This document shows, in pieces, positions 1 through 64,000 of a DNA stretch of 64,000 nt (the first letter of the stretch is position 1; each line of letters opens with the position of its first letter). A model generated the notes under the pieces. It was not told the DNA's origin. It made no database searches and saw only the letters and a list, made by a program, of their open reading frames with translations. The translations under genes were made by a program, and so were the position numbers. This stretch comes from Tridacna crocea (lineage: Eukaryota; Mollusca; Bivalvia; Cardiida; Cardiidae): NCBI GenBank assembly GCA_943736015.1, contig OX031063.1, positions 33,634,172 through 33,698,171 of the forward strand, read 5' to 3'.

Positions 1-310
1 AGAGAATTTGATACAGTAGAAATTATTATTGAAAAAGAAGGAAATACTTGTTACCGCCAACGCCCCTCCCCCCGGCTACTCCCTTCCCCACCCCTCTTTA
101 TTTCGTCCGTACTTCTTCAAATCTTCTGATATACGCATGGGGGAAACACAGAATGAATACCCTCGTAAACTCTAATCTTCATACAAACTGCAGACATTAG
201 ACAAAATCTACTGGATACAAAATGAAAGCCTAGAGACAATCGGTAATCTCCCTAGATTCACATTAACTTCATCTATAATCCTACCCTAAACGAACGTAGA
301 TCTACTTTTC

Positions 311-375
311 CGGAGAGTATAAAGCAAGATCAGCCTGCACATTCGTGCAGTCTGATCTTGCTCTATACTCTCCGC
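311..375. repeat. H hairpin
   Basis: Arms CGGAGAGTATAAAGCAAGAT and complement; loop near CACATTCGTG. Confidence 0.75.
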
Positions 376-469
376 TGCTCCCATAGTAGTTTCTGTCAAA
401 TCAATTCTATTTGTGTCGAGGAAATTTCTCAGAATCCATGTGTTCGTCATCCATTTCGATTCAATATAA

Positions 470-665
470 TTAACCCTTTATGAGACGACAAAATTTTAAC
501 CTTGTCCAAATTGGCAGCATTTACAGACGACCAGTTTGGTGAGGCTCACATGGCGCGATTTTTCTCCTACAGGATAGAAAACATTGTTAAAAAGGGAGAA
601 CATGTTGGTTTACAGCATTTTCTCCTTTTTCTTTCAATGTTTTTTTTAAAAAGAGGGTTGACGGA
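470..665 (+). mobile_element. P element, degenerate
   Basis: Starts TTAACCCTTTATGAGACGAC; the central hairpin has decayed and no 3' TTAA remains. Confidence 0.6.
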
Positions 666-1767
666 TTTCAAAAGAGATTTGTATTATTGATTCCATTGCA
701 ACGGTCCTCTCTTGTAATTGTATTTTTTCATTATTACTAAGATGAATAATCTAAGCAAGAAAAAAAAAGAACACCGAGGGAAAAAGATCACGCGACTCGG
801 AAACGCAGGAGGAAGGTCACATGATTGTCATGTACTGCATGAGAGATTTGTACTGGCTGTTTTTGTCCTCATTCATTGAGTGTCCAACTTGTTTATTTAC
901 ATGCACCAAAATATATTGAAATTACTTGCCAATAAACTATTCGAAAACATTGATGCTGACCTCTCCTGGCTACTTTTTTATCTGTTTTTAAAGAAGCCAA
1001 CTTGTGTTCAACTGAGTTCAGAAAAAGAATAACAGGCAATCAGCCATATTGTCAGAAAAAATCAAAGTACCATAGGCATCCTGAGGGATGGAACAGTAAT
1101 TGTGTTTCATTAGTAATTGTATGCAATATCTACCAGATAGCTGCGGGATGACCCTAGCCCATTTCCGTCCCATTTACCGATTCAGATCTTTTAATTTATC
1201 ATGGAATTGCTTCTTTTGTAAAAGTGTTTCTTACTGACTATTTGATTGGGCTTTATTCAATTCAGGCCAGAAGTTGAGAAGCTAGGATTCGATCCCAAAA
1301 TTATCTCTTCCTTCATGAAATCCCAAAAAATCAAACATACAGTCAGAAATGAGGTGCAGTTCATTTCTATCTTTTCTAACCAGACGTCGATCAAGTATCG
1401 AATATGGTAGATCGAGGAACAGATTTTACAAACTTGCAGCCTGGTCTAAACTCACGTTGTAAGTAAGGCTAGGGAGTCTGTGGTTCAAATGAAGTGAAAA
1501 AAAAAAAGAGATAAAGATGAACAAATAAACAAAGTATAAGTAAATTCATTGTACATACCTTGTTTTTCCGGCTCCATTGTATTTTTTTCTATTTTCCCTA
1601 AAAAATTTCCAAAATCTCATGTACTTATTAGCTTGACATGACATCTAATCGCAGTCTCTCGGACAAAAGCTGACACAGCAATTGTTAGACATATTCAGAT
1701 CGGGAGAGCACCGTCCTATCAATAAAATAAATCACAGCCTCGCAGGAACCATGAATTGTGGAATAAT

Positions 1768-2083
1768 AAGTCTCCATCGGAGTTCTCCATTTAGTGTACG
1801 GTTTTTAGCATAGATCACGCTAAGGTTAGACGTTATAGATTATTTCCTGGTTCTGTCTTTTTTGGTATCCACAAATACGTTGTTGCTGTGGGTTTTTAAG
1901 GTAATAACACAAAGGACAAAATAGAAAATAGTCAAAGAAAATGGACAACTCTCAACCTGCAAAATTAAATGGAAGATTCTAGTCAATACATGAAGGTAGT
2001 TATAGCCCAAAGCTTTGAGGTTTCGCAATTCTTTTTGTTGGTAATCCTATACAACAGAGAAGATCAAACTTCTCGTATTTATG
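1768..2083 (+). repeat. Repeat U, copy 1
   Basis: About 316 bp almost identical to 8092-8412, starting AATAAGTCTCCATCGGAG and ending CGTATTTATGTGA. Few substitutions, so a young or gene-converted pair. No coding region, internal promoter boxes or clear terminal repeats. Confidence 0.8.
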
Positions 2084-2167
2084 TGAACCAGCCATTGTTA
2101 TAGTTTGTTTTATAAATGATAGCCATTGCGACACAATTTCAGTTCTTTCTTACAGATAAACATTGCT

Positions 2168-2275
2168 GGGTCCGTATTCACCAACCGTTCTTAAGAATAT
2201 TGTTTGTCTTATTCTACAAGATTTTCTACATTTGAAAGTAACATGACTTCTGATTGGCTAAACCATTTGCCTGTT
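2168..2275 (+). mobile_element. Q element, left half
   Basis: GTCCGTATTCACCAACCGTT through GATTGGCTAAACCATTTG; the mirror half is missing. Confidence 0.65.
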
Positions 2276-2667
2276 TGCTGTCCGACATCAGCCAGTATCT
2301 CCGGACAGCATTCATTCATCAGCACTTGCTGCTTTCCTACATCAGCAACGGTCCAGGCAATGTTTGGAGGCGAGAGGAAGGAAAGCTACCATTACAACAA
2401 AACGTATGAACTTTCAACGATGTCTCTGAGAAGGGATCATTAGAACGCATTTTGGAAACGGATAAAATGCTGCGTACAATGTTTATGCAAAAGGATTAAT
2501 AGCTAATAACCAGCATTTGTCCTTTTCTCTGTACATCGTTTTCCTCTATGTGATAGACAGTTGCATCAATTAAGCCACAATGACTTAGTTGGGAGCAAAT
2601 GCTTGCAAAAATATGGATGGTGCTAAAATTATGTGACCAGGTAAGGGTTACGAAAACGATTCTCTAA

Positions 2668-2800
2668 GTTGTTTAACTATTTACCACACAATCCCGACTT
2701 TCAACGATCCTGGAGAGGAAGCCTGTTGAAAACCTTTTGGGAAAAAGAGAAACTGCTGTTCTCCTTTTCCCAGAATGTTTTCTACCCATTTCTACCCATT
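2668..2800 (-). mobile_element. P element, partial
   Basis: Has TTTACCACACAATCCCGACT and one imperfect hairpin, then ends at TTCTACCC. Confidence 0.55.
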
Positions 2801-3775
2801 CACACACAGAAATCACCAATGAGTATGTCGTCTTATAATACATTGAATTAATTCTTGTCCAATTTTTTTTTTGTCGTTTGGTACAGAGTTAAAAGTGAAT
2901 GAAAATGCTTACCAAAAGGGAGGCAATCTTGAACACGCTCATAACTGTTGTCCGAATAGGCTCCCTTGATTTGTAGTGCTTTTCGATGACCCTGTCAAAT
3001 TAGCTTCTTTCTTTATCCAGAAGTTTTGTTTTCACAGAGGAAGGGCAAAAAATTAGTGCGTAAAGGAGAACAGAATCCGCCATAATCCCATGCAGAAAAT
3101 TACAGCATTTTTTTACCAGAAAAAAGGGCAAAGGTGGATAATGCACATGTAAATATTTTTCTCCATTAAGTTTTCTGCATGTTAATGGACCATTCCACCT
3201 CAATACCAGGTCTGTTGTAAGACAAACTGATCCATGATGATATAATGAGATGCTACGTGTAATGTAGATCGGATTTGCATGAAACCCCCTTTTTCTATAG
3301 AATGACTCGATGACGATTCTTTTTTTTTTTTTCAACTTCATATGAGACGAATCCAGATAAAACATGATATTTTTAATATATTGGCATTAAAATTCTGCTG
3401 TTATCTCAAAGTTTTGCATAATGATATAATTCTGTTTTACGTCCGACCTTTTTTAAATGAGACGACTCGAGAAGAAATTATACTCGTGTGTAATCGTGAA
3501 AAATCTGTAGTTTATCTCAAAGTAGAATGTCGATTTTATAACTGCTGACATCAATGTCGACATTTTGATAAATGAAAAAAAAAAAACAGAATTCACCAAC
3601 ACTGTCTGGTCTTTTTTCTCTCATTGTACACAGGTAAATCTAAGTCTGATGAACATCGTTACAAATATTGTGACATTAGTCATTATTTGTTGAAAGACCG
3701 TAATATACGAGCAAGAGGCATCTTCGATTTTTAAGATTTAGTACTTTTAACAAAACTTCATAAGGGATTTTTATC

Positions 3776-3942
3776 TCATTACCAAGCAATAATATTTTAG
3801 GCTTGTCCAAATCGGGTAGAAAACTTTGTGGGAAAATGAGAAAATGCTGGTTACCAGCATTTTCTCATTTTCTCACAATGTTTTCTAAAGGTTTCTTTCT
3901 CAGGGTCGTCAAAAGTACGGGTTGTGTGGGTAATGGGTCAAT
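3776..3942 (+). mobile_element. P element, internally deleted
   Basis: TIR-like TTACCAAGCAA, perfect hairpin around GAAAATGCTGGTTACCAGC, 3' end GTAATGGGTCAA. Confidence 0.7.
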
Positions 3943-4889
3943 ACAATTTTTTTTGGCATTTTTTTTACACAACTACATGTATAAAACATCTATCTATAGA
4001 TGGTTGTATACAAAACACATATCAGAGCAAGTGATTCGTTTATTCGTTTATTTGCATGATCTTACACGCCGTAGCGGGGATAACAAATGAATGATTAAAC
4101 ATAACAAGCATGATTGGCAAGTTTTAACAATTATTTCAAAAACAAAATATGAAGAATTACCATGTATTTCAGAATTTAATGCTCAGATTACCATAAAATA
4201 CATTACTCAGAAAAAGAAATAAGTAACAAACAATGTCCGCCTTGTTCTCCCTCTTGGAAAAAAATATGGTTTTCAGTTATTAATAGAGCTTCAGATAGAG
4301 GTACACGTAGTGCTTTTGATTTCAATAATGAAAATATTAATTATTCTCTTCGAACCCCTTGGTTGTGGGCACTCAGAATCGCCTCATCGAGACGATTCTA
4401 ACGAATACACACAATTTAGGGTTTTGAATGGAAATAATGATATTTGAATACAATCACGCTCTCTAATCTCGAGCTCTGATCAATAAAAAAACGAACAATT
4501 TTCATCACTAAAGGTGTGCTGTCAACAGAATGACAAACACTTTGAAAAAAACGAGTCCACTTGACAATTGAACATGTCAAGTTTTAAGGCCTCGAGGACA
4601 TTATATGGGAAACTTATTGTTTTTGCTTCGTGTGTGCATTTACGCATTTTTCTCTGTAAATTACAAAACGGGCAAAAAAAAAACCTTACTTTTTTTTTTC
4701 GGTAATTACTATCTATTTTTCAAGCATTACTCTATCTTACAATCACTGTCATTTCGGCTCTGAGATTAGCCAATGATATGGTAAAACTTCGAATATAGAA
4801 AATAAGAAAATTAAGAACAGTTGATTGACCGGGTGATACTTTGTACCTTTGCATTCGAACTTGAAAAAAAAAGAAGGAATAATCAGGCC

Positions 4890-5080
4890 CAGTATTCACC
4901 AACCATTCTTAAGCATGTTCTTTGACTTATTCTCCAGAATTTTCTACATGTGTAAGTAACACACCCTCTGATTGGCTAAACCATTTAGTTTAGCCAATCA
5001 GAGGTTGTGTTACTTACACATTTAAAAAATCTTGGAGAATAAGACTAAGGATATTCTCAAGAATGGTTGGTGAATACTTC
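4890..5080. mobile_element. Q element, complete palindrome
   Basis: Begins GTATTCACCAACCATTC and ends GAATGGTTGGTGAATAC; centre GGCTAAACCATTTAGTTTAG. The whole ~190 bp is one long inverted repeat. Confidence 0.8.
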
Positions 5081-5577
5081 CTCGTGGTCATACTTATCAC
5101 AGTCCGCACCCATCCATGGCAAAAATACGGTCAGTAATCACTGTCGTTTTGACAAAGTGATCTTAGAATATGTGGAAGGGAAAAATGATCAATCTTGAAC
5201 CCAGACATCATTCACACGATTTGTAATAGAAAGATAATGTCTGAAGATTGCATGTGGTTCAAGTCTTAACCCATAATTTCATGTTACATAATTATGTAGT
5301 TTACAAAAAATGCTAAAGCAGAAAAAATGGGAGGGAAAAAAAGTATATTTAAACCCTACACAGGAAAGTAATCAAACAAATCCCACGGTTAAACTAATAG
5401 TATTTTCGAGAGAAATGTGCTGTTTCATGTCAATAATAGTTTTGAGCGATTTCTCGGATCATAAAGTACGGACAAAACCATATGTAGGCGTGAAGTTACG
5501 CAAATATTAAGTTAGTCAAGTTTAGCCCCAGTGAAGCTGTATTTAAAGTTTTGTACCAAATATCTATGTTCAAATTC

Positions 5578-5705
5578 ACCTTATACCACACAATGTAAAG
5601 TTTTAACAAACCTGCAGAAAAATACTTTTGAAGACGTTGCGGAAAAAGAAGAAAATGCTGGTAACTAGCATTTTTTTCCCATTTTTTTCAGCGTGCTTTC
5701 TTGCG
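5578..5705 (-). mobile_element. P element, degenerate
   Basis: Hairpin with a short loop (GCTGGTAACTAGC) in decayed arms, ending at a C-run. Confidence 0.45.
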
Positions 5706-6235
5706 CCCCCCCCCCAACCAATCCTTAAGACAAACCAAACGTTTATGATTTAAATCTGTTGAAACCTTCGATACATTCAGGTCTGAATTTTTGTTGCTCA
5801 GTAAAGGGCTGAAGCAATCATTTTAGATGTTATTCCAGTTAAATAAAGCCATATTATCTGACAGGCTGAAACAGCCAGTCTTGGTCAATCATATTCTAGT
5901 TTTAGAGAGATGAATTAGGATTAGATTTACTTTAAAAGATACAGTAATTTTTTTTTTTTTTAGAAGTGGTTCACGACATACCTGTTAATCATCCATCTAT
6001 AGAAGGATATCCGCTTATAATAAACAAGAAGTACATAATTTTATACATCTATTTTAAGATAGTTAATATCAATACTGGCATACCAGAATAATCATATTTT
6101 CGAAATTAAAAAATACATAGAATGTGTTAAGTCAAACGACGTTATATTTATAGTACGTGATATGCAACTAATTTTGGCACCCCTAAGCTGAACACACATA
6201 CTCTCGTGAAATGAATTAAGCTATAAGACTAAACT

Positions 6236-6238
<3 letters not shown>

Positions 6239-6295
<57 letters not shown>
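6239..6295 (+). repeat. (TC)n microsatellite
   Basis: About 28 uninterrupted TC units. Confidence 0.95.
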
Positions 6296-6298
<3 letters not shown>

Positions 6299-6584
6299 CA
6301 ATTGCCATACTTTGCAGACCCGCTTTTTTAACATTTCAAAGTGCAACCGTTTATGTTTATGTCATAATATTTTATAACAATTTATTTATAACACAATAAT
6401 TTACCATACATCATTAGAACCTTAAAGATGAAATACTAAAACATGAAAGCACATTCTTTTGCTAGAAAACAAATGAAAAACATTACAGTTCTATTAGATC
6501 GTATGACACGAGTTGGCATTTGAGATAAAAAAATGTTACTGAACAAGTCTGGAAAAAATGTTACTAAGCAAGCCTCTGGCAAGC

Positions 6585-6813
6585 TTAACTCTTTTCCAAA
6601 CGACACAATTTTGGACTGGTTCAAATTGAAAGCACTTGCAGACGACAAAATAAACGTAGGTCAAAAGTTGAAATTTGTTTTCAGCAGAATAAAAAACCTT
6701 GTGGGAAATGAAGAAAATGCTGTTTACCAGCATTTTCTTCTTTTCCCACAATGTTTTTAAAAGGCTTGTATCTCAGGGTCGTAAAACCCATGGAATGTTT
6801 GGTAAAGGGTTAA
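6585..6813 (+). mobile_element. P element, complete
   Basis: TTAACTCTTTTCCAAACGAC to TTTGGTAAAGGGTTAA; TTAA at both ends. Confidence 0.8.
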
Positions 6814-7287
6814 TTTCATGTTAGTTGACGATTTTAGTAAAAGTTTTCTCAAATGCTAACTCATGTCAGACTGGTTTTACACAAAACAATATCTTGTTGA
6901 ATATAGGTCAAAGTATGCCTCTAACTCTATGTACACAAGTAGGAACTTCCTTGAATAAATCCCGATTCACTAATCTAAAAGCGGCTAAATATGACGTCAC
7001 ATAATGACCTCACATAACACTTAGTATCTAAAATGTGTGTAAGGTAAGAACATTTTATAATGGATATATAGCCTGAACACTGAAAGCATGGATAATAGTG
7101 TGATACAAATAAATTAACTTCACAGCATATTATCCCTGAAACAAATCTCAAGCAGAAATCTTTGCAGGCATTCTTGTTAAACGTAAGTTATCAGCACAAA
7201 TTAATATATACTGACAAATATTCAACTTTTGGCAATAAGACGCTTTTCGTGTTAAAAGTTAAAAGATTCATTGGCCTATCACGAAAC

Positions 7288-7425
7288 ATCGAAATAGCAC
7301 ATTGGTTCATCGCCTCTATATCGTATAAAGTAATACAAGGGAGTTAACTTTTCTTTGATATCGTCGCACACTCTCTGCTATCATACACGATATAGAGGCG
7401 ATGCATCAGTGTGCTATTTTCAGTC
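7288..7425. mobile_element. MITE-like inverted repeat
   Basis: AAATAGCACATTGG, then ATCGCCTCTATATCGT, mirrored at the other end as ACGATATAGAGGCGATGCAT and GTGTGCTATTTTC; about 60 bp of unrelated DNA between. Confidence 0.65.
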
Positions 7426-7687
7426 AAAGAGTCTAGCAATGGGACAAAGAAAAATTCGGTGGTCCCGGTTAAAACCAACGGATCATCGAAGGCCTGGGTT
7501 ACAAGCGATCTGTCTTTTTGCCAACAAACATTTAAGATAAGAAAAAATGCTACCCTTTCTATCAGAATATAGCCATTACGAAAAGAAAGGAAATGACTAA
7601 ATTTGCAGAGAGTGACGAAAGAGATTCGGACTTTGATTATACTTGTTTCTACAATGAAAATGTAATCCTTGTATCAGTCCTTTGACA

Positions 7688-7803
7688 CAGTATCCTGGCT
7701 TTTAAACGACCCTGAGAGAGAAGGATTATGAAAACATTATTAGCAAAGAAGAAACTGCTTGTAATCAGTGTTTCATCTTTTCTTAAATAACGTATTCTAC
7801 CCT
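7688..7803 (-). mobile_element. P element, degenerate
   Basis: Recognised by ACGACCCTGAGAGAGAAGG and a damaged hairpin (GAAACTGCTTGTAATCAGTG). Confidence 0.4.
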
Positions 7804-8032
7804 ATGAAGGACAAACGTCATCATTCTGGCCACCTGTACTTTGTGGTGTCAAACTGCTTTAAGTTAGGACCAGTCTTAAATTTCGTCATTTGGTAACAAA
7901 TCAATCCTATCACTTCCACAGACAAAAGTAATGGCTTTTGCAACGGTTCATGTCAAGATCAGTCTGCACAGAACGATCTGCTAACTGGTGAAGAATCACT
8001 ATGCTGTCTGCTTGTTTAGTAGCAGCCGACAG

Positions 8033-8605
8033 GATTTGAGCCCTGCCCCGGCCAGTAAGGGCTTATGCATACCCACAATGCATCATACCAATAAGTCTCC
8101 ATCGGAGTTCTCCATTTAGTGTATGGTTTTTAGCATAAATCACGCTAGGGTTAGACGTTATAGATTATTTCCTGGTTGTGTCTGTTTTGGTATTCACAAA
8201 TACGTTGTTGCTGTGGGTTTTTAAAAGTAATAACACAAAGGACAAAATAGAAAATAGTCAAAAAAAATGGACAACTCTCAACCTGCAAAATTAAATGGAA
8301 GATTCTAGTCAATACATGAAGGTAGTTATAGCCCAAAGCTTTGAGGTTTCGCAATTCTTTTTGTTGGTAAACCTATACAACAGAGAAGATCGAACTTCTC
8401 GTATTTATGTGAATCAAATATTGATGGATCCGTAACAGTCACTTGTTTTAATACCCGACTGAACCCCCAGTCAGACTGGTCTTTCGACCTGCAGAAAGTT
8501 TACCAACAGCGAAAAGTTTCGGCTCAGGTCAGCCTGCGCAGTCCGCGCAGGCTGACCTGGGTCGATACTTTTCGCAGATGCATGAAGCCCACTTTTCACA
8601 GATCA
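8033..8605 (+). mobile_element. R element interrupted by repeat U
   Basis: R sequence 8033-8091 and 8413-8605, with the hairpin GGTCAGCCTGCGCAGTCCGC and complement at about 8530-8562; 3' end GATGCATGAAGCCCAC...CATTGCTCAT. Confidence 0.68.
8092..8412 (+). repeat. Repeat U, copy 2, inserted in an R element
   Basis: Splits an R element between CATACC and ATTGATGGATCCGTAAC; the joined flanks match intact R copies such as 29592-29862. This shows U is mobile and moved after R. Confidence 0.78.
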
Positions 8606-8762
8606 TTGCTCATTTTTTTATTATTATTTCTTGGTTCAGTGGGTTGCATAAAACCGTCGAAAGAGATCTAGGTTATATATTTTGCGCTGAAACAGTTAAA
8701 CTTCAGAACAATCCTGATTGGTGCATAATCAACCCGGTTGTACTAATCACAATATCCTCCAG

Positions 8763-8958
8763 GGTTCGTATTCACCAACCATTCTTAAGAACGTTCTTAG
8801 TCTTCTTCTTCAGAATTTTGTCAGCATGAAAGTAACAGAACTTCTGATTGGCTAAACCATTTGGTTTAGCCAATCAGAAGTTCTGTTACTTTCACTGTCA
8901 GAAAATCCTGAAGAATAGGACAAAGAATATTCTTAAGAATGGTTGGTGAATGTGTACC
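8763..8958. mobile_element. Q element, complete palindrome
   Basis: GGTTCGTATTCACCAACCAT to its inverted end at AATGGTTGGTGAATGTG; centre CTAAACCATTTGGTTTAG. Confidence 0.8.
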
Positions 8959-9072
8959 CTGGACTCTGTATGTACCACATTAGACTGCTCATTCCCTGGC
9001 AACTAATTATTCCAGAAAAACAACAGTAGTTGTCCTTTGATCTCTGAAGGTTAGTTTTTAAGCTGTATACAT

Positions 9073-9674
9073 CTAGTATAACAAGTCCATCCCGGATGAA
9101 AAAGGTCGAGTTGTATTTGTTAGCCTAGTTTTAACTGTAATATCCTCTTTATCACCCTCGCCCTCCGCGGCGCCAAGAATTCTAGAAAACAGGTCAAGGG
9201 TCTGATGTCCATCTAAGATCGTTTCGTTCGGGCCTGCCCGATAATCCCGTCTACGAGACCCCCGAGGGTCATGCGACTGTTCCTCCATAACTTTATAGTA
9301 TAATCGCCGCCGTTGCTCTGTTGCCAATAAGTCCACCTCAATAACTCTTGTAACTATAGCTTGATTCTTTCTCCACACATTAAACTCTATATCTACTGGA
9401 GTTATTCTTTCCGCAGTCACTCTAACAGTTATGTAAGCTTTCCCGTCTTTCAGAAGTAGATCTACTTTTTCTCCGACTGTATCGAAATCGTTTGTGCCGT
9501 ACGATAAGTTACCGCTAGAACCATCCGCATGGAGAAAACGCGGGTCGCCATAGATGTCTTCCGAATGATGTTTGACGTCAATACTCTGGTGTATGTCTTT
9601 AGAATCGATGGTAGAAAGTCGCTCTAGCAGCAGTTCCGTGACGCTTCGTTTCGTTTTCGGTGGGTCTTTCTTAA
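9073..9674 (-). CDS. Probable C-terminal coding exon of the giant gene (200 residues to stop)
   Basis: The frame is open from a clear acceptor (TTTCTATTTCAG, exon starts at 9674) to a TAG at 9075-9073. It needs one base from the previous exon, which is exactly what the donor at 30745 supplies (G+TT gives Val). The encoded tail starts KKDPPKTKRSVTELLLERL. It contains a strand-rich segment (KVDLLLKDGKAYITVRVTA, then ITPVDIEFNVWRKNQ) that may form a beta-sandwich, a charged helix-like stretch (LLATEQRRRLYYKVMEEQ), and ends RPFSSGMDLLY. Style fits the giant exon's C-terminus (DEDLYRKF, EDIYGDPRF). I do not recognise a named domain. Alternatives: other small exons lie between, or this is a separate gene's last exon. 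The exon itself is more certain than the link. Confidence 0.72.
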
Positions 9675-9749
9675 CTGAAATAGAAATGGTAAAAACTCGC
9701 TTATATGAACTGAACTATAGAACTTTGGAGCGTCTAAATCTCCTAGGAA

Positions 9750-9885
9750 ACGGCAATAAATTTCAGACTTCAAAAATTGAAAGCATTTGTGGAACATAAG
9801 TGGAAAACGTTTAACAAAATGCTTGTTACAAGGATTTTTTTTCCCCACATAATAATTTCAAAACACCACCCGTTAAAGGTTGTAC
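9750..9885 (+). mobile_element. P element, degenerate
   Basis: AAATTGAAAGCATTTGTGG followed by a decayed hairpin; it lies just upstream of the 9073-9674 exon in the intron. Confidence 0.4.
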
Positions 9886-10337
9886 ATAAGGACAGGTGAT
9901 GGTTATGTACAGGGCTTGTTTATCAAATATACATGTAGATATTTCCGAAGTACAGAAAGTAAATGCACGATTTTTTGGTAGAGGGTTAAGTCCTGATGCT
10001 ATAGTTATTTAACAAGCGAAAGAATTTGTAGCTGATCCCAGTTATAAGGACTGACAGACGACAAGTCAAAAATGATCTAACTTATGTTTGTAATGTGTTT
10101 AACAATGTTTTCAAGATTATTTCAGTTATTTCGCGTCGACCACTGCACCTATATATGCTCTGGCTGAGTTTCATTTACCAGCACATTATTATTCAAAATA
10201 TGTTGGCTGAAGTCTCACATAACTGTAACTAAATAAAAAAACAACAACAGTGCCGAGTTGGAAAAAATTAAAACTCTTATTATCAGCATTTTTGTTTTTC
10301 CCAGCGATATTTTTTAATGTCTTTCACCCAAGAAACC

Positions 10338-10564
10338 TTACCTCTTTACCAAACGACAAAATATTAGACTGGTCCAAACTCAAAGCACTTGCAGACGACA
10401 AGATAAACATGACTCAAGAATTGAAATTTGTTTCAAGTAGGGTAGAAAACATTGTTGGAAAAGGAGAAAATGCTGGTTACTAGCATTTTTCCCTTCACAC
10501 AGTGTTTTCAAAAGGCTTCTATCTCAAGGTCGGAAAAACCAAGGACTGTTTGGTAAAGGGTTAC
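10338..10564 (+). mobile_element. P element, near complete
   Basis: CTCTTTACCAAACGACAAAA to TTTGGTAAAGGGTTA; both outer ends read TTAC, not TTAA. Confidence 0.75.
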
Positions 10565-10848
10565 AACACAAGATTGTATGGTGAATGGTTACTTTTTTAC
10601 AGCTAACAAAATAAATTTGACTAAAATTTTACATGCTCATTGCATATAATTAGGCTTTAGTGTAGTATTACGTAGAGAAAGTTGTAGAGCCAAGATCAGA
10701 TTGTACGCTCTTTGTATTCTGATGTTGATCTACGCTTTCAGCAAAAGCCATTAAGTTGCTTTTTGTTTGTGAAAAAGTCACAGTGAAAGCCGTTCGGCTA
10801 GTTGAATACTTTACACTGCGTTTCATAATTTACTTCAAAGGAATTCAT

Positions 10849-11125
10849 ATTATATGACCTGTGCTCTTTGATAAAGGAGCTTAAAGCATCTGCGTAAAGT
10901 TTCTAACCCAGGTCAGCCTGCGCAGTCCGCGCAGGCTGACCTGGGTCGAAACTTTTCGCTACTGGTAACTTTTTCGTCTGTCCAAGGACCAGTCTACGTC
11001 ATGATTACGTCGGTTGTTAAATAAAAGTGGCTGTTATGGGTTCTTAAGTATGTGATGACTTGCTTGGTGTGATGGGTTTCGGAGATGCATTAAGACCCCT
11101 TTTGCCAGAGCATGGTTCATATATA
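10849..11125 (-). mobile_element. R element, complete
   Basis: Terminal parts CTGTGCTCTTTGATAAAGGA and CTTTTGCCAGAGCATGGTTC are inverted. The internal hairpin is CCCAGGTCAGCCTGCGCAG and its complement. Confidence 0.75.
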
Positions 11126-11247
11126 ATATGCAAATTTTCTGTCTGGCTTTCACAAAGATTTCCCCTTGATATAGCATGTTTGTTGTCAAGTGTCTCGTTA
11201 TATATCGTCAATTGACATCAGCTATGAAAGTAATTTTCTCATAAATT

Positions 11248-11735
11248 AGCCATGGTCTGTGAAAATGGGTCTTAATGCCTCCGTAAAAGGTATTGACTCA
11301 GGTCAGTCTGCGTGGTTCACGCAGGCTGATCTGGGCCTGAACCTTTTGCTGTTGGATCAATTTTCTGGATGTCCACGGACCATTTTTCCTCATGATAATT
11401 GGTTGTTGAACAAACTGGGTTTTATTGATCCATAACTGTATAAGGTTTTGCAAAATTAACTCTTTTCCAAACGACAAAATTTAGACTGGTCCAAGTTTGG
11501 AGCATTTGCAGACGACAAAATAAACGTACCTCAAAAATTGAAATTTGTTTTGGGTATGGTCGAAAACATTGTGGGAAAATGAGAAAATGCTGGTTACCAG
11601 CATTTTCTCCTTCTCCTTTTCTCACACAATGTTTTTCAGAAGGCTTCTTTCTCTCTTTCTCTAGGTCGTAAAACCCAGGGACTGTTTGGTACAGTGCTTC
11701 ATGGGATGCATTTACCTCCCATTTGTTAGAGCATA
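11248..11735 (-). mobile_element. R element interrupted by a P element
   Basis: GCCATGGTCTGTGAAAATGG at the left; hairpin at 11300-11335; R resumes at 11694 with CATGGGATGCATTTACCTCC. Confidence 0.68.
11456..11693 (+). mobile_element. P element nested in an R element
   Basis: TTAACTCTTTTCCAAACGAC to TGTTTGGTAC; the 3' TTAA is lost. R sequence continues on both sides. Confidence 0.75.
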
Positions 11736-12608
11736 ATTCATTTAATTATTATTATTATTATCATTTCATTATCATTATTATTATTTATTTCGTACAATGA
11801 CTGCAAGATCTACCATTCCGGGTAAAACTGGTAAGTATTGACAGAGTGATCGTCACCACATGGAACAAGGGTCCAGTACACGTCTTAAGCCCTGTCTGCA
11901 CGAAAGGCTATTTCAAGAACTGCCTTTTGCAGATCGCATGCATTCAGATCAGACTGCACAGGACTTGACGTGCCTGTTTTCAAGTTGGAAATGCAGCGTT
12001 CTAAAAACGCAGAGATAAGTTTATTTTTTTTCCCGAGAGATTTATGATGGTCATTGCGACAAAAAATCGTGCTGGAAAAAAAAGCCCTTATCTAGCAAAG
12101 TACTGGTATAAGAAGTTCACAGGAACCATGGATAGGTGCGCTGTCCGCCGCAATATAACCGTAATAATGTTTGAAACACCAAACATACAGAACAAAAACT
12201 ACTAGTATTTACAAAGCTACAGTCAATCGTCGGGTTCTTTGCAGAGGTAGGTATCTCAAGTTTGTATTTTAAATTAAAATAGTATAAGGTAAAGTCGAAT
12301 CCCATAATATGCTGCTATGCGCCACTCAATGAGCTTTTGCCGACAGGCGATATCGAAATCAGACTGGATGACTCTGTTGTTGGATCTTGATCAGTCTCTT
12401 GCATTTAGTTTTTCAAGCTGGTACGGCGTTGAGTTTTCAATATTTCAGTTCTGACCATCATAACAATTGATCAAGAAGTTTAGAAAAGCTTTGAAGAATT
12501 TGTCAAGATTCTTACAAAGCAGTTGGAGGGTCAAGTAAAGTATTCCCATGGTAATGACCGTAAAAGTTTAACCCTTCCAACACCTAAGGCCAAAACAGAG
12601 GCATTTGC

Positions 12609-12672
12609 GAACGGTATAGATCAAGATCAGACTGCACAGGACCTGCAGTATGATCTTTGATCTATACCGTTC
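12609..12672. repeat. H hairpin
   Basis: Arms GAACGGTATAGATCAAGATC and near complement. Confidence 0.72.
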
Positions 12673-12949
12673 TTTTGTTTAGTCAAGTGTTTATGATAAT
12701 TATCTTTCGGATACTAACTAGATCGTATTTTCAGCCGAAGATAGAAGAAGAGTTAACATATCTACTCTAGGCTGACAGAGTTAAAGATCAGAATGAAAAG
12801 ATAACTTGAATAAATTGAATACATGTCTATACTCTTTTTTTAACGAGATCTTATCTTTATAGTAACCAAGTCATGCGTTATCAAACTCGAATTAACTGTT
12901 TTGAATAGAGATGTCTTGTGCCATTTTCATCCTTATTTTACGTTCAAGT

Positions 12950-13073
12950 CTGTATGTGTGTCTGTCTGTCTGTATGCCCGTCTGTCTGTTTGTCTGTCTA
13001 TGTATCTGTCTCTCTCTCTATCTGTCACTCTCACTCCCCCCTCTCTCTCTCCCCCCCTCTCTCTCTGTTTTTG

Positions 13074-13115
<42 letters not shown>

Positions 13116-13118
13116 CTC
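12950..13118 (+). repeat. Compound (TCTG)/(TC) microsatellite
   Basis: TCTG-rich first half passes into TC with C-runs. Confidence 0.92.
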
Positions 13119-13294
13119 TATACCTGTCTTCTTCTTGCTCTATTATCATAAATACTGAAGAGTTTTTTACGTCAATTAAAGGTGAGCGTCCTTAAAATAG
13201 TGTATGTTAAAAAAATGATTAAAACACACAGCAGGAAGAGATACATAGCGAGTGCACACAATTAAGTCCGTGAGCTCGTCCCAAAATAAACGAG

Positions 13295-13495
13295 CCATGC
13301 TCTGACAAAAGGGGGTGTAATGCACCCACCAATCATGAACCGGCGTAATCCTGAGGTAGAACTGTCCTTGGACATGAAGAAAATTTGCCAACAGCAAAAA
13401 AAGAATCGACTCAGGTCAGCCTGCGCGGACTGCGCAGGCTGATCTGAGTCGAATCTTTTCGCAGATGCAGCGGAGTCCCTTTTCACAGAGTAGGC
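13295..13495 (+). mobile_element. R element
   Basis: GAGCCATGCTCTGACAAAAG, hairpin CAGGTCAGCCTGCGCGGAC and complement, 3' end TTCGCAGATGCAG. Confidence 0.7.
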
Positions 13496-14017
13496 CCTAT
13501 GGCTCAAATGCCATCTTCAGGTAAAAATAGAAACTATATGCAAATGCATCGCCTACATGTTGAAGATATACAGTTCCTCGTATAATTAACCCTTCTCCTG
13601 CATCTCGCGACCTATAATGTATTCTACAACAAAAAAAAAAGAAATCAAAGATTAGTCTCGACATCCATGAAGTGTAATCTCTTTCTACACTCTCCGATAG
13701 CTTATCACATGGTTCAAGTTTACTGCCTACCAATTGTTATTCAGTTACTTTAAATACAGAGGAATGGCTCCTTTTCTTTTTTAAATCTAAAACTATCAGC
13801 GTCAAATACATACATATGAACTTGACCTCTTCCTGTTCTTGAAAAATAGAATCCACAAAAAATTATGAAATGTCTCCATCTTATGGGCTTAACTAAACAG
13901 CGACGTAGGAAGCATTTCAAGATGGGGGGGCTAACTTCGAAATACTGAGATTTTTTGCATGGTTCTTTCATTGCGCTAAGAACTCATATCTTAGTTACTA
14001 TGATTTTCAAAATTATT

Positions 14018-14058
14018 GGGGGGGGGGGGCTCAGGCCCCCCCCCCTCCTAGCCCCCCC
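14018..14058. repeat. G-run/C-run palindrome
   Basis: Ten G, then CTCAGG, then a C-run; self-complementary. Confidence 0.8.
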
Positions 14059-14408
14059 TGTTCCTACGGGCCTGCTAAATAAGCAGATTTTGTAGATCTA
14101 AGACTAGACTGTACGTTATTTGCAGTCTGATCTTGATCTTTGCTGTCCACATGAGACTATTTTCGTCGATGCCACTAAAAGTGTCTTTTCTGTTGGATAA
14201 AGAATACTCGCCGCCCGCATGACTAAATCTTTACAATGAATCATTGATTTACAATGTCTGAATTTCATTCATCAGGGATACTTCTCACAAGAGAAAGAAT
14301 CTAGGATTTTTTTTATGACCGAAATTCTTTTCACACTCTGTTTTCATCAGATATTTCGTCAACATCTCTACCTTGCAAGAGGCGAATGTATTAGAGCTAG
14401 TTCCTTTA

Positions 14409-14634
14409 TCCTTTACCACACAATGACGACTTTGAACGCCCCGCAGGAAGAAGCCTTTTGAAAACATTGTGGGAAAAGGAGAAAATGCTGGTAACCAGCA
14501 TTTTCTCCTTTTCCCACAAAGTTTTCTACCATATCAAAGCGAAATAGCACCATTTGAGCCACTTTGAAATTGTCATCTACAAATGCTTTCAATTTTGGAC
14601 AGGTCTAAAATTTCGCTGTATGGTATCGGGTTAA
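14409..14634 (-). mobile_element. P element, near complete
   Basis: CCTTTACCACACAATGACG to TGGTATCGGGTTAA, with a near-perfect hairpin around GCTGGTAACCAGC. Confidence 0.75.
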
Positions 14635-15546
14635 TACGAAAGGTTAGCATGAACATCATCTTTACAATGAATCACAGTTTAGCCATGTCTGCGTTTCACC
14701 TATAGAACATTTCTCGCCCTAAAAATCATCTAAGCCTTTCTTTATGACCGGCTTATGTAAACGTAACCTCCCAGTCGTTTAGTTACACATGTACGCTTCC
14801 GCCATTTTTTTCTGAAATATGTCTTTCATGGTTGCAGTGAAAATATGCAATTCCGGAATATTTCTAACACCAGAAATCTTGTCAACTCCTTTTTTCTTCA
14901 TCACCGAATTATGCTAAACATACACTTTCACCGATTTGTTCTGTAACATCTTTTTCATGCTAATTCGGGTGAAAATCAAACCATTGTGTGAGAAGACGGA
15001 AAGATATAGAGAAAGACAGAGGAACAGACGACGGATTTCGGAACAATGAAACAAATGTATAAATACGTTTAGAAGGATTTTGTTGACTTCTTCAGACAGA
15101 ACCAACGATGTTCAATCGTAAAGACAAAGGGTTGGCATGTCGTTGTCCACGATGGCAGGTTAAATGCACGACATGAAGAGAGGGGGAAGGAAGTTGGACA
15201 AGGGTTTAATTTAATTGGACGACGAAGTCTTAAGTACCCTTAGTAAAGGACTCATACTTTCTTAATCATTACCTTTGACTAAATACATGTTGCTTGAGAT
15301 GAAAGGCGTAATAGTTTATATTCTAACAGGTACAAGACTGAAATGCACCTGAAGACACGGTTAAGAAACCTGTTTTGAAAAAAAAAGGGACAGACAGCCC
15401 AAGTTGTCGGACATAATTATTTTTTGTATGATAATGTTTAAAAGTGAAGGTTGTTCACGACATGTTTGGGGTGAATGTACAGTCGTCCTACGCATTTTGT
15501 AGCTTTAACCCTTAAAACAGTGTGCAACATATTGTGTGGCAACTGA

Positions 15547-15610
15547 GGACAATGTAGATCAAGATCAGACTGCACATAATGTGCAGTCTGATCTTGGATC
15601 TACACTGTCC
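15547..15610. repeat. H hairpin, near perfect
   Basis: Arms GGACAATGTAGATCAAGATC and complement; loop ACATAATGT. Confidence 0.8.
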
Positions 15611-15746
15611 GATAGATCGTGAGACATTTGTACCATATTGTCTGGATTTACGGATTTTTCTTTTTCTTATTACATCGACGCAAATGAATCGTTTTATTTT
15701 GTGTAAAATTGTAATATTTTACCCTTGCACCACGACATAATAGTTT

Positions 15747-15945
15747 TTGTTCCATGCTCTGACACAAGGGGTATTATTACATCTCCGTGATGCATTATTC
15801 CAAGTACGTTACCACATCATTATGGATCCATAACAATCTATTTTGTCAAGCTATCAACTAAAACGTGCGGTAGTATGGCCCTTTGACAAGTAGAGAATTT
15901 ATAAATAGCGAAAGGTTTCGACCAAGGTCAGCATGGATCATATCA
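15747..15945 (+). mobile_element. R element, 3'-truncated
   Basis: TTCCATGCTCTGACACAAGG to the left hairpin arm (CCAAGGTCAGCATGG); the right arm is absent. Confidence 0.6.
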
Positions 15946-16019
15946 AATTGAAAACTTAAAGCTCAGAGACAAGAACTAAATTCTGGATTATTAAAGAAGT
16001 CTATCATAGTAGGAATATT

Positions 16020-16112
16020 TCTTATTTTCAGTCACTCTTATTATGTCGTCGGCAAATGCTTTCGATTTGGACAAGTCTCAAGTCTACAATTTCGTCGTTT
16101 GGTAAAGAGTTA
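16020..16112 (-). mobile_element. P element, half copy
   Basis: Only the arm from GTCGTCGGCAAATGCTTTCG to TTTGGTAAAGAGTTAA. Confidence 0.6.
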
Positions 16113-16139
16113 ACGTAGCCTATCTGTAGGTCGCAATAG

Positions 16140-16347
16140 CCTTACTTACATGACGACAAAAATCAAGACTTGTCAATTTTGCAGCGATTGCAGACAGCAA
16201 AATCAGAATGTGGCCAAACGTTGTTTTAAGGCGTAAAATATGGACATGAAGATATTTTGGTGGTGAAGTCTTTTTCTTCAACATATTTCAAAAAGACTTT
16301 CTCTCAAGAGTTGTGAAAATAAATAATTCTTTGGTAAAGGGTGAGGT
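16140..16347 (+). mobile_element. P element, degenerate
   Basis: ATGACGACAAAAATCAAGAC to TTTGGTAAAGGGTGAG; hairpin barely visible. Confidence 0.5.
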
Positions 16348-16667
16348 ATGTCCCTGCACAAACATATAGGTATGACTGCTAACGCCCTAGTGGAATGCAG
16401 GAGTGTTATGATTAATGCAGCGTGATTAAAGGGCGCCTTATTTTATTATGTATGTAGTTTAAGGAAAAAAACCAACAACGACTTGTTTACTCCAACCTTA
16501 TCGTGATACGAGATGATGGCACATTTGCTGGATGACAAATACATTGCAAAGTTCCCTTTTTTGAAACACATGTTGAAGTTTTAACTTATTTTTCGTTTTA
16601 CATTTACCACCGATATGTTTCCCCCTTTTTAATGCAAGCTTTCCGATTCGCTTCCTTTTTCAGTCTA

Positions 16668-16762
16668 AAACAATTCGTCGGTTTACTTCAAAAACCTCGT
16701 AACTACACATTGTTTCAAGCCGTAGTTACGAGGTTTTTGAAGTAAAGCGACGAATTGTTGAC
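16668..16762. repeat. Near-perfect 38-bp inverted repeat
   Basis: TTACTTCAAAAACCTCGTAA is mirrored as TTACGAGGTTTTTGAAGTAA across a 15-nt spacer; outer AACAATTCGTCG is mirrored by CGACGAATTGTT. Not a member of P, Q, R, S or H. Confidence 0.75.
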
Positions 16763-16940
16763 TTCTTGTGGTTGCTACTAATTTCTTCCCCAAGTATTTA
16801 CTGTTGTCATTGTTGTTTGAAGCCCTTATAAGGTCAAAAGCAACAAAAGACAGAAAATTGACAGTGCCATAGCGATAACGTTGAGCCATGCTCTGTAACT
16901 AGGGGGTTTAACGCATCATTGGAGAGTCAGATCTCCTTAT

Positions 16941-17006
16941 TGGACAATGTAGATTCAAGATCAGACTGCACATTCTGTGCAGTCTGATCTTGCTCCTACA
17001 CTGTCT
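16941..17006. repeat. H hairpin
   Basis: Arms GGACAATGTAGATTCAAGAT and near complement. Confidence 0.75.
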
Positions 17007-17539
17007 GCAAAAGGTCATTGAGTCGAGCGTGGCAGATTAAAGGTTGAATGAAAATGACGTCGAATTTGAACTTGTCCATTCTTATGACTGTGTTTGTTTA
17101 TGCTGTAAACATGATATACATCAAAACTGCCATCATTGTAATATAATTAACAACATGTAGCGGACTGCAACATACATTTTATTGCCCTTCATGACAAGAT
17201 AATTGGTATTTCATTGCACGGGAGGTGTGCACATATCACCGTATATCACACAGCGTGGATAGCGATGTTTCGAACATACTGCCTCAGAGCTCCAGATACA
17301 GGCAGTGATTTTGATTTCATTGTTGAAAATATTTTTTTCCACTTAACCCTATGTCATGTCATCGGGTCTAATGGGTACCCACAACATGGGGTATGTAGGA
17401 AAAATAACGGATTCAAAATGCCATCACTCCCTCTTATTTGGAGCTCTGCGGCCTCACAGGTTAAATGAACTATTTCTGTGTCCGATTGTGTTTGTACTGA
17501 ACGGATAGTGTTGACCAAGGTCAAACTGCACAAATGTGT

Positions 17540-17600
17540 GTTACTTTCAAGTTTGGAAAAACTTGGAGAATAAGACTGAGAATATTCTTGACATGTCACT
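17540..17600 (+). mobile_element. Q element, right-arm fragment
   Basis: GTTACTTTCAAGTTTGG to GAGAATATTCTTGA. Confidence 0.5.
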
Positions 17601-17783
17601 ATCAACTTAACCAAACTCGTTTGTCAAATCTTTTGTCAATATCTTTAGACTTGTCCAAACTGATAGCATTTGCAAAGAACAGAGTAAATGATTGTGTCTA
17701 GCTGTAAAAGGTCAGATAAAACTGCTGAAAAAGCTCTTTTTCCTCAGGGTGTTCATACCTCAAGATTATTTGGAAAAGGGGAT

Positions 17784-18009
17784 CACCCTTTACTCCATAG
17801 ATACTCATTTCTACGCATTAATTGTAGGGGCCTTTGGAAAACATTGTGGCAAAAGGTGAAATTGCTCATGAGAGCAATTTCACCTTTTGCCACAATGTTT
17901 TCTACACTATCAAAAGGTGTCATATACACATAAGAAACTGCTTCATCCTTGCTGTTATTTAGGGTCAGTTAGAGATACCACAGAAATGCCTTATGGGGTA
18001 AAGGGTTAA
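17784..18009 (-). mobile_element. P element, subfamily C
   Basis: CACCCTTTACTCCATAGATA to TGGGGTAAAGGGTTAA. The hairpin core is GCAAAAGGTGAAATTGCTC and its complement, different from the main subfamily on both arms. Confidence 0.78.
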
Positions 18010-18100
18010 AATAAGACTGGTCCCTCCCCTTCCACACACATACATGCACAAACAGACAAATCAACGTAATTGTGCTGCTGCCTTTAACCGTTGGCTTCTG

Positions 18101-18167
18101 CGGACTGTGTAGATCAAGATCAGACTGCACAAAACGTGCAGTCTGATCTTTGATCTACACAGTCCGA
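18101..18167. repeat. H hairpin, near perfect
   Basis: Arms CGGACTGTGTAGATCAAGAT and complement; outer CGGACTGTGTAG is matched by CTACACAGTCCG. Confidence 0.8.
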
Positions 18168-18528
18168 TCAGGAGAAATTATTTCCCAAAACATAACTTTG
18201 AAAAAAGCGATAGTTGGTTTTTTACCATCAAATTAAAAAATAAAGCTTTTTAGCAGGATACAGTCTAATGCAGATATATAGTGGGCACGTCAAATTCACA
18301 AACATGGCGTGTAACATATTATATTCCCCATGGGACTACCGCAACCCTGAAAAACTATCCCGGCAGGAAAGTTATGATATCACATAACAATTCGTAATAG
18401 CTTCGAACCGAAATTTTTGGGTAATAAATACTTGCTGTAACGATATTTTTACATCAACTTAATGGTGATATCCATAACAAAGTATCGGTAATTAGGCGTG
18501 TAAACAGAGAACTCGGTGTCCTACCATG

Positions 18529-18754
18529 TTAAATTCTTTTCCAAACGGCAAATGGACTCTTCCAAACTCAAATAGTTTGCAGACGACAATTTCAAACTTG
18601 ATAAAAATGGTAGAAAGTTCTCCAAGTGGGTAGAAAACACTGTGGGAAAAGGAGAAATTGCTCGTAACGAGCAATTTCTCCTTTTCCTACAGTGTTTTCA
18701 AAAGACTTGTACTACAGACACGTAAACACAAGGGCTTATTTGGGAAAGGGTTAA
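18529..18754 (+). mobile_element. P element, subfamily D
   Basis: TTAAATTCTTTTCCAAACGG to TTGGGAAAGGGTTAA; core GAAATTGCTCGTAACGAGC and complement, with CACTGTGGG in place of CATTGTGGG. Confidence 0.78.
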
Positions 18755-18804
18755 GTCAGTAACATGCAATATCTTGCAAACATCTGACAAAATATACCAA
18801 AGTC

Positions 18805-18970
18805 CCCAGGGCCCCTGTTTAATAACTATCCTAACTTGTATTCTTAGTTTTACCCTCAGGAATTTCTAAATTTCAAAGTAACTAAACTTTTTGATTGGCT
18901 GAATAAGAAGGTTTATCCAATCAAAAAATGTTTGATATTCCAAGTTTGGAATTAAATTTAATATAAGAAT
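18805..18970. mobile_element. Q-like palindromic element
   Basis: Inverted repeat with TTTTTGATTGGCTGAATAAG near its centre; similar architecture to Q but distinct sequence. Confidence 0.5.
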
Positions 18971-18995
18971 GCTACGAGGTTCGCGCATGCACCTC

Positions 18996-19206
18996 TTAAC
19001 CCCTTTCCCAAACAATCCCTGGTTTTTAAGGGTCTGGAATAGAAGCCTTCTGAAAACATTGTGGTAACCAACATTTTCTCCTTTTCCCACAATGTTTTCT
19101 ACGCTATCATAGACAGAAATCATCTTTTCAGCAAGAGTCGAATTGTCTTCTGCAAATGCTTTCAATTTGGTCTAGTCCAAAAGTTTGTTGTTTGGGAAAG
19201 GGTTAA
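18996..19206 (-). mobile_element. P element with shortened hairpin
   Basis: TTAACCCCTTTCCCAAACAA to TTTGGGAAAGGGTTAA. One hairpin arm is cut: AACATTGTG runs directly into GTAACCAACATTTTC. Confidence 0.75.
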
Positions 19207-19549
19207 TATGTAGAAGAAACTTGGTTATTTCTAAATGCAGTTTAGACGGATAATGCTAAATATAGTCTGGACGGATGATGCAGTTTAGAACGGTAGGCGA
19301 ATACAGCCCCTGGGTACGGCAGCAATACTCCTGCAGACTTAATAACCATTTTCTTGCTACATGACGAGTAATGTGAATTCTTGTCTCAGTTCGATCAAGA
19401 TGACCGCAGAAAGTATCACACATTATCTTCAACCATCTGTCCTTTCAACCCTGCTTATCCTTTAAAATAATATTTATTTCTGCATACCATGATCTGTCGC
19501 CAGTTTTCCAGTTGCTCGTTTTGTATCTTTACATATTATTCTCGTTCAT

Positions 19550-19729
19550 GATGAAAGCATTTGCAGACGACAAAATAAATGTAGTTCAAAGAATTGACAT
19601 TTGTTATTTGAAAACAATGTGGAAAAAGGAGAAAATGCTGGTTACCAGCATTTTCTCCTTTTTCCACATTGTTTTCAAAAGTATTCTTCTTTCGGGTCCT
19701 TGAGATCGGGACTATCAGATAAAGATTCA
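19550..19729 (+). mobile_element. P element, 5'-truncated
   Basis: Begins at GAAAGCATTTGCAGACGAC; perfect hairpin; ends AGATAAAGATTCAA. Confidence 0.65.
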
Positions 19730-20006
19730 ATATCGTGTATAAAAAGGTGAAAGCGGCGTAAAACGCCAGTTCAACAACTACCTCCCTCTATCTCAACTTC
19801 AGCTTACTTACTTGAACGAATACACCATTTGTTACAAAGACATTGAAGAAGGACCGCCAATTTGCTGCAGGCGGTTTTTGCTATTCTGACCGTTAAAATG
19901 GGTTAAGATACACGGTTGAAGAGAGATACAGTGTACATTAAACTTGCTGATTTAGAATTTATGCTTGTATACGTACTTGTATCTGTTTAGCAAACTTCAT
20001 TATGCG

Positions 20007-20215
20007 CAGAGAGAGAGAGAAAGATTTAGAGAGAGAGAGAAATATAGAAAGAGGGATAGAGAGAGGGGGAGAGAGGAGGACGCAACGAGAGATGCAGAGA
20101 CAGAGAGGGAGAGAGAAACGCAAACAGAAAGACGCAAAGAGAGAGACTGACGGACGGTAGGATGGACAGATAGACACACATATATATACAGACAGAGAGA
20201 GAAATATGCCCTTTC
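20007..20215 (+). repeat. (GA)-rich microsatellite
   Basis: Imperfect GAGA with CAGA and TA interruptions. Confidence 0.9.
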
Positions 20216-20494
20216 CATCTTCATTCTTGTAGCTAAATAAGATATACACTAGAGAGGAGAGAGACAGACACCGGCATTTGCATATTTTTCCATATTCACT
20301 CTAGTCACCAAGTACAAATGGGCTTCACATTGATAAAGCAGTAAAATCTAGTTGACCTGTTTTGTGACAAGGGGAACTTGAATATAATTACTGAGGACGA
20401 TGTAGATTATAATCAAAATGTACATGAATTTCAGTCTGATCTTTTATCTACACTAACCACTACTAGGTGCTAAACAACGAATTGATTGAATTTG

Positions 20495-20756
20495 CGTTTA
20501 TTTATCGTCGCCGCCAGTTTCCCATATGGGCAACGCCCCCTGAAGACTGTTATTACTGTTACGAGCTATAGGGCAAAAACAGGACGAAACCCATCCTAAG
20601 ATAGGCCTTGTTGTCTAGCACCGTCACACGGGACATCGGTTCACTGTCTTACCCGAAAGACTTAATAATTTCAGATGACCAGCTGTGGGAATCGAACCCA
20701 CTCCCTTCTGATTATGAGTCTTACGTTCTACCAACTGAGTTATGCAGGCTCGTCAG
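20495..20756 (-). mobile_element. tRNA-derived SINE
   Basis: The minus strand begins with a tRNA-like head (GCCTGCATAACTCAGTTGGT as A box, GGGTTCGATTCCCAC as B box, anticodon-loop position CTCATAA as in tRNA-Met). The anticodon stem does not pair, so this is not a functional tRNA. A conserved-looking body follows, ending near ATTCAATCAA. Confidence 0.65.
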
Positions 20757-20815
20757 CTAAAGAACGACTAAATAAGGTATCCATCTAAGCCATGCGCTGT
20801 GAATAGATGGTTAAT

Positions 20816-21046
20816 TTAATTCTTTACCGAACAACTATATTTTAGGCTTGTCGAAATTGAAAGCATTTGCAGACGACAAAATAAAAGTGACTGAAAGTTT
20901 TAAACGTGTTTTGTGAAGGGGAAGAAAACATTGTGCGAAAAGGAGAAAATGCTGGCTACCAGCATTTTCTCCTTTTCCCACAATGTTTTCCCAAAGGCTT
21001 CTTTCTCAGGGTCGTCAAAAGTAGGGATTGTGTTTTAAAGGGTTAA
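20816..21046 (+). mobile_element. P element, complete
   Basis: TTAATTCTTTACCGAACAAC to GTTTTAAAGGGTTAA. Confidence 0.78.
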
Positions 21047-21296
21047 AGCATCTGCTAAAAGTATCAACATACATGTACATGTGTGCCAGCCTACGCAGTC
21101 CGCCAACGCTCTAATCATACTTTTTGCAACTTTAAATTTTCTGCACGTCCAAAAATGATTCACTTAACTGCAACACAAAATGGATTTTATTGATAAATAA
21201 TATTAATAAATAACTATTTCATAAACTGCTTGGTATGAAGTATCACTGAGATGCATTAAAGGCCCTTTTGGACCAGCGCCTCTTAGTTACAGTTGA
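21046..21296 (-). mobile_element. R element, degenerate
   Basis: TAAAGCATCTGCTAAAAGTA, partial hairpin CCAGCCTACGCAGTCCG, and the 3' GAGATGCATTAAAGGCCC. Confidence 0.5.
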
Positions 21297-21397
21297 AGTA
21301 AGTTTATTCCAACAAGAACAATGTTGAAATGGTAATTAATCCCTCTTTACTATTTTGCTGTAATTTTGATTTGGTAGCAGTGAAAGGAAAATTTGTT

Positions 21398-21625
21398 TTA
21401 ACCCTTTCCCAAACAACAAATTTTGGACTCTTCCAAGCTGAAAGAGTTTGCAGACGACAATTTTAGATTTTGAGAAAATGGCAGGAAGTTCTCAAAAAGG
21501 GTAGGAAACACTGTGGGAAAAGGAGAAATTGCTCGTTACGAGCAATTTCTCCTTTTCCCACAGTGTTTTCAAAAGACCTTTACTGCAGACACGTAAAAAC
21601 CAGGGCTTGTTTGGGAAACGGTTAA
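21398..21625 (+). mobile_element. P element, subfamily D, complete
   Basis: TTAACCCTTTCCCAAACAAC to TTGGGAAACGGTTAA; perfect hairpin around TGCTCGTTACGAGCA. Confidence 0.8.
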
Positions 21626-22687
21626 AGTCAACTATCAGTAGTCTTAGTTGGTTTCACAGTAATCAGAAAGACCTTTATCTCAGATCAAAGAGTAGACTTC
21701 ACGTTCTGTGTATACAGTCTGATCTTGACCTATGCCGTTCGCAATATAAGTCTTGTTTTTGCCCAGGGCGAGCAATTAATACTCTATCTTAATTTGTATG
21801 AGAATGAACATAATAAATAAAATACTGCGTACTTCCCTCCGAGTTCGAGATAGTTTAATTGGTGTAGAAATAAGAAATGGAGAATACACAATTTTTGTGC
21901 GTGGAATGCAGTTTGTCTTTTCTGACTTGCTGATGATTTAAAGAGATAATTAGCGTCAAAACGGGCTGTCAAGACATTCTTCATAATTATATATGATGTT
22001 CACTTTAACATGATGAAAATAATATAATGCATTACACTTACGTTTCGTCCAGAAATACTAAAGGGAATTTTAGTTGTGTCGGGATTCGGACCTTTACAAG
22101 ACAATACAAAATTATGGTATTTCACATCAGTATAGATCTAGATAAAGAAATACTTTCTGAAACATTTTATGGAAATATATGGATTGCCTTTTGCAAGCAG
22201 TTGCAGAGTTTCTCGAGGTATACTTTAAAGTTAAACCAAGAAAACAGGTTTCATTTACTTCAAAAGTTTAAAAGTTTCTATTATGTGTCGTCAACACACC
22301 CTGTTTCAGAAGCTCCAAAATCACAAGCTGTAAACGGCTTTAAAAGCTACAGGAACACTGTTCAAATAATTGTCTATGTATGTATTTAACTCCCTTTCAA
22401 CAAAGCGTTGCTCCCATATGTCTTGACCTATAGGGTGTACAAATGCTGAACTTTCGGTGTCGCATATGAAGGACACAGCATTTTTGTTATATTAGACGTA
22501 AAGAAACGAACAAAAAACAAAAAGGACAAAAATGACTTTCTGAGAGTTGAATGCTTCATGGAAGTTATTTCTCTTACTTGGAGCTTGGGTATTTACCTTT
22601 TTCACATCTCACCAAAATAACATATATACATATCACTGAAATTTACATGAGAAAACAATACAAATCATCAGTAATTAAGAACCATAA

Positions 22688-22889
22688 AGAAAATGTCAGA
22701 CCAGTCCAAATTCAAAGCATTTGCAGATAACAAATCAAACATGCTTCAAATAGTTTCTGAAAGGGTAGAAAACATTGTTGGAAAAGGAGAAAATGCTGGT
22801 TACCAGCATTTTCTCCTTTTCCAACAATGTTTTCGAAAGTCGTCTTCCTGAGGATCGATAAAAGTCGACATAGTGTGGTAAAGAGATAA
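22688..22889 (+). mobile_element. P element, 5'-truncated
   Basis: From AGACCAGTCCAAATTCAAAG; perfect hairpin with TTGTTGG on both arms; ends GTGGTAAAGAGATAA. Confidence 0.7.
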
Positions 22890-23488
22890 AGGATGAAACC
22901 TTAACTCCCTCCCTCTCTCTGTCTGATTTCAGACTCTGAACATCATACAACTCGGCAAATCTTGCATAAACACTTCACTAACATATATGTAACGTTGATG
23001 GAAGAGCGGTCAAGCGGTAGCGATTCGATTTAACACGGAAAGCCTCATCCGAAATTTACTATAAAGATGATAGGTCGACAATCTCAAAGTTCACTATCCA
23101 TGGTAAAAATTCAATCTACATCTTATTTGGCAATGTCAAATTTTATCCTATCAAGACTGCTCGTCCGGAGTCATGATTACGAAACCTGATCAGAATCTGT
23201 TATGTTTCTTTTTATCTAATTCTAAAACTGAGAATAAAAAAAAAATATTTAAACTGGTCAAACTTGAAAGCATTTGCCATCGACATGTTATGGCCATCAA
23301 ACTAGCTATTGCCTTTGGATATGTAAAACAATAAAATGTGGGAAGCATAAAAATAACTTGATCTGCGCTTTCTCCTTCCACAGAGTTTTCAAGCCATCTT
23401 CAGGACCGTTTAAAGTCGAGATCTGCTGGTTTAAGGTTGCGAATGAAGCTTTTGTAATTGTTAATACCATGCAGCTGCGATAAATCGG

Positions 23489-23745
23489 CTTGCAACACAC
23501 GAAAAGGGACATTCGGACATCTGCGTAAAGTGTCGTCTCGGATCAGCCTGCGCAGTCCGCGCAGGCTAATCCGAAACGACACTTTCCGATTTTATGTGAT
23601 TTTCTGTTTTACGCAAGTCTACTGTGGCACAAAATCTAATGTAGTCGTGAAGTGCCGTCTCGGATTAGCCTGCCGGGACTGCGCAGGCTAATCCGGGACG
23701 ACACTTTACGCAAATGTCCGAATGCACCTTTTCGCGTGTTGCACT
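23489..23745. mobile_element. S element, complete, with two internal hairpins
   Basis: Ends TTGCAACACACGAAAAGG and CCTTTTCGCGTGTTGCA are inverted. Each end runs into its own hairpin of the GATCAGCCTGCGCAG type (23530-23585 and 23650-23707). Confidence 0.8.
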
Positions 23746-24139
23746 CCAATTATTAAGGACGCTCTGGTTCGGTCTTTACATCCAGAACCTCCACATCTTT
23801 TTGTTTAGCTGCGAATCGCAACATATGGACCTTTTGCAGACAATGTAAAACGTGCAGTCTGATCTTTGAACTACTCTGTCCGACAAGGAATTTATCCTCC
23901 CCCTTCCCTTCCCCCCCCCCCCCCCCCACAAAAAAAAATAGATATAGCAAAATTTGGTATTTACTATCACTAGAGGTTTTCATTTCACTAATTCAGCAGG
24001 ACTAGGATTAAAATGGATCCCTTACCATAATCTATTCTAGCTTTACAGAATATTTCGATGCGTCAGAAAACTATTGTCACTTAGTGCGTTAGTGCGTCTG
24101 ATATTTGTCATTTCGGGGCAAACCGGTTTGAAATCAATA

Positions 24140-24245
24140 TGAGAAAAGGAGGCTAAAAGCTGCACACCAGCATTTTCTCTTCACCAACAATATCTTTAAA
24201 TTATTCTTTCATCAGGCTGGTAAAAACACTGAATCGTTTACCTAG
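24140..24245 (+). mobile_element. P element, remnant
   Basis: Damaged hairpin (ACACCAGCATTTTCTCTTC) and a decayed 3' arm. Confidence 0.35.
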
Positions 24246-24779
24246 TGATGGTACTACATTTCGAGTTTTTCAAAAGCAGCTCTCTTATTAGCGGAACACC
24301 TAAGTCGCAGCCAATCAAAAGGTTTATATTCGGAAGTTAAGCCATGGAAAGCTTATAAAGTTCCCTTTGTTGGAGAGGTTTCAAGAAACTTGTTTATAAA
24401 GCAGTATACAGGTTTACATTATTCATTTTGTGCGGCAATTTATGTTAATTTAATCACTTTAAATCTCATTCCTCGACCTGTCGTTGAATAATAACGATAA
24501 AATGTTTAAACTCGCCGTGAAACAGGGCAGTGAATCGTATGTTTATGGTGAAGAAAGCTTAAAATAAAAAGTTACTCATACCTGGGGTCATTTTCCTGAG
24601 GTTATGATGTCTGAAACTGAACTTTTAGGCTCTAAGCACGATCTAAGGACCTTTTTTAGACAGTGTAGATCAATATCAGACTGCTCAGAAAGTGCCGTCT
24701 GGCCTTGTATGTACATTTCCGAAAAGAGAAAAGCCCCCCCCCCAAAAAAAAAAAAACCTTGGTTTTTAAGGGAGTATAA

Positions 24780-25010
24780 AAGTTGTTATAAACGAAAAAA
24801 AAAAAAGAAGAAGAACAACAACAACAACAAGAAAAAGAAGAAGAAGAGTAATAAGAGCAAGAGAAAGAACAAGAACAAGAACAAAAGGAAAAAAGAAGAA
24901 GAAGCTGTAGAAGAAGAACAACAACAAGAAGAAGAACTAGAAGAAAAAGAAGAAGTAAAAGAAGAACAGGAAGAAGAACAAGAAGAAGAGAAAGAAGAAG
25001 AAAAAGGAAA
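24780..25010 (+). repeat. (GAA)/(AAC) purine-rich low complexity
   Basis: Almost pure purine on the plus strand; open frames here on both strands are composition artefacts. Confidence 0.92.
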
Positions 25011-25204
25011 TAAAGCTTTGTTAAAATATAAAAAAAAGTCCGGGATTGGTGGCCTATAACGTTCATTAATCCCTCACTCGATTCAGATAAAAGCATCCGT
25101 TTTTGTAAATATTTTATTTTTATGTCATTGTAAATTTGTATAAATTTTACTTATATAGGTGTTATCTAAATCTATATCTTGTAGTCTGGTATGTATTTAT
25201 CTGT

Positions 25205-25437
25205 TTAATTCTTTACCAGCCGTCTTTATTTTAAATTTGTCCAAACTGAAGGCATTTTCAGAAGACAAGTTTAATATCACTCAAACGATTACAGTTTCCT
25301 TTGAAAAGTAAGAAAACATTGTGGGAAAAGGAGAAAATGCTGGTTACCAGCATTTTCTCCTTTTCCTACAATATTTTCAGAAGCTTTCACTTCTTCTGTA
25401 GGGTCGGTAAAACTAGAGATTGTTTGATAAAAGTTAA
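25205..25437 (+). mobile_element. P element, complete
   Basis: TTAATTCTTTACCAGCCGTC to TTTGATAAAAGTTAA; intact hairpin. Confidence 0.75.
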
Positions 25438-25533
25438 ATGTAGTCGTGGGCGAGTAACCGATGAAGTTTGAAATTGTGCATCTGATTTGCATAAAAAATT
25501 TATGACTCTGACTAAACAGATCGTTGCAATTTG

Positions 25534-25742
25534 ATGAACACTTTACCAAACGACGAAACTGAACTTGACTTGTCCAAATTTAAAACGTTTGCAGACGACA
25601 AATCCGCTTAAACAGAGGAAATTGTTTTGAATCAGTTTGAAAAAATTGTGGGAAAAAAAACCCCCAGGATTTTCTCCTTTTCTCACAATGCTTTGAGAAA
25701 TCCTCTTGGACGGGATTGTTAAAACACGAGATACCAGTGGTT
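25534..25742 (+). mobile_element. P element, degenerate hairpin
   Basis: ACACTTTACCAAACGACGAA onward; the hairpin centre is replaced by an A/C run. Confidence 0.6.
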
Positions 25743-26744
25743 CGTTATAAAGCTACTACCAGTTTACTGCAAATCATTGGCTCTTGGGGATGGTAAAGAA
25801 TAAGATTAAACCGTACAGAATGTGTAGTCTGATCGTGCACTAACACCTAATCATATTAAGTGGTATGTTCTGGACAACATGGTCGCAAATTCAAGCCTTG
25901 CATCCTCTTATTTTCATGAGTAGACTAGATCTCGTGTTTACCATGCTATAGGCAAATGTGAAGTTCTTTTGCTGAAAGTGCTGGTTCAAGATTAGGCTGC
26001 ACGTTCTGTGCAGTCTGATCTTGGTTATACAGTGTCAGGTTTTGGTGAATATTTTCGGACTAACACAGAAAACAATATAAATTATCAGTTTTGCATATCT
26101 TTCCGAGTGAAAAACAAAGATGTATGATTTAGTTCTGTAACAGTCTGAGATTCAAGTCAAATATCAAATTGTAGACGTGTCAAAATAAAATGCATTCGTA
26201 GACAGCGTGTTTAATTTCGCACATAGAATGATACAAGGGTTTTTTTATGGAAGAGAACACGGCAGATAAAGGAGCAAATGATGGTTACCAAAATTTTCCT
26301 GCTTTTTTCTGAAACGTTTTCCCTGGGCCCGGCAGCAAGCTGATTGTTCTGAAACTATCTGGTTTTAGTCCTATCACTGTCACCGCCGACAGAAACAGAA
26401 TTTCAGGAAACTGTATATCATTAATAGACCTCATTAAGGATACTGTATCCTAATGGGAATCGTGTAACATCGCCTTTTGTCGCCAAAAGCTTACGGATTC
26501 GGCTAGGATTTGGGTAGTCCGTAATCGATGGGGGGAATCAGCGTCTATTGGCCGAACGATTACGGATTACCCGGGTGTTAGCCTATTCCAATCAGGGTGC
26601 CCTATCCACCATAAACATGCAGTCTAAGCTAGATAAACACAGTTTGCTACATGAAAGAATAGATCTGCTATCTTATTTCTTGAATGCTTTAAAATTTTAT
26701 TTCCAACCCTTGAATTTATTTACTTATCTATTCATTTAGGGGAC

Positions 26745-26945
26745 CCTGTGCGGCTTAGTGGTAAAGGGTAGGACACGTAATTTGCAGATCCAGGGTTTGA
26801 GCCACACAGGAAGCACTGGAATTTTCGTGAGGATGTCCTTGGTAAAGACACTTTGAAAGCCTTACCCTAGTATCGGTGAAACCTATTAAATACATGTAAC
26901 TCTCATAATGTTATAAGCGACGCAAAGCTACATTCAATCAACCAG
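26745..26945 (+). mobile_element. Second tRNA-derived SINE
   Basis: Head with an A-box-like GCGGCTTAGTGGTA and B-box-like GGGTTTGAGCC, then an unrelated body. Its 3' end, GCGACGCAAAGCTACATTC, then AATCAA, resembles the end of the 20495 SINE, suggesting a shared LINE partner. Confidence 0.55.
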
Positions 26946-27128
26946 TCAAATTGTTTACTTATTTTTCTATCTGTCCATTTTTTGCTTTGTTTAGAGCAGT
27001 TTTCAACAATATTTCGTCAATATTGCGGGGACCAGTGTACGCATTCTTGTTTTCCTGGAGTTAACTTCGAAAAATATTCCCCCCCCCCCAAGCAATCAAA
27101 GCGGCTTTCATAAATAACCGTTGTCGAA

Positions 27129-27356
27129 TTAACGCTTTAACACACAATGCCGAGTTTCGACGCTCCTAGAAAAGGAGCCTTTTAAAAGCATTGTGGGAAA
27201 AGGAGAAAATGCTGGTAACCAGCATTTTCTACTTTTCCTGCAATGTCTTCTATCCTGTCAAAGCAAATTTGCACCATTTGAGCCTCTTTGAAATTGTCTC
27301 CTGCAAATGCTTTCAGTCTGGACAAACCTAAAATTTGTCGTCTGGTAATGGATTAA
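27129..27356 (-). mobile_element. P element, complete
   Basis: TTAACGCTTTAACACACAAT to TCTGGTAATGGATTAA. Confidence 0.75.
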
Positions 27357-27424
27357 TATTCAGATGTGATAGACGAAGGGATTCTGTGGCAATACCTATC
27401 GTAAGACCTAAGAAAATAAGAAGG

Positions 27425-27515
27425 TCGTGCTGGAAATTAAAACCAGTGACCCACTCCTTTGTTCAAGCCCTGTAAGTTTCCGACTGCACCACTGTGCTAG
27501 GCGTGAAGGATTTTA
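27425..27515 (-). mobile_element. Possible degenerate SINE head
   Basis: Minus strand has TAGCACAGTGGTGCAGTC (A-box-like) and GGTTTTAATTTCC (B-box-like) about 40 bp apart. Weak. Confidence 0.3.
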
Positions 27516-27619
27516 AGGACAGAAGAAAATGTGCAACAAAAAAGTTAATGGAAGGGCAAACCAATTATTTAAGTCAATTGTAGGTTAGCTAGTGAAATGT
27601 AAACCATTTTTAACACCCT

Positions 27620-27850
27620 TTAATTCCTTACCAGACGGCAAAATTTTAGTCTTGTCTTATACCTAAAAGCATTTGCAGACGCAAAACTAAAAAGTTACAC
27701 AAAACATGAAGTTTGCTCTTTATAAGATAGAAAACATTTTGGGAAAAGGAGAAAATGCTGGTTACCAGCATTTTCTCCTTTTCCCACAATGTTTTCAAAA
27801 TCCTTCTTCCTCAAAGTCGTTAACAGTCGGCATTGTGTGGTAACAAGTGA
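27620..27850 (+). mobile_element. P element, near complete
   Basis: TTAATTCCTTACCAGACGGC to GTGTGGTAACAAGTGAA; outer arms have decayed while the hairpin is intact. Confidence 0.72.
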
Positions 27851-28244
27851 AACGCTTCGTAAACAATTTACTTTTTATGATTGAAAAACATACAAACAAC
27901 AATCAAACCCATCTAACAACAGCATTAGGCGGTAATTGGACAAAAAACATGGTAATGTTAGACAGTGTAGATTCAAGATTCGACTGCACGTTTTCTGCAA
28001 TCTGATCTTGATCTGCGTTGTCCACTTACCCTTTCTTGCATGAATCGTTAAAAGGGTAAAAAAGATGTAAATTGCCATTTTTATGTATCGGTTTAAATTA
28101 AAATAGTCTCAAGTTTCAAGTATGGGAAAAAAACTGTACCTATCATATGACCAATACTGTCAAAGAGGATTTCCCTACTTTTTACGCCGCGATAGACTTA
28201 TCCAAAATGGCCAAGCATAATTATTTCGCAGTTAAACTTTTCAA

Positions 28245-28590
28245 AACCCTTTACCAAACGAACTTGTTTTATAAAGACCCTGAGGAAGACAGCTTTTGAA
28301 AACCTTGGTCCATATTCATCAACCTCACCATTCTTGAGAACTTTCTCAGTCTTATTCTCCAAGATTTATTAGATTTGAAAGTAACACCATTTCTGATTGG
28401 CTAAACCGAATGGTTTAGCCAATCAGAAGTGGTGTTACTTCCAAATCTATCTAGAAAATCTTGGAGAACAAGACAAGGAATATTATTGAGAATGGTTTGT
28501 GAGTACGGACCCCGATGCGAAAAGGAATATACTGGTTGATCAGTTCTCCTTTTCTCATAGTGTTTCCTACCCTCCAAAAGATACTCACAA
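28245..28590 (-). mobile_element. P element split by a Q element
   Basis: CCCTTTACCAAACGA to GAAAACCTT, then Q, then resumes in the hairpin (AAAAGGAATATACTGG) and ends near TTCCTACCCTCC. Confidence 0.68.
28308..28512. mobile_element. Q element inserted in a P element
   Basis: GGTCCATATTCATCAACC to GTGAGTACGGACC; centre CTAAACCGAATGGTTTAG. Confidence 0.78.
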
Positions 28591-29118
28591 ACGAGCCAAT
28601 TCAAGTATGTTTTTATCACTTTTTTATTCATCAAAAGAAAAAAAATGTTGACAGTTGTTTAGATGTGAAGAAAAAGAGTGACGCTGATTATTTTCGAAAC
28701 AATTTGACGGACGGGGGTCAAATTTTGACCAATTGAATACCGAATTAATTTTACTGGACGCCAATCTGTCAAAGTTAAATTTGTCTTCTTCAAGTTACAC
28801 TAACTTTAAACTAGTTTTAACAACCGAAGCAGAACGTCATTGAAAACTTATGTTTTTGATGTGTTGCTGAGGGGGTCGATCTCCTGAGGGGCCGAGTCGT
28901 TTAAATATGGTGTAGAGTGATTTATCATTTCAGCGCAGTAAACAAAATCAGGGATTTTTGTACACTGTATAGATCTAAATTAGACTGCAAAGAAGGCCAA
29001 ACCTGATCTTGTATCCATAATGTTACCTTGTTTAGTCAAGATTAGATGATGAAAACCCTTCTGAGTTTCAATTGGTTATATATTCAGCCATCTGAAGAAT
29101 TTGAGTTTATATACGAGA

Positions 29119-29260
29119 CGTGCTCTGTGAAAAGGGAGGCTCAATGCATCTACAAAAAGTTTCGACTCAGGTCAGCCTGCGCTGTCCGCGCAGGCTGACC
29201 TGAGTCAAAACTGTTCGCTATCAATCAATTTTCTCTATGTCAAAGTATAATGGTCATGAA
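29119..29260 (-). mobile_element. R element, partial
   Basis: CGTGCTCTGTGAAAAGGGAG, then hairpin CTCAGGTCAGCCTGCGCTG and complement. Confidence 0.65.
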
Positions 29261-29340
29261 AATGGATGGAGGTATGATGTGTCATGGATGTGCATGGATT
29301 CTTCCTTATTGCCATTGCGTTACTCATAATCGGCTCATAA

Positions 29341-29590
29341 TCGACTTGCAACGCCGGAAAAGAGGCATTCGGACACAGGCGTAAAGTGTCGTCTCGGATC
29401 AGCATGCGCTGTTCGCGCATGCTAATCCGAGACGGTACTTTACGATTACATTAGTTTTTGTGATACAGTAGACATGCACAAAACAGAAAATTACATAAAA
29501 ACGCAAAGTGATGTTTCGGATTAAACCAAGCAGGCTGGTTCGAGAAACATTTTACGCCGTCGTTCCAATGTGCCTTTTCGCAAGGCCATA
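29341..29590. mobile_element. S element
   Basis: TTGCAACGCCGGAAAAGAGG at the left; hairpin 1 GATCAGCATGCGCTGTTC and complement; hairpin 2 decayed. Confidence 0.65.
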
Positions 29591-29591
29591 T

Positions 29592-29862
29592 ATGAGCTAT
29601 GCTCTGGCAAAAGGGCGCTTAATGCACACCCCTCCGCGTGATCCATGATACCAAGCAAGTCATTGCATCATTATGGAACCATAAAATCCTTTTTTTCTCA
29701 AACAATAGACTAAATCGTGAGGTAGAATGATCCTTTGACATACAGGAAATTTAAGGACAGCAAAAAGTTTCGGCCAATGTTAGCCTGCGCATACTGCGCA
29801 GCCTGACCTTGTCGATACTTTTCGCAAATGCATCAAAGCCCCATTTTCACAGATCATGTTTC
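29592..29862 (+). mobile_element. R element, complete (empty-site reference)
   Basis: ATGAGCTATGCTCTGGC to TTTCACAGATCATGTTTCAT, with GGGCGCTTAATGCAC, the uninterrupted counterpart of the 44424 insertion site. Confidence 0.75.
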
Positions 29863-30427
29863 ATATGTCTGGAACCAAAACGGATTTAGCCCCAAGATGA
29901 TGAACAAATCAAACGGTTTTTCAATGACGAGAATAATTCAGCTTTAGCTATTTTAAGATTATCCATTGGATAAAAAATGTTACAAAGAAGCTTCTGTGCG
30001 GTCTGATCTTGATCCATACTGTCTGCAAAAGCAGCTTATGTCTGTTCCAGCACTCCAAGGGTTAAGTGAATCATAAAATCATTTCAGCAGACACTGTAGA
30101 TTAAGGTAAGACTGCAATGAACATGCATCTGATCTTCGGTTTATACTTTTCTATAAGTTGAGAACCTATCTGGCAAAAAAGGGAGGAAATTGCCCCATAT
30201 AATCCTCCCGTGTTTTTCCTTACCGTAAATTTAAGTTTTAAAGACCTTTCCCACAGTCAGCTTCACACACTTATCTTTCTTTTTTTTCTGTTAGCACCTT
30301 CGTAAAGGACCATGTTTAATGACATTGTGTCAAAGATTTCTTTTTCCTATCAAGCATTAAAATTTTGCCCGATTTCCTACAATGTTTTCACTTAATTTTC
30401 ACGAATCAAGTTTTAACTTCTAAAGTA

Positions 30428-30662
30428 TTAACCCTTTACCAAACGACACATTTTTTACACTGGTCCAAATTAAAAGCACTTACAGCCTATAAAAAAAAAA
30501 AGGTGACTCAAAAATTGAAATTCTTTTCCAAGTAGAGTGGAAAACATTGTGGGAAAAGGAGAAAATGCTGGTTACCAGCATTTTCTCCTTTTCCCACAGT
30601 TTTCCAAAGGCTTCCATCTCTGAGTCGTAAAAAATTCAGGGATTGTTTGATGAAAGGTGAAA
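30428..30662 (+). mobile_element. P element close to the giant exon's donor
   Basis: TTAACCCTTTACCAAACGAC to GTTTGATGAAAGGTGAA; about 80 bp inside the intron. Confidence 0.75.
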
Positions 30663-30745
30663 TGGTTTTAATGAAAATTTCTAGCGAACTGTACAATTTT
30701 ATGCTTTCGACATTTTACGGGTAAGGAAAAAAAGGTACCACTTAC

Positions 30746-33700
30746 CCGCCTTCGACTTCGAAAACTTGTCTACTGTCTCAAAGGTCATATCTTGTCTATA
30801 ATCTCTTTGGAATCGGTCCTGTTTGTACGCATGCTCTGCTCTCTCCCTCTCGAACTTCCGGTATAAGTCCTCGTCACTTTGATACAAGGGATTTTCCTTA
30901 CTTAGCACAAAATTACCGTCAAACATGTTAATATTGTCATCCAGAGTTCCATCGACTTCTTCCAAATTATTCTTAATAAGATAACTACCCCTAATTACTC
31001 TCATGTTATCGTCCGCCGGTTCCATACTTCCTCTCATTTGGTCAAAAGAATATGTCCTCTCCTCATAAGTTTCAAAATCATGCGATGGTTGGTTACCTTT
31101 CACCTCTATTGTCGTGGTGTTTCGTTTATCCAGACCTCCAGCAAGCTGCAGCTTTTGCTCACTACGAAATCTTTGTTCACTCGATTGCTTCTGTTGTTCA
31201 AGCTTTGTTGAATCTCGTACAAAAAACTGTTTGGTTTGTAATGTAGGCGATTTCACGACTTCAAGGCTCTCAGCTGTATATTTATAATCCACTTCGCCAA
31301 AGCTCATATGCGATTCCTGCTCCTCTTCCTTCGCTGCAGATGCCTTTGACGAGATGATTTTGTACTTTTTCTTCTCCGTCATGTCTGTCTTTACGGGTGG
31401 GTGCTTTTCTCCCGTTTGAATATGCGCCACGGTTTTGAAGATAGGCCTTTCATCTATTTCTACCACTTTATTATTTTCTGTCACATCTACCGTCGATGTA
31501 ACACTTTCCTCTTTCTGGGGTTTAACATCGACTTTGACTAGAGAGTATTGGGGGTTTTCTGCAGGTATGCATACCGGTGGCGGCGGTACAAAAATAGGTG
31601 GCTGCATTACTGGATATTGATATGGTACCATCGGAAAGATCTGAGCTTCGGCTTCAACTGTGTACCTCTCCTGTGTGTTTGTATGCCCTGACTGGTTAAC
31701 CCCGTAAGCCGTTTGTGCATTTTCCTTCCGCGTTACATAGTCGACCGTCTCTAACGTAGTCCTAGCATCCATCTTATCGACACCATGAACCTGAGTTGCT
31801 TGTGAGTATGATTGCAGCTGGCCCCCGTCAATGACCCAAGGCTGTTTTTCAGCCAATTCGTAAACCGATTCAAATTTATCTTTTGTTGTAGTTTTTGTTC
31901 TCGGAATTGTGTCTGGTTCCTCAACAACATACGATGTTCTAAACGAATCCTTGCTGTAACCACTTGGTCGACTATCCTGGCGCCTCCCGGGAATATCGTA
32001 TTCATACGTCCTTTCCGACCATTCTTCTTCATTTTCGGTAATTTCTTGCACAGTTCCTTGGTTATACATGGCGGCTAATATTTCTTCCGCAGTTGAATTA
32101 TTAATTCCACTCTCACCAACTTGTTGGATTTTCGAAATTCTCTTGAACTGTGGACTACTTGCACCGTCGCTCATGCTTTCAGACGTGTTTCTTGAAGAGC
32201 TGAAGTAAGCACTTTCTTGTGTTTCGCTCGTTATATCCTCAACATAAAATAATTCCCCATTGGAATCCTCCACCAAGTATATTTTACTATTATCTAGGTC
32301 GTCCACATTTAAAACCGGGTGCGACAGTTCCGGGGAAGCACGACCTGAGGAATCACTTTCAACTTCGTCCAACTTGCGTGTCATTGTTGTAATAACCAAA
32401 TTTCCACCGTTTCTCAATTTTGTCACACTTTGAGTAATTCCAGGTAATATTTCTTCAGCATCATTCGTTTCACTGTTTGCGACCGTGTTCGCTATTTTAG
32501 GAAGTATTTTTGCAAGTTCCTCCTCACTCACCATGTTACCATTTGCATCTTGCAGCAGCACAGTTTTTATGGAATCGGCATGAGTTTGCAAAATATTTCT
32601 GTCAGTATTGTCTGTCGGCATGACAGAACTAGAGTGATATTTCTTCACCATTTTATTTTCTGGCATCTCTGCACTGTGCTGGGCAGATTGTATAATCGTC
32701 ATATTGCTGGAATTATCATTCATTCCTGTATTCGGTGTTATTTTCATGCGACTTTTTGCCTTGTGTAGAGTCACTGACAGCTTATCGCTATTATCGAAAT
32801 CCGAGTATGGCCACACTTTTAGATTTCCTTTCTCATCCTCAAGCACATGTTTGCAGTCGGGCGGCAGCACAACGACTGAAGCTTGTTTACCTTCAGTCAA
32901 AGCCGCCGGCACATACTTCCCAAACTCTTCGTTTTGACTGTCTCTTTTGCGTGATAAATCTTTGCCTACAGACATATACGCTTGATTAACGGTAACTGTC
33001 TGCGTTGACGTTGGATCATTAATACCTAATGAATTAACCTTTTCTTTCACAGAATAGGCTTGTGATAATGGAGTTTTCTCTCTCACTTTCGAACTATTTA
33101 GCATGTCAACACTGACAGTGTTTTCCTTCGTGGGGAATACACCCATTTTTTGTTGAAAGATCCCATTTTTCAAGTCGCCCTTGAAATTTTCCTCTCGAGA
33201 ACGCGTGAAACCACCGTCTTCACGTACAGTATACGAATCCCTGTGCAATATACCACCAAAACTATTCACAGACACCTTATTTTCTTTACTCTCCTTTAAA
33301 CACTCGAGCTCTAAAAAGTTAAGTTGAATTTTATCATTCCTCGCATCAGTGTTTATTGCCTGTGGGCATTCACTGGAACGGATATTTGCATTTGCAAAAT
33401 TATCCTCGCTATGATATAAACTTTTCGCTTCATTTCTCACACAGTGTGTAATCGGCTTTGAGTTGAAAGGTACATCCCTTTTGAAGGTCGGTTTTATAGA
33501 TGAAATAGGCCTATCAACCTTGTATAAAGTGTGTTGAAAGATATTTTCTTCTAAATGATTTTTTCCCGCCGTATTTTTCACCGCATCCGAGGTGTTTTGC
33601 TTATCAACATCAGAATGTCTACAGTCTATCGTCTTCTCTGTCTTACATTCATTTAAGCAGGAAATAATCTTATGCATTTGTTCGTCGTTATTTCTACCAG

Positions 33701-36700
33701 AGCCCAAGCGACTATTATGTGAAACTTCCTTTGAAAAATTTTCTCTTTCTAATGAATAAGACTGTCGACACTTCCTACCTGTCGTCACGGACGAAGATGC
33801 ATTCAAACTGTCTGATAGGGTCGGACGAGTTACGTCCCTTTCTAGTGAGGTATCCATAACGTCATGCGACGGTTGTGGGCTTCTCTGTTTTTGTCGAATA
33901 TAGGGACCATAAAGACGCCTGCTTAAAGATGGTGGATATTGAATCTTTTCAACGTTGGTAAAATTCGCTTTTCGACGGATTTCCGCTCCAGCTCTTTCTC
34001 TCAAAAAAGGTCTGTTGCGCGTCGAACTCTGATTTTCTTCGGAACTGTAAGTTTCAATATCTACAGAGAAGGAAGGAAACGAACTTTTTTGGACCTTTTC
34101 GTCAAAATATTCACTAAATTCAGGCTTATTAAAAATTTCATCTGTATGGGTTATATCGTTGCTTGTAGGAAAGGATCTTGGAAGTTTTTTAAGATCGTTA
34201 GATTTGTCTACCGACTGCCTTACGAGTCCATGTGGATGGATATTTTGTGTGTGGTTTGAATTCATCAATTTACAACCTGGTATAAAATTCTGCATAGGAT
34301 TTTGTTTTTCATTGTTGTCCTGTTCTTCATCATCTACATATAACAAATCTCTTGAAAAGTTTTGCAATGAGTGTTGTTCAATGCATGACTCTCTGTGTTT
34401 ATCATAATCATTAGTGTACGGATTTTGGCTGTTTCTCCTCATCCAACTGACAGGCTCGCGGTCATCAAATATGTTTTCATTATCGAAATTATTCTCGACA
34501 GATTTGAAAATCCATTTCCTAAAAAGATTCATATCTTTAACGTATTCATTGTCATCTTCAACAGTGTGTTGTTGAGTCGTTAATTCCAAATCTGGCATTT
34601 GATCATCAGTTTCTATTTCGGAAGCTTCTTTCAGGTCTCGGTATTCATATTCATTCCTTTCAATTTCTCTTAGCCTCTCTTCATAAACTCTTACTTCCAT
34701 ATTTTCTTGTGATTCATTTGAAATATCACAGACAATGTCGTTTTGAGGACTTATTGTTTCTACATCTACTTTGGTATCGTCTACAGAAGCCTCTTCTAAC
34801 GAACCGGAACAATCCAAGACTGACTCAAGAGGAGACACTTCAAATCCTAAGCTATCTTCTGGTATGTCTATTTTGTCATTTAACTCTATCTGTGCCGGCC
34901 CTCTGCTTATTATGATATTTTCATTTGCCGTCAATAATTGAGGAAGTCTGACTTTTGCATGTTCTGTTTCACGAGGTTTTCGGTGTTTGACTTGAGTTTC
35001 CACAATACCTTGTGAGTCTGGCTGCCCCTTGGTGAATAAATCAGAAAGTTGCTGCACAAAACCTTTCTTAATTTTGTTTCTTGTAGAGTCCTTATGTTTC
35101 AAACTTGATATCTTTATTTGAATTGGAGACTTGCTCTGTGCTTTTTGCTGCCTTTTGCTAAGCGCCTTAGTCACTGGTGGAGGTTTGCGTTTGGCTGTTA
35201 AAGAACCATGAACGACAGGATTCTTCGCTGGTTCCCGAATATGATTGAAATCTGCTCTGCCTGTATGTTGTGAATCAATTTCCAGTGTACACATCTCAGT
35301 CTCCGAGGAATCACTTGAGATGTCATCCATTTTTTGTTCTTCAACCTTTTTATCAGCCGGTTCTGCTACGTTTAACAGATAAGTAAAATTGATATTTTCA
35401 AACAATTCGCTATCACTGTCGTCCTCCTTAATGGAACTCCCTCCGTTTGAAGTCGGCCAAATAGTATCTTGTAAGTTGCTTTCAACCGTTGGCGTAAGCG
35501 ATTGCGACACGATTTCGTCGTCCATTTCAGAGTAATATCTTCCAAGAACTCTTGGAGATCTGCCTCCCTTACATTTACCGGAATCGTTCAATTTTCCTTC
35601 GAAGATACTTAAATCTAAAGGACTTGATATTTGAAAAGTCGGTGTATTTGTTGAGCTACCAACGTCAGATTCACTAGTCACGAGTTTAGCCTCCTCCTGG
35701 AATGATTTACCTTGAGAATCGTGATGATATTTTCTACGAAATGAGACTATGTTACAAGTGTTCTGCTCTTCAACTGCATTTTCGCTTATGTTACTGCAAT
35801 CACTTTTAGCGCTATCATCTGAGGTATACTGTAGTACTAAAACGTCAAGATCAACTTCCCTCGTCCTTGCTTCTTTTTCATTTCGATCGTCATCATCAAG
35901 CACAGTTGCCACCTCACATCCATGATAGTGTTGATCTTCCTTGTCGGAATCAGACTCAGTACTTAATGAGGATGATTCAGTATCATTTATAGGAAACATA
36001 CCCCCGGCTAACAGCAAAGATGTTCTTGGGGATAAAAGCTCACTAACACTGATATGTTCGTCATCATTGTTTTCACAAACCTTGTCTTTTTTCAAAGTGA
36101 GTGCATTGTGTAGTGAATTACGTTTATTGTGGAAAAATTCGGTATCACTATTTGTGTCATCTGATGTGTCATTAGCAACAGACTCGTCTGTTTCACTTAT
36201 TTCATCTTCAGAGTTCTCATTACTTTCTGAGGACGATCTGTTTTCTGATGTCTGATTACTTATAATAGAATCTCTTCCTGTATTATAGTTTTGAATTATA
36301 ACTTCTAGTTGGGTTGATTCTTCTCTTTTGTTACCGGTTTTAGATATAGAATTGTCACACAGTCCAACAAGATTATTTCTTTCGTCTTCTAGGTTCACAA
36401 TTTCACAGTTTTCACTTACTCTGTGAATATAGTGGTCATTCTTTGTCTGGTCTGCTTCATTTTCTTCTTTTTCATCTTTTTTTGTGCAAGTGTCGTCATG
36501 GTCTTTACCAGTAGTTTGCCTGTAAGAATCTGATAGATTATCGAATTCGCCTATCAAAGTGTTTGTCTCGTATTCATCTCTTTTATATTTACTGTGATTG
36601 TCTAGGTCGGCAATATCTATTCCACACAAATGTTCCTTTTTTGTATTTTCATTTCTCATTTCTACTGTTGAAATATCTATTTCATCCGGCAGTGATTCCT

Positions 36701-38147
36701 TATTAACAGAGTTTTCCTCTTCGGAGTCGTCTTTTAAAGTTATATCTGTATCCGTGTCACTGTCCTCTGCACTTGCAGTTTCTGGTTCTTCGACTATTAC
36801 TGAATCGGGTTGCTTCCAACCTAAAACATGAGAACCAAAATGTGAAAGACTTACAGAGGAAGTCGATAGTGGAGGGCTTTTTAGGGAACCGTCATCTATT
36901 TCCCACTCTCCACTGCCGCTGAGAATATCGTCACCACTCTCCCAGCCATAGTCTTCTGGAATAACAAGTGCTCTCCTAGCTTGCACCGTCTGGTAGATCG
37001 GGACCGTGTTATCTAAATTAATGTCCCATTCATCGGGATCAAAACCGAGACGAGAAAGGTCAAAGTCAGTTCTTGATCCTGGTCGCGGGGAAATTCGAAA
37101 CATGCTGAGTGGATCAGGTGAGGCGGAAGACAGACCACTATATCCTGATAATGAAGAGGGGGTTGGCGACGGCGCTTCTATGACTGGCGATAAGATAAAA
37201 CCATAACGATCTCTGCGGTCAGCGAATCGTTCAACATATGTCTCGTCCATGTAATTCAGGTCCAGTGCATTTATAATTGCCTCGAATTCCTCCTCCACTT
37301 CTCTATCAAATTGTTCTTTATCTAAAACACATTCTTCATTTTTCATCTGCTTGTCAGTCGAAATGTCAATGATTGGTTCTCTCTCTATTTTTACATGAAT
37401 TTCTGTTTGGGAGCTGCTCTGAGCATCAGGACGGACTTCTGTCACACTGCTTTCGTTCTTAATGTCTTTCCTCACACATTGTTCCGATACTGTATGAATA
37501 TTATCATTTTGACCTTTTTCGTCGTTGCTAATCTGTTTTGTTTCAGTTTCAAAGGAAGGTTGACTCGACCTTGGGAGAGGTGGAGGCGTTTCCGGTCTAC
37601 ATAGTGAAGGTGGCTTTGTGTTAGGTAGTGGGGGAGGTATGTCCTCGTCTTGAGTAAAATTTACATTTTTCCTGTTTGTTAACGTCACTGTTTCATCGCC
37701 ACTTGCATTTTCAAAACTCAGCGGAGATGACATTGAAGAAATAAGATCGGGTAAGTCATTACACAAACCAGAATGTGGACTGGAATCGGGCTTTTCAACA
37801 TCAGTTTTTGTAATGCTTTTTTCAGTTTGTGTCATTAATGAATTAGCAAACGTCTTCTTATCTGCTTCGAGTTTGTCATCATCAGTTTTGTTAAACTTTC
37901 TCCATTGCAATTCCCTTTCTCCGGGAGACTTACAGCTGTTATCCGAGTTATCGATATCGTATCCATGATCCCACAGAAGATTCTGGCGGGGCGTGGGCAG
38001 TGAACTTATGGACTCAGTACTTCCGAAACATCCTGTAGTGTTGAATGAACTTTCAGATTCCTGGTCAGATTCTGGGGTTGAGAGGTCGTTTTGTTCCACT
38101 GGTGCGTCGTGCTGTGTTGCAGTCGACTCACTGCCATAGGTTGTCAT
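30746..38147 (-). CDS. Giant acidic, low-complexity protein, main coding exon (about 2467 residues)
   Basis: I do not recognise the family. The frame is open without a stop from the ATG at 38147 to beyond the donor. The exon is bounded by an acceptor (TTTCAG, exon base 1 at 38160) and a consensus donor GTAAGT at 30745-30740; ignoring the donor adds only 15 intron-coded residues before a stop at 30699. The donor leaves phase 1. The ATG has a purine at -3, but no stop lies between acceptor and ATG, so coding could begin in an earlier exon. The protein is rich in Ser, Glu, Asp, Asn and Thr and is probably mostly disordered. Visible islands: PPPLP-type proline motifs near residues 172 and 191 (candidate SH3/WW/EVH1 ligands), a basic stretch near 990-1030 ending in KKGFVQQLSDLFTKG, a proline-rich PPIFVPPPPV segment near 2187, and an NPLY motif near 2419 that resembles a PTB-domain ligand. 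No signal peptide or membrane helix is seen. A scaffold or cytoskeletal role is only a guess. Confidence 0.9.
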
Positions 38148-38160
38148 TTCTGTTTGAAAT
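38148..38160 (-). other. Splice acceptor and leader before the giant exon's ATG
   Basis: On the minus strand a T-rich tract runs into TTTCAG and then 13 nt precede the ATG. This implies at least one upstream exon, probably 5' UTR, that I could not locate between 38161 and 46704. Confidence 0.75.
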
Positions 38161-38227
38161 CTGAAATTTGAAAAAAAAATATCAGGGTGTAAATGGAGAG
38201 GAAATAATGTGCACTGTATACCTATCT

Positions 38228-38455
38228 GTCATTCTTTACCCAACATCAAAAATTTAGAATCGTCCAAAATCAAATCATTTGAAAACCACAAATTAAAAGC
38301 GTCTAAAATGCTACGATTAGTATTTGAATTGGTAGAAAACATTTTCGGAAAATAAGAAAGTGCTTGTCACCAGCATTTCTCCTTTTCCCGCAATACCTTC
38401 CAAAACCTTCCACGTGAAGGTCGCTAAAGGTCGAAATTGAATGGTAGAGGATAAA
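38228..38455 (+). mobile_element. P element upstream of the giant exon
   Basis: ATTCTTTACCCAACATC to AATGGTAGAGGATAAA; the hairpin has several mismatches. Confidence 0.6.
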
Positions 38456-39465
38456 GTAAAAGCGGTTTTGAATTTTGGTCATTTATACATCATGTCCAGC
38501 ATTACCTAACCTTGTGAGACAGTTGGGAGTCTTTTCTTTCCTTGCAAAAGTGACTCTGCTATACAAACCCTCTTCTTTTTTTAACTAAACTGTCCTTAAA
38601 ACTGATTCAATATAGCCCAAAACTGAAATTCATTTCATGACTGAAGATCCCGGAAGTTATTGCTCGATGTTAGATCTATCCTTTCTTAAATTGTTTTCTT
38701 TCACCGTCTGTTCTTCACTGTGATATATGAATTCATCCTAAAGAAAAAGAATCAGCGCAATGGGATTCATTCAGCTTAGACTTTTTCCGGTAAATAAAAA
38801 ACAAACAAACAATGCAACAGTTTGAAACCTTCACAAACTTTTAGTGCTTGTAAAACCAACAAAATGAAAAGATTCAAGGGAGAAAAGGGTAAAAATATGG
38901 AATCAACGGAAACTTTGTGCAAGCTTCTAAGACAAACAAGTATAAAAATCCGCTTTGTATTACTCTCAGATGATAATTTAAGCCTTTGCTGACATACACA
39001 ACATAATAAAACAAACGCATAAAAGGTAAGACAGGCAAAATGCATCGCTTCATTACATAGACAATACAACGGACATTTCAGCAGAGAGGAATACCTGTAC
39101 CCCTATAATTCTGAAGTCAGTCGACCTTAAAAAGACATACATTGACAGCGTCTGAGAGTAATGCAATCTGATTAGATTGACAATATGATGTTTAGATACC
39201 ATTCGCAAAGGACATCCGAGACTTTTGTACCCAAGATATGAAATCCATGGACGGCGCTAGAGAGCTACTTTTTGTCGCATGAAAAGTGATTCGCCTGTCT
39301 CTTCCGGTCATCACACGCAGGCCAGAACTCATCTTAATGCATATTCTGTTGAATTCGATCAATCTGGGCCTTTGTAAAGGCTAGAGGCTAAGATAACCCT
39401 GCTTATATCTTATATGACTTGATACACCCGCTTCGATATCCAAATATATGTGTTGACAATACTTA

Positions 39466-39692
39466 TTAACCCTTTACCAAACAATCCCTGGTTTTTACGG
39501 CCCCGAAAAAAAGCCCTTTGAAAACATGGTGGGAAAAGGAGAAAATGCTGGTAACCAGCATTTCCTCCTTTTCCCACAATGTTTTCTACCCTTCTGGAAA
39601 CAAATTTGATTTTTGGTTTGCGTTTATTTTGTCATCTGCAAGTTCTTTCCGTTTGAACTAGTCTAAAATTTCGTTGTTTGGTAAAGAGTTAA
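39466..39692 (-). mobile_element. P element, complete
   Basis: TTAACCCTTTACCAAACAAT to TTTGGTAAAGAGTTAA. Confidence 0.8.
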
Positions 39693-40090
39693 TACCCGAT
39701 GAGTCAGTCAGAAAAAATAGATGATTTCGATAGTCCGTATGATTCGGTAGAAGGTAAGAGGTTAAATGTATGACTGTGAAATGACAAATTTAACCTTATT
39801 CAAGAGTGAGCAGGTACATCACAATTCAGACAGATTTTTGAAAAGAAAAATAACAAGAAGAGGGAGGAAATTGTCAGAAACAAATATATACAGACTTACT
39901 GAGAATCAGGTTTAATTGTGAAATTTCTCCATACGGTAAATCACTGACCACAAAGTCAATCGCTTTGAATGTATTAGCTATGTATGATTATTTAGGTTCG
40001 TGCTTCTGCATTCCGACAAAGACAATTAAATTTACAGGACCTTATCAAGACAACCCTTGTATTCTTGATAGAATGTATTGATAAAAAAAT

Positions 40091-40222
40091 CTTCTTTACC
40101 ACGTAATGAAATTTAACTTTTTCTAAATCCGAAGCATTCGCAGACGACAAAATAAATGTGGCTTCTGATATTTGTTTTTGAGACGGTAACATTACTGTGG
40201 CAAAACAAAGAAAAAAAGACGT
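40091..40222 (+). mobile_element. P element, remnant
   Basis: TCTTTACCACGTAATG, then GAAGCATTCGCAGACGACA, then decayed. Confidence 0.45.
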
Positions 40223-40277
40223 TTTGGTGAATGATGAAGAGTCACTACTGTAAGTATGCTTATGGATATACCAAATC

Positions 40278-40376
40278 TTAGTTAGTTGGTTCAATGGTTC
40301 GTCCGACCATCGGTTAGCTGGTTGATTTTCCAACTAACTAACCGGCGGACTGACGAACCATTGAACCAGCTAACTA
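40278..40376. repeat. Imperfect palindrome of TTAGCTGGTT-type repeats
   Basis: TTAGTTAGTTGGTTCAATGG-like arm mirrored by CCATTGAACCAGCTAACTAA. Confidence 0.6.
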
Positions 40377-40505
40377 AAAATACCATTCAAAATCCCAGTG
40401 TAGGCGAAAAAACGGTATCTCAACACTTTGAGAAAATTAAAATGGAATATGGTGCTGTATGGCCCTGTAATACACTGTCGCAAAGATAACCTGTGGAAAG
40501 AAGCA

Positions 40506-40705
40506 AACGACTTGGAAAACCGTCATTAGCATTTTCTCCCTTTTCCTACAATGTTTTCATCTTCGCCAGCCAAGGTAGATAATCACTTCGTGACTCTATA
40601 GTCACGTTGGGACCGTCACCCTTGGCTATGGGAGTTGCAATGTTTTCTGAAGCCTTTTTTCTGTTGTATATTTGTATAAAATGGGATTGTGCGATAAAGA
40701 GTTTA
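40506..40705 (+). mobile_element. P element remnant carrying a 79-bp insertion
   Basis: TAGCATTTTCTCCCTTTTC is interrupted within the CAATGTTTTC stretch; see the small palindromic element. Confidence 0.6.
40559..40637. mobile_element. Small palindromic MITE with 10-bp duplication
   Basis: Flanked by direct CAATGTTTTC at 40549-40558 and 40638-40647, a sequence present once in intact P elements. Ends are AGCCAAGG and CCTTGGCT; an inner perfect palindrome CGTGACTCTATAGTCACG is present. A duplication of this size suggests a cut-and-paste superfamily other than piggyBac. Confidence 0.65.
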
Positions 40706-41094
40706 AGTAAAATAAAACACCAAACAAAATGAAAAAAATAATAATCATACTAACGTTTCTTCACATTCTGTTTTGGAAATCCTGAAAGGTTTTCACGTCT
40801 TCGGAAAATAAAACAAAGAGAAGACATAAGACTGAGATTTACGAGTCAATCCCACTAATACTTTGGTAAACATGTATTATTAAGCAAGCCTATTTATGAT
40901 CTGTCATAACTTACAAAGACGGGTGGAAAAACAAACTTCATTTCAACTCTTTGTTTTATGGTCTAATTACTTATCAACCTCTCTATTGTTTTATGACATA
41001 GCTAATACCGCTGGCGCGACCACCTGATAAGACCAGGCGTTTGTTTAAAACAATCGAAAGGAAAATTGGTTTGGTATTCGATACTTCTTTCTGG

Positions 41095-41325
41095 TTAAAC
41101 CCTTTACCACACAGTGACAACTTTTGATGACCTCGAGTTCGAAGCCTTTTGAAAACATTGTGGGAAAAGGAGAAAATGCTGATAACCAGCATTTTCTCCT
41201 TTTTCAACAATGTTTTCTACCCTTCCCAAATCAAATTTCGCTTTTTTCAGTCACATTTATTTTGTCGTCTGCAAATGCTTTCAATTTGGACCACACTATG
41301 AATTTGTCTTTTGGTAAAGAGTATC
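41095..41325 (-). mobile_element. P element, near complete
   Basis: TTAAACCCTTTACCACACAG to TTTGGTAAAGAGTA. Confidence 0.75.
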
Positions 41326-41344
41326 CCTTCTCAAACTAGAAATT

Positions 41345-41495
41345 TTAGATTTCTTTGAATCGAAAGCATTTGCAGATAATAATTTTGGATTGATATACAG
41401 TATATGAGCTTAAGCTCTCTGATAACGAAGAAAAACATTGTGGCAAAAAGGAAAAATATTGGGTAACAACATTTTCACCTTTTCTTCTTATTAGT
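41345..41495 (+). mobile_element. P element, remnant
   Basis: GAAAGCATTTGCAGATAAT and a decayed hairpin. Confidence 0.45.
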
Positions 41496-41569
41496 TTTTT
41501 TCGTTTCCTTTTTTTTTTACTAAAAGCATTCTTTCACAGCCCCCCCCCCCCCCCCATGTGAATTGCCGA

Positions 41570-41768
41570 CCCAATAGGAAAAGAAGATATTGCTGTTTAT
41601 CAGTGTTTGCTCCTGTTTCTAAGATCTTCTTTTCAAGATCTTCTTTTCCCACAATGTCTGTATGTCCTCTCAAAGACAAATTCCATCATCCTAGCCACAT
41701 TTAATTTTGTCGTCTGCAAATGTTCCAAAATGGACTTGTCAAAAAAATTTGTCGCCTTGTAAGGAGGC
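41570..41768 (-). mobile_element. P element, degenerate, with internal 16-bp repeat
   Basis: AGATCTTCTTTTC occurs twice in tandem in the hairpin arm; the 3' part has TTTGTCGTCTGCAAATG. Confidence 0.5.
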
Positions 41769-41974
41769 TAACATTTCGCCGCTATCTAATAAAAGGGAAA
41801 TTTTCATCTGTAAAATAACGCCAAACCTTGGGTTTTCAAAATATGATTTGCAACTAGAATATTTTACCCCCATCTGTAAGTGAAGACTAAAAATCAGACC
41901 GCACTTTGTCAGTCTGATCTTGATCCTAAAACGTTTTGAGTTGTTTCAAGAACTCAGAGAGAGAGAGAGTACAT

Positions 41975-42245
41975 ATGGTTTGCAACACGCGAAAAGGAGC
42001 ATTCGGACATTGGCGTAAAGTGTCGTCTCTGATCAGCCTGCCTGCGCAATCCGCGCAGGCTAATCCGGGACGGCACTTTACGCCAACAGTAGATTTTGTC
42101 TTACACTAGACTTGCGAGAAACAAAAAAAAAAATCACACACGATCGGAAAGCGTCGTCTCGGATCAGCCTGCGCGGGTTGCGCAGGCTGATCCGAGACGA
42201 CACCTTACGCAAATGTCCAAACGTCACTTTGCACGTATTGCAGGC
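41975..42245. mobile_element. S element, complete
   Basis: TTGCAACACGCGAAAAGG to CTTTGCACGTATTGCA; both hairpins present, the first with a CCTG duplication. Confidence 0.76.
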
Positions 42246-42314
42246 CATATAGGACCTAGGGGAGAAACATAAATGTATATGAGACCTTGGTGGATACTCT
42301 AAGTGTATCTAAAA

Positions 42315-42520
42315 AAAGTATCGTACAGGTCAGCGTTAGCAGTGTGTGCAGGCTAACCGGGATAGAAATCTTTTTCTTTACAATTTGATCAATTTTCTGC
42401 ATGCCGAAGGACCCGTCTACCTGGTGATTGAGATAGTTGTTAGACAGAATAGATTTAATGGGTCAATAATTGTGAGATTACTTGCTTGCTATAATGCAAA
42501 ACAGAGATGAAAAATACTCT
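42315..42520 (-). mobile_element. R element, degenerate
   Basis: Damaged hairpin (CAGGTCAGCGTTAGCAG) and R body through TTGCTATAATGC. Confidence 0.5.
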
Positions 42521-42571
42521 CGTTTTCTAGACCTCATTCATATGCATGTATAAATGAGTTGTCTCCCTGGA

Positions 42572-42834
42572 TTAACTCTCTCTTTTACCAAACGACGAAA
42601 TTTTAGACTTACGCAAATTGAAATCATTTGCAGCCGACGAAATAAATACGACTTAAAAGAGTAGAAAACATGTGGGAAAAGGAGAAAATGCTGGTGACCA
42701 GCATTTTCCCCTTTTCCCACAATGTTTTATACCATAATAGAAACAAATTTCAATTTTTGAGTTAAGTTTATTTTGACATTTGCAAGAGCTTTCAATTGGA
42801 TCTGTCGAAATTTTTTTCGTTTGGTATAGGGTTA
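42572..42834 (+). mobile_element. P element, chimeric arms
   Basis: TTAACTCTCTCTTTTACC, then the plus-type arm; after the hairpin it continues with the minus-type arm (TTTATTTTGACATTTGCAAG). Both outer arms are therefore of one type. Confidence 0.65.
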
Positions 42835-42937
42835 TCCCATTAACGTTACGCGCTTCATATTCATTAGAACTTCAAGTGCTCTTATTCTGGCTGACCGTCA
42901 GCTAATACTCTAGCGGTCCTAGAGAAATCCATGTGTT

Positions 42938-43265
42938 TTGTTAAAATACAGCCCAAGTTTGTATTGGTATTGCGAAACAATTTCAATGTCATATTTGCCG
43001 ATATAAAATGCAACGTTTGTTTCATTTTTAGCTCTTTTGACAGAAGTGGACGATGTACTTTTTAGATGAATTGATTCGTATTCTCCGCTCACGACACCAT
43101 AACTGTATCCAGCTGCTGTTGTAAGTCATCCTCGGACTCGATTCATATCACTATATCATCTGCATACTTTTCAAAATACAATTTTATCATTGTCTATTGG
43201 GATTCCGAGATTTGAAATGTTGAGCCCCAGCAAAAGTTGGTTGTCCTTTCCCCTGACGATTACGA
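42938..43265 (-). pseudogene. Non-LTR retrotransposon reverse transcriptase fragment
   Basis: Minus-strand translation gives GLNISNLGIPIDNDKIVY, then KYADDIVI at about 43145-43173, then ESEDDLQQQLDTVMV. After a frame change, VAFYIGKYDIEIVSQYQYKL follows. These are the YADD palm motif and the downstream I-V-x-x-Y-x-Y-L-G region of LINE reverse transcriptases. Frameshifts and stops make it dead; ends undefined. Confidence 0.75.
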
Positions 43266-44399
43266 ACTATCGAAAATGAATCATGGAATAACGAATACAA
43301 CAGGAACTAAAAAAAAGAAATGCCACTGATCGGTACAAAATATAATTTAATATATCTAAAGTCAAAATATAAATCTCAAATCTTGACAACATATAATGAT
43401 AAACGAAAATTATTGAAATATGAATTCATATTTCTTATTAGTGCATACTTGACTAAGTCAACTATCATCCCTCAGTTTAACCACAGCCAGCCAACATTCA
43501 TTCATTCATTCATTCATTTGTTCGTCCACATAAATTATGCTTCGTTCTAAAAAGATTTTTTTTCACACATCCATCATTCATTATTTTACCTTTGTTCATT
43601 TAGGCGACATATAGGCCCATGGGGCCGGGTGTTGAAATTTCATATTCTATTTGTAGAATTTTCATGGTATAAAACATGTCACTATAGTGACAAAAAAAAA
43701 TACTTACTATAAACACAGTATGATTAAATTGAACTTAACTCGTTATCAAACCGCTGAATATGTTACACAATTACAATTAAATTCATTTACAGACAACAAA
43801 TTATCTGAACATTTCAAAAGCCTTTCCCTCAAGATAGTTAAAACTAGATCGTTTGGTAACGGCAGAATCAAAATGATAAAACAACAATGATACAGTACAG
43901 GACATAGAAAACACGGCAAATTAGGGTATTTGGTTAAAATATCTTCAATATCTGACAAAAACCTAATCACAGGGATAAAGCCAACGATGAAATTGGGGTA
44001 AATGATTGTATTTAAAATGATAACACAAGCGGTATTAAAATATGAAAACTATTCTCTGCATATACAGGATTTCAAAAAATGGGGCATAAAATGGCATTTG
44101 AGATAGACTTCATAAAAAAACCAAGGTGTCAGTTAACGAAATTATGTCGGGCTTGATAACAGTTTTTCTCGACGATTTCAAGTAAAGTAGCATCTCAAAG
44201 GTCAACGAATGTTAGATTTTATTTATCACATATCTATATCTCGAGGATGATAGTTCATATTATGAAAAAAACAGGCTTACACGTAAATGTGTTTTGAAAT
44301 TTACTTAAATAAGATCTAAAGGGTTCTGCGGCAGGTATGTAGGCTACGTCTCGAAAGGAATAGGTAAAGCTGACACATACCAAGTTAATATTATATTTG

Positions 44400-44883
44400 A
44401 GCCATGGTCTGTGAAAAGGGAGCTTAACCCTTTACTCCATAGATACTCATCTCGACGCATTGCTTGCAGGAGCCTTTGGAAAACATTGTGGCAAAAGGTG
44501 AAATTGCTCGTGACGAGCAATTTCACCTGTTGTCACAATGTTTTCTATGCCATCAGAAGGTGTCATATACACATAAGAAACGACTTTATCCTTGCTGTTA
44601 TTTAGGGTCAATTAGAGATAGCATAGAAATGCTTCATGGGGTAAAGGGTTAATGCATCTCCGTGGTCCATGGTATACCAGGCAAGCCTTCACACATCTAA
44701 GGATCCATAATGGTAACATTATTTTTATAACCGATTAATTCTTAAGTAGACTGGTCCTTTGACATACAGAAAATTGACTTATAGTAAAAAGTTTTCGGCC
44801 CAGCTCAGCCTGCACAGACTGAGCTAGGTCGACACTTTTGCATATGCATTAAGCCCCCTTTTCACAAAGCATGGCTCATTCAC
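44400..44883 (+). mobile_element. R element carrying a P element in its TTAA
   Basis: GAGCCATGGTCTGTGAAAAG to TTTCACAAAGCATGGCTCAT; the R part is split at 44424-44652. Confidence 0.8.
44424..44652 (-). mobile_element. P element, subfamily C, inserted in the TTAA of an R element
   Basis: TTAACCCTTTACTCCATAGA to TGGGGTAAAGGGTTAA. R sequence before (GTGAAAAGGGAGC) and after (TGCATCTCCGTGG) joins through one TTAA, as in empty R copies. Confidence 0.85.
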
Positions 44884-45508
44884 GGATAATTTTAAGAAAT
44901 GTTGTGTTTTTTCTTGTTTATCATCGTTTTTGGTGGTTAATTTCAAAGGGCAATCTAGGTCCACGATCTTTTAAAAACGAGGCTAGTAACTACAATCTTT
45001 GAACAATGAAGACGTCATTTACTTAGCTGAAAACAGGTGTAACATAAGAAAAGTCTTGATAAATCTTTTTCCTACCGAAAACGAGGTTAGTTACATGATA
45101 ATAATCTACAAGACGAATGGAGACTTGTAAGTTTAATAAAAGTTGTTTGAAAATAGTACCAATAATGAACATAACACACTTATACGATATTCTTGTCTTT
45201 CAACATACATGTACAGGTATTATCAGAACTCATCGTTATACAGTGAACAGAAATTTGATATAAAAGATCGCCTCAACAGCTATAGTCAAATCTAAGAATG
45301 GGGGCTTACTTGAATCCCAAAATACAAAATTGGCAGAATACATTCTTCTCTTTCTGTTCTAGCTGACTTGTCGATATCCGGAAAAGCTATCTAATTTATA
45401 ATCTCTGTAAATAAGCCAATATCTATGCGTTTTAAAGGAAGCTTTCTGGATTATCATTTCACCAAACTTCAAAAATAATATATCACCGAATATAGAAAGA
45501 CGATAGCC

Positions 45509-45690
45509 GGTGTAATGCAGAGAAATGAACCTTCCCTACAAAATGACCCATGGACCATTTCCCTACGTGGAGGAATGACCCGGGTCATTATTCTACGTAG
45601 AGAAATAACCCCAGAGTCATTAATCTACGTAGAGTAATGACCCATGGGTCTTTTTATAGGAGAGGATCATTTCTCTGCATTACACCGGCA
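45509..45690. mobile_element. Palindromic MITE with CTACGTAG modules
   Basis: Terminal inverted repeats GCCGGTGTAATGCAGAGAAA / TTTCTCTGCATTACACCGGC. Inside, CTACGTAGAG/CTACGTGGAG next to AATGACCC repeats three times, and ATGACCCATGGACC is mirrored by ATGACCCATGGGTC. Confidence 0.72.
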
Positions 45691-46478
45691 ACTCATCGGT
45701 AAAGAAGAAAGACAAAAATAAAGGAAAATATTTGCAACGGTATTACCTATATGCCAACACTTCAAAATCTTTGCAGACGACATACGAAATGTAACTTAAA
45801 TGCTTGAATTTGCCTTTGAATACAAACATCATAGAAAATACGGATTACCAAGATGTCAGGATTTTGCCCTTTTCTTACATAGTTTTTTCAGGGTACGTTA
45901 ACAAGGGCATTGTAAGGCAGACAGACGGACATGTTTTAATTGCTCAAATTCACACAATATAAATACATGAGCCACAATAGCATTGGCAAATAACATAAAT
46001 GACACAAGCATAAATAGTGACAAGAGAGAGGTAGGTGAAAGAATTGGAGAATTAGTTAAAGGGTCAACGGAAAAATGATTGGAAACCACATTCTACTCAC
46101 TGTATAGATAGGTAGGCATAATCTAATAGTGAGACGTGATGTCTGGAGTCGTCCTTGGTGGGAGGAAAGGAGAGTAAAATGTTGTATTAAATGTCGCTTG
46201 TAACATCCAGTTACAGCTGCATTTTCAAAAAAGAGTTTCAAAGGCCACCTTGAGATGTTAAAAGAGTTATGGGTTGAATATCATAATAAATTATTCACTT
46301 TTCAATCCAAGTATTCACATGCAATACAACCTAGTCATCAAAACATATTTCGATTCAAAGTTTATAATTATATACAGTTAAAAACAAACGCTTTACATGG
46401 AACAAAGAAATACGTTGAACAGTTGCATTTTAAGTGTTATCCAAGCAAAATACATATACATTTGGTGTATTTTGAGTC

Positions 46479-46684
46479 TTAAGCCTTTACCACACGACAA
46501 GATTTTAGACCTGTCCGAATTGAAAGCATTTGGCTCATATGAAACGAGTTTTCTTTGATAGGGTAGAAAACATTGTGGGAAAAGGAGAAAATGCTTGTAA
46601 CCAGCATTTTCTCCTTTTCCTACAATCTTTTCATAAGCCATCTCTTTCAGGGGCAGTAAAAGTCATTTTGTGGTCAAGGGTTAA
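46479..46684 (+). mobile_element. P element 21 nt after the membrane-protein stop codon
   Basis: TTAAGCCTTTACCACACGAC to GTGGTCAAGGGTTAA. If the transcript runs on, its 3' UTR carries the hairpin. Confidence 0.75.
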
Positions 46685-46704
46685 TGCAACTTGCAACCGA
46701 TAAC

Positions 46705-46841
46705 TTAGCTTCTGCTTCTTCGCCGTCTTCGACAAACACAAACAACGACCACAAAAGCTATAACAACCAAGCCAGGTGAAACAGCAATGGAGATGATGTG
46801 CCACTTTTTAAGTCCTTTGTGATCTTTTTTGTCTTCGTCAC
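46705..46841 (-). CDS. Membrane protein exon 9: transmembrane helix and cytoplasmic tail
   Basis: Acceptor TTTTTTTATGTTAG; TAA at 46707-46705. Encodes an acidic/basic linker (GDEDKKDHKGLKKW), a helix of about 22 hydrophobic residues (IISIAVSPGLVVIAF and VVVVCVC), then RRRRRSRS and stop. The positive-inside charge predicts type I topology. The tail is too short for a signalling domain. Confidence 0.88.
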
Positions 46842-49800
46842 CTAACATAAAAAAATAGTTATTTTATTTAAAAAAAAATCACCTTTATTATGTTATTTGA
46901 GTTTCGTTTAAATTTGCAGGCGTTTTCAAAATGGAACACGTCTGAAATTTTGCCACAAAGAGTTAATTAATTCCATTACCCATTTAAGATTATTACTGCC
47001 AGGTGAAACCAGTATTTTCACGATGTAATGCGATTCCAGTTGGCTTGCAACATGCAAATAGAAGCATTTGGACATTTTCGTAACGTGTCATCTCGGATCA
47101 GCCTTTACGACTACATTAGGTTTTGTTCATCAGTAGACTGGCCCAAAACAGAAAATTACATAAATACGGAAAGTATCGTTTCGGACTAGCACAGGCTGAT
47201 CCGAGACGACAATTAACGCAAATGTCCGAATGCCCCCTTTCACGTGTTGCAGACCATTTCACTCGTGCGCTGTGAAAAGGAGTTCAGTGCATCTACAAAA
47301 AAGTATCGACTCAGGTCCACCAGCAAACTTTTCACTATTGGTAAATTTTCTGAATTCGTAAGGAGCCGTCCACCTCACAATTCAGTCTGCTGTGAGAGAG
47401 GTTGGATTTTATTGACCCATAATTATGAAATGACTTGCTTTGTACAGTGCATCACATTGATGCTTTAAACCTCCCTTTTCTATATATAGCGATGCTCATT
47501 TGTTTGATGTATTTGACTTTGGCACAAATCAACATGGAATTACCTATTTTGAATGGGCGGGGCTGAACCTTTCCTTCACATCCATTATTTTGTAAACCTT
47601 AAGTCTATCAACTTTATGTGAAATTTGAATGATTTCAACAATGAGTCATTTTACGAATTTATAGAAACGTAATCTCATGGCTGTAATGGTAGGACAATCA
47701 AACAAGAAATGAACCTTATCTTCAACGGAGTCTTTCGGAAATAACAGATTTCTGAGAGAGATAAATATGTTTTCAAACAAGATATGCTCAATACATTAGA
47801 CTAAATAATTCCTAAGGTGGTCACTCTATTTGTAATATGATGACAAAAGATAAGGTAAATGTTAAGCATTACAAACCGATTTTCTGACATGCACTTTGTT
47901 ATAAGATACCGGTAAAACTGTAGCTGGGCTCTATAAATCATTCCAAAATATGCAGAATTGTGAGCCAGTGGTGTCAAGTTCGATTAGCGGCTCGCCAAAA
48001 CTCATTTCGAAGAAGAATGATAGTTGATGATAGTAACTATGACATATTCAATCCTCTGTTATCGGTAAGCATTTTTGCAGCTGTTTATGCCAGAAAGTAG
48101 CTAATGCGTTGGACAGAAAAACATACTAGTTACTGGTACAAATCCTGGACAGTATGAATTCGTATACTAGTCGCAGCGATTTGAATCGAATGAAATTGAA
48201 AAAAAAAACATAAAGACAGGAAGCAACAATCTTGACCTGTAACTTCATCAAAACTAGAAAAAAAAAAGCTGAATGGAAAGCATACTCACCAGGGCAACGG
48301 ACTGTCAGAGAGAAAATTGGAAAATACAATTACTATACATCAACACTGTCAGTTAAGTTGTGTGCATAATATGTGTACATTTTATGTAACTAGTGTAGAT
48401 TGAGCGATTTCCGGCCAAGTATGGCCGACGAAGTCCTTTACCAGGAAATATCAATATGCACTCCTATCGGTATAAACAGTATCATCTTTTAAATGCTCAT
48501 CCATTCTAACTTTGATCATTTCTCTTCAAAGCAAAATAAATTGTTAAATGTTTCCTTTTTGCCTTCATAAAGACATTCCTATACCTATTGAAATGTGTCT
48601 CATTATCTATTTAAAGGCAATGAACATCTATTTCAAAGCGGTCTTATACATATTCAAAGGCGTTTCTACACCTATTTGAATGCATACCTACCCCTACTAA
48701 AAAGTTTTTTCTATACCTATCTAAAGACATTTCTTTACTTATTTAAAACATGTTCCTTCCGTTACCTATTTTTATATCTATATAAAGATGTTTTATACTA
48801 TTCAGTTGTTATCCTGTATCATTTTTCACGTATTCCAAAATTATTGAAACAATTTCCTATACCTCTGTCAAAGACTTTCCTCACTTTTCTTAATCTTTTT
48901 GAAGGATTTCTTTATTTAACTAAATGCATCCCTGTACCTATCTAAAGGCCCTCCTACATCAAGGATTTCTTACACAAGTTTCAAGACATTCCTATACTCA
49001 TTTGAAGGCATTCAAAACGAATGAGTAGATTCGAAATGGAAGTTGCATTTTTCGAACCACAAAACAACGGAATTAACTACTCTCTGGGATATCACCTTAA
49101 GATGGTCCAAACACTTTTAGGTTCAATCTGAGCAGACCTATAAAATAATGCAATATTCTAATATATTGAGCAACGATCCTCAAAAACTTGGATTTAAGTA
49201 GTCTGCTTGATTTGAACACAATGTGAATTAACAATAAACGGAAAATATCTAGAGACTTGTACTTACAGTTTACCGAATTTATGATAAGCATGCCTATTTT
49301 GTTCCCTCGATGGTCAACCGGGATATGGAATGGCGTCTGACCAGGCTGGCATCTCATGGGGGCAATCGACATGTGTTTGCCATCTTTGTCTGATACCTGA
49401 GTTGAAAAATGATCAATATCTAATCTTTATGATGGAGCAGTGTTTTTGATTTCATGTATAAGCTATGTGACCTCTTTAAAGCATGACTTATTCACACAAC
49501 AAATCAATCCTGACACATTAGGGTATAGTCGGGGAATTTTCCATGAAAATAAAAATTGGATAGATCTTTTATGTGGTCCATGTTTACAACCACGTACAAC
49601 TCTGACCGTATCGCATAAATCATAAACTTCCCAAGTATCTGAATTGAAAAGTCTATTCTTCTAACCGAAAAGACTGTCCAGATATTAAAATCCAAATCTC
49701 AATAGTCACAAAATATCGAAGCGTATACATGGAGAAGAAGGCTTTTGGAGAAAAAACGCCAAAATGCTGTTAAGCTGCATTTTCTCTTTTATCAACTATG

Positions 49801-52800
49801 TTTTCAAACCTTTCAAACTCACAGCTCAATATTAGTGCAACACTTACTTTACTGACTGGAAATCTTAACAGTAGGAAAAGGTAAAGAAGGGTTAAACAAA
49901 GGATTTTTTGACTGTAATTCTTTATCTGGACAGGAGGAAGAATTATTCAGCAGAGTAAGATATAGAGGATACATGTGTATTTGTTTATTTCCGTGAAAGA
50001 TCCAAAGTCATCAAGTGTAGCCTACATCATACATAATCTTTTCATGAGTGGTCCAGTCAGTCGCGGGAATATTACCGATGATGTTTACTGGATGAAATAA
50101 ATTTCGATCTTTCACAGAAAAAAAAAATCCAACTGTTTTCGCCTTCAGTTGGAAAGTTAGAAACAGTGAAATAGGTATTTTTCACTAGTCTGACATTGAA
50201 GTATCATACCATATTTCACATTTATTTCTTAACCTCTAGGCTGAGAGCGAATTGCTGACCTTTTGCAGACAGTATAAATCAAGATCAGACTGCACAGAAC
50301 GTGCAGTCTGATCTTGGATCTACACTGTCTGATAAAATGATACTATTCCACAAAAATGTATCTTTAAAATAGCAATAATGTGGGTTTCTACAATCAAAAT
50401 GTAAAAAGTCAGTTTAGTTTTTTAGCAGGATAAGGGTTTATAAACTTCAGAAAGCAATTATACCCACCACACATGAAATCCGGAATGTTGAATTATTATC
50501 AACAGTATCATCGTGGTTGTACACGTAGCTGTAGTAGTAGCTGCCTATCTTTTCACTTGTAAGACAAGACAATGATCCATTGGCTGAAAGAAATGAAGCT
50601 CTTGTGTTTTGTTTGAGATGAAACAAAATTAATATAGGTGGATTAATAGGTGGATGAATAGATGGGTGGAGGGACAGACGGATGGGCTGCCGGGTGGATA
50701 AATGTATGGGTTCAGTATGGGCGGATGGCAAGCTGAACAAATGAATGAATGAATATTCTCAGACCCAATGAGTTTGACACCAGTTTTTATTTCTCTTCAG
50801 AGTTTAAATGTGAAATTTTCCAGGCATCTTTCGATTCATAGGATCGCACAGAAATTGAACGGTTAAAATGTTAAACAAATGGTGATAATTTTGATTCGTC
50901 CATATTGAAAGCTTTTCCAGAAAACACACCTACTGTGCCTTAAATGGTGAGACTTACCTGTAATTTAGTAGATCTAGTAATGAACCTTGTAAATAGATGA
51001 AACGATTGTTATCTACATTGTCCACGTGCCAAAATGTTTTCAAAGGCTTTCTTCACCAGGCTCGTTAGAACACAGACTTACTAAGTAAAGGGTTTACTTA
51101 CCGGAGTATGCGACAGGTAAAGAGCAATCCGATGACTTCAGCCACAGACTGGTTTTATTTGTACAGGTGTCCAATGTTAAGTCACTTCCTCCGCATGGAA
51201 TTGTACCATTTTGCAAATAGACTGAAGACTTGAAATTGCCCAGTATGCTATGTGCACATTCGACGCTAAACTCCTTCCCCATACCTTATAAGCACAAGAT
51301 ACAAAAATACCATAATCAAATCAAATCCAGCAAAATTTTACGTTTGTATCTTTTTACTGTATCTGATTGTCTAATTTCGCATTCATCTAGCAGTTTCGGT
51401 AATAGGTCTATACATCAAATTGATTCATAATTATGGTGTTTAAAGTCGCAATCAAGATTCAGTGCAGATGCAAGCATTCAGTCACCTAGGGCAGACATCC
51501 GCGTTAATAAATATCTGTTTGTGCTTTGAAATCTTCATGACTACCTGTACCATGATGAACAACATTCAATAATGGATTGGATTACCCAATGCACCATACA
51601 ATTTGATACCATGTTTAATTATGTGTGCCGTTTTAATAACTCGTACCTCACATGTACAATGTATGTATATTGAGCGTATAAAACAAAAGTCATGTAAATT
51701 CACCTAACAGATGTTTAGCTATTTTCTTTTTGTAGTTCATGGTGACAAAAACAAAATTGAAATAAAAAAGGATTGATATGAAAATGTAGGACTTTTACTT
51801 CGCAACAGCAAAAAATGATTTTGGTAAAACAGAAGAGTTTCGTATTATGTCCCAATGCCATTAAATTGTTCACAAACGGTCACTTTCGAACGTATCAAAA
51901 TGGATTAAATGGTCAATTTTCCTATAATGAATAGTAGGTACAGAAACGAAAATATGACATGAACAGTAACTACGCAAACCTCAGCACTAACATTAGATTT
52001 GTAAAATAATAATCTAGGGTAAGTAAAGAAATCGACGCACAACCTGCTAGATTAACGAAAAGTGGACACAAAATTAAACTACAAGTCATCTTTTTTAGAG
52101 AAAAGCAGTCTTCCACGATCAAATGTACAGTGTAAATCCAGACTCAGGTTTCAGATTCTGTGCTGTCTGATCTTTATTTTCATTGCCTACAGAAGTCTTG
52201 AATGGTGCCAAGCGACTTACTGGTTAGATTACAATGAAAATTGTCATCAATTCAAGATTATCTTTGCTCGCAGCATGTATAAATCAATCCCTCTTTTATT
52301 TCACTCGTCACTTCTGGCCAACCATCTTGCCCTCGTCCATTCACAGTAAAGCAGACGGCAATTAAAAAAGAATTACGAGAGCTGCATTTAACTTTACTTT
52401 TGACCCTCGGGTGCTCGGTAATGAAAAGGACACACTTAATCGTTAAAAAAATCAAAATAATTCAGCTTCTGGCCAACCATCTTACTGTTGTCCATTCAAA
52501 GTAAAGAACAAATTGGGAAAGGCATTAATAAAAAGGAATTACGAGAGCTGCGTCCAACCTTATGTTTGACACTCGGGTGCTCGGTAATGAAAAATGACAT
52601 TGTTGATCGTGAAAAATTCAAAATAGTGCAGCTCCATCGTTGTTGTTGTGTCAGAAAATCTCGGAATAATTGAAGGAGTGGATCGTTTGAGGTAAGACTG
52701 CATATTTTTGCTTAGTCTGATCTCTGTAATCATATAAATCGTGACTGTCCCCTATCATATTGCAAATTATCCATAAAATTTAAAGGACAACACTTGGAGA

Positions 52801-55800
52801 AAGAAAAAAGAAACAGGACAAAAAGTTATAGAGAAGCCAAAAATTCTGTACCTGGGGATATCATCAAGTTGAAAATACTTCTGTCTACCACGTAACTCAG
52901 ATTACAGATGTCTGAGAATCGCCACAAATCTTCTGTTTTGGAGACAAGAACCCTCTCTCCATCGGTTAGGTTGGAAATATCTGGAAAAACATATGAAACA
53001 GCCAATTTTGAAGTGTGTAAATGGAGTACTTTTCTCTATAATTTAGTCTGTAGCAAGACTTTTTAGGGTTTTCTCCAACAATACGGAGAAAAGAGAAAAA
53101 CTAGTAATATTGTATATGTAGGTTGTCTTAAGAGACTTTGAAAAACAGGAAAATAGAAGTTGGCAGTTTTATGGTTTTTTACATGCACACTGTATACGGG
53201 CGCTGCTGTGACAAAAGAGAAATTGGTGCATTTCGAATTTCGAGTGATGAAGTATACCAAGAGGGTCATCATAATTATAACTATGGATCCATAAAATTAA
53301 TTTTGTCGAACAATTAACCGTATAATGAGGTAGACCAACTCCTTTGACATGCAGAAGATTGACTAATAGGCAGTTTCGACCCAGGTCAGTCTGCGGAATC
53401 GGCAGACCTAGGTTAATATATTTACCAGATGCAATGAATCCCCTTTTCATAGAGCATGGCCATTATGTTTGTTGATATTGGTTATGTCCTTCCTTACAAC
53501 CTCGTATTGAAGCGAGTCGACAATCATGGCACTTTGCTAAGCGAGCGCTATAGCCATTTAAGGGAAACGCCGGAGATCAGAAAGTAAAGAAAAATCCCTT
53601 ACCATGAAGTATAAAGTATCTGTATACATAAGCTGATAGCTTTTCGTATTTCAAACACAAGAAGCTGTAATATGTCTGTGTACCAACCTTGAACGTGTTG
53701 GGAGATCTGTCAAAATATAGGACAAAAAGCACCATGACAGGTTTTTAAAACTATTAGCAATTATAGTTTTGTTACTTTGCTATAATTTAGCACGACTAGC
53801 TCGCTTATTTAAGATTCCAGGGACTCAACAAACCTTGTCCGTGACGTGCCATGGTTTCTGCTAAGTGAGGAGGAGTCTGTTACCCGTGTAAGACTCATTC
53901 TATACACGCATTAAAAAGTCTTTTAACCCTTTCCCAAACGGCAAATTTTATACCAGACCAAATTAAAAGATTTCGCAGATGACAAACTAACAGTTGCTAA
54001 AAAGATGATTTTTCTATATGATAGGGTAGAAAATATTGTGGGAAAAGGAGAAAATGCTGGTTACCAGCATTTTCTCCTTTTCCCACAATGTTTTCAAAAG
54101 GCTTCTATTCCTGACCCGTAAAAACCAGGGATTGTTTGGGAAAGGGTTAAAAAGAAAGCAAAATATAGTCACGCGCTTCTGCGCGGCGACTAATGAATGA
54201 ATATCTGCTGACAGTCAAGGAAATGGAATACACTCGATAGACCTTAACACGCATTCTTCACGTAGTAATTTCTGGTGTGATTTGGGTCATCCGTGCAGTC
54301 TTTTTTATGTACCTTTCGAAATCAAACTGTTCGTTCGGTTAGTTAGACTGCTAAGCACAACTCAAGAACATCTTACTGACAGTAGAGATCAAGATCAGAC
54401 TGCACAAAATGTATACTGTCCGATAAGGTGTCCGAAGATATTATTCTATTCCCCCTCCCAATAACTTCGAAATAGCAGAAAGTACGCTCTATACTGCCCG
54501 ATAAAGTGATTCTATTTGCCCCTAAACAACTTTGAAATAGTAGAATTGTTACTTTTACTGTCGGCTTGTAAGTTTCATTTGTGATATATTAACCCATTAT
54601 ACCAAACGACAATATTTTAGACTGGTCCAAATTGAAAACATTTGCAGACGACAAATTAAAGTGACTGAAAATTTGAAATTTGGTTTGTAAAGGGTAGAAA
54701 AGATTGTGGGAAAAGGAGAAAATGCTGGTTATCAGCATTTTCTCCTTTTCCCACAATGTTTTCTAAAGGCTTCTTTCTCAGGGGCGTCAAAAGTAGGGAT
54801 TGTGTGGTAATGGGTTAAGCAGATCAAGGGTTAGTTTTTGGTGGATAACGTCATTTCCAACGTCATTGTGATGCTTTTTATTTGGTCAGTAATGATGGTA
54901 CAAAAACAGAAACGGAGAATCTAAACAATTATTAGTGTAATAAGGACAGTGAATAAAGACCAGACTATACAGATATACAAGTCTTTTCTGTGCATGAAGG
55001 ACAAAAGAGATCAGGAAATACATACATTATCTTCCGCTAGATGGGATTCTGCAAATACACATCTATCTAATTTGGACATTCTGCGTACAGAAGCGGACTA
55101 ATTTTTCAATACAACAACCGTTACTTTAAATTTCAAAATGAAATAAACGTTTACACAATAAAACGCTACCTGGCTACAGCTATGATCGGCGAGCATGTAA
55201 CCTATGCATAGTCCATTTATTTAAAAAAGCCCATTATGCTTGGGCAATAGGCTAATAGCTTCGGTATAAGCCCAACTTTTCCCAGGTATTGGGGGTGGGG
55301 GGGGGGGGGTTGAGGGGATGGGGGTGAGTGATGCGTCATAGCAGATAGGTCTAATCTTCAAAGATTATGACAGGCGCTATGACATGCGCAGACAACGGAA
55401 ATTCATTTGGTTTGGTTTAGTATTACCTATAAGCCACATAGCCGTACGTCTCAAACTTAGTCTCGTCAGCAACTTCCCACTGCTCAACTACCGTGCTGTT
55501 GACACTAAATGTCCAGTTTTTCATCTCCCACGTTGTAAAATGGACATCGCCTTTCACGCTGTCAATCCAGGAAGTATTGCGGAATCTATCTGGCACCGTA
55601 CATGCTGCATCTGAGAAAAGAGATCAATAAAGATCGAATGAAAAGGAAACGCCCTCAGAAAAAGAAATTAATTAGCCATTTTTATTTCGTATTGTTCTAT
55701 GTGTTGTGTTAATTTTTGCGATCAAAATACAAGCAAAGCGGTCTTTCACAGAATTTACAAAAACAATTCCCTGGATATAAAAAATTTAAGACTTGTCCAT

Positions 55801-58633
55801 ACTGAAGTTATTTACAAATTTACAAACAACGAATTGAATGCTTTATCGACTTTAAGTGCTAATAAAGGGCAATTACATAATGAGGTAAAAATAAACGAGC
55901 ATCATGTTGGGTTTTCGAGATTGCACAATGGAATTCACGCTGGAATTTTCCAGAGAGCTATTTTTTATCGTTGTTTGCCAATTTCATACTTTTCGAAGAT
56001 TAACCTGCCTGCTTTTATAATCACTTCCCTGTTTCAACAACAAAATACTGCAAATTTTCAAAAGTTCCTATTTGTCTGAAACATTTCCAATAGACAAAAT
56101 CTATGCCGTCTGCAAAAGGCTAACTAGGTGATTGAGGATTCCCCATTACGTCATGAATTATGGGAATTCCAGGATCAGCTGGGAATCAAAGAATGTTTTG
56201 TCTAAATATTACGCAATGTCTGAATTTCCCTTACAAGCTTGCTCATGGTTTTGTTATATACATGTAGATCCATGTTCGCATGAAGCTTTAACTTAAACTG
56301 AATCGAAGGTATAAGTGAATTTGTATCACGTAACTGCTCATATTTTCATTGTATTAGCATAACGAATTCACCTAGTATGAGACGCAGGCATAGGTTAAGC
56401 AAATTATGGTGTGGTACATGTATATGTCTGCCACGAGATACGAAATAATTATCATGATGATTTTAGAAAACTATCATAAATCAAAGTTTCCTGGAAATGT
56501 TATGTAGATATTGACAAGTTTTCTGAAAAAAGAAATCACGATAAACTTCGTTATCTAGAAAAATTTACATAGATCAGTAAATATTTCAACGTATCTCATT
56601 CGTGCACGAAACTGACATTCGAGATAAAACTTTCTTGGTGATTCAAACTGTTTCTCGATATCTAAAAATAGAAATTGAAGCAGCGATTACGTAAGATTTC
56701 TCTGTTTAAAAAGGAATCATCAAATTTTGGATGAACCGGGTAGTTTTTTACCCTACAACATGACAGTAATTTAAAATTCGAATGATTTACAATCGTAGCT
56801 TAATACGTGATTTTTTTTACCACACATGAATAGAACCGAAGTCTGATAAACAAATTTTCATTTTTTTCCCCTCAAATTTTCATTTATTTTTTCCTCTCTT
56901 AAAATTTTCTGGGAAGTTAACTTGATGTCTTTATCAATCATATCCTCTTGTTTGGTAACAACCTATAAGCTATTACCTTATATCTTTTTTTCCCTAGCTA
57001 CAGCATGATGATATTTAATATTGTGTATTTTCATGTTTGTATATGACTATAAAAGTATGTAAGTTTTTATCAATAATGTAATTCGTTCGTTCGTTCGTTC
57101 GTTCGATAAACAAAAAGACGACTCAAAATGCATCTTACGAACAACTTTTAAACTAGCAGGGAAAAGGAGAATTTATAAAATTGGAGACGAAGACGTTCCG
57201 AAACCTAACCGTATTATCTTACTATACGAAAGGGGGTGGGGTCAATAAGTTTGTAGACAACTCAAATAATTCGCAAACGAAAAGACTTAGAAAAACGAAA
57301 TTCAGCATGCTGATTTAGGTATACCTTTCAGGCTTTCTTGCAACGGAATCAAATATATTGCGTTATATTCTTAAAATGGCGGAGACGTTATAAGCAAGCA
57401 GCTCACTGTCATCAACTTCTGCCTTAAGCACGGACAGTGTTCCATCGAAATTTATGGAGACTTGCAAAAAGTCTACGGGACAAGTGTCTTTCACGGCCTG
57501 CTATATACAAACGGATAAGTCGTTTAAAAATGAACAAAGATGAACACGAAAAAGATCGTCCGGTGTCAGCAGCCTCTGACGTTAGATGTTATCGAATTGT
57601 TTGTGAAAAAAGATGGCCATGTAACTATTCGGGATATAGAAGATAAATTTGACATTTCATATGGCAGCGCCCAGGACATTCTAGTGAAAAAGTTAGGAGT
57701 ACAGCGTGTCTTAGCGAGGTGGGTGCCTTTTATTATGAGTTCCAACCAGATGGGGGATAGGATTAGTTGATGCTTGCTGGTCAGCGGTAGTTAATGTCTA
57801 TAGTGATGGGACATTCCTTTAAAAAGAATGTAAAAAAAATGTTGGAAAAGGAGAAAATGTCACTTATTAGCATTTTCTCCATTTTACACAAAGCTTATCA
57901 AAGCCTTCGTCCTAAGGTCATATAATTACTTGACTCCTTGGTTAAGGATAGATAAGAAAGTTTATAGATATGTGCGAAGATTTATCAATATTTTTACATC
58001 CCTAACATCCGTCTTGTAACCTGCATCATGAGATACACTGTTCCTGTGATAAACAGAAAATAGACCAATACCGAAGTGTTTCGGTTCAGGTCAGCCTGCG
58101 TAGACTGCGCAGCCTGAGATGGTCAGTACTGTTCGCAAATGAATGAAACCCTCTTTTTTTAAAAAACTTAAAGTTGAACTCAGCCCAACATAGACTCTTG
58201 TTATACAATTATAGGCCCTGATCATATTATTATTCTACAAGATTCAGCTGCTGATTTATAACAAATATCCCACGATACGATCCGAGCGATCCGAAGATTA
58301 CACAGCGAAACTAGCTATAAACTGTTTTTTTAAATACGTTTTAAAAATTATGTGTTTTATGGTAAAATGCGCACCTGAATTTTACCACTTTTGTAGAATA
58401 TGTAGAATATTTTATGCATTGTTTTTATGATAGTCTCTTATAATTCTGTATAGAATGGTCATGTACGTGTACTTCCATGCCTTTATACCAGTTGTAAATA
58501 TTGTTGTACATGAATAAGACTCTAATAAAGATTATTATTATTATAAGATAACAGTTTTCCTACCTGCTTTATACAGTGCACTCGCAGCAAGTTGTAAAAA
58601 TAGACAACCTCTAATTAAGTTTGAGCCGTCCAT
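46705..58633 (-). CDS. Nine-exon type I membrane protein, 354 residues (gene-level entry, introns included)
   Basis: Built by hand from splice signals. Exons on the minus strand: 58564-58633, 55427-55610, 53603-53706, 52852-52980, 51102-51284, 50468-50583, 49267-49396, 48290-48301 and 46705-46841, total 1065 nt in one open frame ending TAA. All junctions are GT...AG and phases match. The product has a signal peptide (residues 1-23), an ectodomain of about 300 residues, a hydrophobic helix at about 325-346, and a cytoplasmic tail of five Arg then SRS. Ectodomain Cys: 27, 102, 145, 172, 193, 203, 216, 230, 261, 278, 308. N-X-S/T sites include 35, 55, 61, 123, 146, 188, 205, 225 and 254. The C-x-P...NTSWxDSxKGDVxF pattern followed by two Cys-rich modules resembles metazoan ectodomain proteins that I recall under Pfam DUF7042-DUF7045; this is from memory and needs an HMM search. 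Probably a cell-surface protein; ligand unknown. Confidence 0.85.
47041..47254. mobile_element. S element in intron 8, first hairpin deleted
   Basis: TTGCAACATGCAAATAGAAG to CACGTGTTGCA. Hairpin 1 stops after its left arm, and hairpin 2 is asymmetric. Confidence 0.62.
47260..47500 (-). mobile_element. R element in intron 8, hairpin collapsed
   Basis: TCGTGCGCTGTGAAAAGGAG to TATAGCGATGCTCAT; only ACTCAGGTCCACC is left of the hairpin. Confidence 0.58.
48290..48301 (-). CDS. Membrane protein exon 8: 12-nt microexon
   Basis: Twelve bases (TCCGTTGCCCTG) lie between TTCTCTCTGACAG and GTGAGT, both strong splice signals. With the T from exon 7 and the G passed to exon 9 it encodes F-R-C-P-(G). The length is a multiple of three, so skipping keeps the frame: it would replace this segment with one codon and remove Cys308. 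Confidence 0.7.
48565..49010 (+). repeat. Degenerate minisatellite in intron 7
   Basis: Roughly 30-bp units around CATTCCTATACCTATTTAAA recur a dozen or so times with many substitutions. Confidence 0.65.
49267..49396 (-). CDS. Membrane protein exon 7
   Basis: Acceptor TTTCAACTCAG, donor GTAAGT at 49266. Encodes VSDKDGKHMSIAPMRCQPGQ, then the juxtamembrane part of the ectodomain, ending LIINSVN with phase 1. Confidence 0.85.
50266..50330. repeat. H hairpin in intron 6
   Basis: Arms GCAGACAGTATAAATCAAGA and near complement. Confidence 0.75.
50468..50583 (-). CDS. Membrane protein exon 6
   Basis: Acceptor ATTTCTTTCAG; the donor is best read as GTGGGT at 50467, giving phase 0. Encodes ANGSLSCLTSEKIGSYYYSY and ends FRISCV. 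A donor three bases upstream (GTGGTG) would remove one Val; the phase is unchanged. Confidence 0.82.
50630..50750 (+). repeat. GGAT/GGGT-rich simple repeat by exon 6
   Basis: Imperfect TGGATGAATAGATGGGTGG units just upstream of the exon 6 acceptor on the coding strand. Confidence 0.75.
51102..51284 (-). CDS. Membrane protein exon 5: Cys-rich second module
   Basis: Acceptor TGCTTATAAG (weak pyrimidine tract), donor GTAAGT at 51101. Encodes GMGKEFSVECAHSILGNF and onward with Cys at 172, 193, 203 and 216. An in-frame ATG here yields a short stand-alone ORF, but the acceptor and matched phase show it is internal. Confidence 0.86.
52309..52635 (+). repeat. Diverged tandem duplication in intron 4
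   Basis: Two copies of about 160 bp, each with CTTCTGGCCAACCATCTT, GAATTACGAGAGCTGC and CTCGGGTGCTCGGTAATGAA. Confidence 0.75.
52852..52980 (-). CDS. Membrane protein exon 4
   Basis: Acceptor GTTTTTCCAG, donor GTACAG at 52851. Encodes DISNLTDGERVLVSKTEDLW, then FSDICNLSYVVD and ends ISP with phase 1. Two N-glycosylation sites (123, 146) and Cys145. Confidence 0.86.
53198..53463 (+). mobile_element. R element in intron 3 of the membrane-protein gene
   Basis: CGGGCGCTGCTGTGACAAAA to TTTTCATAGAGCATGGCC; hairpin partly decayed. Confidence 0.62.
53603..53706 (-). CDS. Membrane protein exon 3
   Basis: Acceptor TTTTGACAG, donor GTAAGG at 53602. Encodes RSPNTFKVGTQTYYSFLCL then a Tyr-rich strand-like stretch (KLSAYVYRYFILH) and leaves phase 1. 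Continues the fold begun in exon 2. Confidence 0.86.
53923..54150 (+). mobile_element. P element in intron 2 of the membrane-protein gene, complete
   Basis: TTAACCCTTTCCCAAACGGC to TTTGGGAAAGGGTTAA; perfect hairpin and perfect outer TIRs, among the best preserved copies. Confidence 0.85.
54589..54818 (+). mobile_element. P element in intron 2, complete
   Basis: TTAACCCATTATACCAAACG to GTGTGGTAATGGGTTAA. The C-C-C-A change in the left end is matched by T-G-G-G in the right end. Confidence 0.8.
55010..55400 (+). repeat. Duplicated block A (intron 2)
   Basis: Shares CATCTATCTAATTTGGACAT-like, CAACCGTTACTTTAAATTTC-like, GATGCGTCATA and TATGACATGCGCAGACAA with 60910-61285. Ends about 25 bp from exon 2. 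Confidence 0.7.
55427..55610 (-). CDS. Membrane protein exon 2: first ectodomain module
   Basis: Acceptor CTTTTCTCAG at 55611-55620; donor GTAATA at 55426. Encodes residues 24-85, beginning DAACTVPDRFRNTSW and including the KGDVHF motif, Trp51, Trp56 and Trp68 and three N-glycosylation sites. The other two frames are interrupted or lack this pattern. Ends phase 2. Confidence 0.88.
55845..56035 (+). repeat. Duplicated block B (intron 1)
   Basis: About 190 bp closely matching 58692-58873, sharing AATAAACGAGCATCATGTTG and TTCTCGAGATTGCACAATGG-like sequence; same orientation. Confidence 0.8.
57393..57770 (+). pseudogene. Mariner-family transposase fragment (N-terminal HTH part), broken
   Basis: Frame one from 57393 reads TVINFCLKHGQCSIEIYGDL and continues to a stop at 57514. 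Another frame from 57540 reads TLDVIELFVKKDGHVTIRDI, then GSAQDILVKKLGVQRVLARW and VPFIMSSNQMGDR before a stop. This matches the layout of the paired helix-turn-helix DNA-binding region of mariner transposases (a ...FCxKxGxxxxE..., ...VRxDxxLTIRxIA..., ...LGMRKVxAxxVP pattern recalled from the family). The catalytic DD(D/E) domain is absent. Lies in intron 1 of the membrane-protein gene, antisense to it. Confidence 0.75.
57819..57950 (+). mobile_element. P element, remnant
   Basis: Hairpin around GAAAATGTCACTTATTAGC and a decayed 3' arm ending near CTTGGTTAAGG. Confidence 0.5.
58005..58160 (+). mobile_element. R element, degenerate
   Basis: Hairpin CAGGTCAGCCTGCGTAGAC with a partly matching second arm. 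Confidence 0.5.
58564..58633 (-). CDS. Membrane protein exon 1: start codon and signal peptide
   Basis: ATG at 58633 has A at -3 and G at +4. It encodes MDGSNLIRGCLFLQLAASAL and three more residues: a polar start, a hydrophobic core and small residues before the likely cleavage site. The donor is GTAGGA at 58563, leaving phase 1 (G), which joins AT of exon 2 to give Asp24. A duplicated block (58692-58873) lies about 60 bp upstream. Confidence 0.75.
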
Positions 58634-58691
58634 AATTATTACAAATTGAAGTGACCTGAAGTATATCCACTTTCTTACTAAAGGCGTTTTA

Positions 58692-58873
58692 ATTACTTTA
58701 AGTGCTTATAAAGGGCAATTACACAATGAGGTAAAAATAAACGAGCATCATGTTGGGTTTTCGAGATTGCACAATGGATTTCACGCTGGAATTTTCCAGA
58801 GAGCTATTTTTGATCGTTGATTGCCAATTTCATACTTTTCGAAGATTGCCCTGTCTGCTTTTATAATCATTTC
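58692..58873 (+). repeat. Duplicated block B' (just upstream of exon 1)
   Basis: Same sequence as 55845-56035. On the coding strand its edge lies about 60 bp before the ATG, so it may include promoter or 5' UTR. Confidence 0.8.
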
Positions 58874-59571
58874 CCTGTACAGAATTAATATTCACTCCTT
58901 CCTTATTGTAGACGAAACAAAAAGCTTGTGTGGACAGTGTAGACAAGATTAGACTTCGCAGAACATGCAGTGTAATCTACACTGCCCACTGCTTTTTTGT
59001 AGATTATGAATAAAGTACTCCCCCATCTTGCAGTTAAAGTGATGTGGCCTTTGAAAAAGTTTAAGTTTTTTTTATTCATTATTGAAAGAGTTATTACGCA
59101 TCCCACAGTAATCAAAATTTGCATCTAAACTGTATAGCAAGTGGAAAATGGGTGTAAATAATACTTCTGTGTAGAAGTCAAGCATCTCCGTCGATTCCAA
59201 ACTTTGTAAAAATATAAAATTTCAACTACTCACTATATGCTGATGTTCAAATAATTTTGATATTACTCTTCCCATTCCTGTCATCATTTTTATTATCATC
59301 ACCATTGCCAATTTCTTCTTCTACTTTTTCTTCTTCTTCTGTTTCTTATTTCAAAGGAAATCAATGTGAATTCAACAGAACGTAAAAATAATCAACCCTT
59401 CTATGATTTTAGTTGCAATTGTGGCCAATATTTATGGGTAAAGATCAGACTACATAAAACTTGCACTCTGACAAGGGTATCCTTGAAGATTTCATAATTT
59501 TGTTCCATATATCTAGACCGAAAGTGTCTATTTATCTTGGAGCTGCTAAAGGTGACTTAACGACATTTTGT

Positions 59572-59635
59572 AGACAGTTTTGATCGAGATCAGACTGCAC
59601 AGAACTTCCAGTCTGATCTTTGACCTACACTTTCC
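59572..59635. repeat. H hairpin
   Basis: TTGATCGAGATCAGACTGCA and a slightly decayed complement. Confidence 0.65.
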
Positions 59636-59675
59636 ATTAACCCTTTTGGAGCCATAGGCAAAAGAGAGTCTTTTG

Positions 59676-59743
59676 CGGATGGTATAGACCAAGATCAGAC
59701 AGCACAGAACGTGCAGTTTGATCTTTGATTTATACCGTCCGCT
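59676..59743. repeat. H hairpin
   Basis: GCGGATGGTATAGACCAAGA and complement, about 40 bp from the previous one. Confidence 0.68.
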
Positions 59744-60201
59744 AATATAGTCAGTACGATCAAAATCTTAAAATTCTAATGTACTGCAATGTATTGCAAT
59801 TACAGCCTTCAAAAGAGGTCGGCTGAATTTATTTGTTAATTTATTTTTCCCAAAAAAATATCTTTTAAATAACAAAATGTGGGTTTTATAATCGGCTTAA
59901 ACGAATAAGAGTTAAGTTTACTCGAGAGCTGTAAGGGTTAAATCTGATAAAGAAAATAGAGAAAGGGAACGCCGAATATTTTGAAAATACGCACGCAGGA
60001 TTTTCAGGGAATTTTGAAGTATATAGTATTCAACCTTGGTCGCTACTCGTAAAATTCCTTACTTTCACTTTCGGTTTCCATAAATAGAAACACTGCATGC
60101 ATCTTGTTTTCTATTGTATACATGTATGTATTATTATTTTCTGCTGTATCTATCAACGTTTTTTTTAATACGAGAATATCTTCTTGATCCTTTTCAATCG
60201 T

Positions 60202-60424
60202 TTAACCCGTTACTAGACGAATAAATGTCCACATGTCGAATTTGAAAGCATTTGCAGACGACAAATTAAATGTTGTCTCGATATACAATTTTTTTTTTCA
60301 ACGGTTAGAAAACACCATGGTAAAAGAAAATAAAAATGCTGGTCGTTAGACGTTTCTTCCTTTCGCAAGATATTTATCAAAAGCTTTTCCCTCGGTGTCA
60401 TTAAGGTCGGACCTGTCGGGTTAT
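60202..60424 (+). mobile_element. P element, degenerate hairpin
   Basis: TTAACCCGTTACTAGACGAA to CCTGTCGGGTTAT. Confidence 0.6.
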
Positions 60425-60544
60425 GATACCCTGATCATGTTTATTGATGAGAAACCAGAAGTTCATAGATTCAGACCCATGAGATATGTGAAACATATAT
60501 AAAAACAGTATAATACAGTCATGATCATTATGTAACCAACGTAG

Positions 60545-60762
60545 GTTTGACTCTTTCCGACACAAACTCATAGAATTTGACTGTTCCATTATTACATATT
60601 AAACGCAAGTTAAAAATCTGAGATTTACCTTTAGTAGAGTAGAAAACATTGTGGGAAAAGGAGAAAATGCTGTTTACAGCATTTTCTCCTTTTCCCGCAA
60701 TGTTTTCAAAAGCCTTCTTCCTCATTGTTGTTAAAATTAGGGGTTGTGTGGAAAAGGGTTAA
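60545..60762 (+). mobile_element. P element, near complete
   Basis: GACTCTTTCCGACACAAAC to GTGTGGAAAAGGGTTAA; hairpin centre shortened to TGCTGTTTACAGCA. Confidence 0.68.
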
Positions 60763-60909
60763 ACGTATTTTCTCTGTTACATTGCACAACCGAGTAAGCA
60801 AAAGTAATAGCTTAATTATACTTAGATATGAGATAGTATTTAAAAATAAACATACATGTATATACATGTATGCATAATTTGTCGTGCGTATTTTCCCGCA
60901 ATTTTACTT

Positions 60910-61285
60910 CCATGAAGTTATGCAGGATTATCTCCCGCTAGATGGCATTCTATAAATACTCATCTATCTAATTTAGGCATCCTGGGTACAGAGCCGAACC
61001 ACTTTCCTACGCGACAACCGTTACTTTGAATTTCTAACTAAAATAAACTTTTACTCAATAAAACGCTATACCTTGTGCAATTCACTCAGCTATGATCAGC
61101 GGTTTAGAGAAATCTGGAGCTAAAGCAGGTCTCATTTCTCCTCAATCGCATTGATAAAAGCTATTTTCTATATTACTACTTTATAGAGCGTAATATTACA
61201 GTCTGCCCGCTTTTGGGGCTAGTGATGCGTCATATAAGACAGTCGAATCTTCGAAGAATATATGACATGCGCAGACAATGAGTTA
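60910..61285 (+). repeat. Duplicated block A' (upstream intergenic)
   Basis: Diverged copy of 55010-55400 in the same orientation. No copy of exon 2 is found next to it. Confidence 0.7.
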
Positions 61286-61827
61286 TGGAGGTATTTTTTT
61301 CCTTAATGCCAAGCCTTGGCGTAGACAGGAAAAGTTCACAAATGAAAGTCCACTAGCTCGAAAACAACAAAGAGATACTGTGATAAAATATATAGATAAA
61401 TTGTAACCGTTTTGATTACTTTCCAATCCCTGTCACAGTGTTTTGAATACTTTATGCAGTTGATACTTACTTAATTTAAAGAAAACAAGAAAAGTTTGAT
61501 GCACAACATCAAGCACAACATCAATTGCGCCGCAAATCGGTTGTTTCTGAAATAAGGCATATTACACCATTTCAAATTGACCAAAGTAAAATTTATGCAG
61601 TAATCGGTGAGAAATGGACTGAGAAGCCCTAAACAATCCTTGGAATCTAACTAAAAACTTTTAAAAAAGCAAAAATGGTTAAGACACAATCATAGCCATT
61701 CCTCGGCGAAATTTAACATAAGTTTTATTGGAGCTATGTACAAAAGCAGTTGTCATTCGGCTAATATCGTAAGAAAATAGTAGTAAAACTAGATCTACAT
61801 TACCAAATTGATGATAAAAACTGTGTA

Positions 61828-61965
61828 TGAAACGACGAAAGTTGGTAAGAAATGATCAAAGTGAGTACGAAATAACAAAAAAATAAAAAGTATTGTCGGG
61901 TACGATTTGACTAAAAATGTACGAAATGGCCCAGGTATGAAATGATCTTATTACGAAATGACTAG
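61828..61965 (+). repeat. Degenerate GTACGAAATGACTA repeats
   Basis: Variants of TACGAAATGA recur about eight times at irregular spacing. Confidence 0.5.
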
Positions 61966-62187
61966 AAGCCGAGTAAACAATATGGCTGCCTCCATAGGTA
62001 CTTTTCAAAAGCGAAAAAAAATAGTGCCGCCGCTCATGCGGCGCCACAATAATTGCACTCTTGAAAATGTTTAGGGAAACAGAAGTGCTTCGATCAGTTC
62101 GAGTTTCTGGATTGTCTGAGTCAGAAGGCTTAATACTGTATGACAAACGGCAACATGAACCCATAAGCAAGCAACAAATCCCGAGAT

Positions 62188-62375
62188 TTAACGATTCTAA
62201 AACTTTTGAAAACATTGTGGCGAAAGGAGAAATGCTGGCAAGCAGCATTTTCTCCTTTTCCCACATTGTTTTCTACTCTTTAAGACACATTTCGATCATT
62301 CTAGCCACTTTTAATTTGTCTGTAAATGCTTTGACTTTGGGTCAGTCCTAAGTTTGTGGTTTTGTACTGAATTAA
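62188..62375 (-). mobile_element. P element, internally deleted
   Basis: TTAACGATTCTAAAACTTTT to TTTGTACTGAATTAA. Confidence 0.62.
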
Positions 62376-62555
62376 TTGATTTATACGGATCAATAAGTCT
62401 TCTGGCTATCCGTCCGTCCGTCCGTTCTTCAGTCAATAAGGCATACATTCATTATCTAAATGGACCTTTGTTTAACAAGGCACTGTAGGAAATTGGTGCT
62501 ATCCGAAAATCCAAACCAACTATTGGACGGCGTAGATTCAAAATCAGAATGGACC

Positions 62556-62783
62556 TTAACCCTTTCCCAAACGATAAATTATGGACCCTTCCAATCCGAA
62601 AGAGTTTGCAGACGACAATTTTAGATTTGGAGAAAATGGCAGAAAGTTCTCAAAAACGGTAGAAAACACTGTGGGAAAAGGAGAAATTGCTCGTTATGAG
62701 CAAGTTCTCCTTTTCCCACAGTGTTTTCAAAAGACTTCTAGTGCAGACACGTAAAAACCAGGGCTTGTTTGGGAAAGGGTTAA
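62556..62783 (+). mobile_element. P element, subfamily D, complete
   Basis: TTAACCCTTTCCCAAACGAT to TTTGGGAAAGGGTTAA; one arm mismatch in the hairpin (GAGCAAGTTC). Confidence 0.82.
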
Positions 62784-63162
62784 AATATCATGCAGTCTAA
62801 ACTTAGTCTACAGTGTCCGTGAAAGTGATTGTAATTGTACTTAAGACCTGAAGTGAATACTAGTAATTACCCGAGTGAATCATTATTTGAATTGCGCAGT
62901 TAAATGATTACTAAGAAAGAAACGCCTCAGACAGACAGACATACAGACATCAAAAGATTACATGCCAAAAGGATCAACATTGCTCCCGCTTTTAACATTA
63001 GCATGCCGGTTGTAAGTTGTAACTCTTCACTGCGTAAGTGCGCCTTCAACAGGGATTTTTTATGGTCGGAATATATCAAGATTAGACGGAGCAGGAGGTG
63101 CATTGTCACTTATTTTTGGAAAACCAGCAAATCTATCTGAACCGTTAGACAGACAGCAAGAG

Positions 63163-63202
63163 GGGTGTGTGTGTGTGTGTGGGGGGGGGGGGGGGGCCGG
63201 GG
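63163..63202 (+). repeat. (GT)n followed by a G-run
   Basis: GT units then about 17 G. Confidence 0.9.
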
Positions 63203-63448
63203 GAAGTATGATGTACATGTATGTAACTCAGTACCGCAAATTATCTATTGAAATGTCTATTTCTTTATTTTGACATTTACATATTTCAAAATTCATAACA
63301 TTGAACGAGTCTCAAAACTGTTTATTTGGTCGTAACACTGACTTGTGCAACAAAACAACACACACAATGTAGAACATATAAAAATTTTGTTGAACTTTGT
63401 CTAGTTCCAGTAAATCCAGACGAGATTTGTTATTTAAAAGTCGTTTAT

Positions 63449-64000
63449 TCATTCAGTTATGAAAGCTTTCAATCTTTGTAATATATTTTTACGAGAGTAG
63501 TTTTGGGCAGATTTCTCAACTGGAGGAGGTTTTGGCGCGATAAGTGAATCCGCATTACATATACTATCCTTTCGCGCAGAGTCTGTGTTTGATGTTTGGC
63601 AAGCCTCACTGTGAGTTGCTTTTTTCCTTATCGCTGGAAGTGGTTCCACCTTTTTCATCTTTATGACAGGACCTGTCCTCGCCTTGGCATCCTTTTTCTG
63701 TGCTTCATTAGGATCCCGTCTTCGATGTATTTTTGGCAGAACAACATAACGTTCACCAGGTCCGGTCTGCAAGTTTTGCCAGGGTTGAAACTCAGTGTTA
63801 TGTCTTTTTTTGGTTGTCGCTTCCTTGGTCTTTTGAGATTGTTCTATCTTTTTCTCCAATAGATTAATCTCGTTGATAATATTTTCATTTTCCTCGATCG
63901 TGTTTCTGAGATTATCATTGCCCATTTGCAGCATTCCGATGTTGCAGTCTTCAATACAGTTCATATCCATGACATCTCCCCGAACTTTCCAAATATCTTC
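63449..64000 (-). CDS. 3' end of an unrecognised coiled-coil protein gene (partial)
   Basis: The frame is open from the right window edge to TGA at 63451-63449 (183 residues visible). The first ATG at 63970 need not be the start, since ten in-frame codons (EDIWKVRGDV) precede it. The N-terminal part is helical and charged (NDNLRNTIEENENIINEINL then LEKKIEQSQKTKEA), consistent with a coiled coil. It is followed by a basic, Lys/Arg-rich disordered part (RYVVLPKIHRRRDPNEAQKK) and a short helical end NILQRLKAFITE. AATAAA on the minus strand overlaps the stop, and two more lie near 63323 and 63262. No family recognised. Confidence 0.7.
   Translation of the reverse strand, partial: EDIWKVRGDVMDMNCIEDCNIGMLQMGNDNLRNTIEENENIINEINLLEKKIEQSQKTKEATTKKRHNTEFQPWQNLQTGPGERYVVLPKIHRRRDPNEAQKKDAKARTGPVIKMKKVEPLPAIRKKATHSEACQTSNTDSARKDSICNADSLIAPKPPPVEKSAQNYSRKNILQRLKAFITE

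Follow-up and report, generated by a model that had tools for sequence, protein, structure and literature searches.

A probable nine-exon gene with a DUF7042 domain, predicted to encode a type I single-pass membrane glycoprotein

Whether a chain of short exons assembled by hand amounts to a real gene is the question raised by the minus strand of the window (the whole stretch of DNA that was analysed, 64 kb), on which a sequence-only reading had placed a cell-surface protein gene invisible to ORF calling. The ORF listing contains no minus-strand ORF of at least 120 amino acids in the gene region, in line with that description, and such an escape is ordinary for genes made of short exons. The rebuilt model extends from an ATG at 58633 to a stop codon ending at 46705 and comprises nine exons, with 354 codons plus the stop and no internal stop codon or frameshift. 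All eight introns begin with GT and end with AG, the junction phases are, in order, 1, 2, 1, 1, 1, 0, 1 and 1, and intron 1 measures 2953 nt from its coordinates. The exons, the matching phases and the 354-residue frame claimed for this locus were thus reproduced exactly. The splice sites of the model are mostly good (Table 1), with ordinary scores at the donor of exon 2 and the acceptor of exon 5.

Table 1 Exons of the gene model. Splice-site ranks refer to the 744 GT sites (donors) and 710 AG sites (acceptors) on the minus strand of 46000-59500.
Feature	Coordinates	Strand	Length (nt)	Acceptor rank	Donor rank	Content
Exon 1	58564-58633	-	70		6/744	Start codon; residues 1-23, resembling a signal peptide; donor in phase 1
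Exon 2	55427-55610	-	184	10/710	70/744	Start of N-terminal ectodomain module, with C-T-V-P, NTSW and KGDVHF; single open frame
Exon 3	53603-53706	-	104	23/710	5/744	N-terminal module, carrying the motif CLKYEKLSAYVYRYFILHD
Exon 4	52852-52980	-	129	2/710	42/744	End of N-terminal module
Exon 5	51102-51284	-	183	146/710	2/744	DUF7042 domain, first part
Exon 6	50468-50583	-	116	32/710	10/744	DUF7042 domain, middle
Exon 7	49267-49396	-	130	42/710	28/744	End of DUF7042 match and membrane-proximal part
Exon 8	48290-48301	-	12	40/710	3/744	Phase 1-1 microexon (FRCPG)
Exon 9	46705-46841	-	137	20/710		Stalk, transmembrane helix, Arg-rich tail and stop

The agreement of the junction phases had been put forward as something that chance cannot easily give. 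By itself it is weak evidence for a gene, because phase-compatible nine-exon chains were also recovered from 12 of 12 shuffles by a chain search that used generic splice scores, admitted exons of 9 to 220 nt and introns of at least 60 nt, and disregarded stops created across junctions. The best chains scored 38.3 to 62.2 in the shuffles, 70.0 on the real minus strand and 61.2 on the real plus strand, and the chain reported earlier scored 63.0. What stands of the argument is therefore that none of the 12 shuffles reached 63.0, and the margin is small. When codon usage was scored with the window's 2482-aa ORF (30699-38147) as training set, the exons could not be told apart from other open stretches. 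This lone ORF, on the minus strand, is acidic and Ser-rich by eye, has no Pfam match above the cut-off, and is perhaps a giant exon.

What raises the gene well above chance is a Pfam match that runs across the junctions. The whole protein matches DUF7042 (PF23069) with 36.3 bits (E 6.4e-9), above the curated gathering score of 27, which bears out the earlier lead to a poorly characterised family. The match comprises residues 172-274, encoded by exons 5, 6 and 7, and covers positions 3-99 of the 123 positions of the profile, the last 24 being unmatched. The gene is credited because this match spans exon junctions. A chance chain of open segments would be in keeping with the shuffles, every one of which yielded a compatible chain and the best of which came within a point of the chain reported earlier, but the DUF7042 match contradicts chance for exons 5-7, and we consider this explanation extremely improbable.

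The preferred reading is that the locus holds an intact animal gene whose product is a single-pass type I membrane glycoprotein with two tandem cysteine-containing modules, the second of which is DUF7042, and we regard it as probable by a wide measure. The word animal here derives from how the exons are arranged and what kind of protein they encode rather than from a match to a species. The related families DUF7043, DUF7044 and DUF7045, which had been proposed together with DUF7042, gave no row with the whole protein to E 1 or with the halves, exons and joins to E 10, in a search whose HMMER filters discard most weak matches and whose Pfam copy may lack these models.

The contribution of individual junctions can be read from the scores of partial joins. 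Exon 5 by itself gives 19.0 bits, exons 5 and 6 give 34.1 bits, and exons 5, 7 and 8 joined without exon 6 give 18.1 bits; the Pfam search returned no DUF7042 row from exon 6 alone, from exons 7 and 8, or from exons 6, 7 and 8. Exon 6 adds 15 bits only if it is spliced to exon 5, and the 5/6 junction is well supported. When exons 5 to 8 are joined (the C-terminal half), the score is 39.7 bits, compared with 34.1 for exons 5 and 6. Because exons 6, 7 and 8 give no DUF7042 row without exon 5, support for the 6/7 junction consists of this more modest increase of 5.6 bits. The profile evidence is silent on exons 1 to 4, 8 and 9, and the whole-protein score is 36.3 bits with exon 8 either in or out.

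No homologue of the whole protein, of the DUF7042 half or of the N-terminal half was found at E up to 10 among 5.8 billion protein sequences, in collections that we assume to be poor in animal sequences; the candidates sharing words with these three queries numbered 972, 12 and 25, respectively. The PDB contains no match up to E 1. NCBIfam, and Rfam searched on 44000-64000, gave nothing relevant (the NCBIfam row PVV_CTERM is weak and was set aside), and the pattern matches in 30 stretches of viral contigs yielded no confirmed case. A literature search returned no paper on the DUF7042 family or on DUF7043-7045. Tandem repeats, base composition and a tRNA scan of the window (0 tRNAs) gave nothing bearing on the gene.

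The lack of a relative in the databases searched, together with the neutral codon-usage score, would suit a non-functional relic, either a pseudogene or a partial duplicate of a DUF7042 gene. Against such a relic stand the 354 codons uninterrupted by stop or frameshift and the GT-AG boundaries of all eight introns. A tblastn search of the window, limited to at most 60 pieces with E values up to 100, also revealed no second copy: once the exons themselves and an internal motif were set aside, the best remaining piece had an E value of 0.58. On balance, we judge a relic to be very unlikely.

The less certain parts of the model are exon 1 and exon 8, the latter of only 12 nt. In the 7.8 kb that lie upstream of exon 2 (55640-63400), exon 1 is the sole candidate of 46-120 nt that combines an ATG, a hydrophobic segment and a phase-1 donor at relaxed thresholds. 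At the same thresholds, at least one such candidate occurred in 18 of 100 shuffles (mean 0.25), and at thresholds placed just under the scores of exon 1, which were picked post hoc, none occurred in 100. Relaxed splice thresholds likewise yield exon 8 as the lone microexon candidate of intron 7, against a mean of 0.087 per shuffle, and thresholds just under its own scores, again picked post hoc, gave no microexon in 300 shuffles. Exon 8 is skippable in frame: exon 7 joins directly to exon 9, with phase 1 on either side. The type I glycoprotein reading is unchanged whether exon 8 is used or skipped. A further exon candidate in intron 1, at 57366-57500, has no Pfam match and was rejected, the frame being complete without it. 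Intron 1 also contains, at 57540-57770 on the plus strand, 76 open codons that by eye are like a transposase helix-turn-helix, with weak Pfam rows for DUF2089 (14.3 bits against a cut-off of 33.4) and MarR_2 (12.2 against 27).

These uncertainties bear on a different reading of the locus, in which the core, comprising exons 5 to 7 at the least, is genuine and an end is misjoined, through another first exon or an isoform-specific membrane exon, such that the main protein would be secreted or longer. Exon 1 has only 70 nt, modest hydrophobicity and no homology support, it lies beyond the long intron 1, and a comparable first exon appeared in roughly a fifth of the shuffles at relaxed thresholds; yet it is the sole such candidate in 7.8 kb, and exon 9 brings a good acceptor, a strong helix and a stop. 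We therefore hold a misjoined end to be unlikely, and the complete nine-exon chain is retained as the preferred model.

The encoded chain contains a hydrophobic segment at either end. The C-terminal helix (residues 328-346) has a mean Kyte-Doolittle value of 2.89 and is followed by the tail RRRRRSRS, as described in the sequence-only reading; the signal peptide of that description is plausible, with an N-terminal hydrophobic stretch of only modest strength (best 11-residue mean of 1.96, from hydropathy only). Eleven cysteines lie between residues 27 and 308, and ten N-x-S/T sequons are present, of which two overlap. These features support the prediction, made from hydropathy, of a single-pass surface protein with a signal peptide, one helix and a basic cytosolic flank. 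The helix and basic tail also returned the Pfam family TMIE (PF16038) with 17.2 bits (E 0.0046), under the curated cut-off of 27; the likeness, which we take to be that of any hydrophobic helix beside charged residues, was rejected. The other Pfam rows below cut-off (Adeno_E3_CR2, F-box_4, dsrm, Med12-PQL and DUF4430) were set aside.

Whereas the C-terminal half carries the family match, the N-terminal half and the membrane anchor lie outside it. The N-terminal half (residues 25-162) matches no Pfam family above the cut-off, and its pattern of C-x-x-P, W and G is one that we take to resemble DUF7043, DUF7044 and DUF7045. A motif of 22 residues, of the form CL-x-x-EK-x-x-x-Y-x-Y-x-Y, is common to the N-terminal half (exon 3) and the DUF7042 half (exon 6), with 10 of the 22 residues identical. 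The similarity, which first came to notice in the tblastn search of the window, has a BLASTP E value of 4e-4 in a single comparison, and a match as good was found in none of 2000 shuffles of one half; the motif is Tyr-rich, and such a composition inflates matches of this type. The shared motif suggests that the ectodomain consists of two related modules in tandem. A more elaborate proposal is that the product is a compact two-module surface receptor, whose novel N-terminal domain originated as a duplicate of a DUF7042-like module, and that the 12-nt phase 1-1 microexon in the stalk is included or skipped so as to alter the membrane-proximal region (FRCPG or C); we offer it tentatively, as a rather unlikely idea.

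Scattered through the window are 27 hairpin centres in which GGGAAAAGGAGAAAATGCT faces its complement, each arm with 5 mismatches at most; they mark copies of a dispersed element, examples being 53923-54150, 62556-62783 and 21398-21625. Inverted ends similar to TTAACCCTTTCCCA are present on both sides in 11 of the 27 (up to 3 mismatches, 206-230 nt), and the element presumably resembles a MITE of a transposon with a TTAA target, such as piggyBac. The copy at 46479-46684 comes within 20 nt of the stop codon, on its downstream side, and, because of this proximity, probably lies within the 3' UTR of the gene. The first hexamer resembling a poly(A) signal is at 45940, 764 nt beyond the stop. A second short hairpin repeat, formed by AGATCAGACTGCACAGAAC and its complement, occurs at 50282, 59587, 59692 and other positions; at up to 3 mismatches, AGATCAGACTGCACAGAAC has 12 plus-strand and 7 minus-strand matches in the window.

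Two segments are found both within the gene and upstream of it. A segment of about 190 nt is present at 55842-56032, in intron 1, and at 58695-58878, about 60 nt upstream of exon 1, with 95% identity between the copies; it may be a recent duplication or a mobile element, possibly with a copied promoter region. The segment 55026-55168, in intron 2, is duplicated at 60927-61068, upstream of the gene, with 82% identity.

If the gene is expressed as modelled, the signal peptide would direct the chain into the secretory pathway, where the ectodomain modules would fold, forming disulphides and acquiring N-glycans. The C-terminal helix would serve as a stop-transfer segment, with the Arg-rich tail keeping the short C-terminus in the cytosol. 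Because a tail of about eight residues leaves hardly any room for a signalling motif, the product would be an anchored ligand-binding or adhesion glycoprotein, or a co-receptor dependent on a partner for signalling. An anchored role in ligand binding or adhesion, without an intrinsic signalling domain, is thus what the predicted topology points to.

In all likelihood, this is a real and ordinary gene, new to DUF7042, a known family to which Pfam assigns no function. The finding by itself alters no established view; it contributes one gene and its exon layout to this family, and it illustrates how a hand-made gene model can be backed, without transcripts, by profile scores that span exon junctions.
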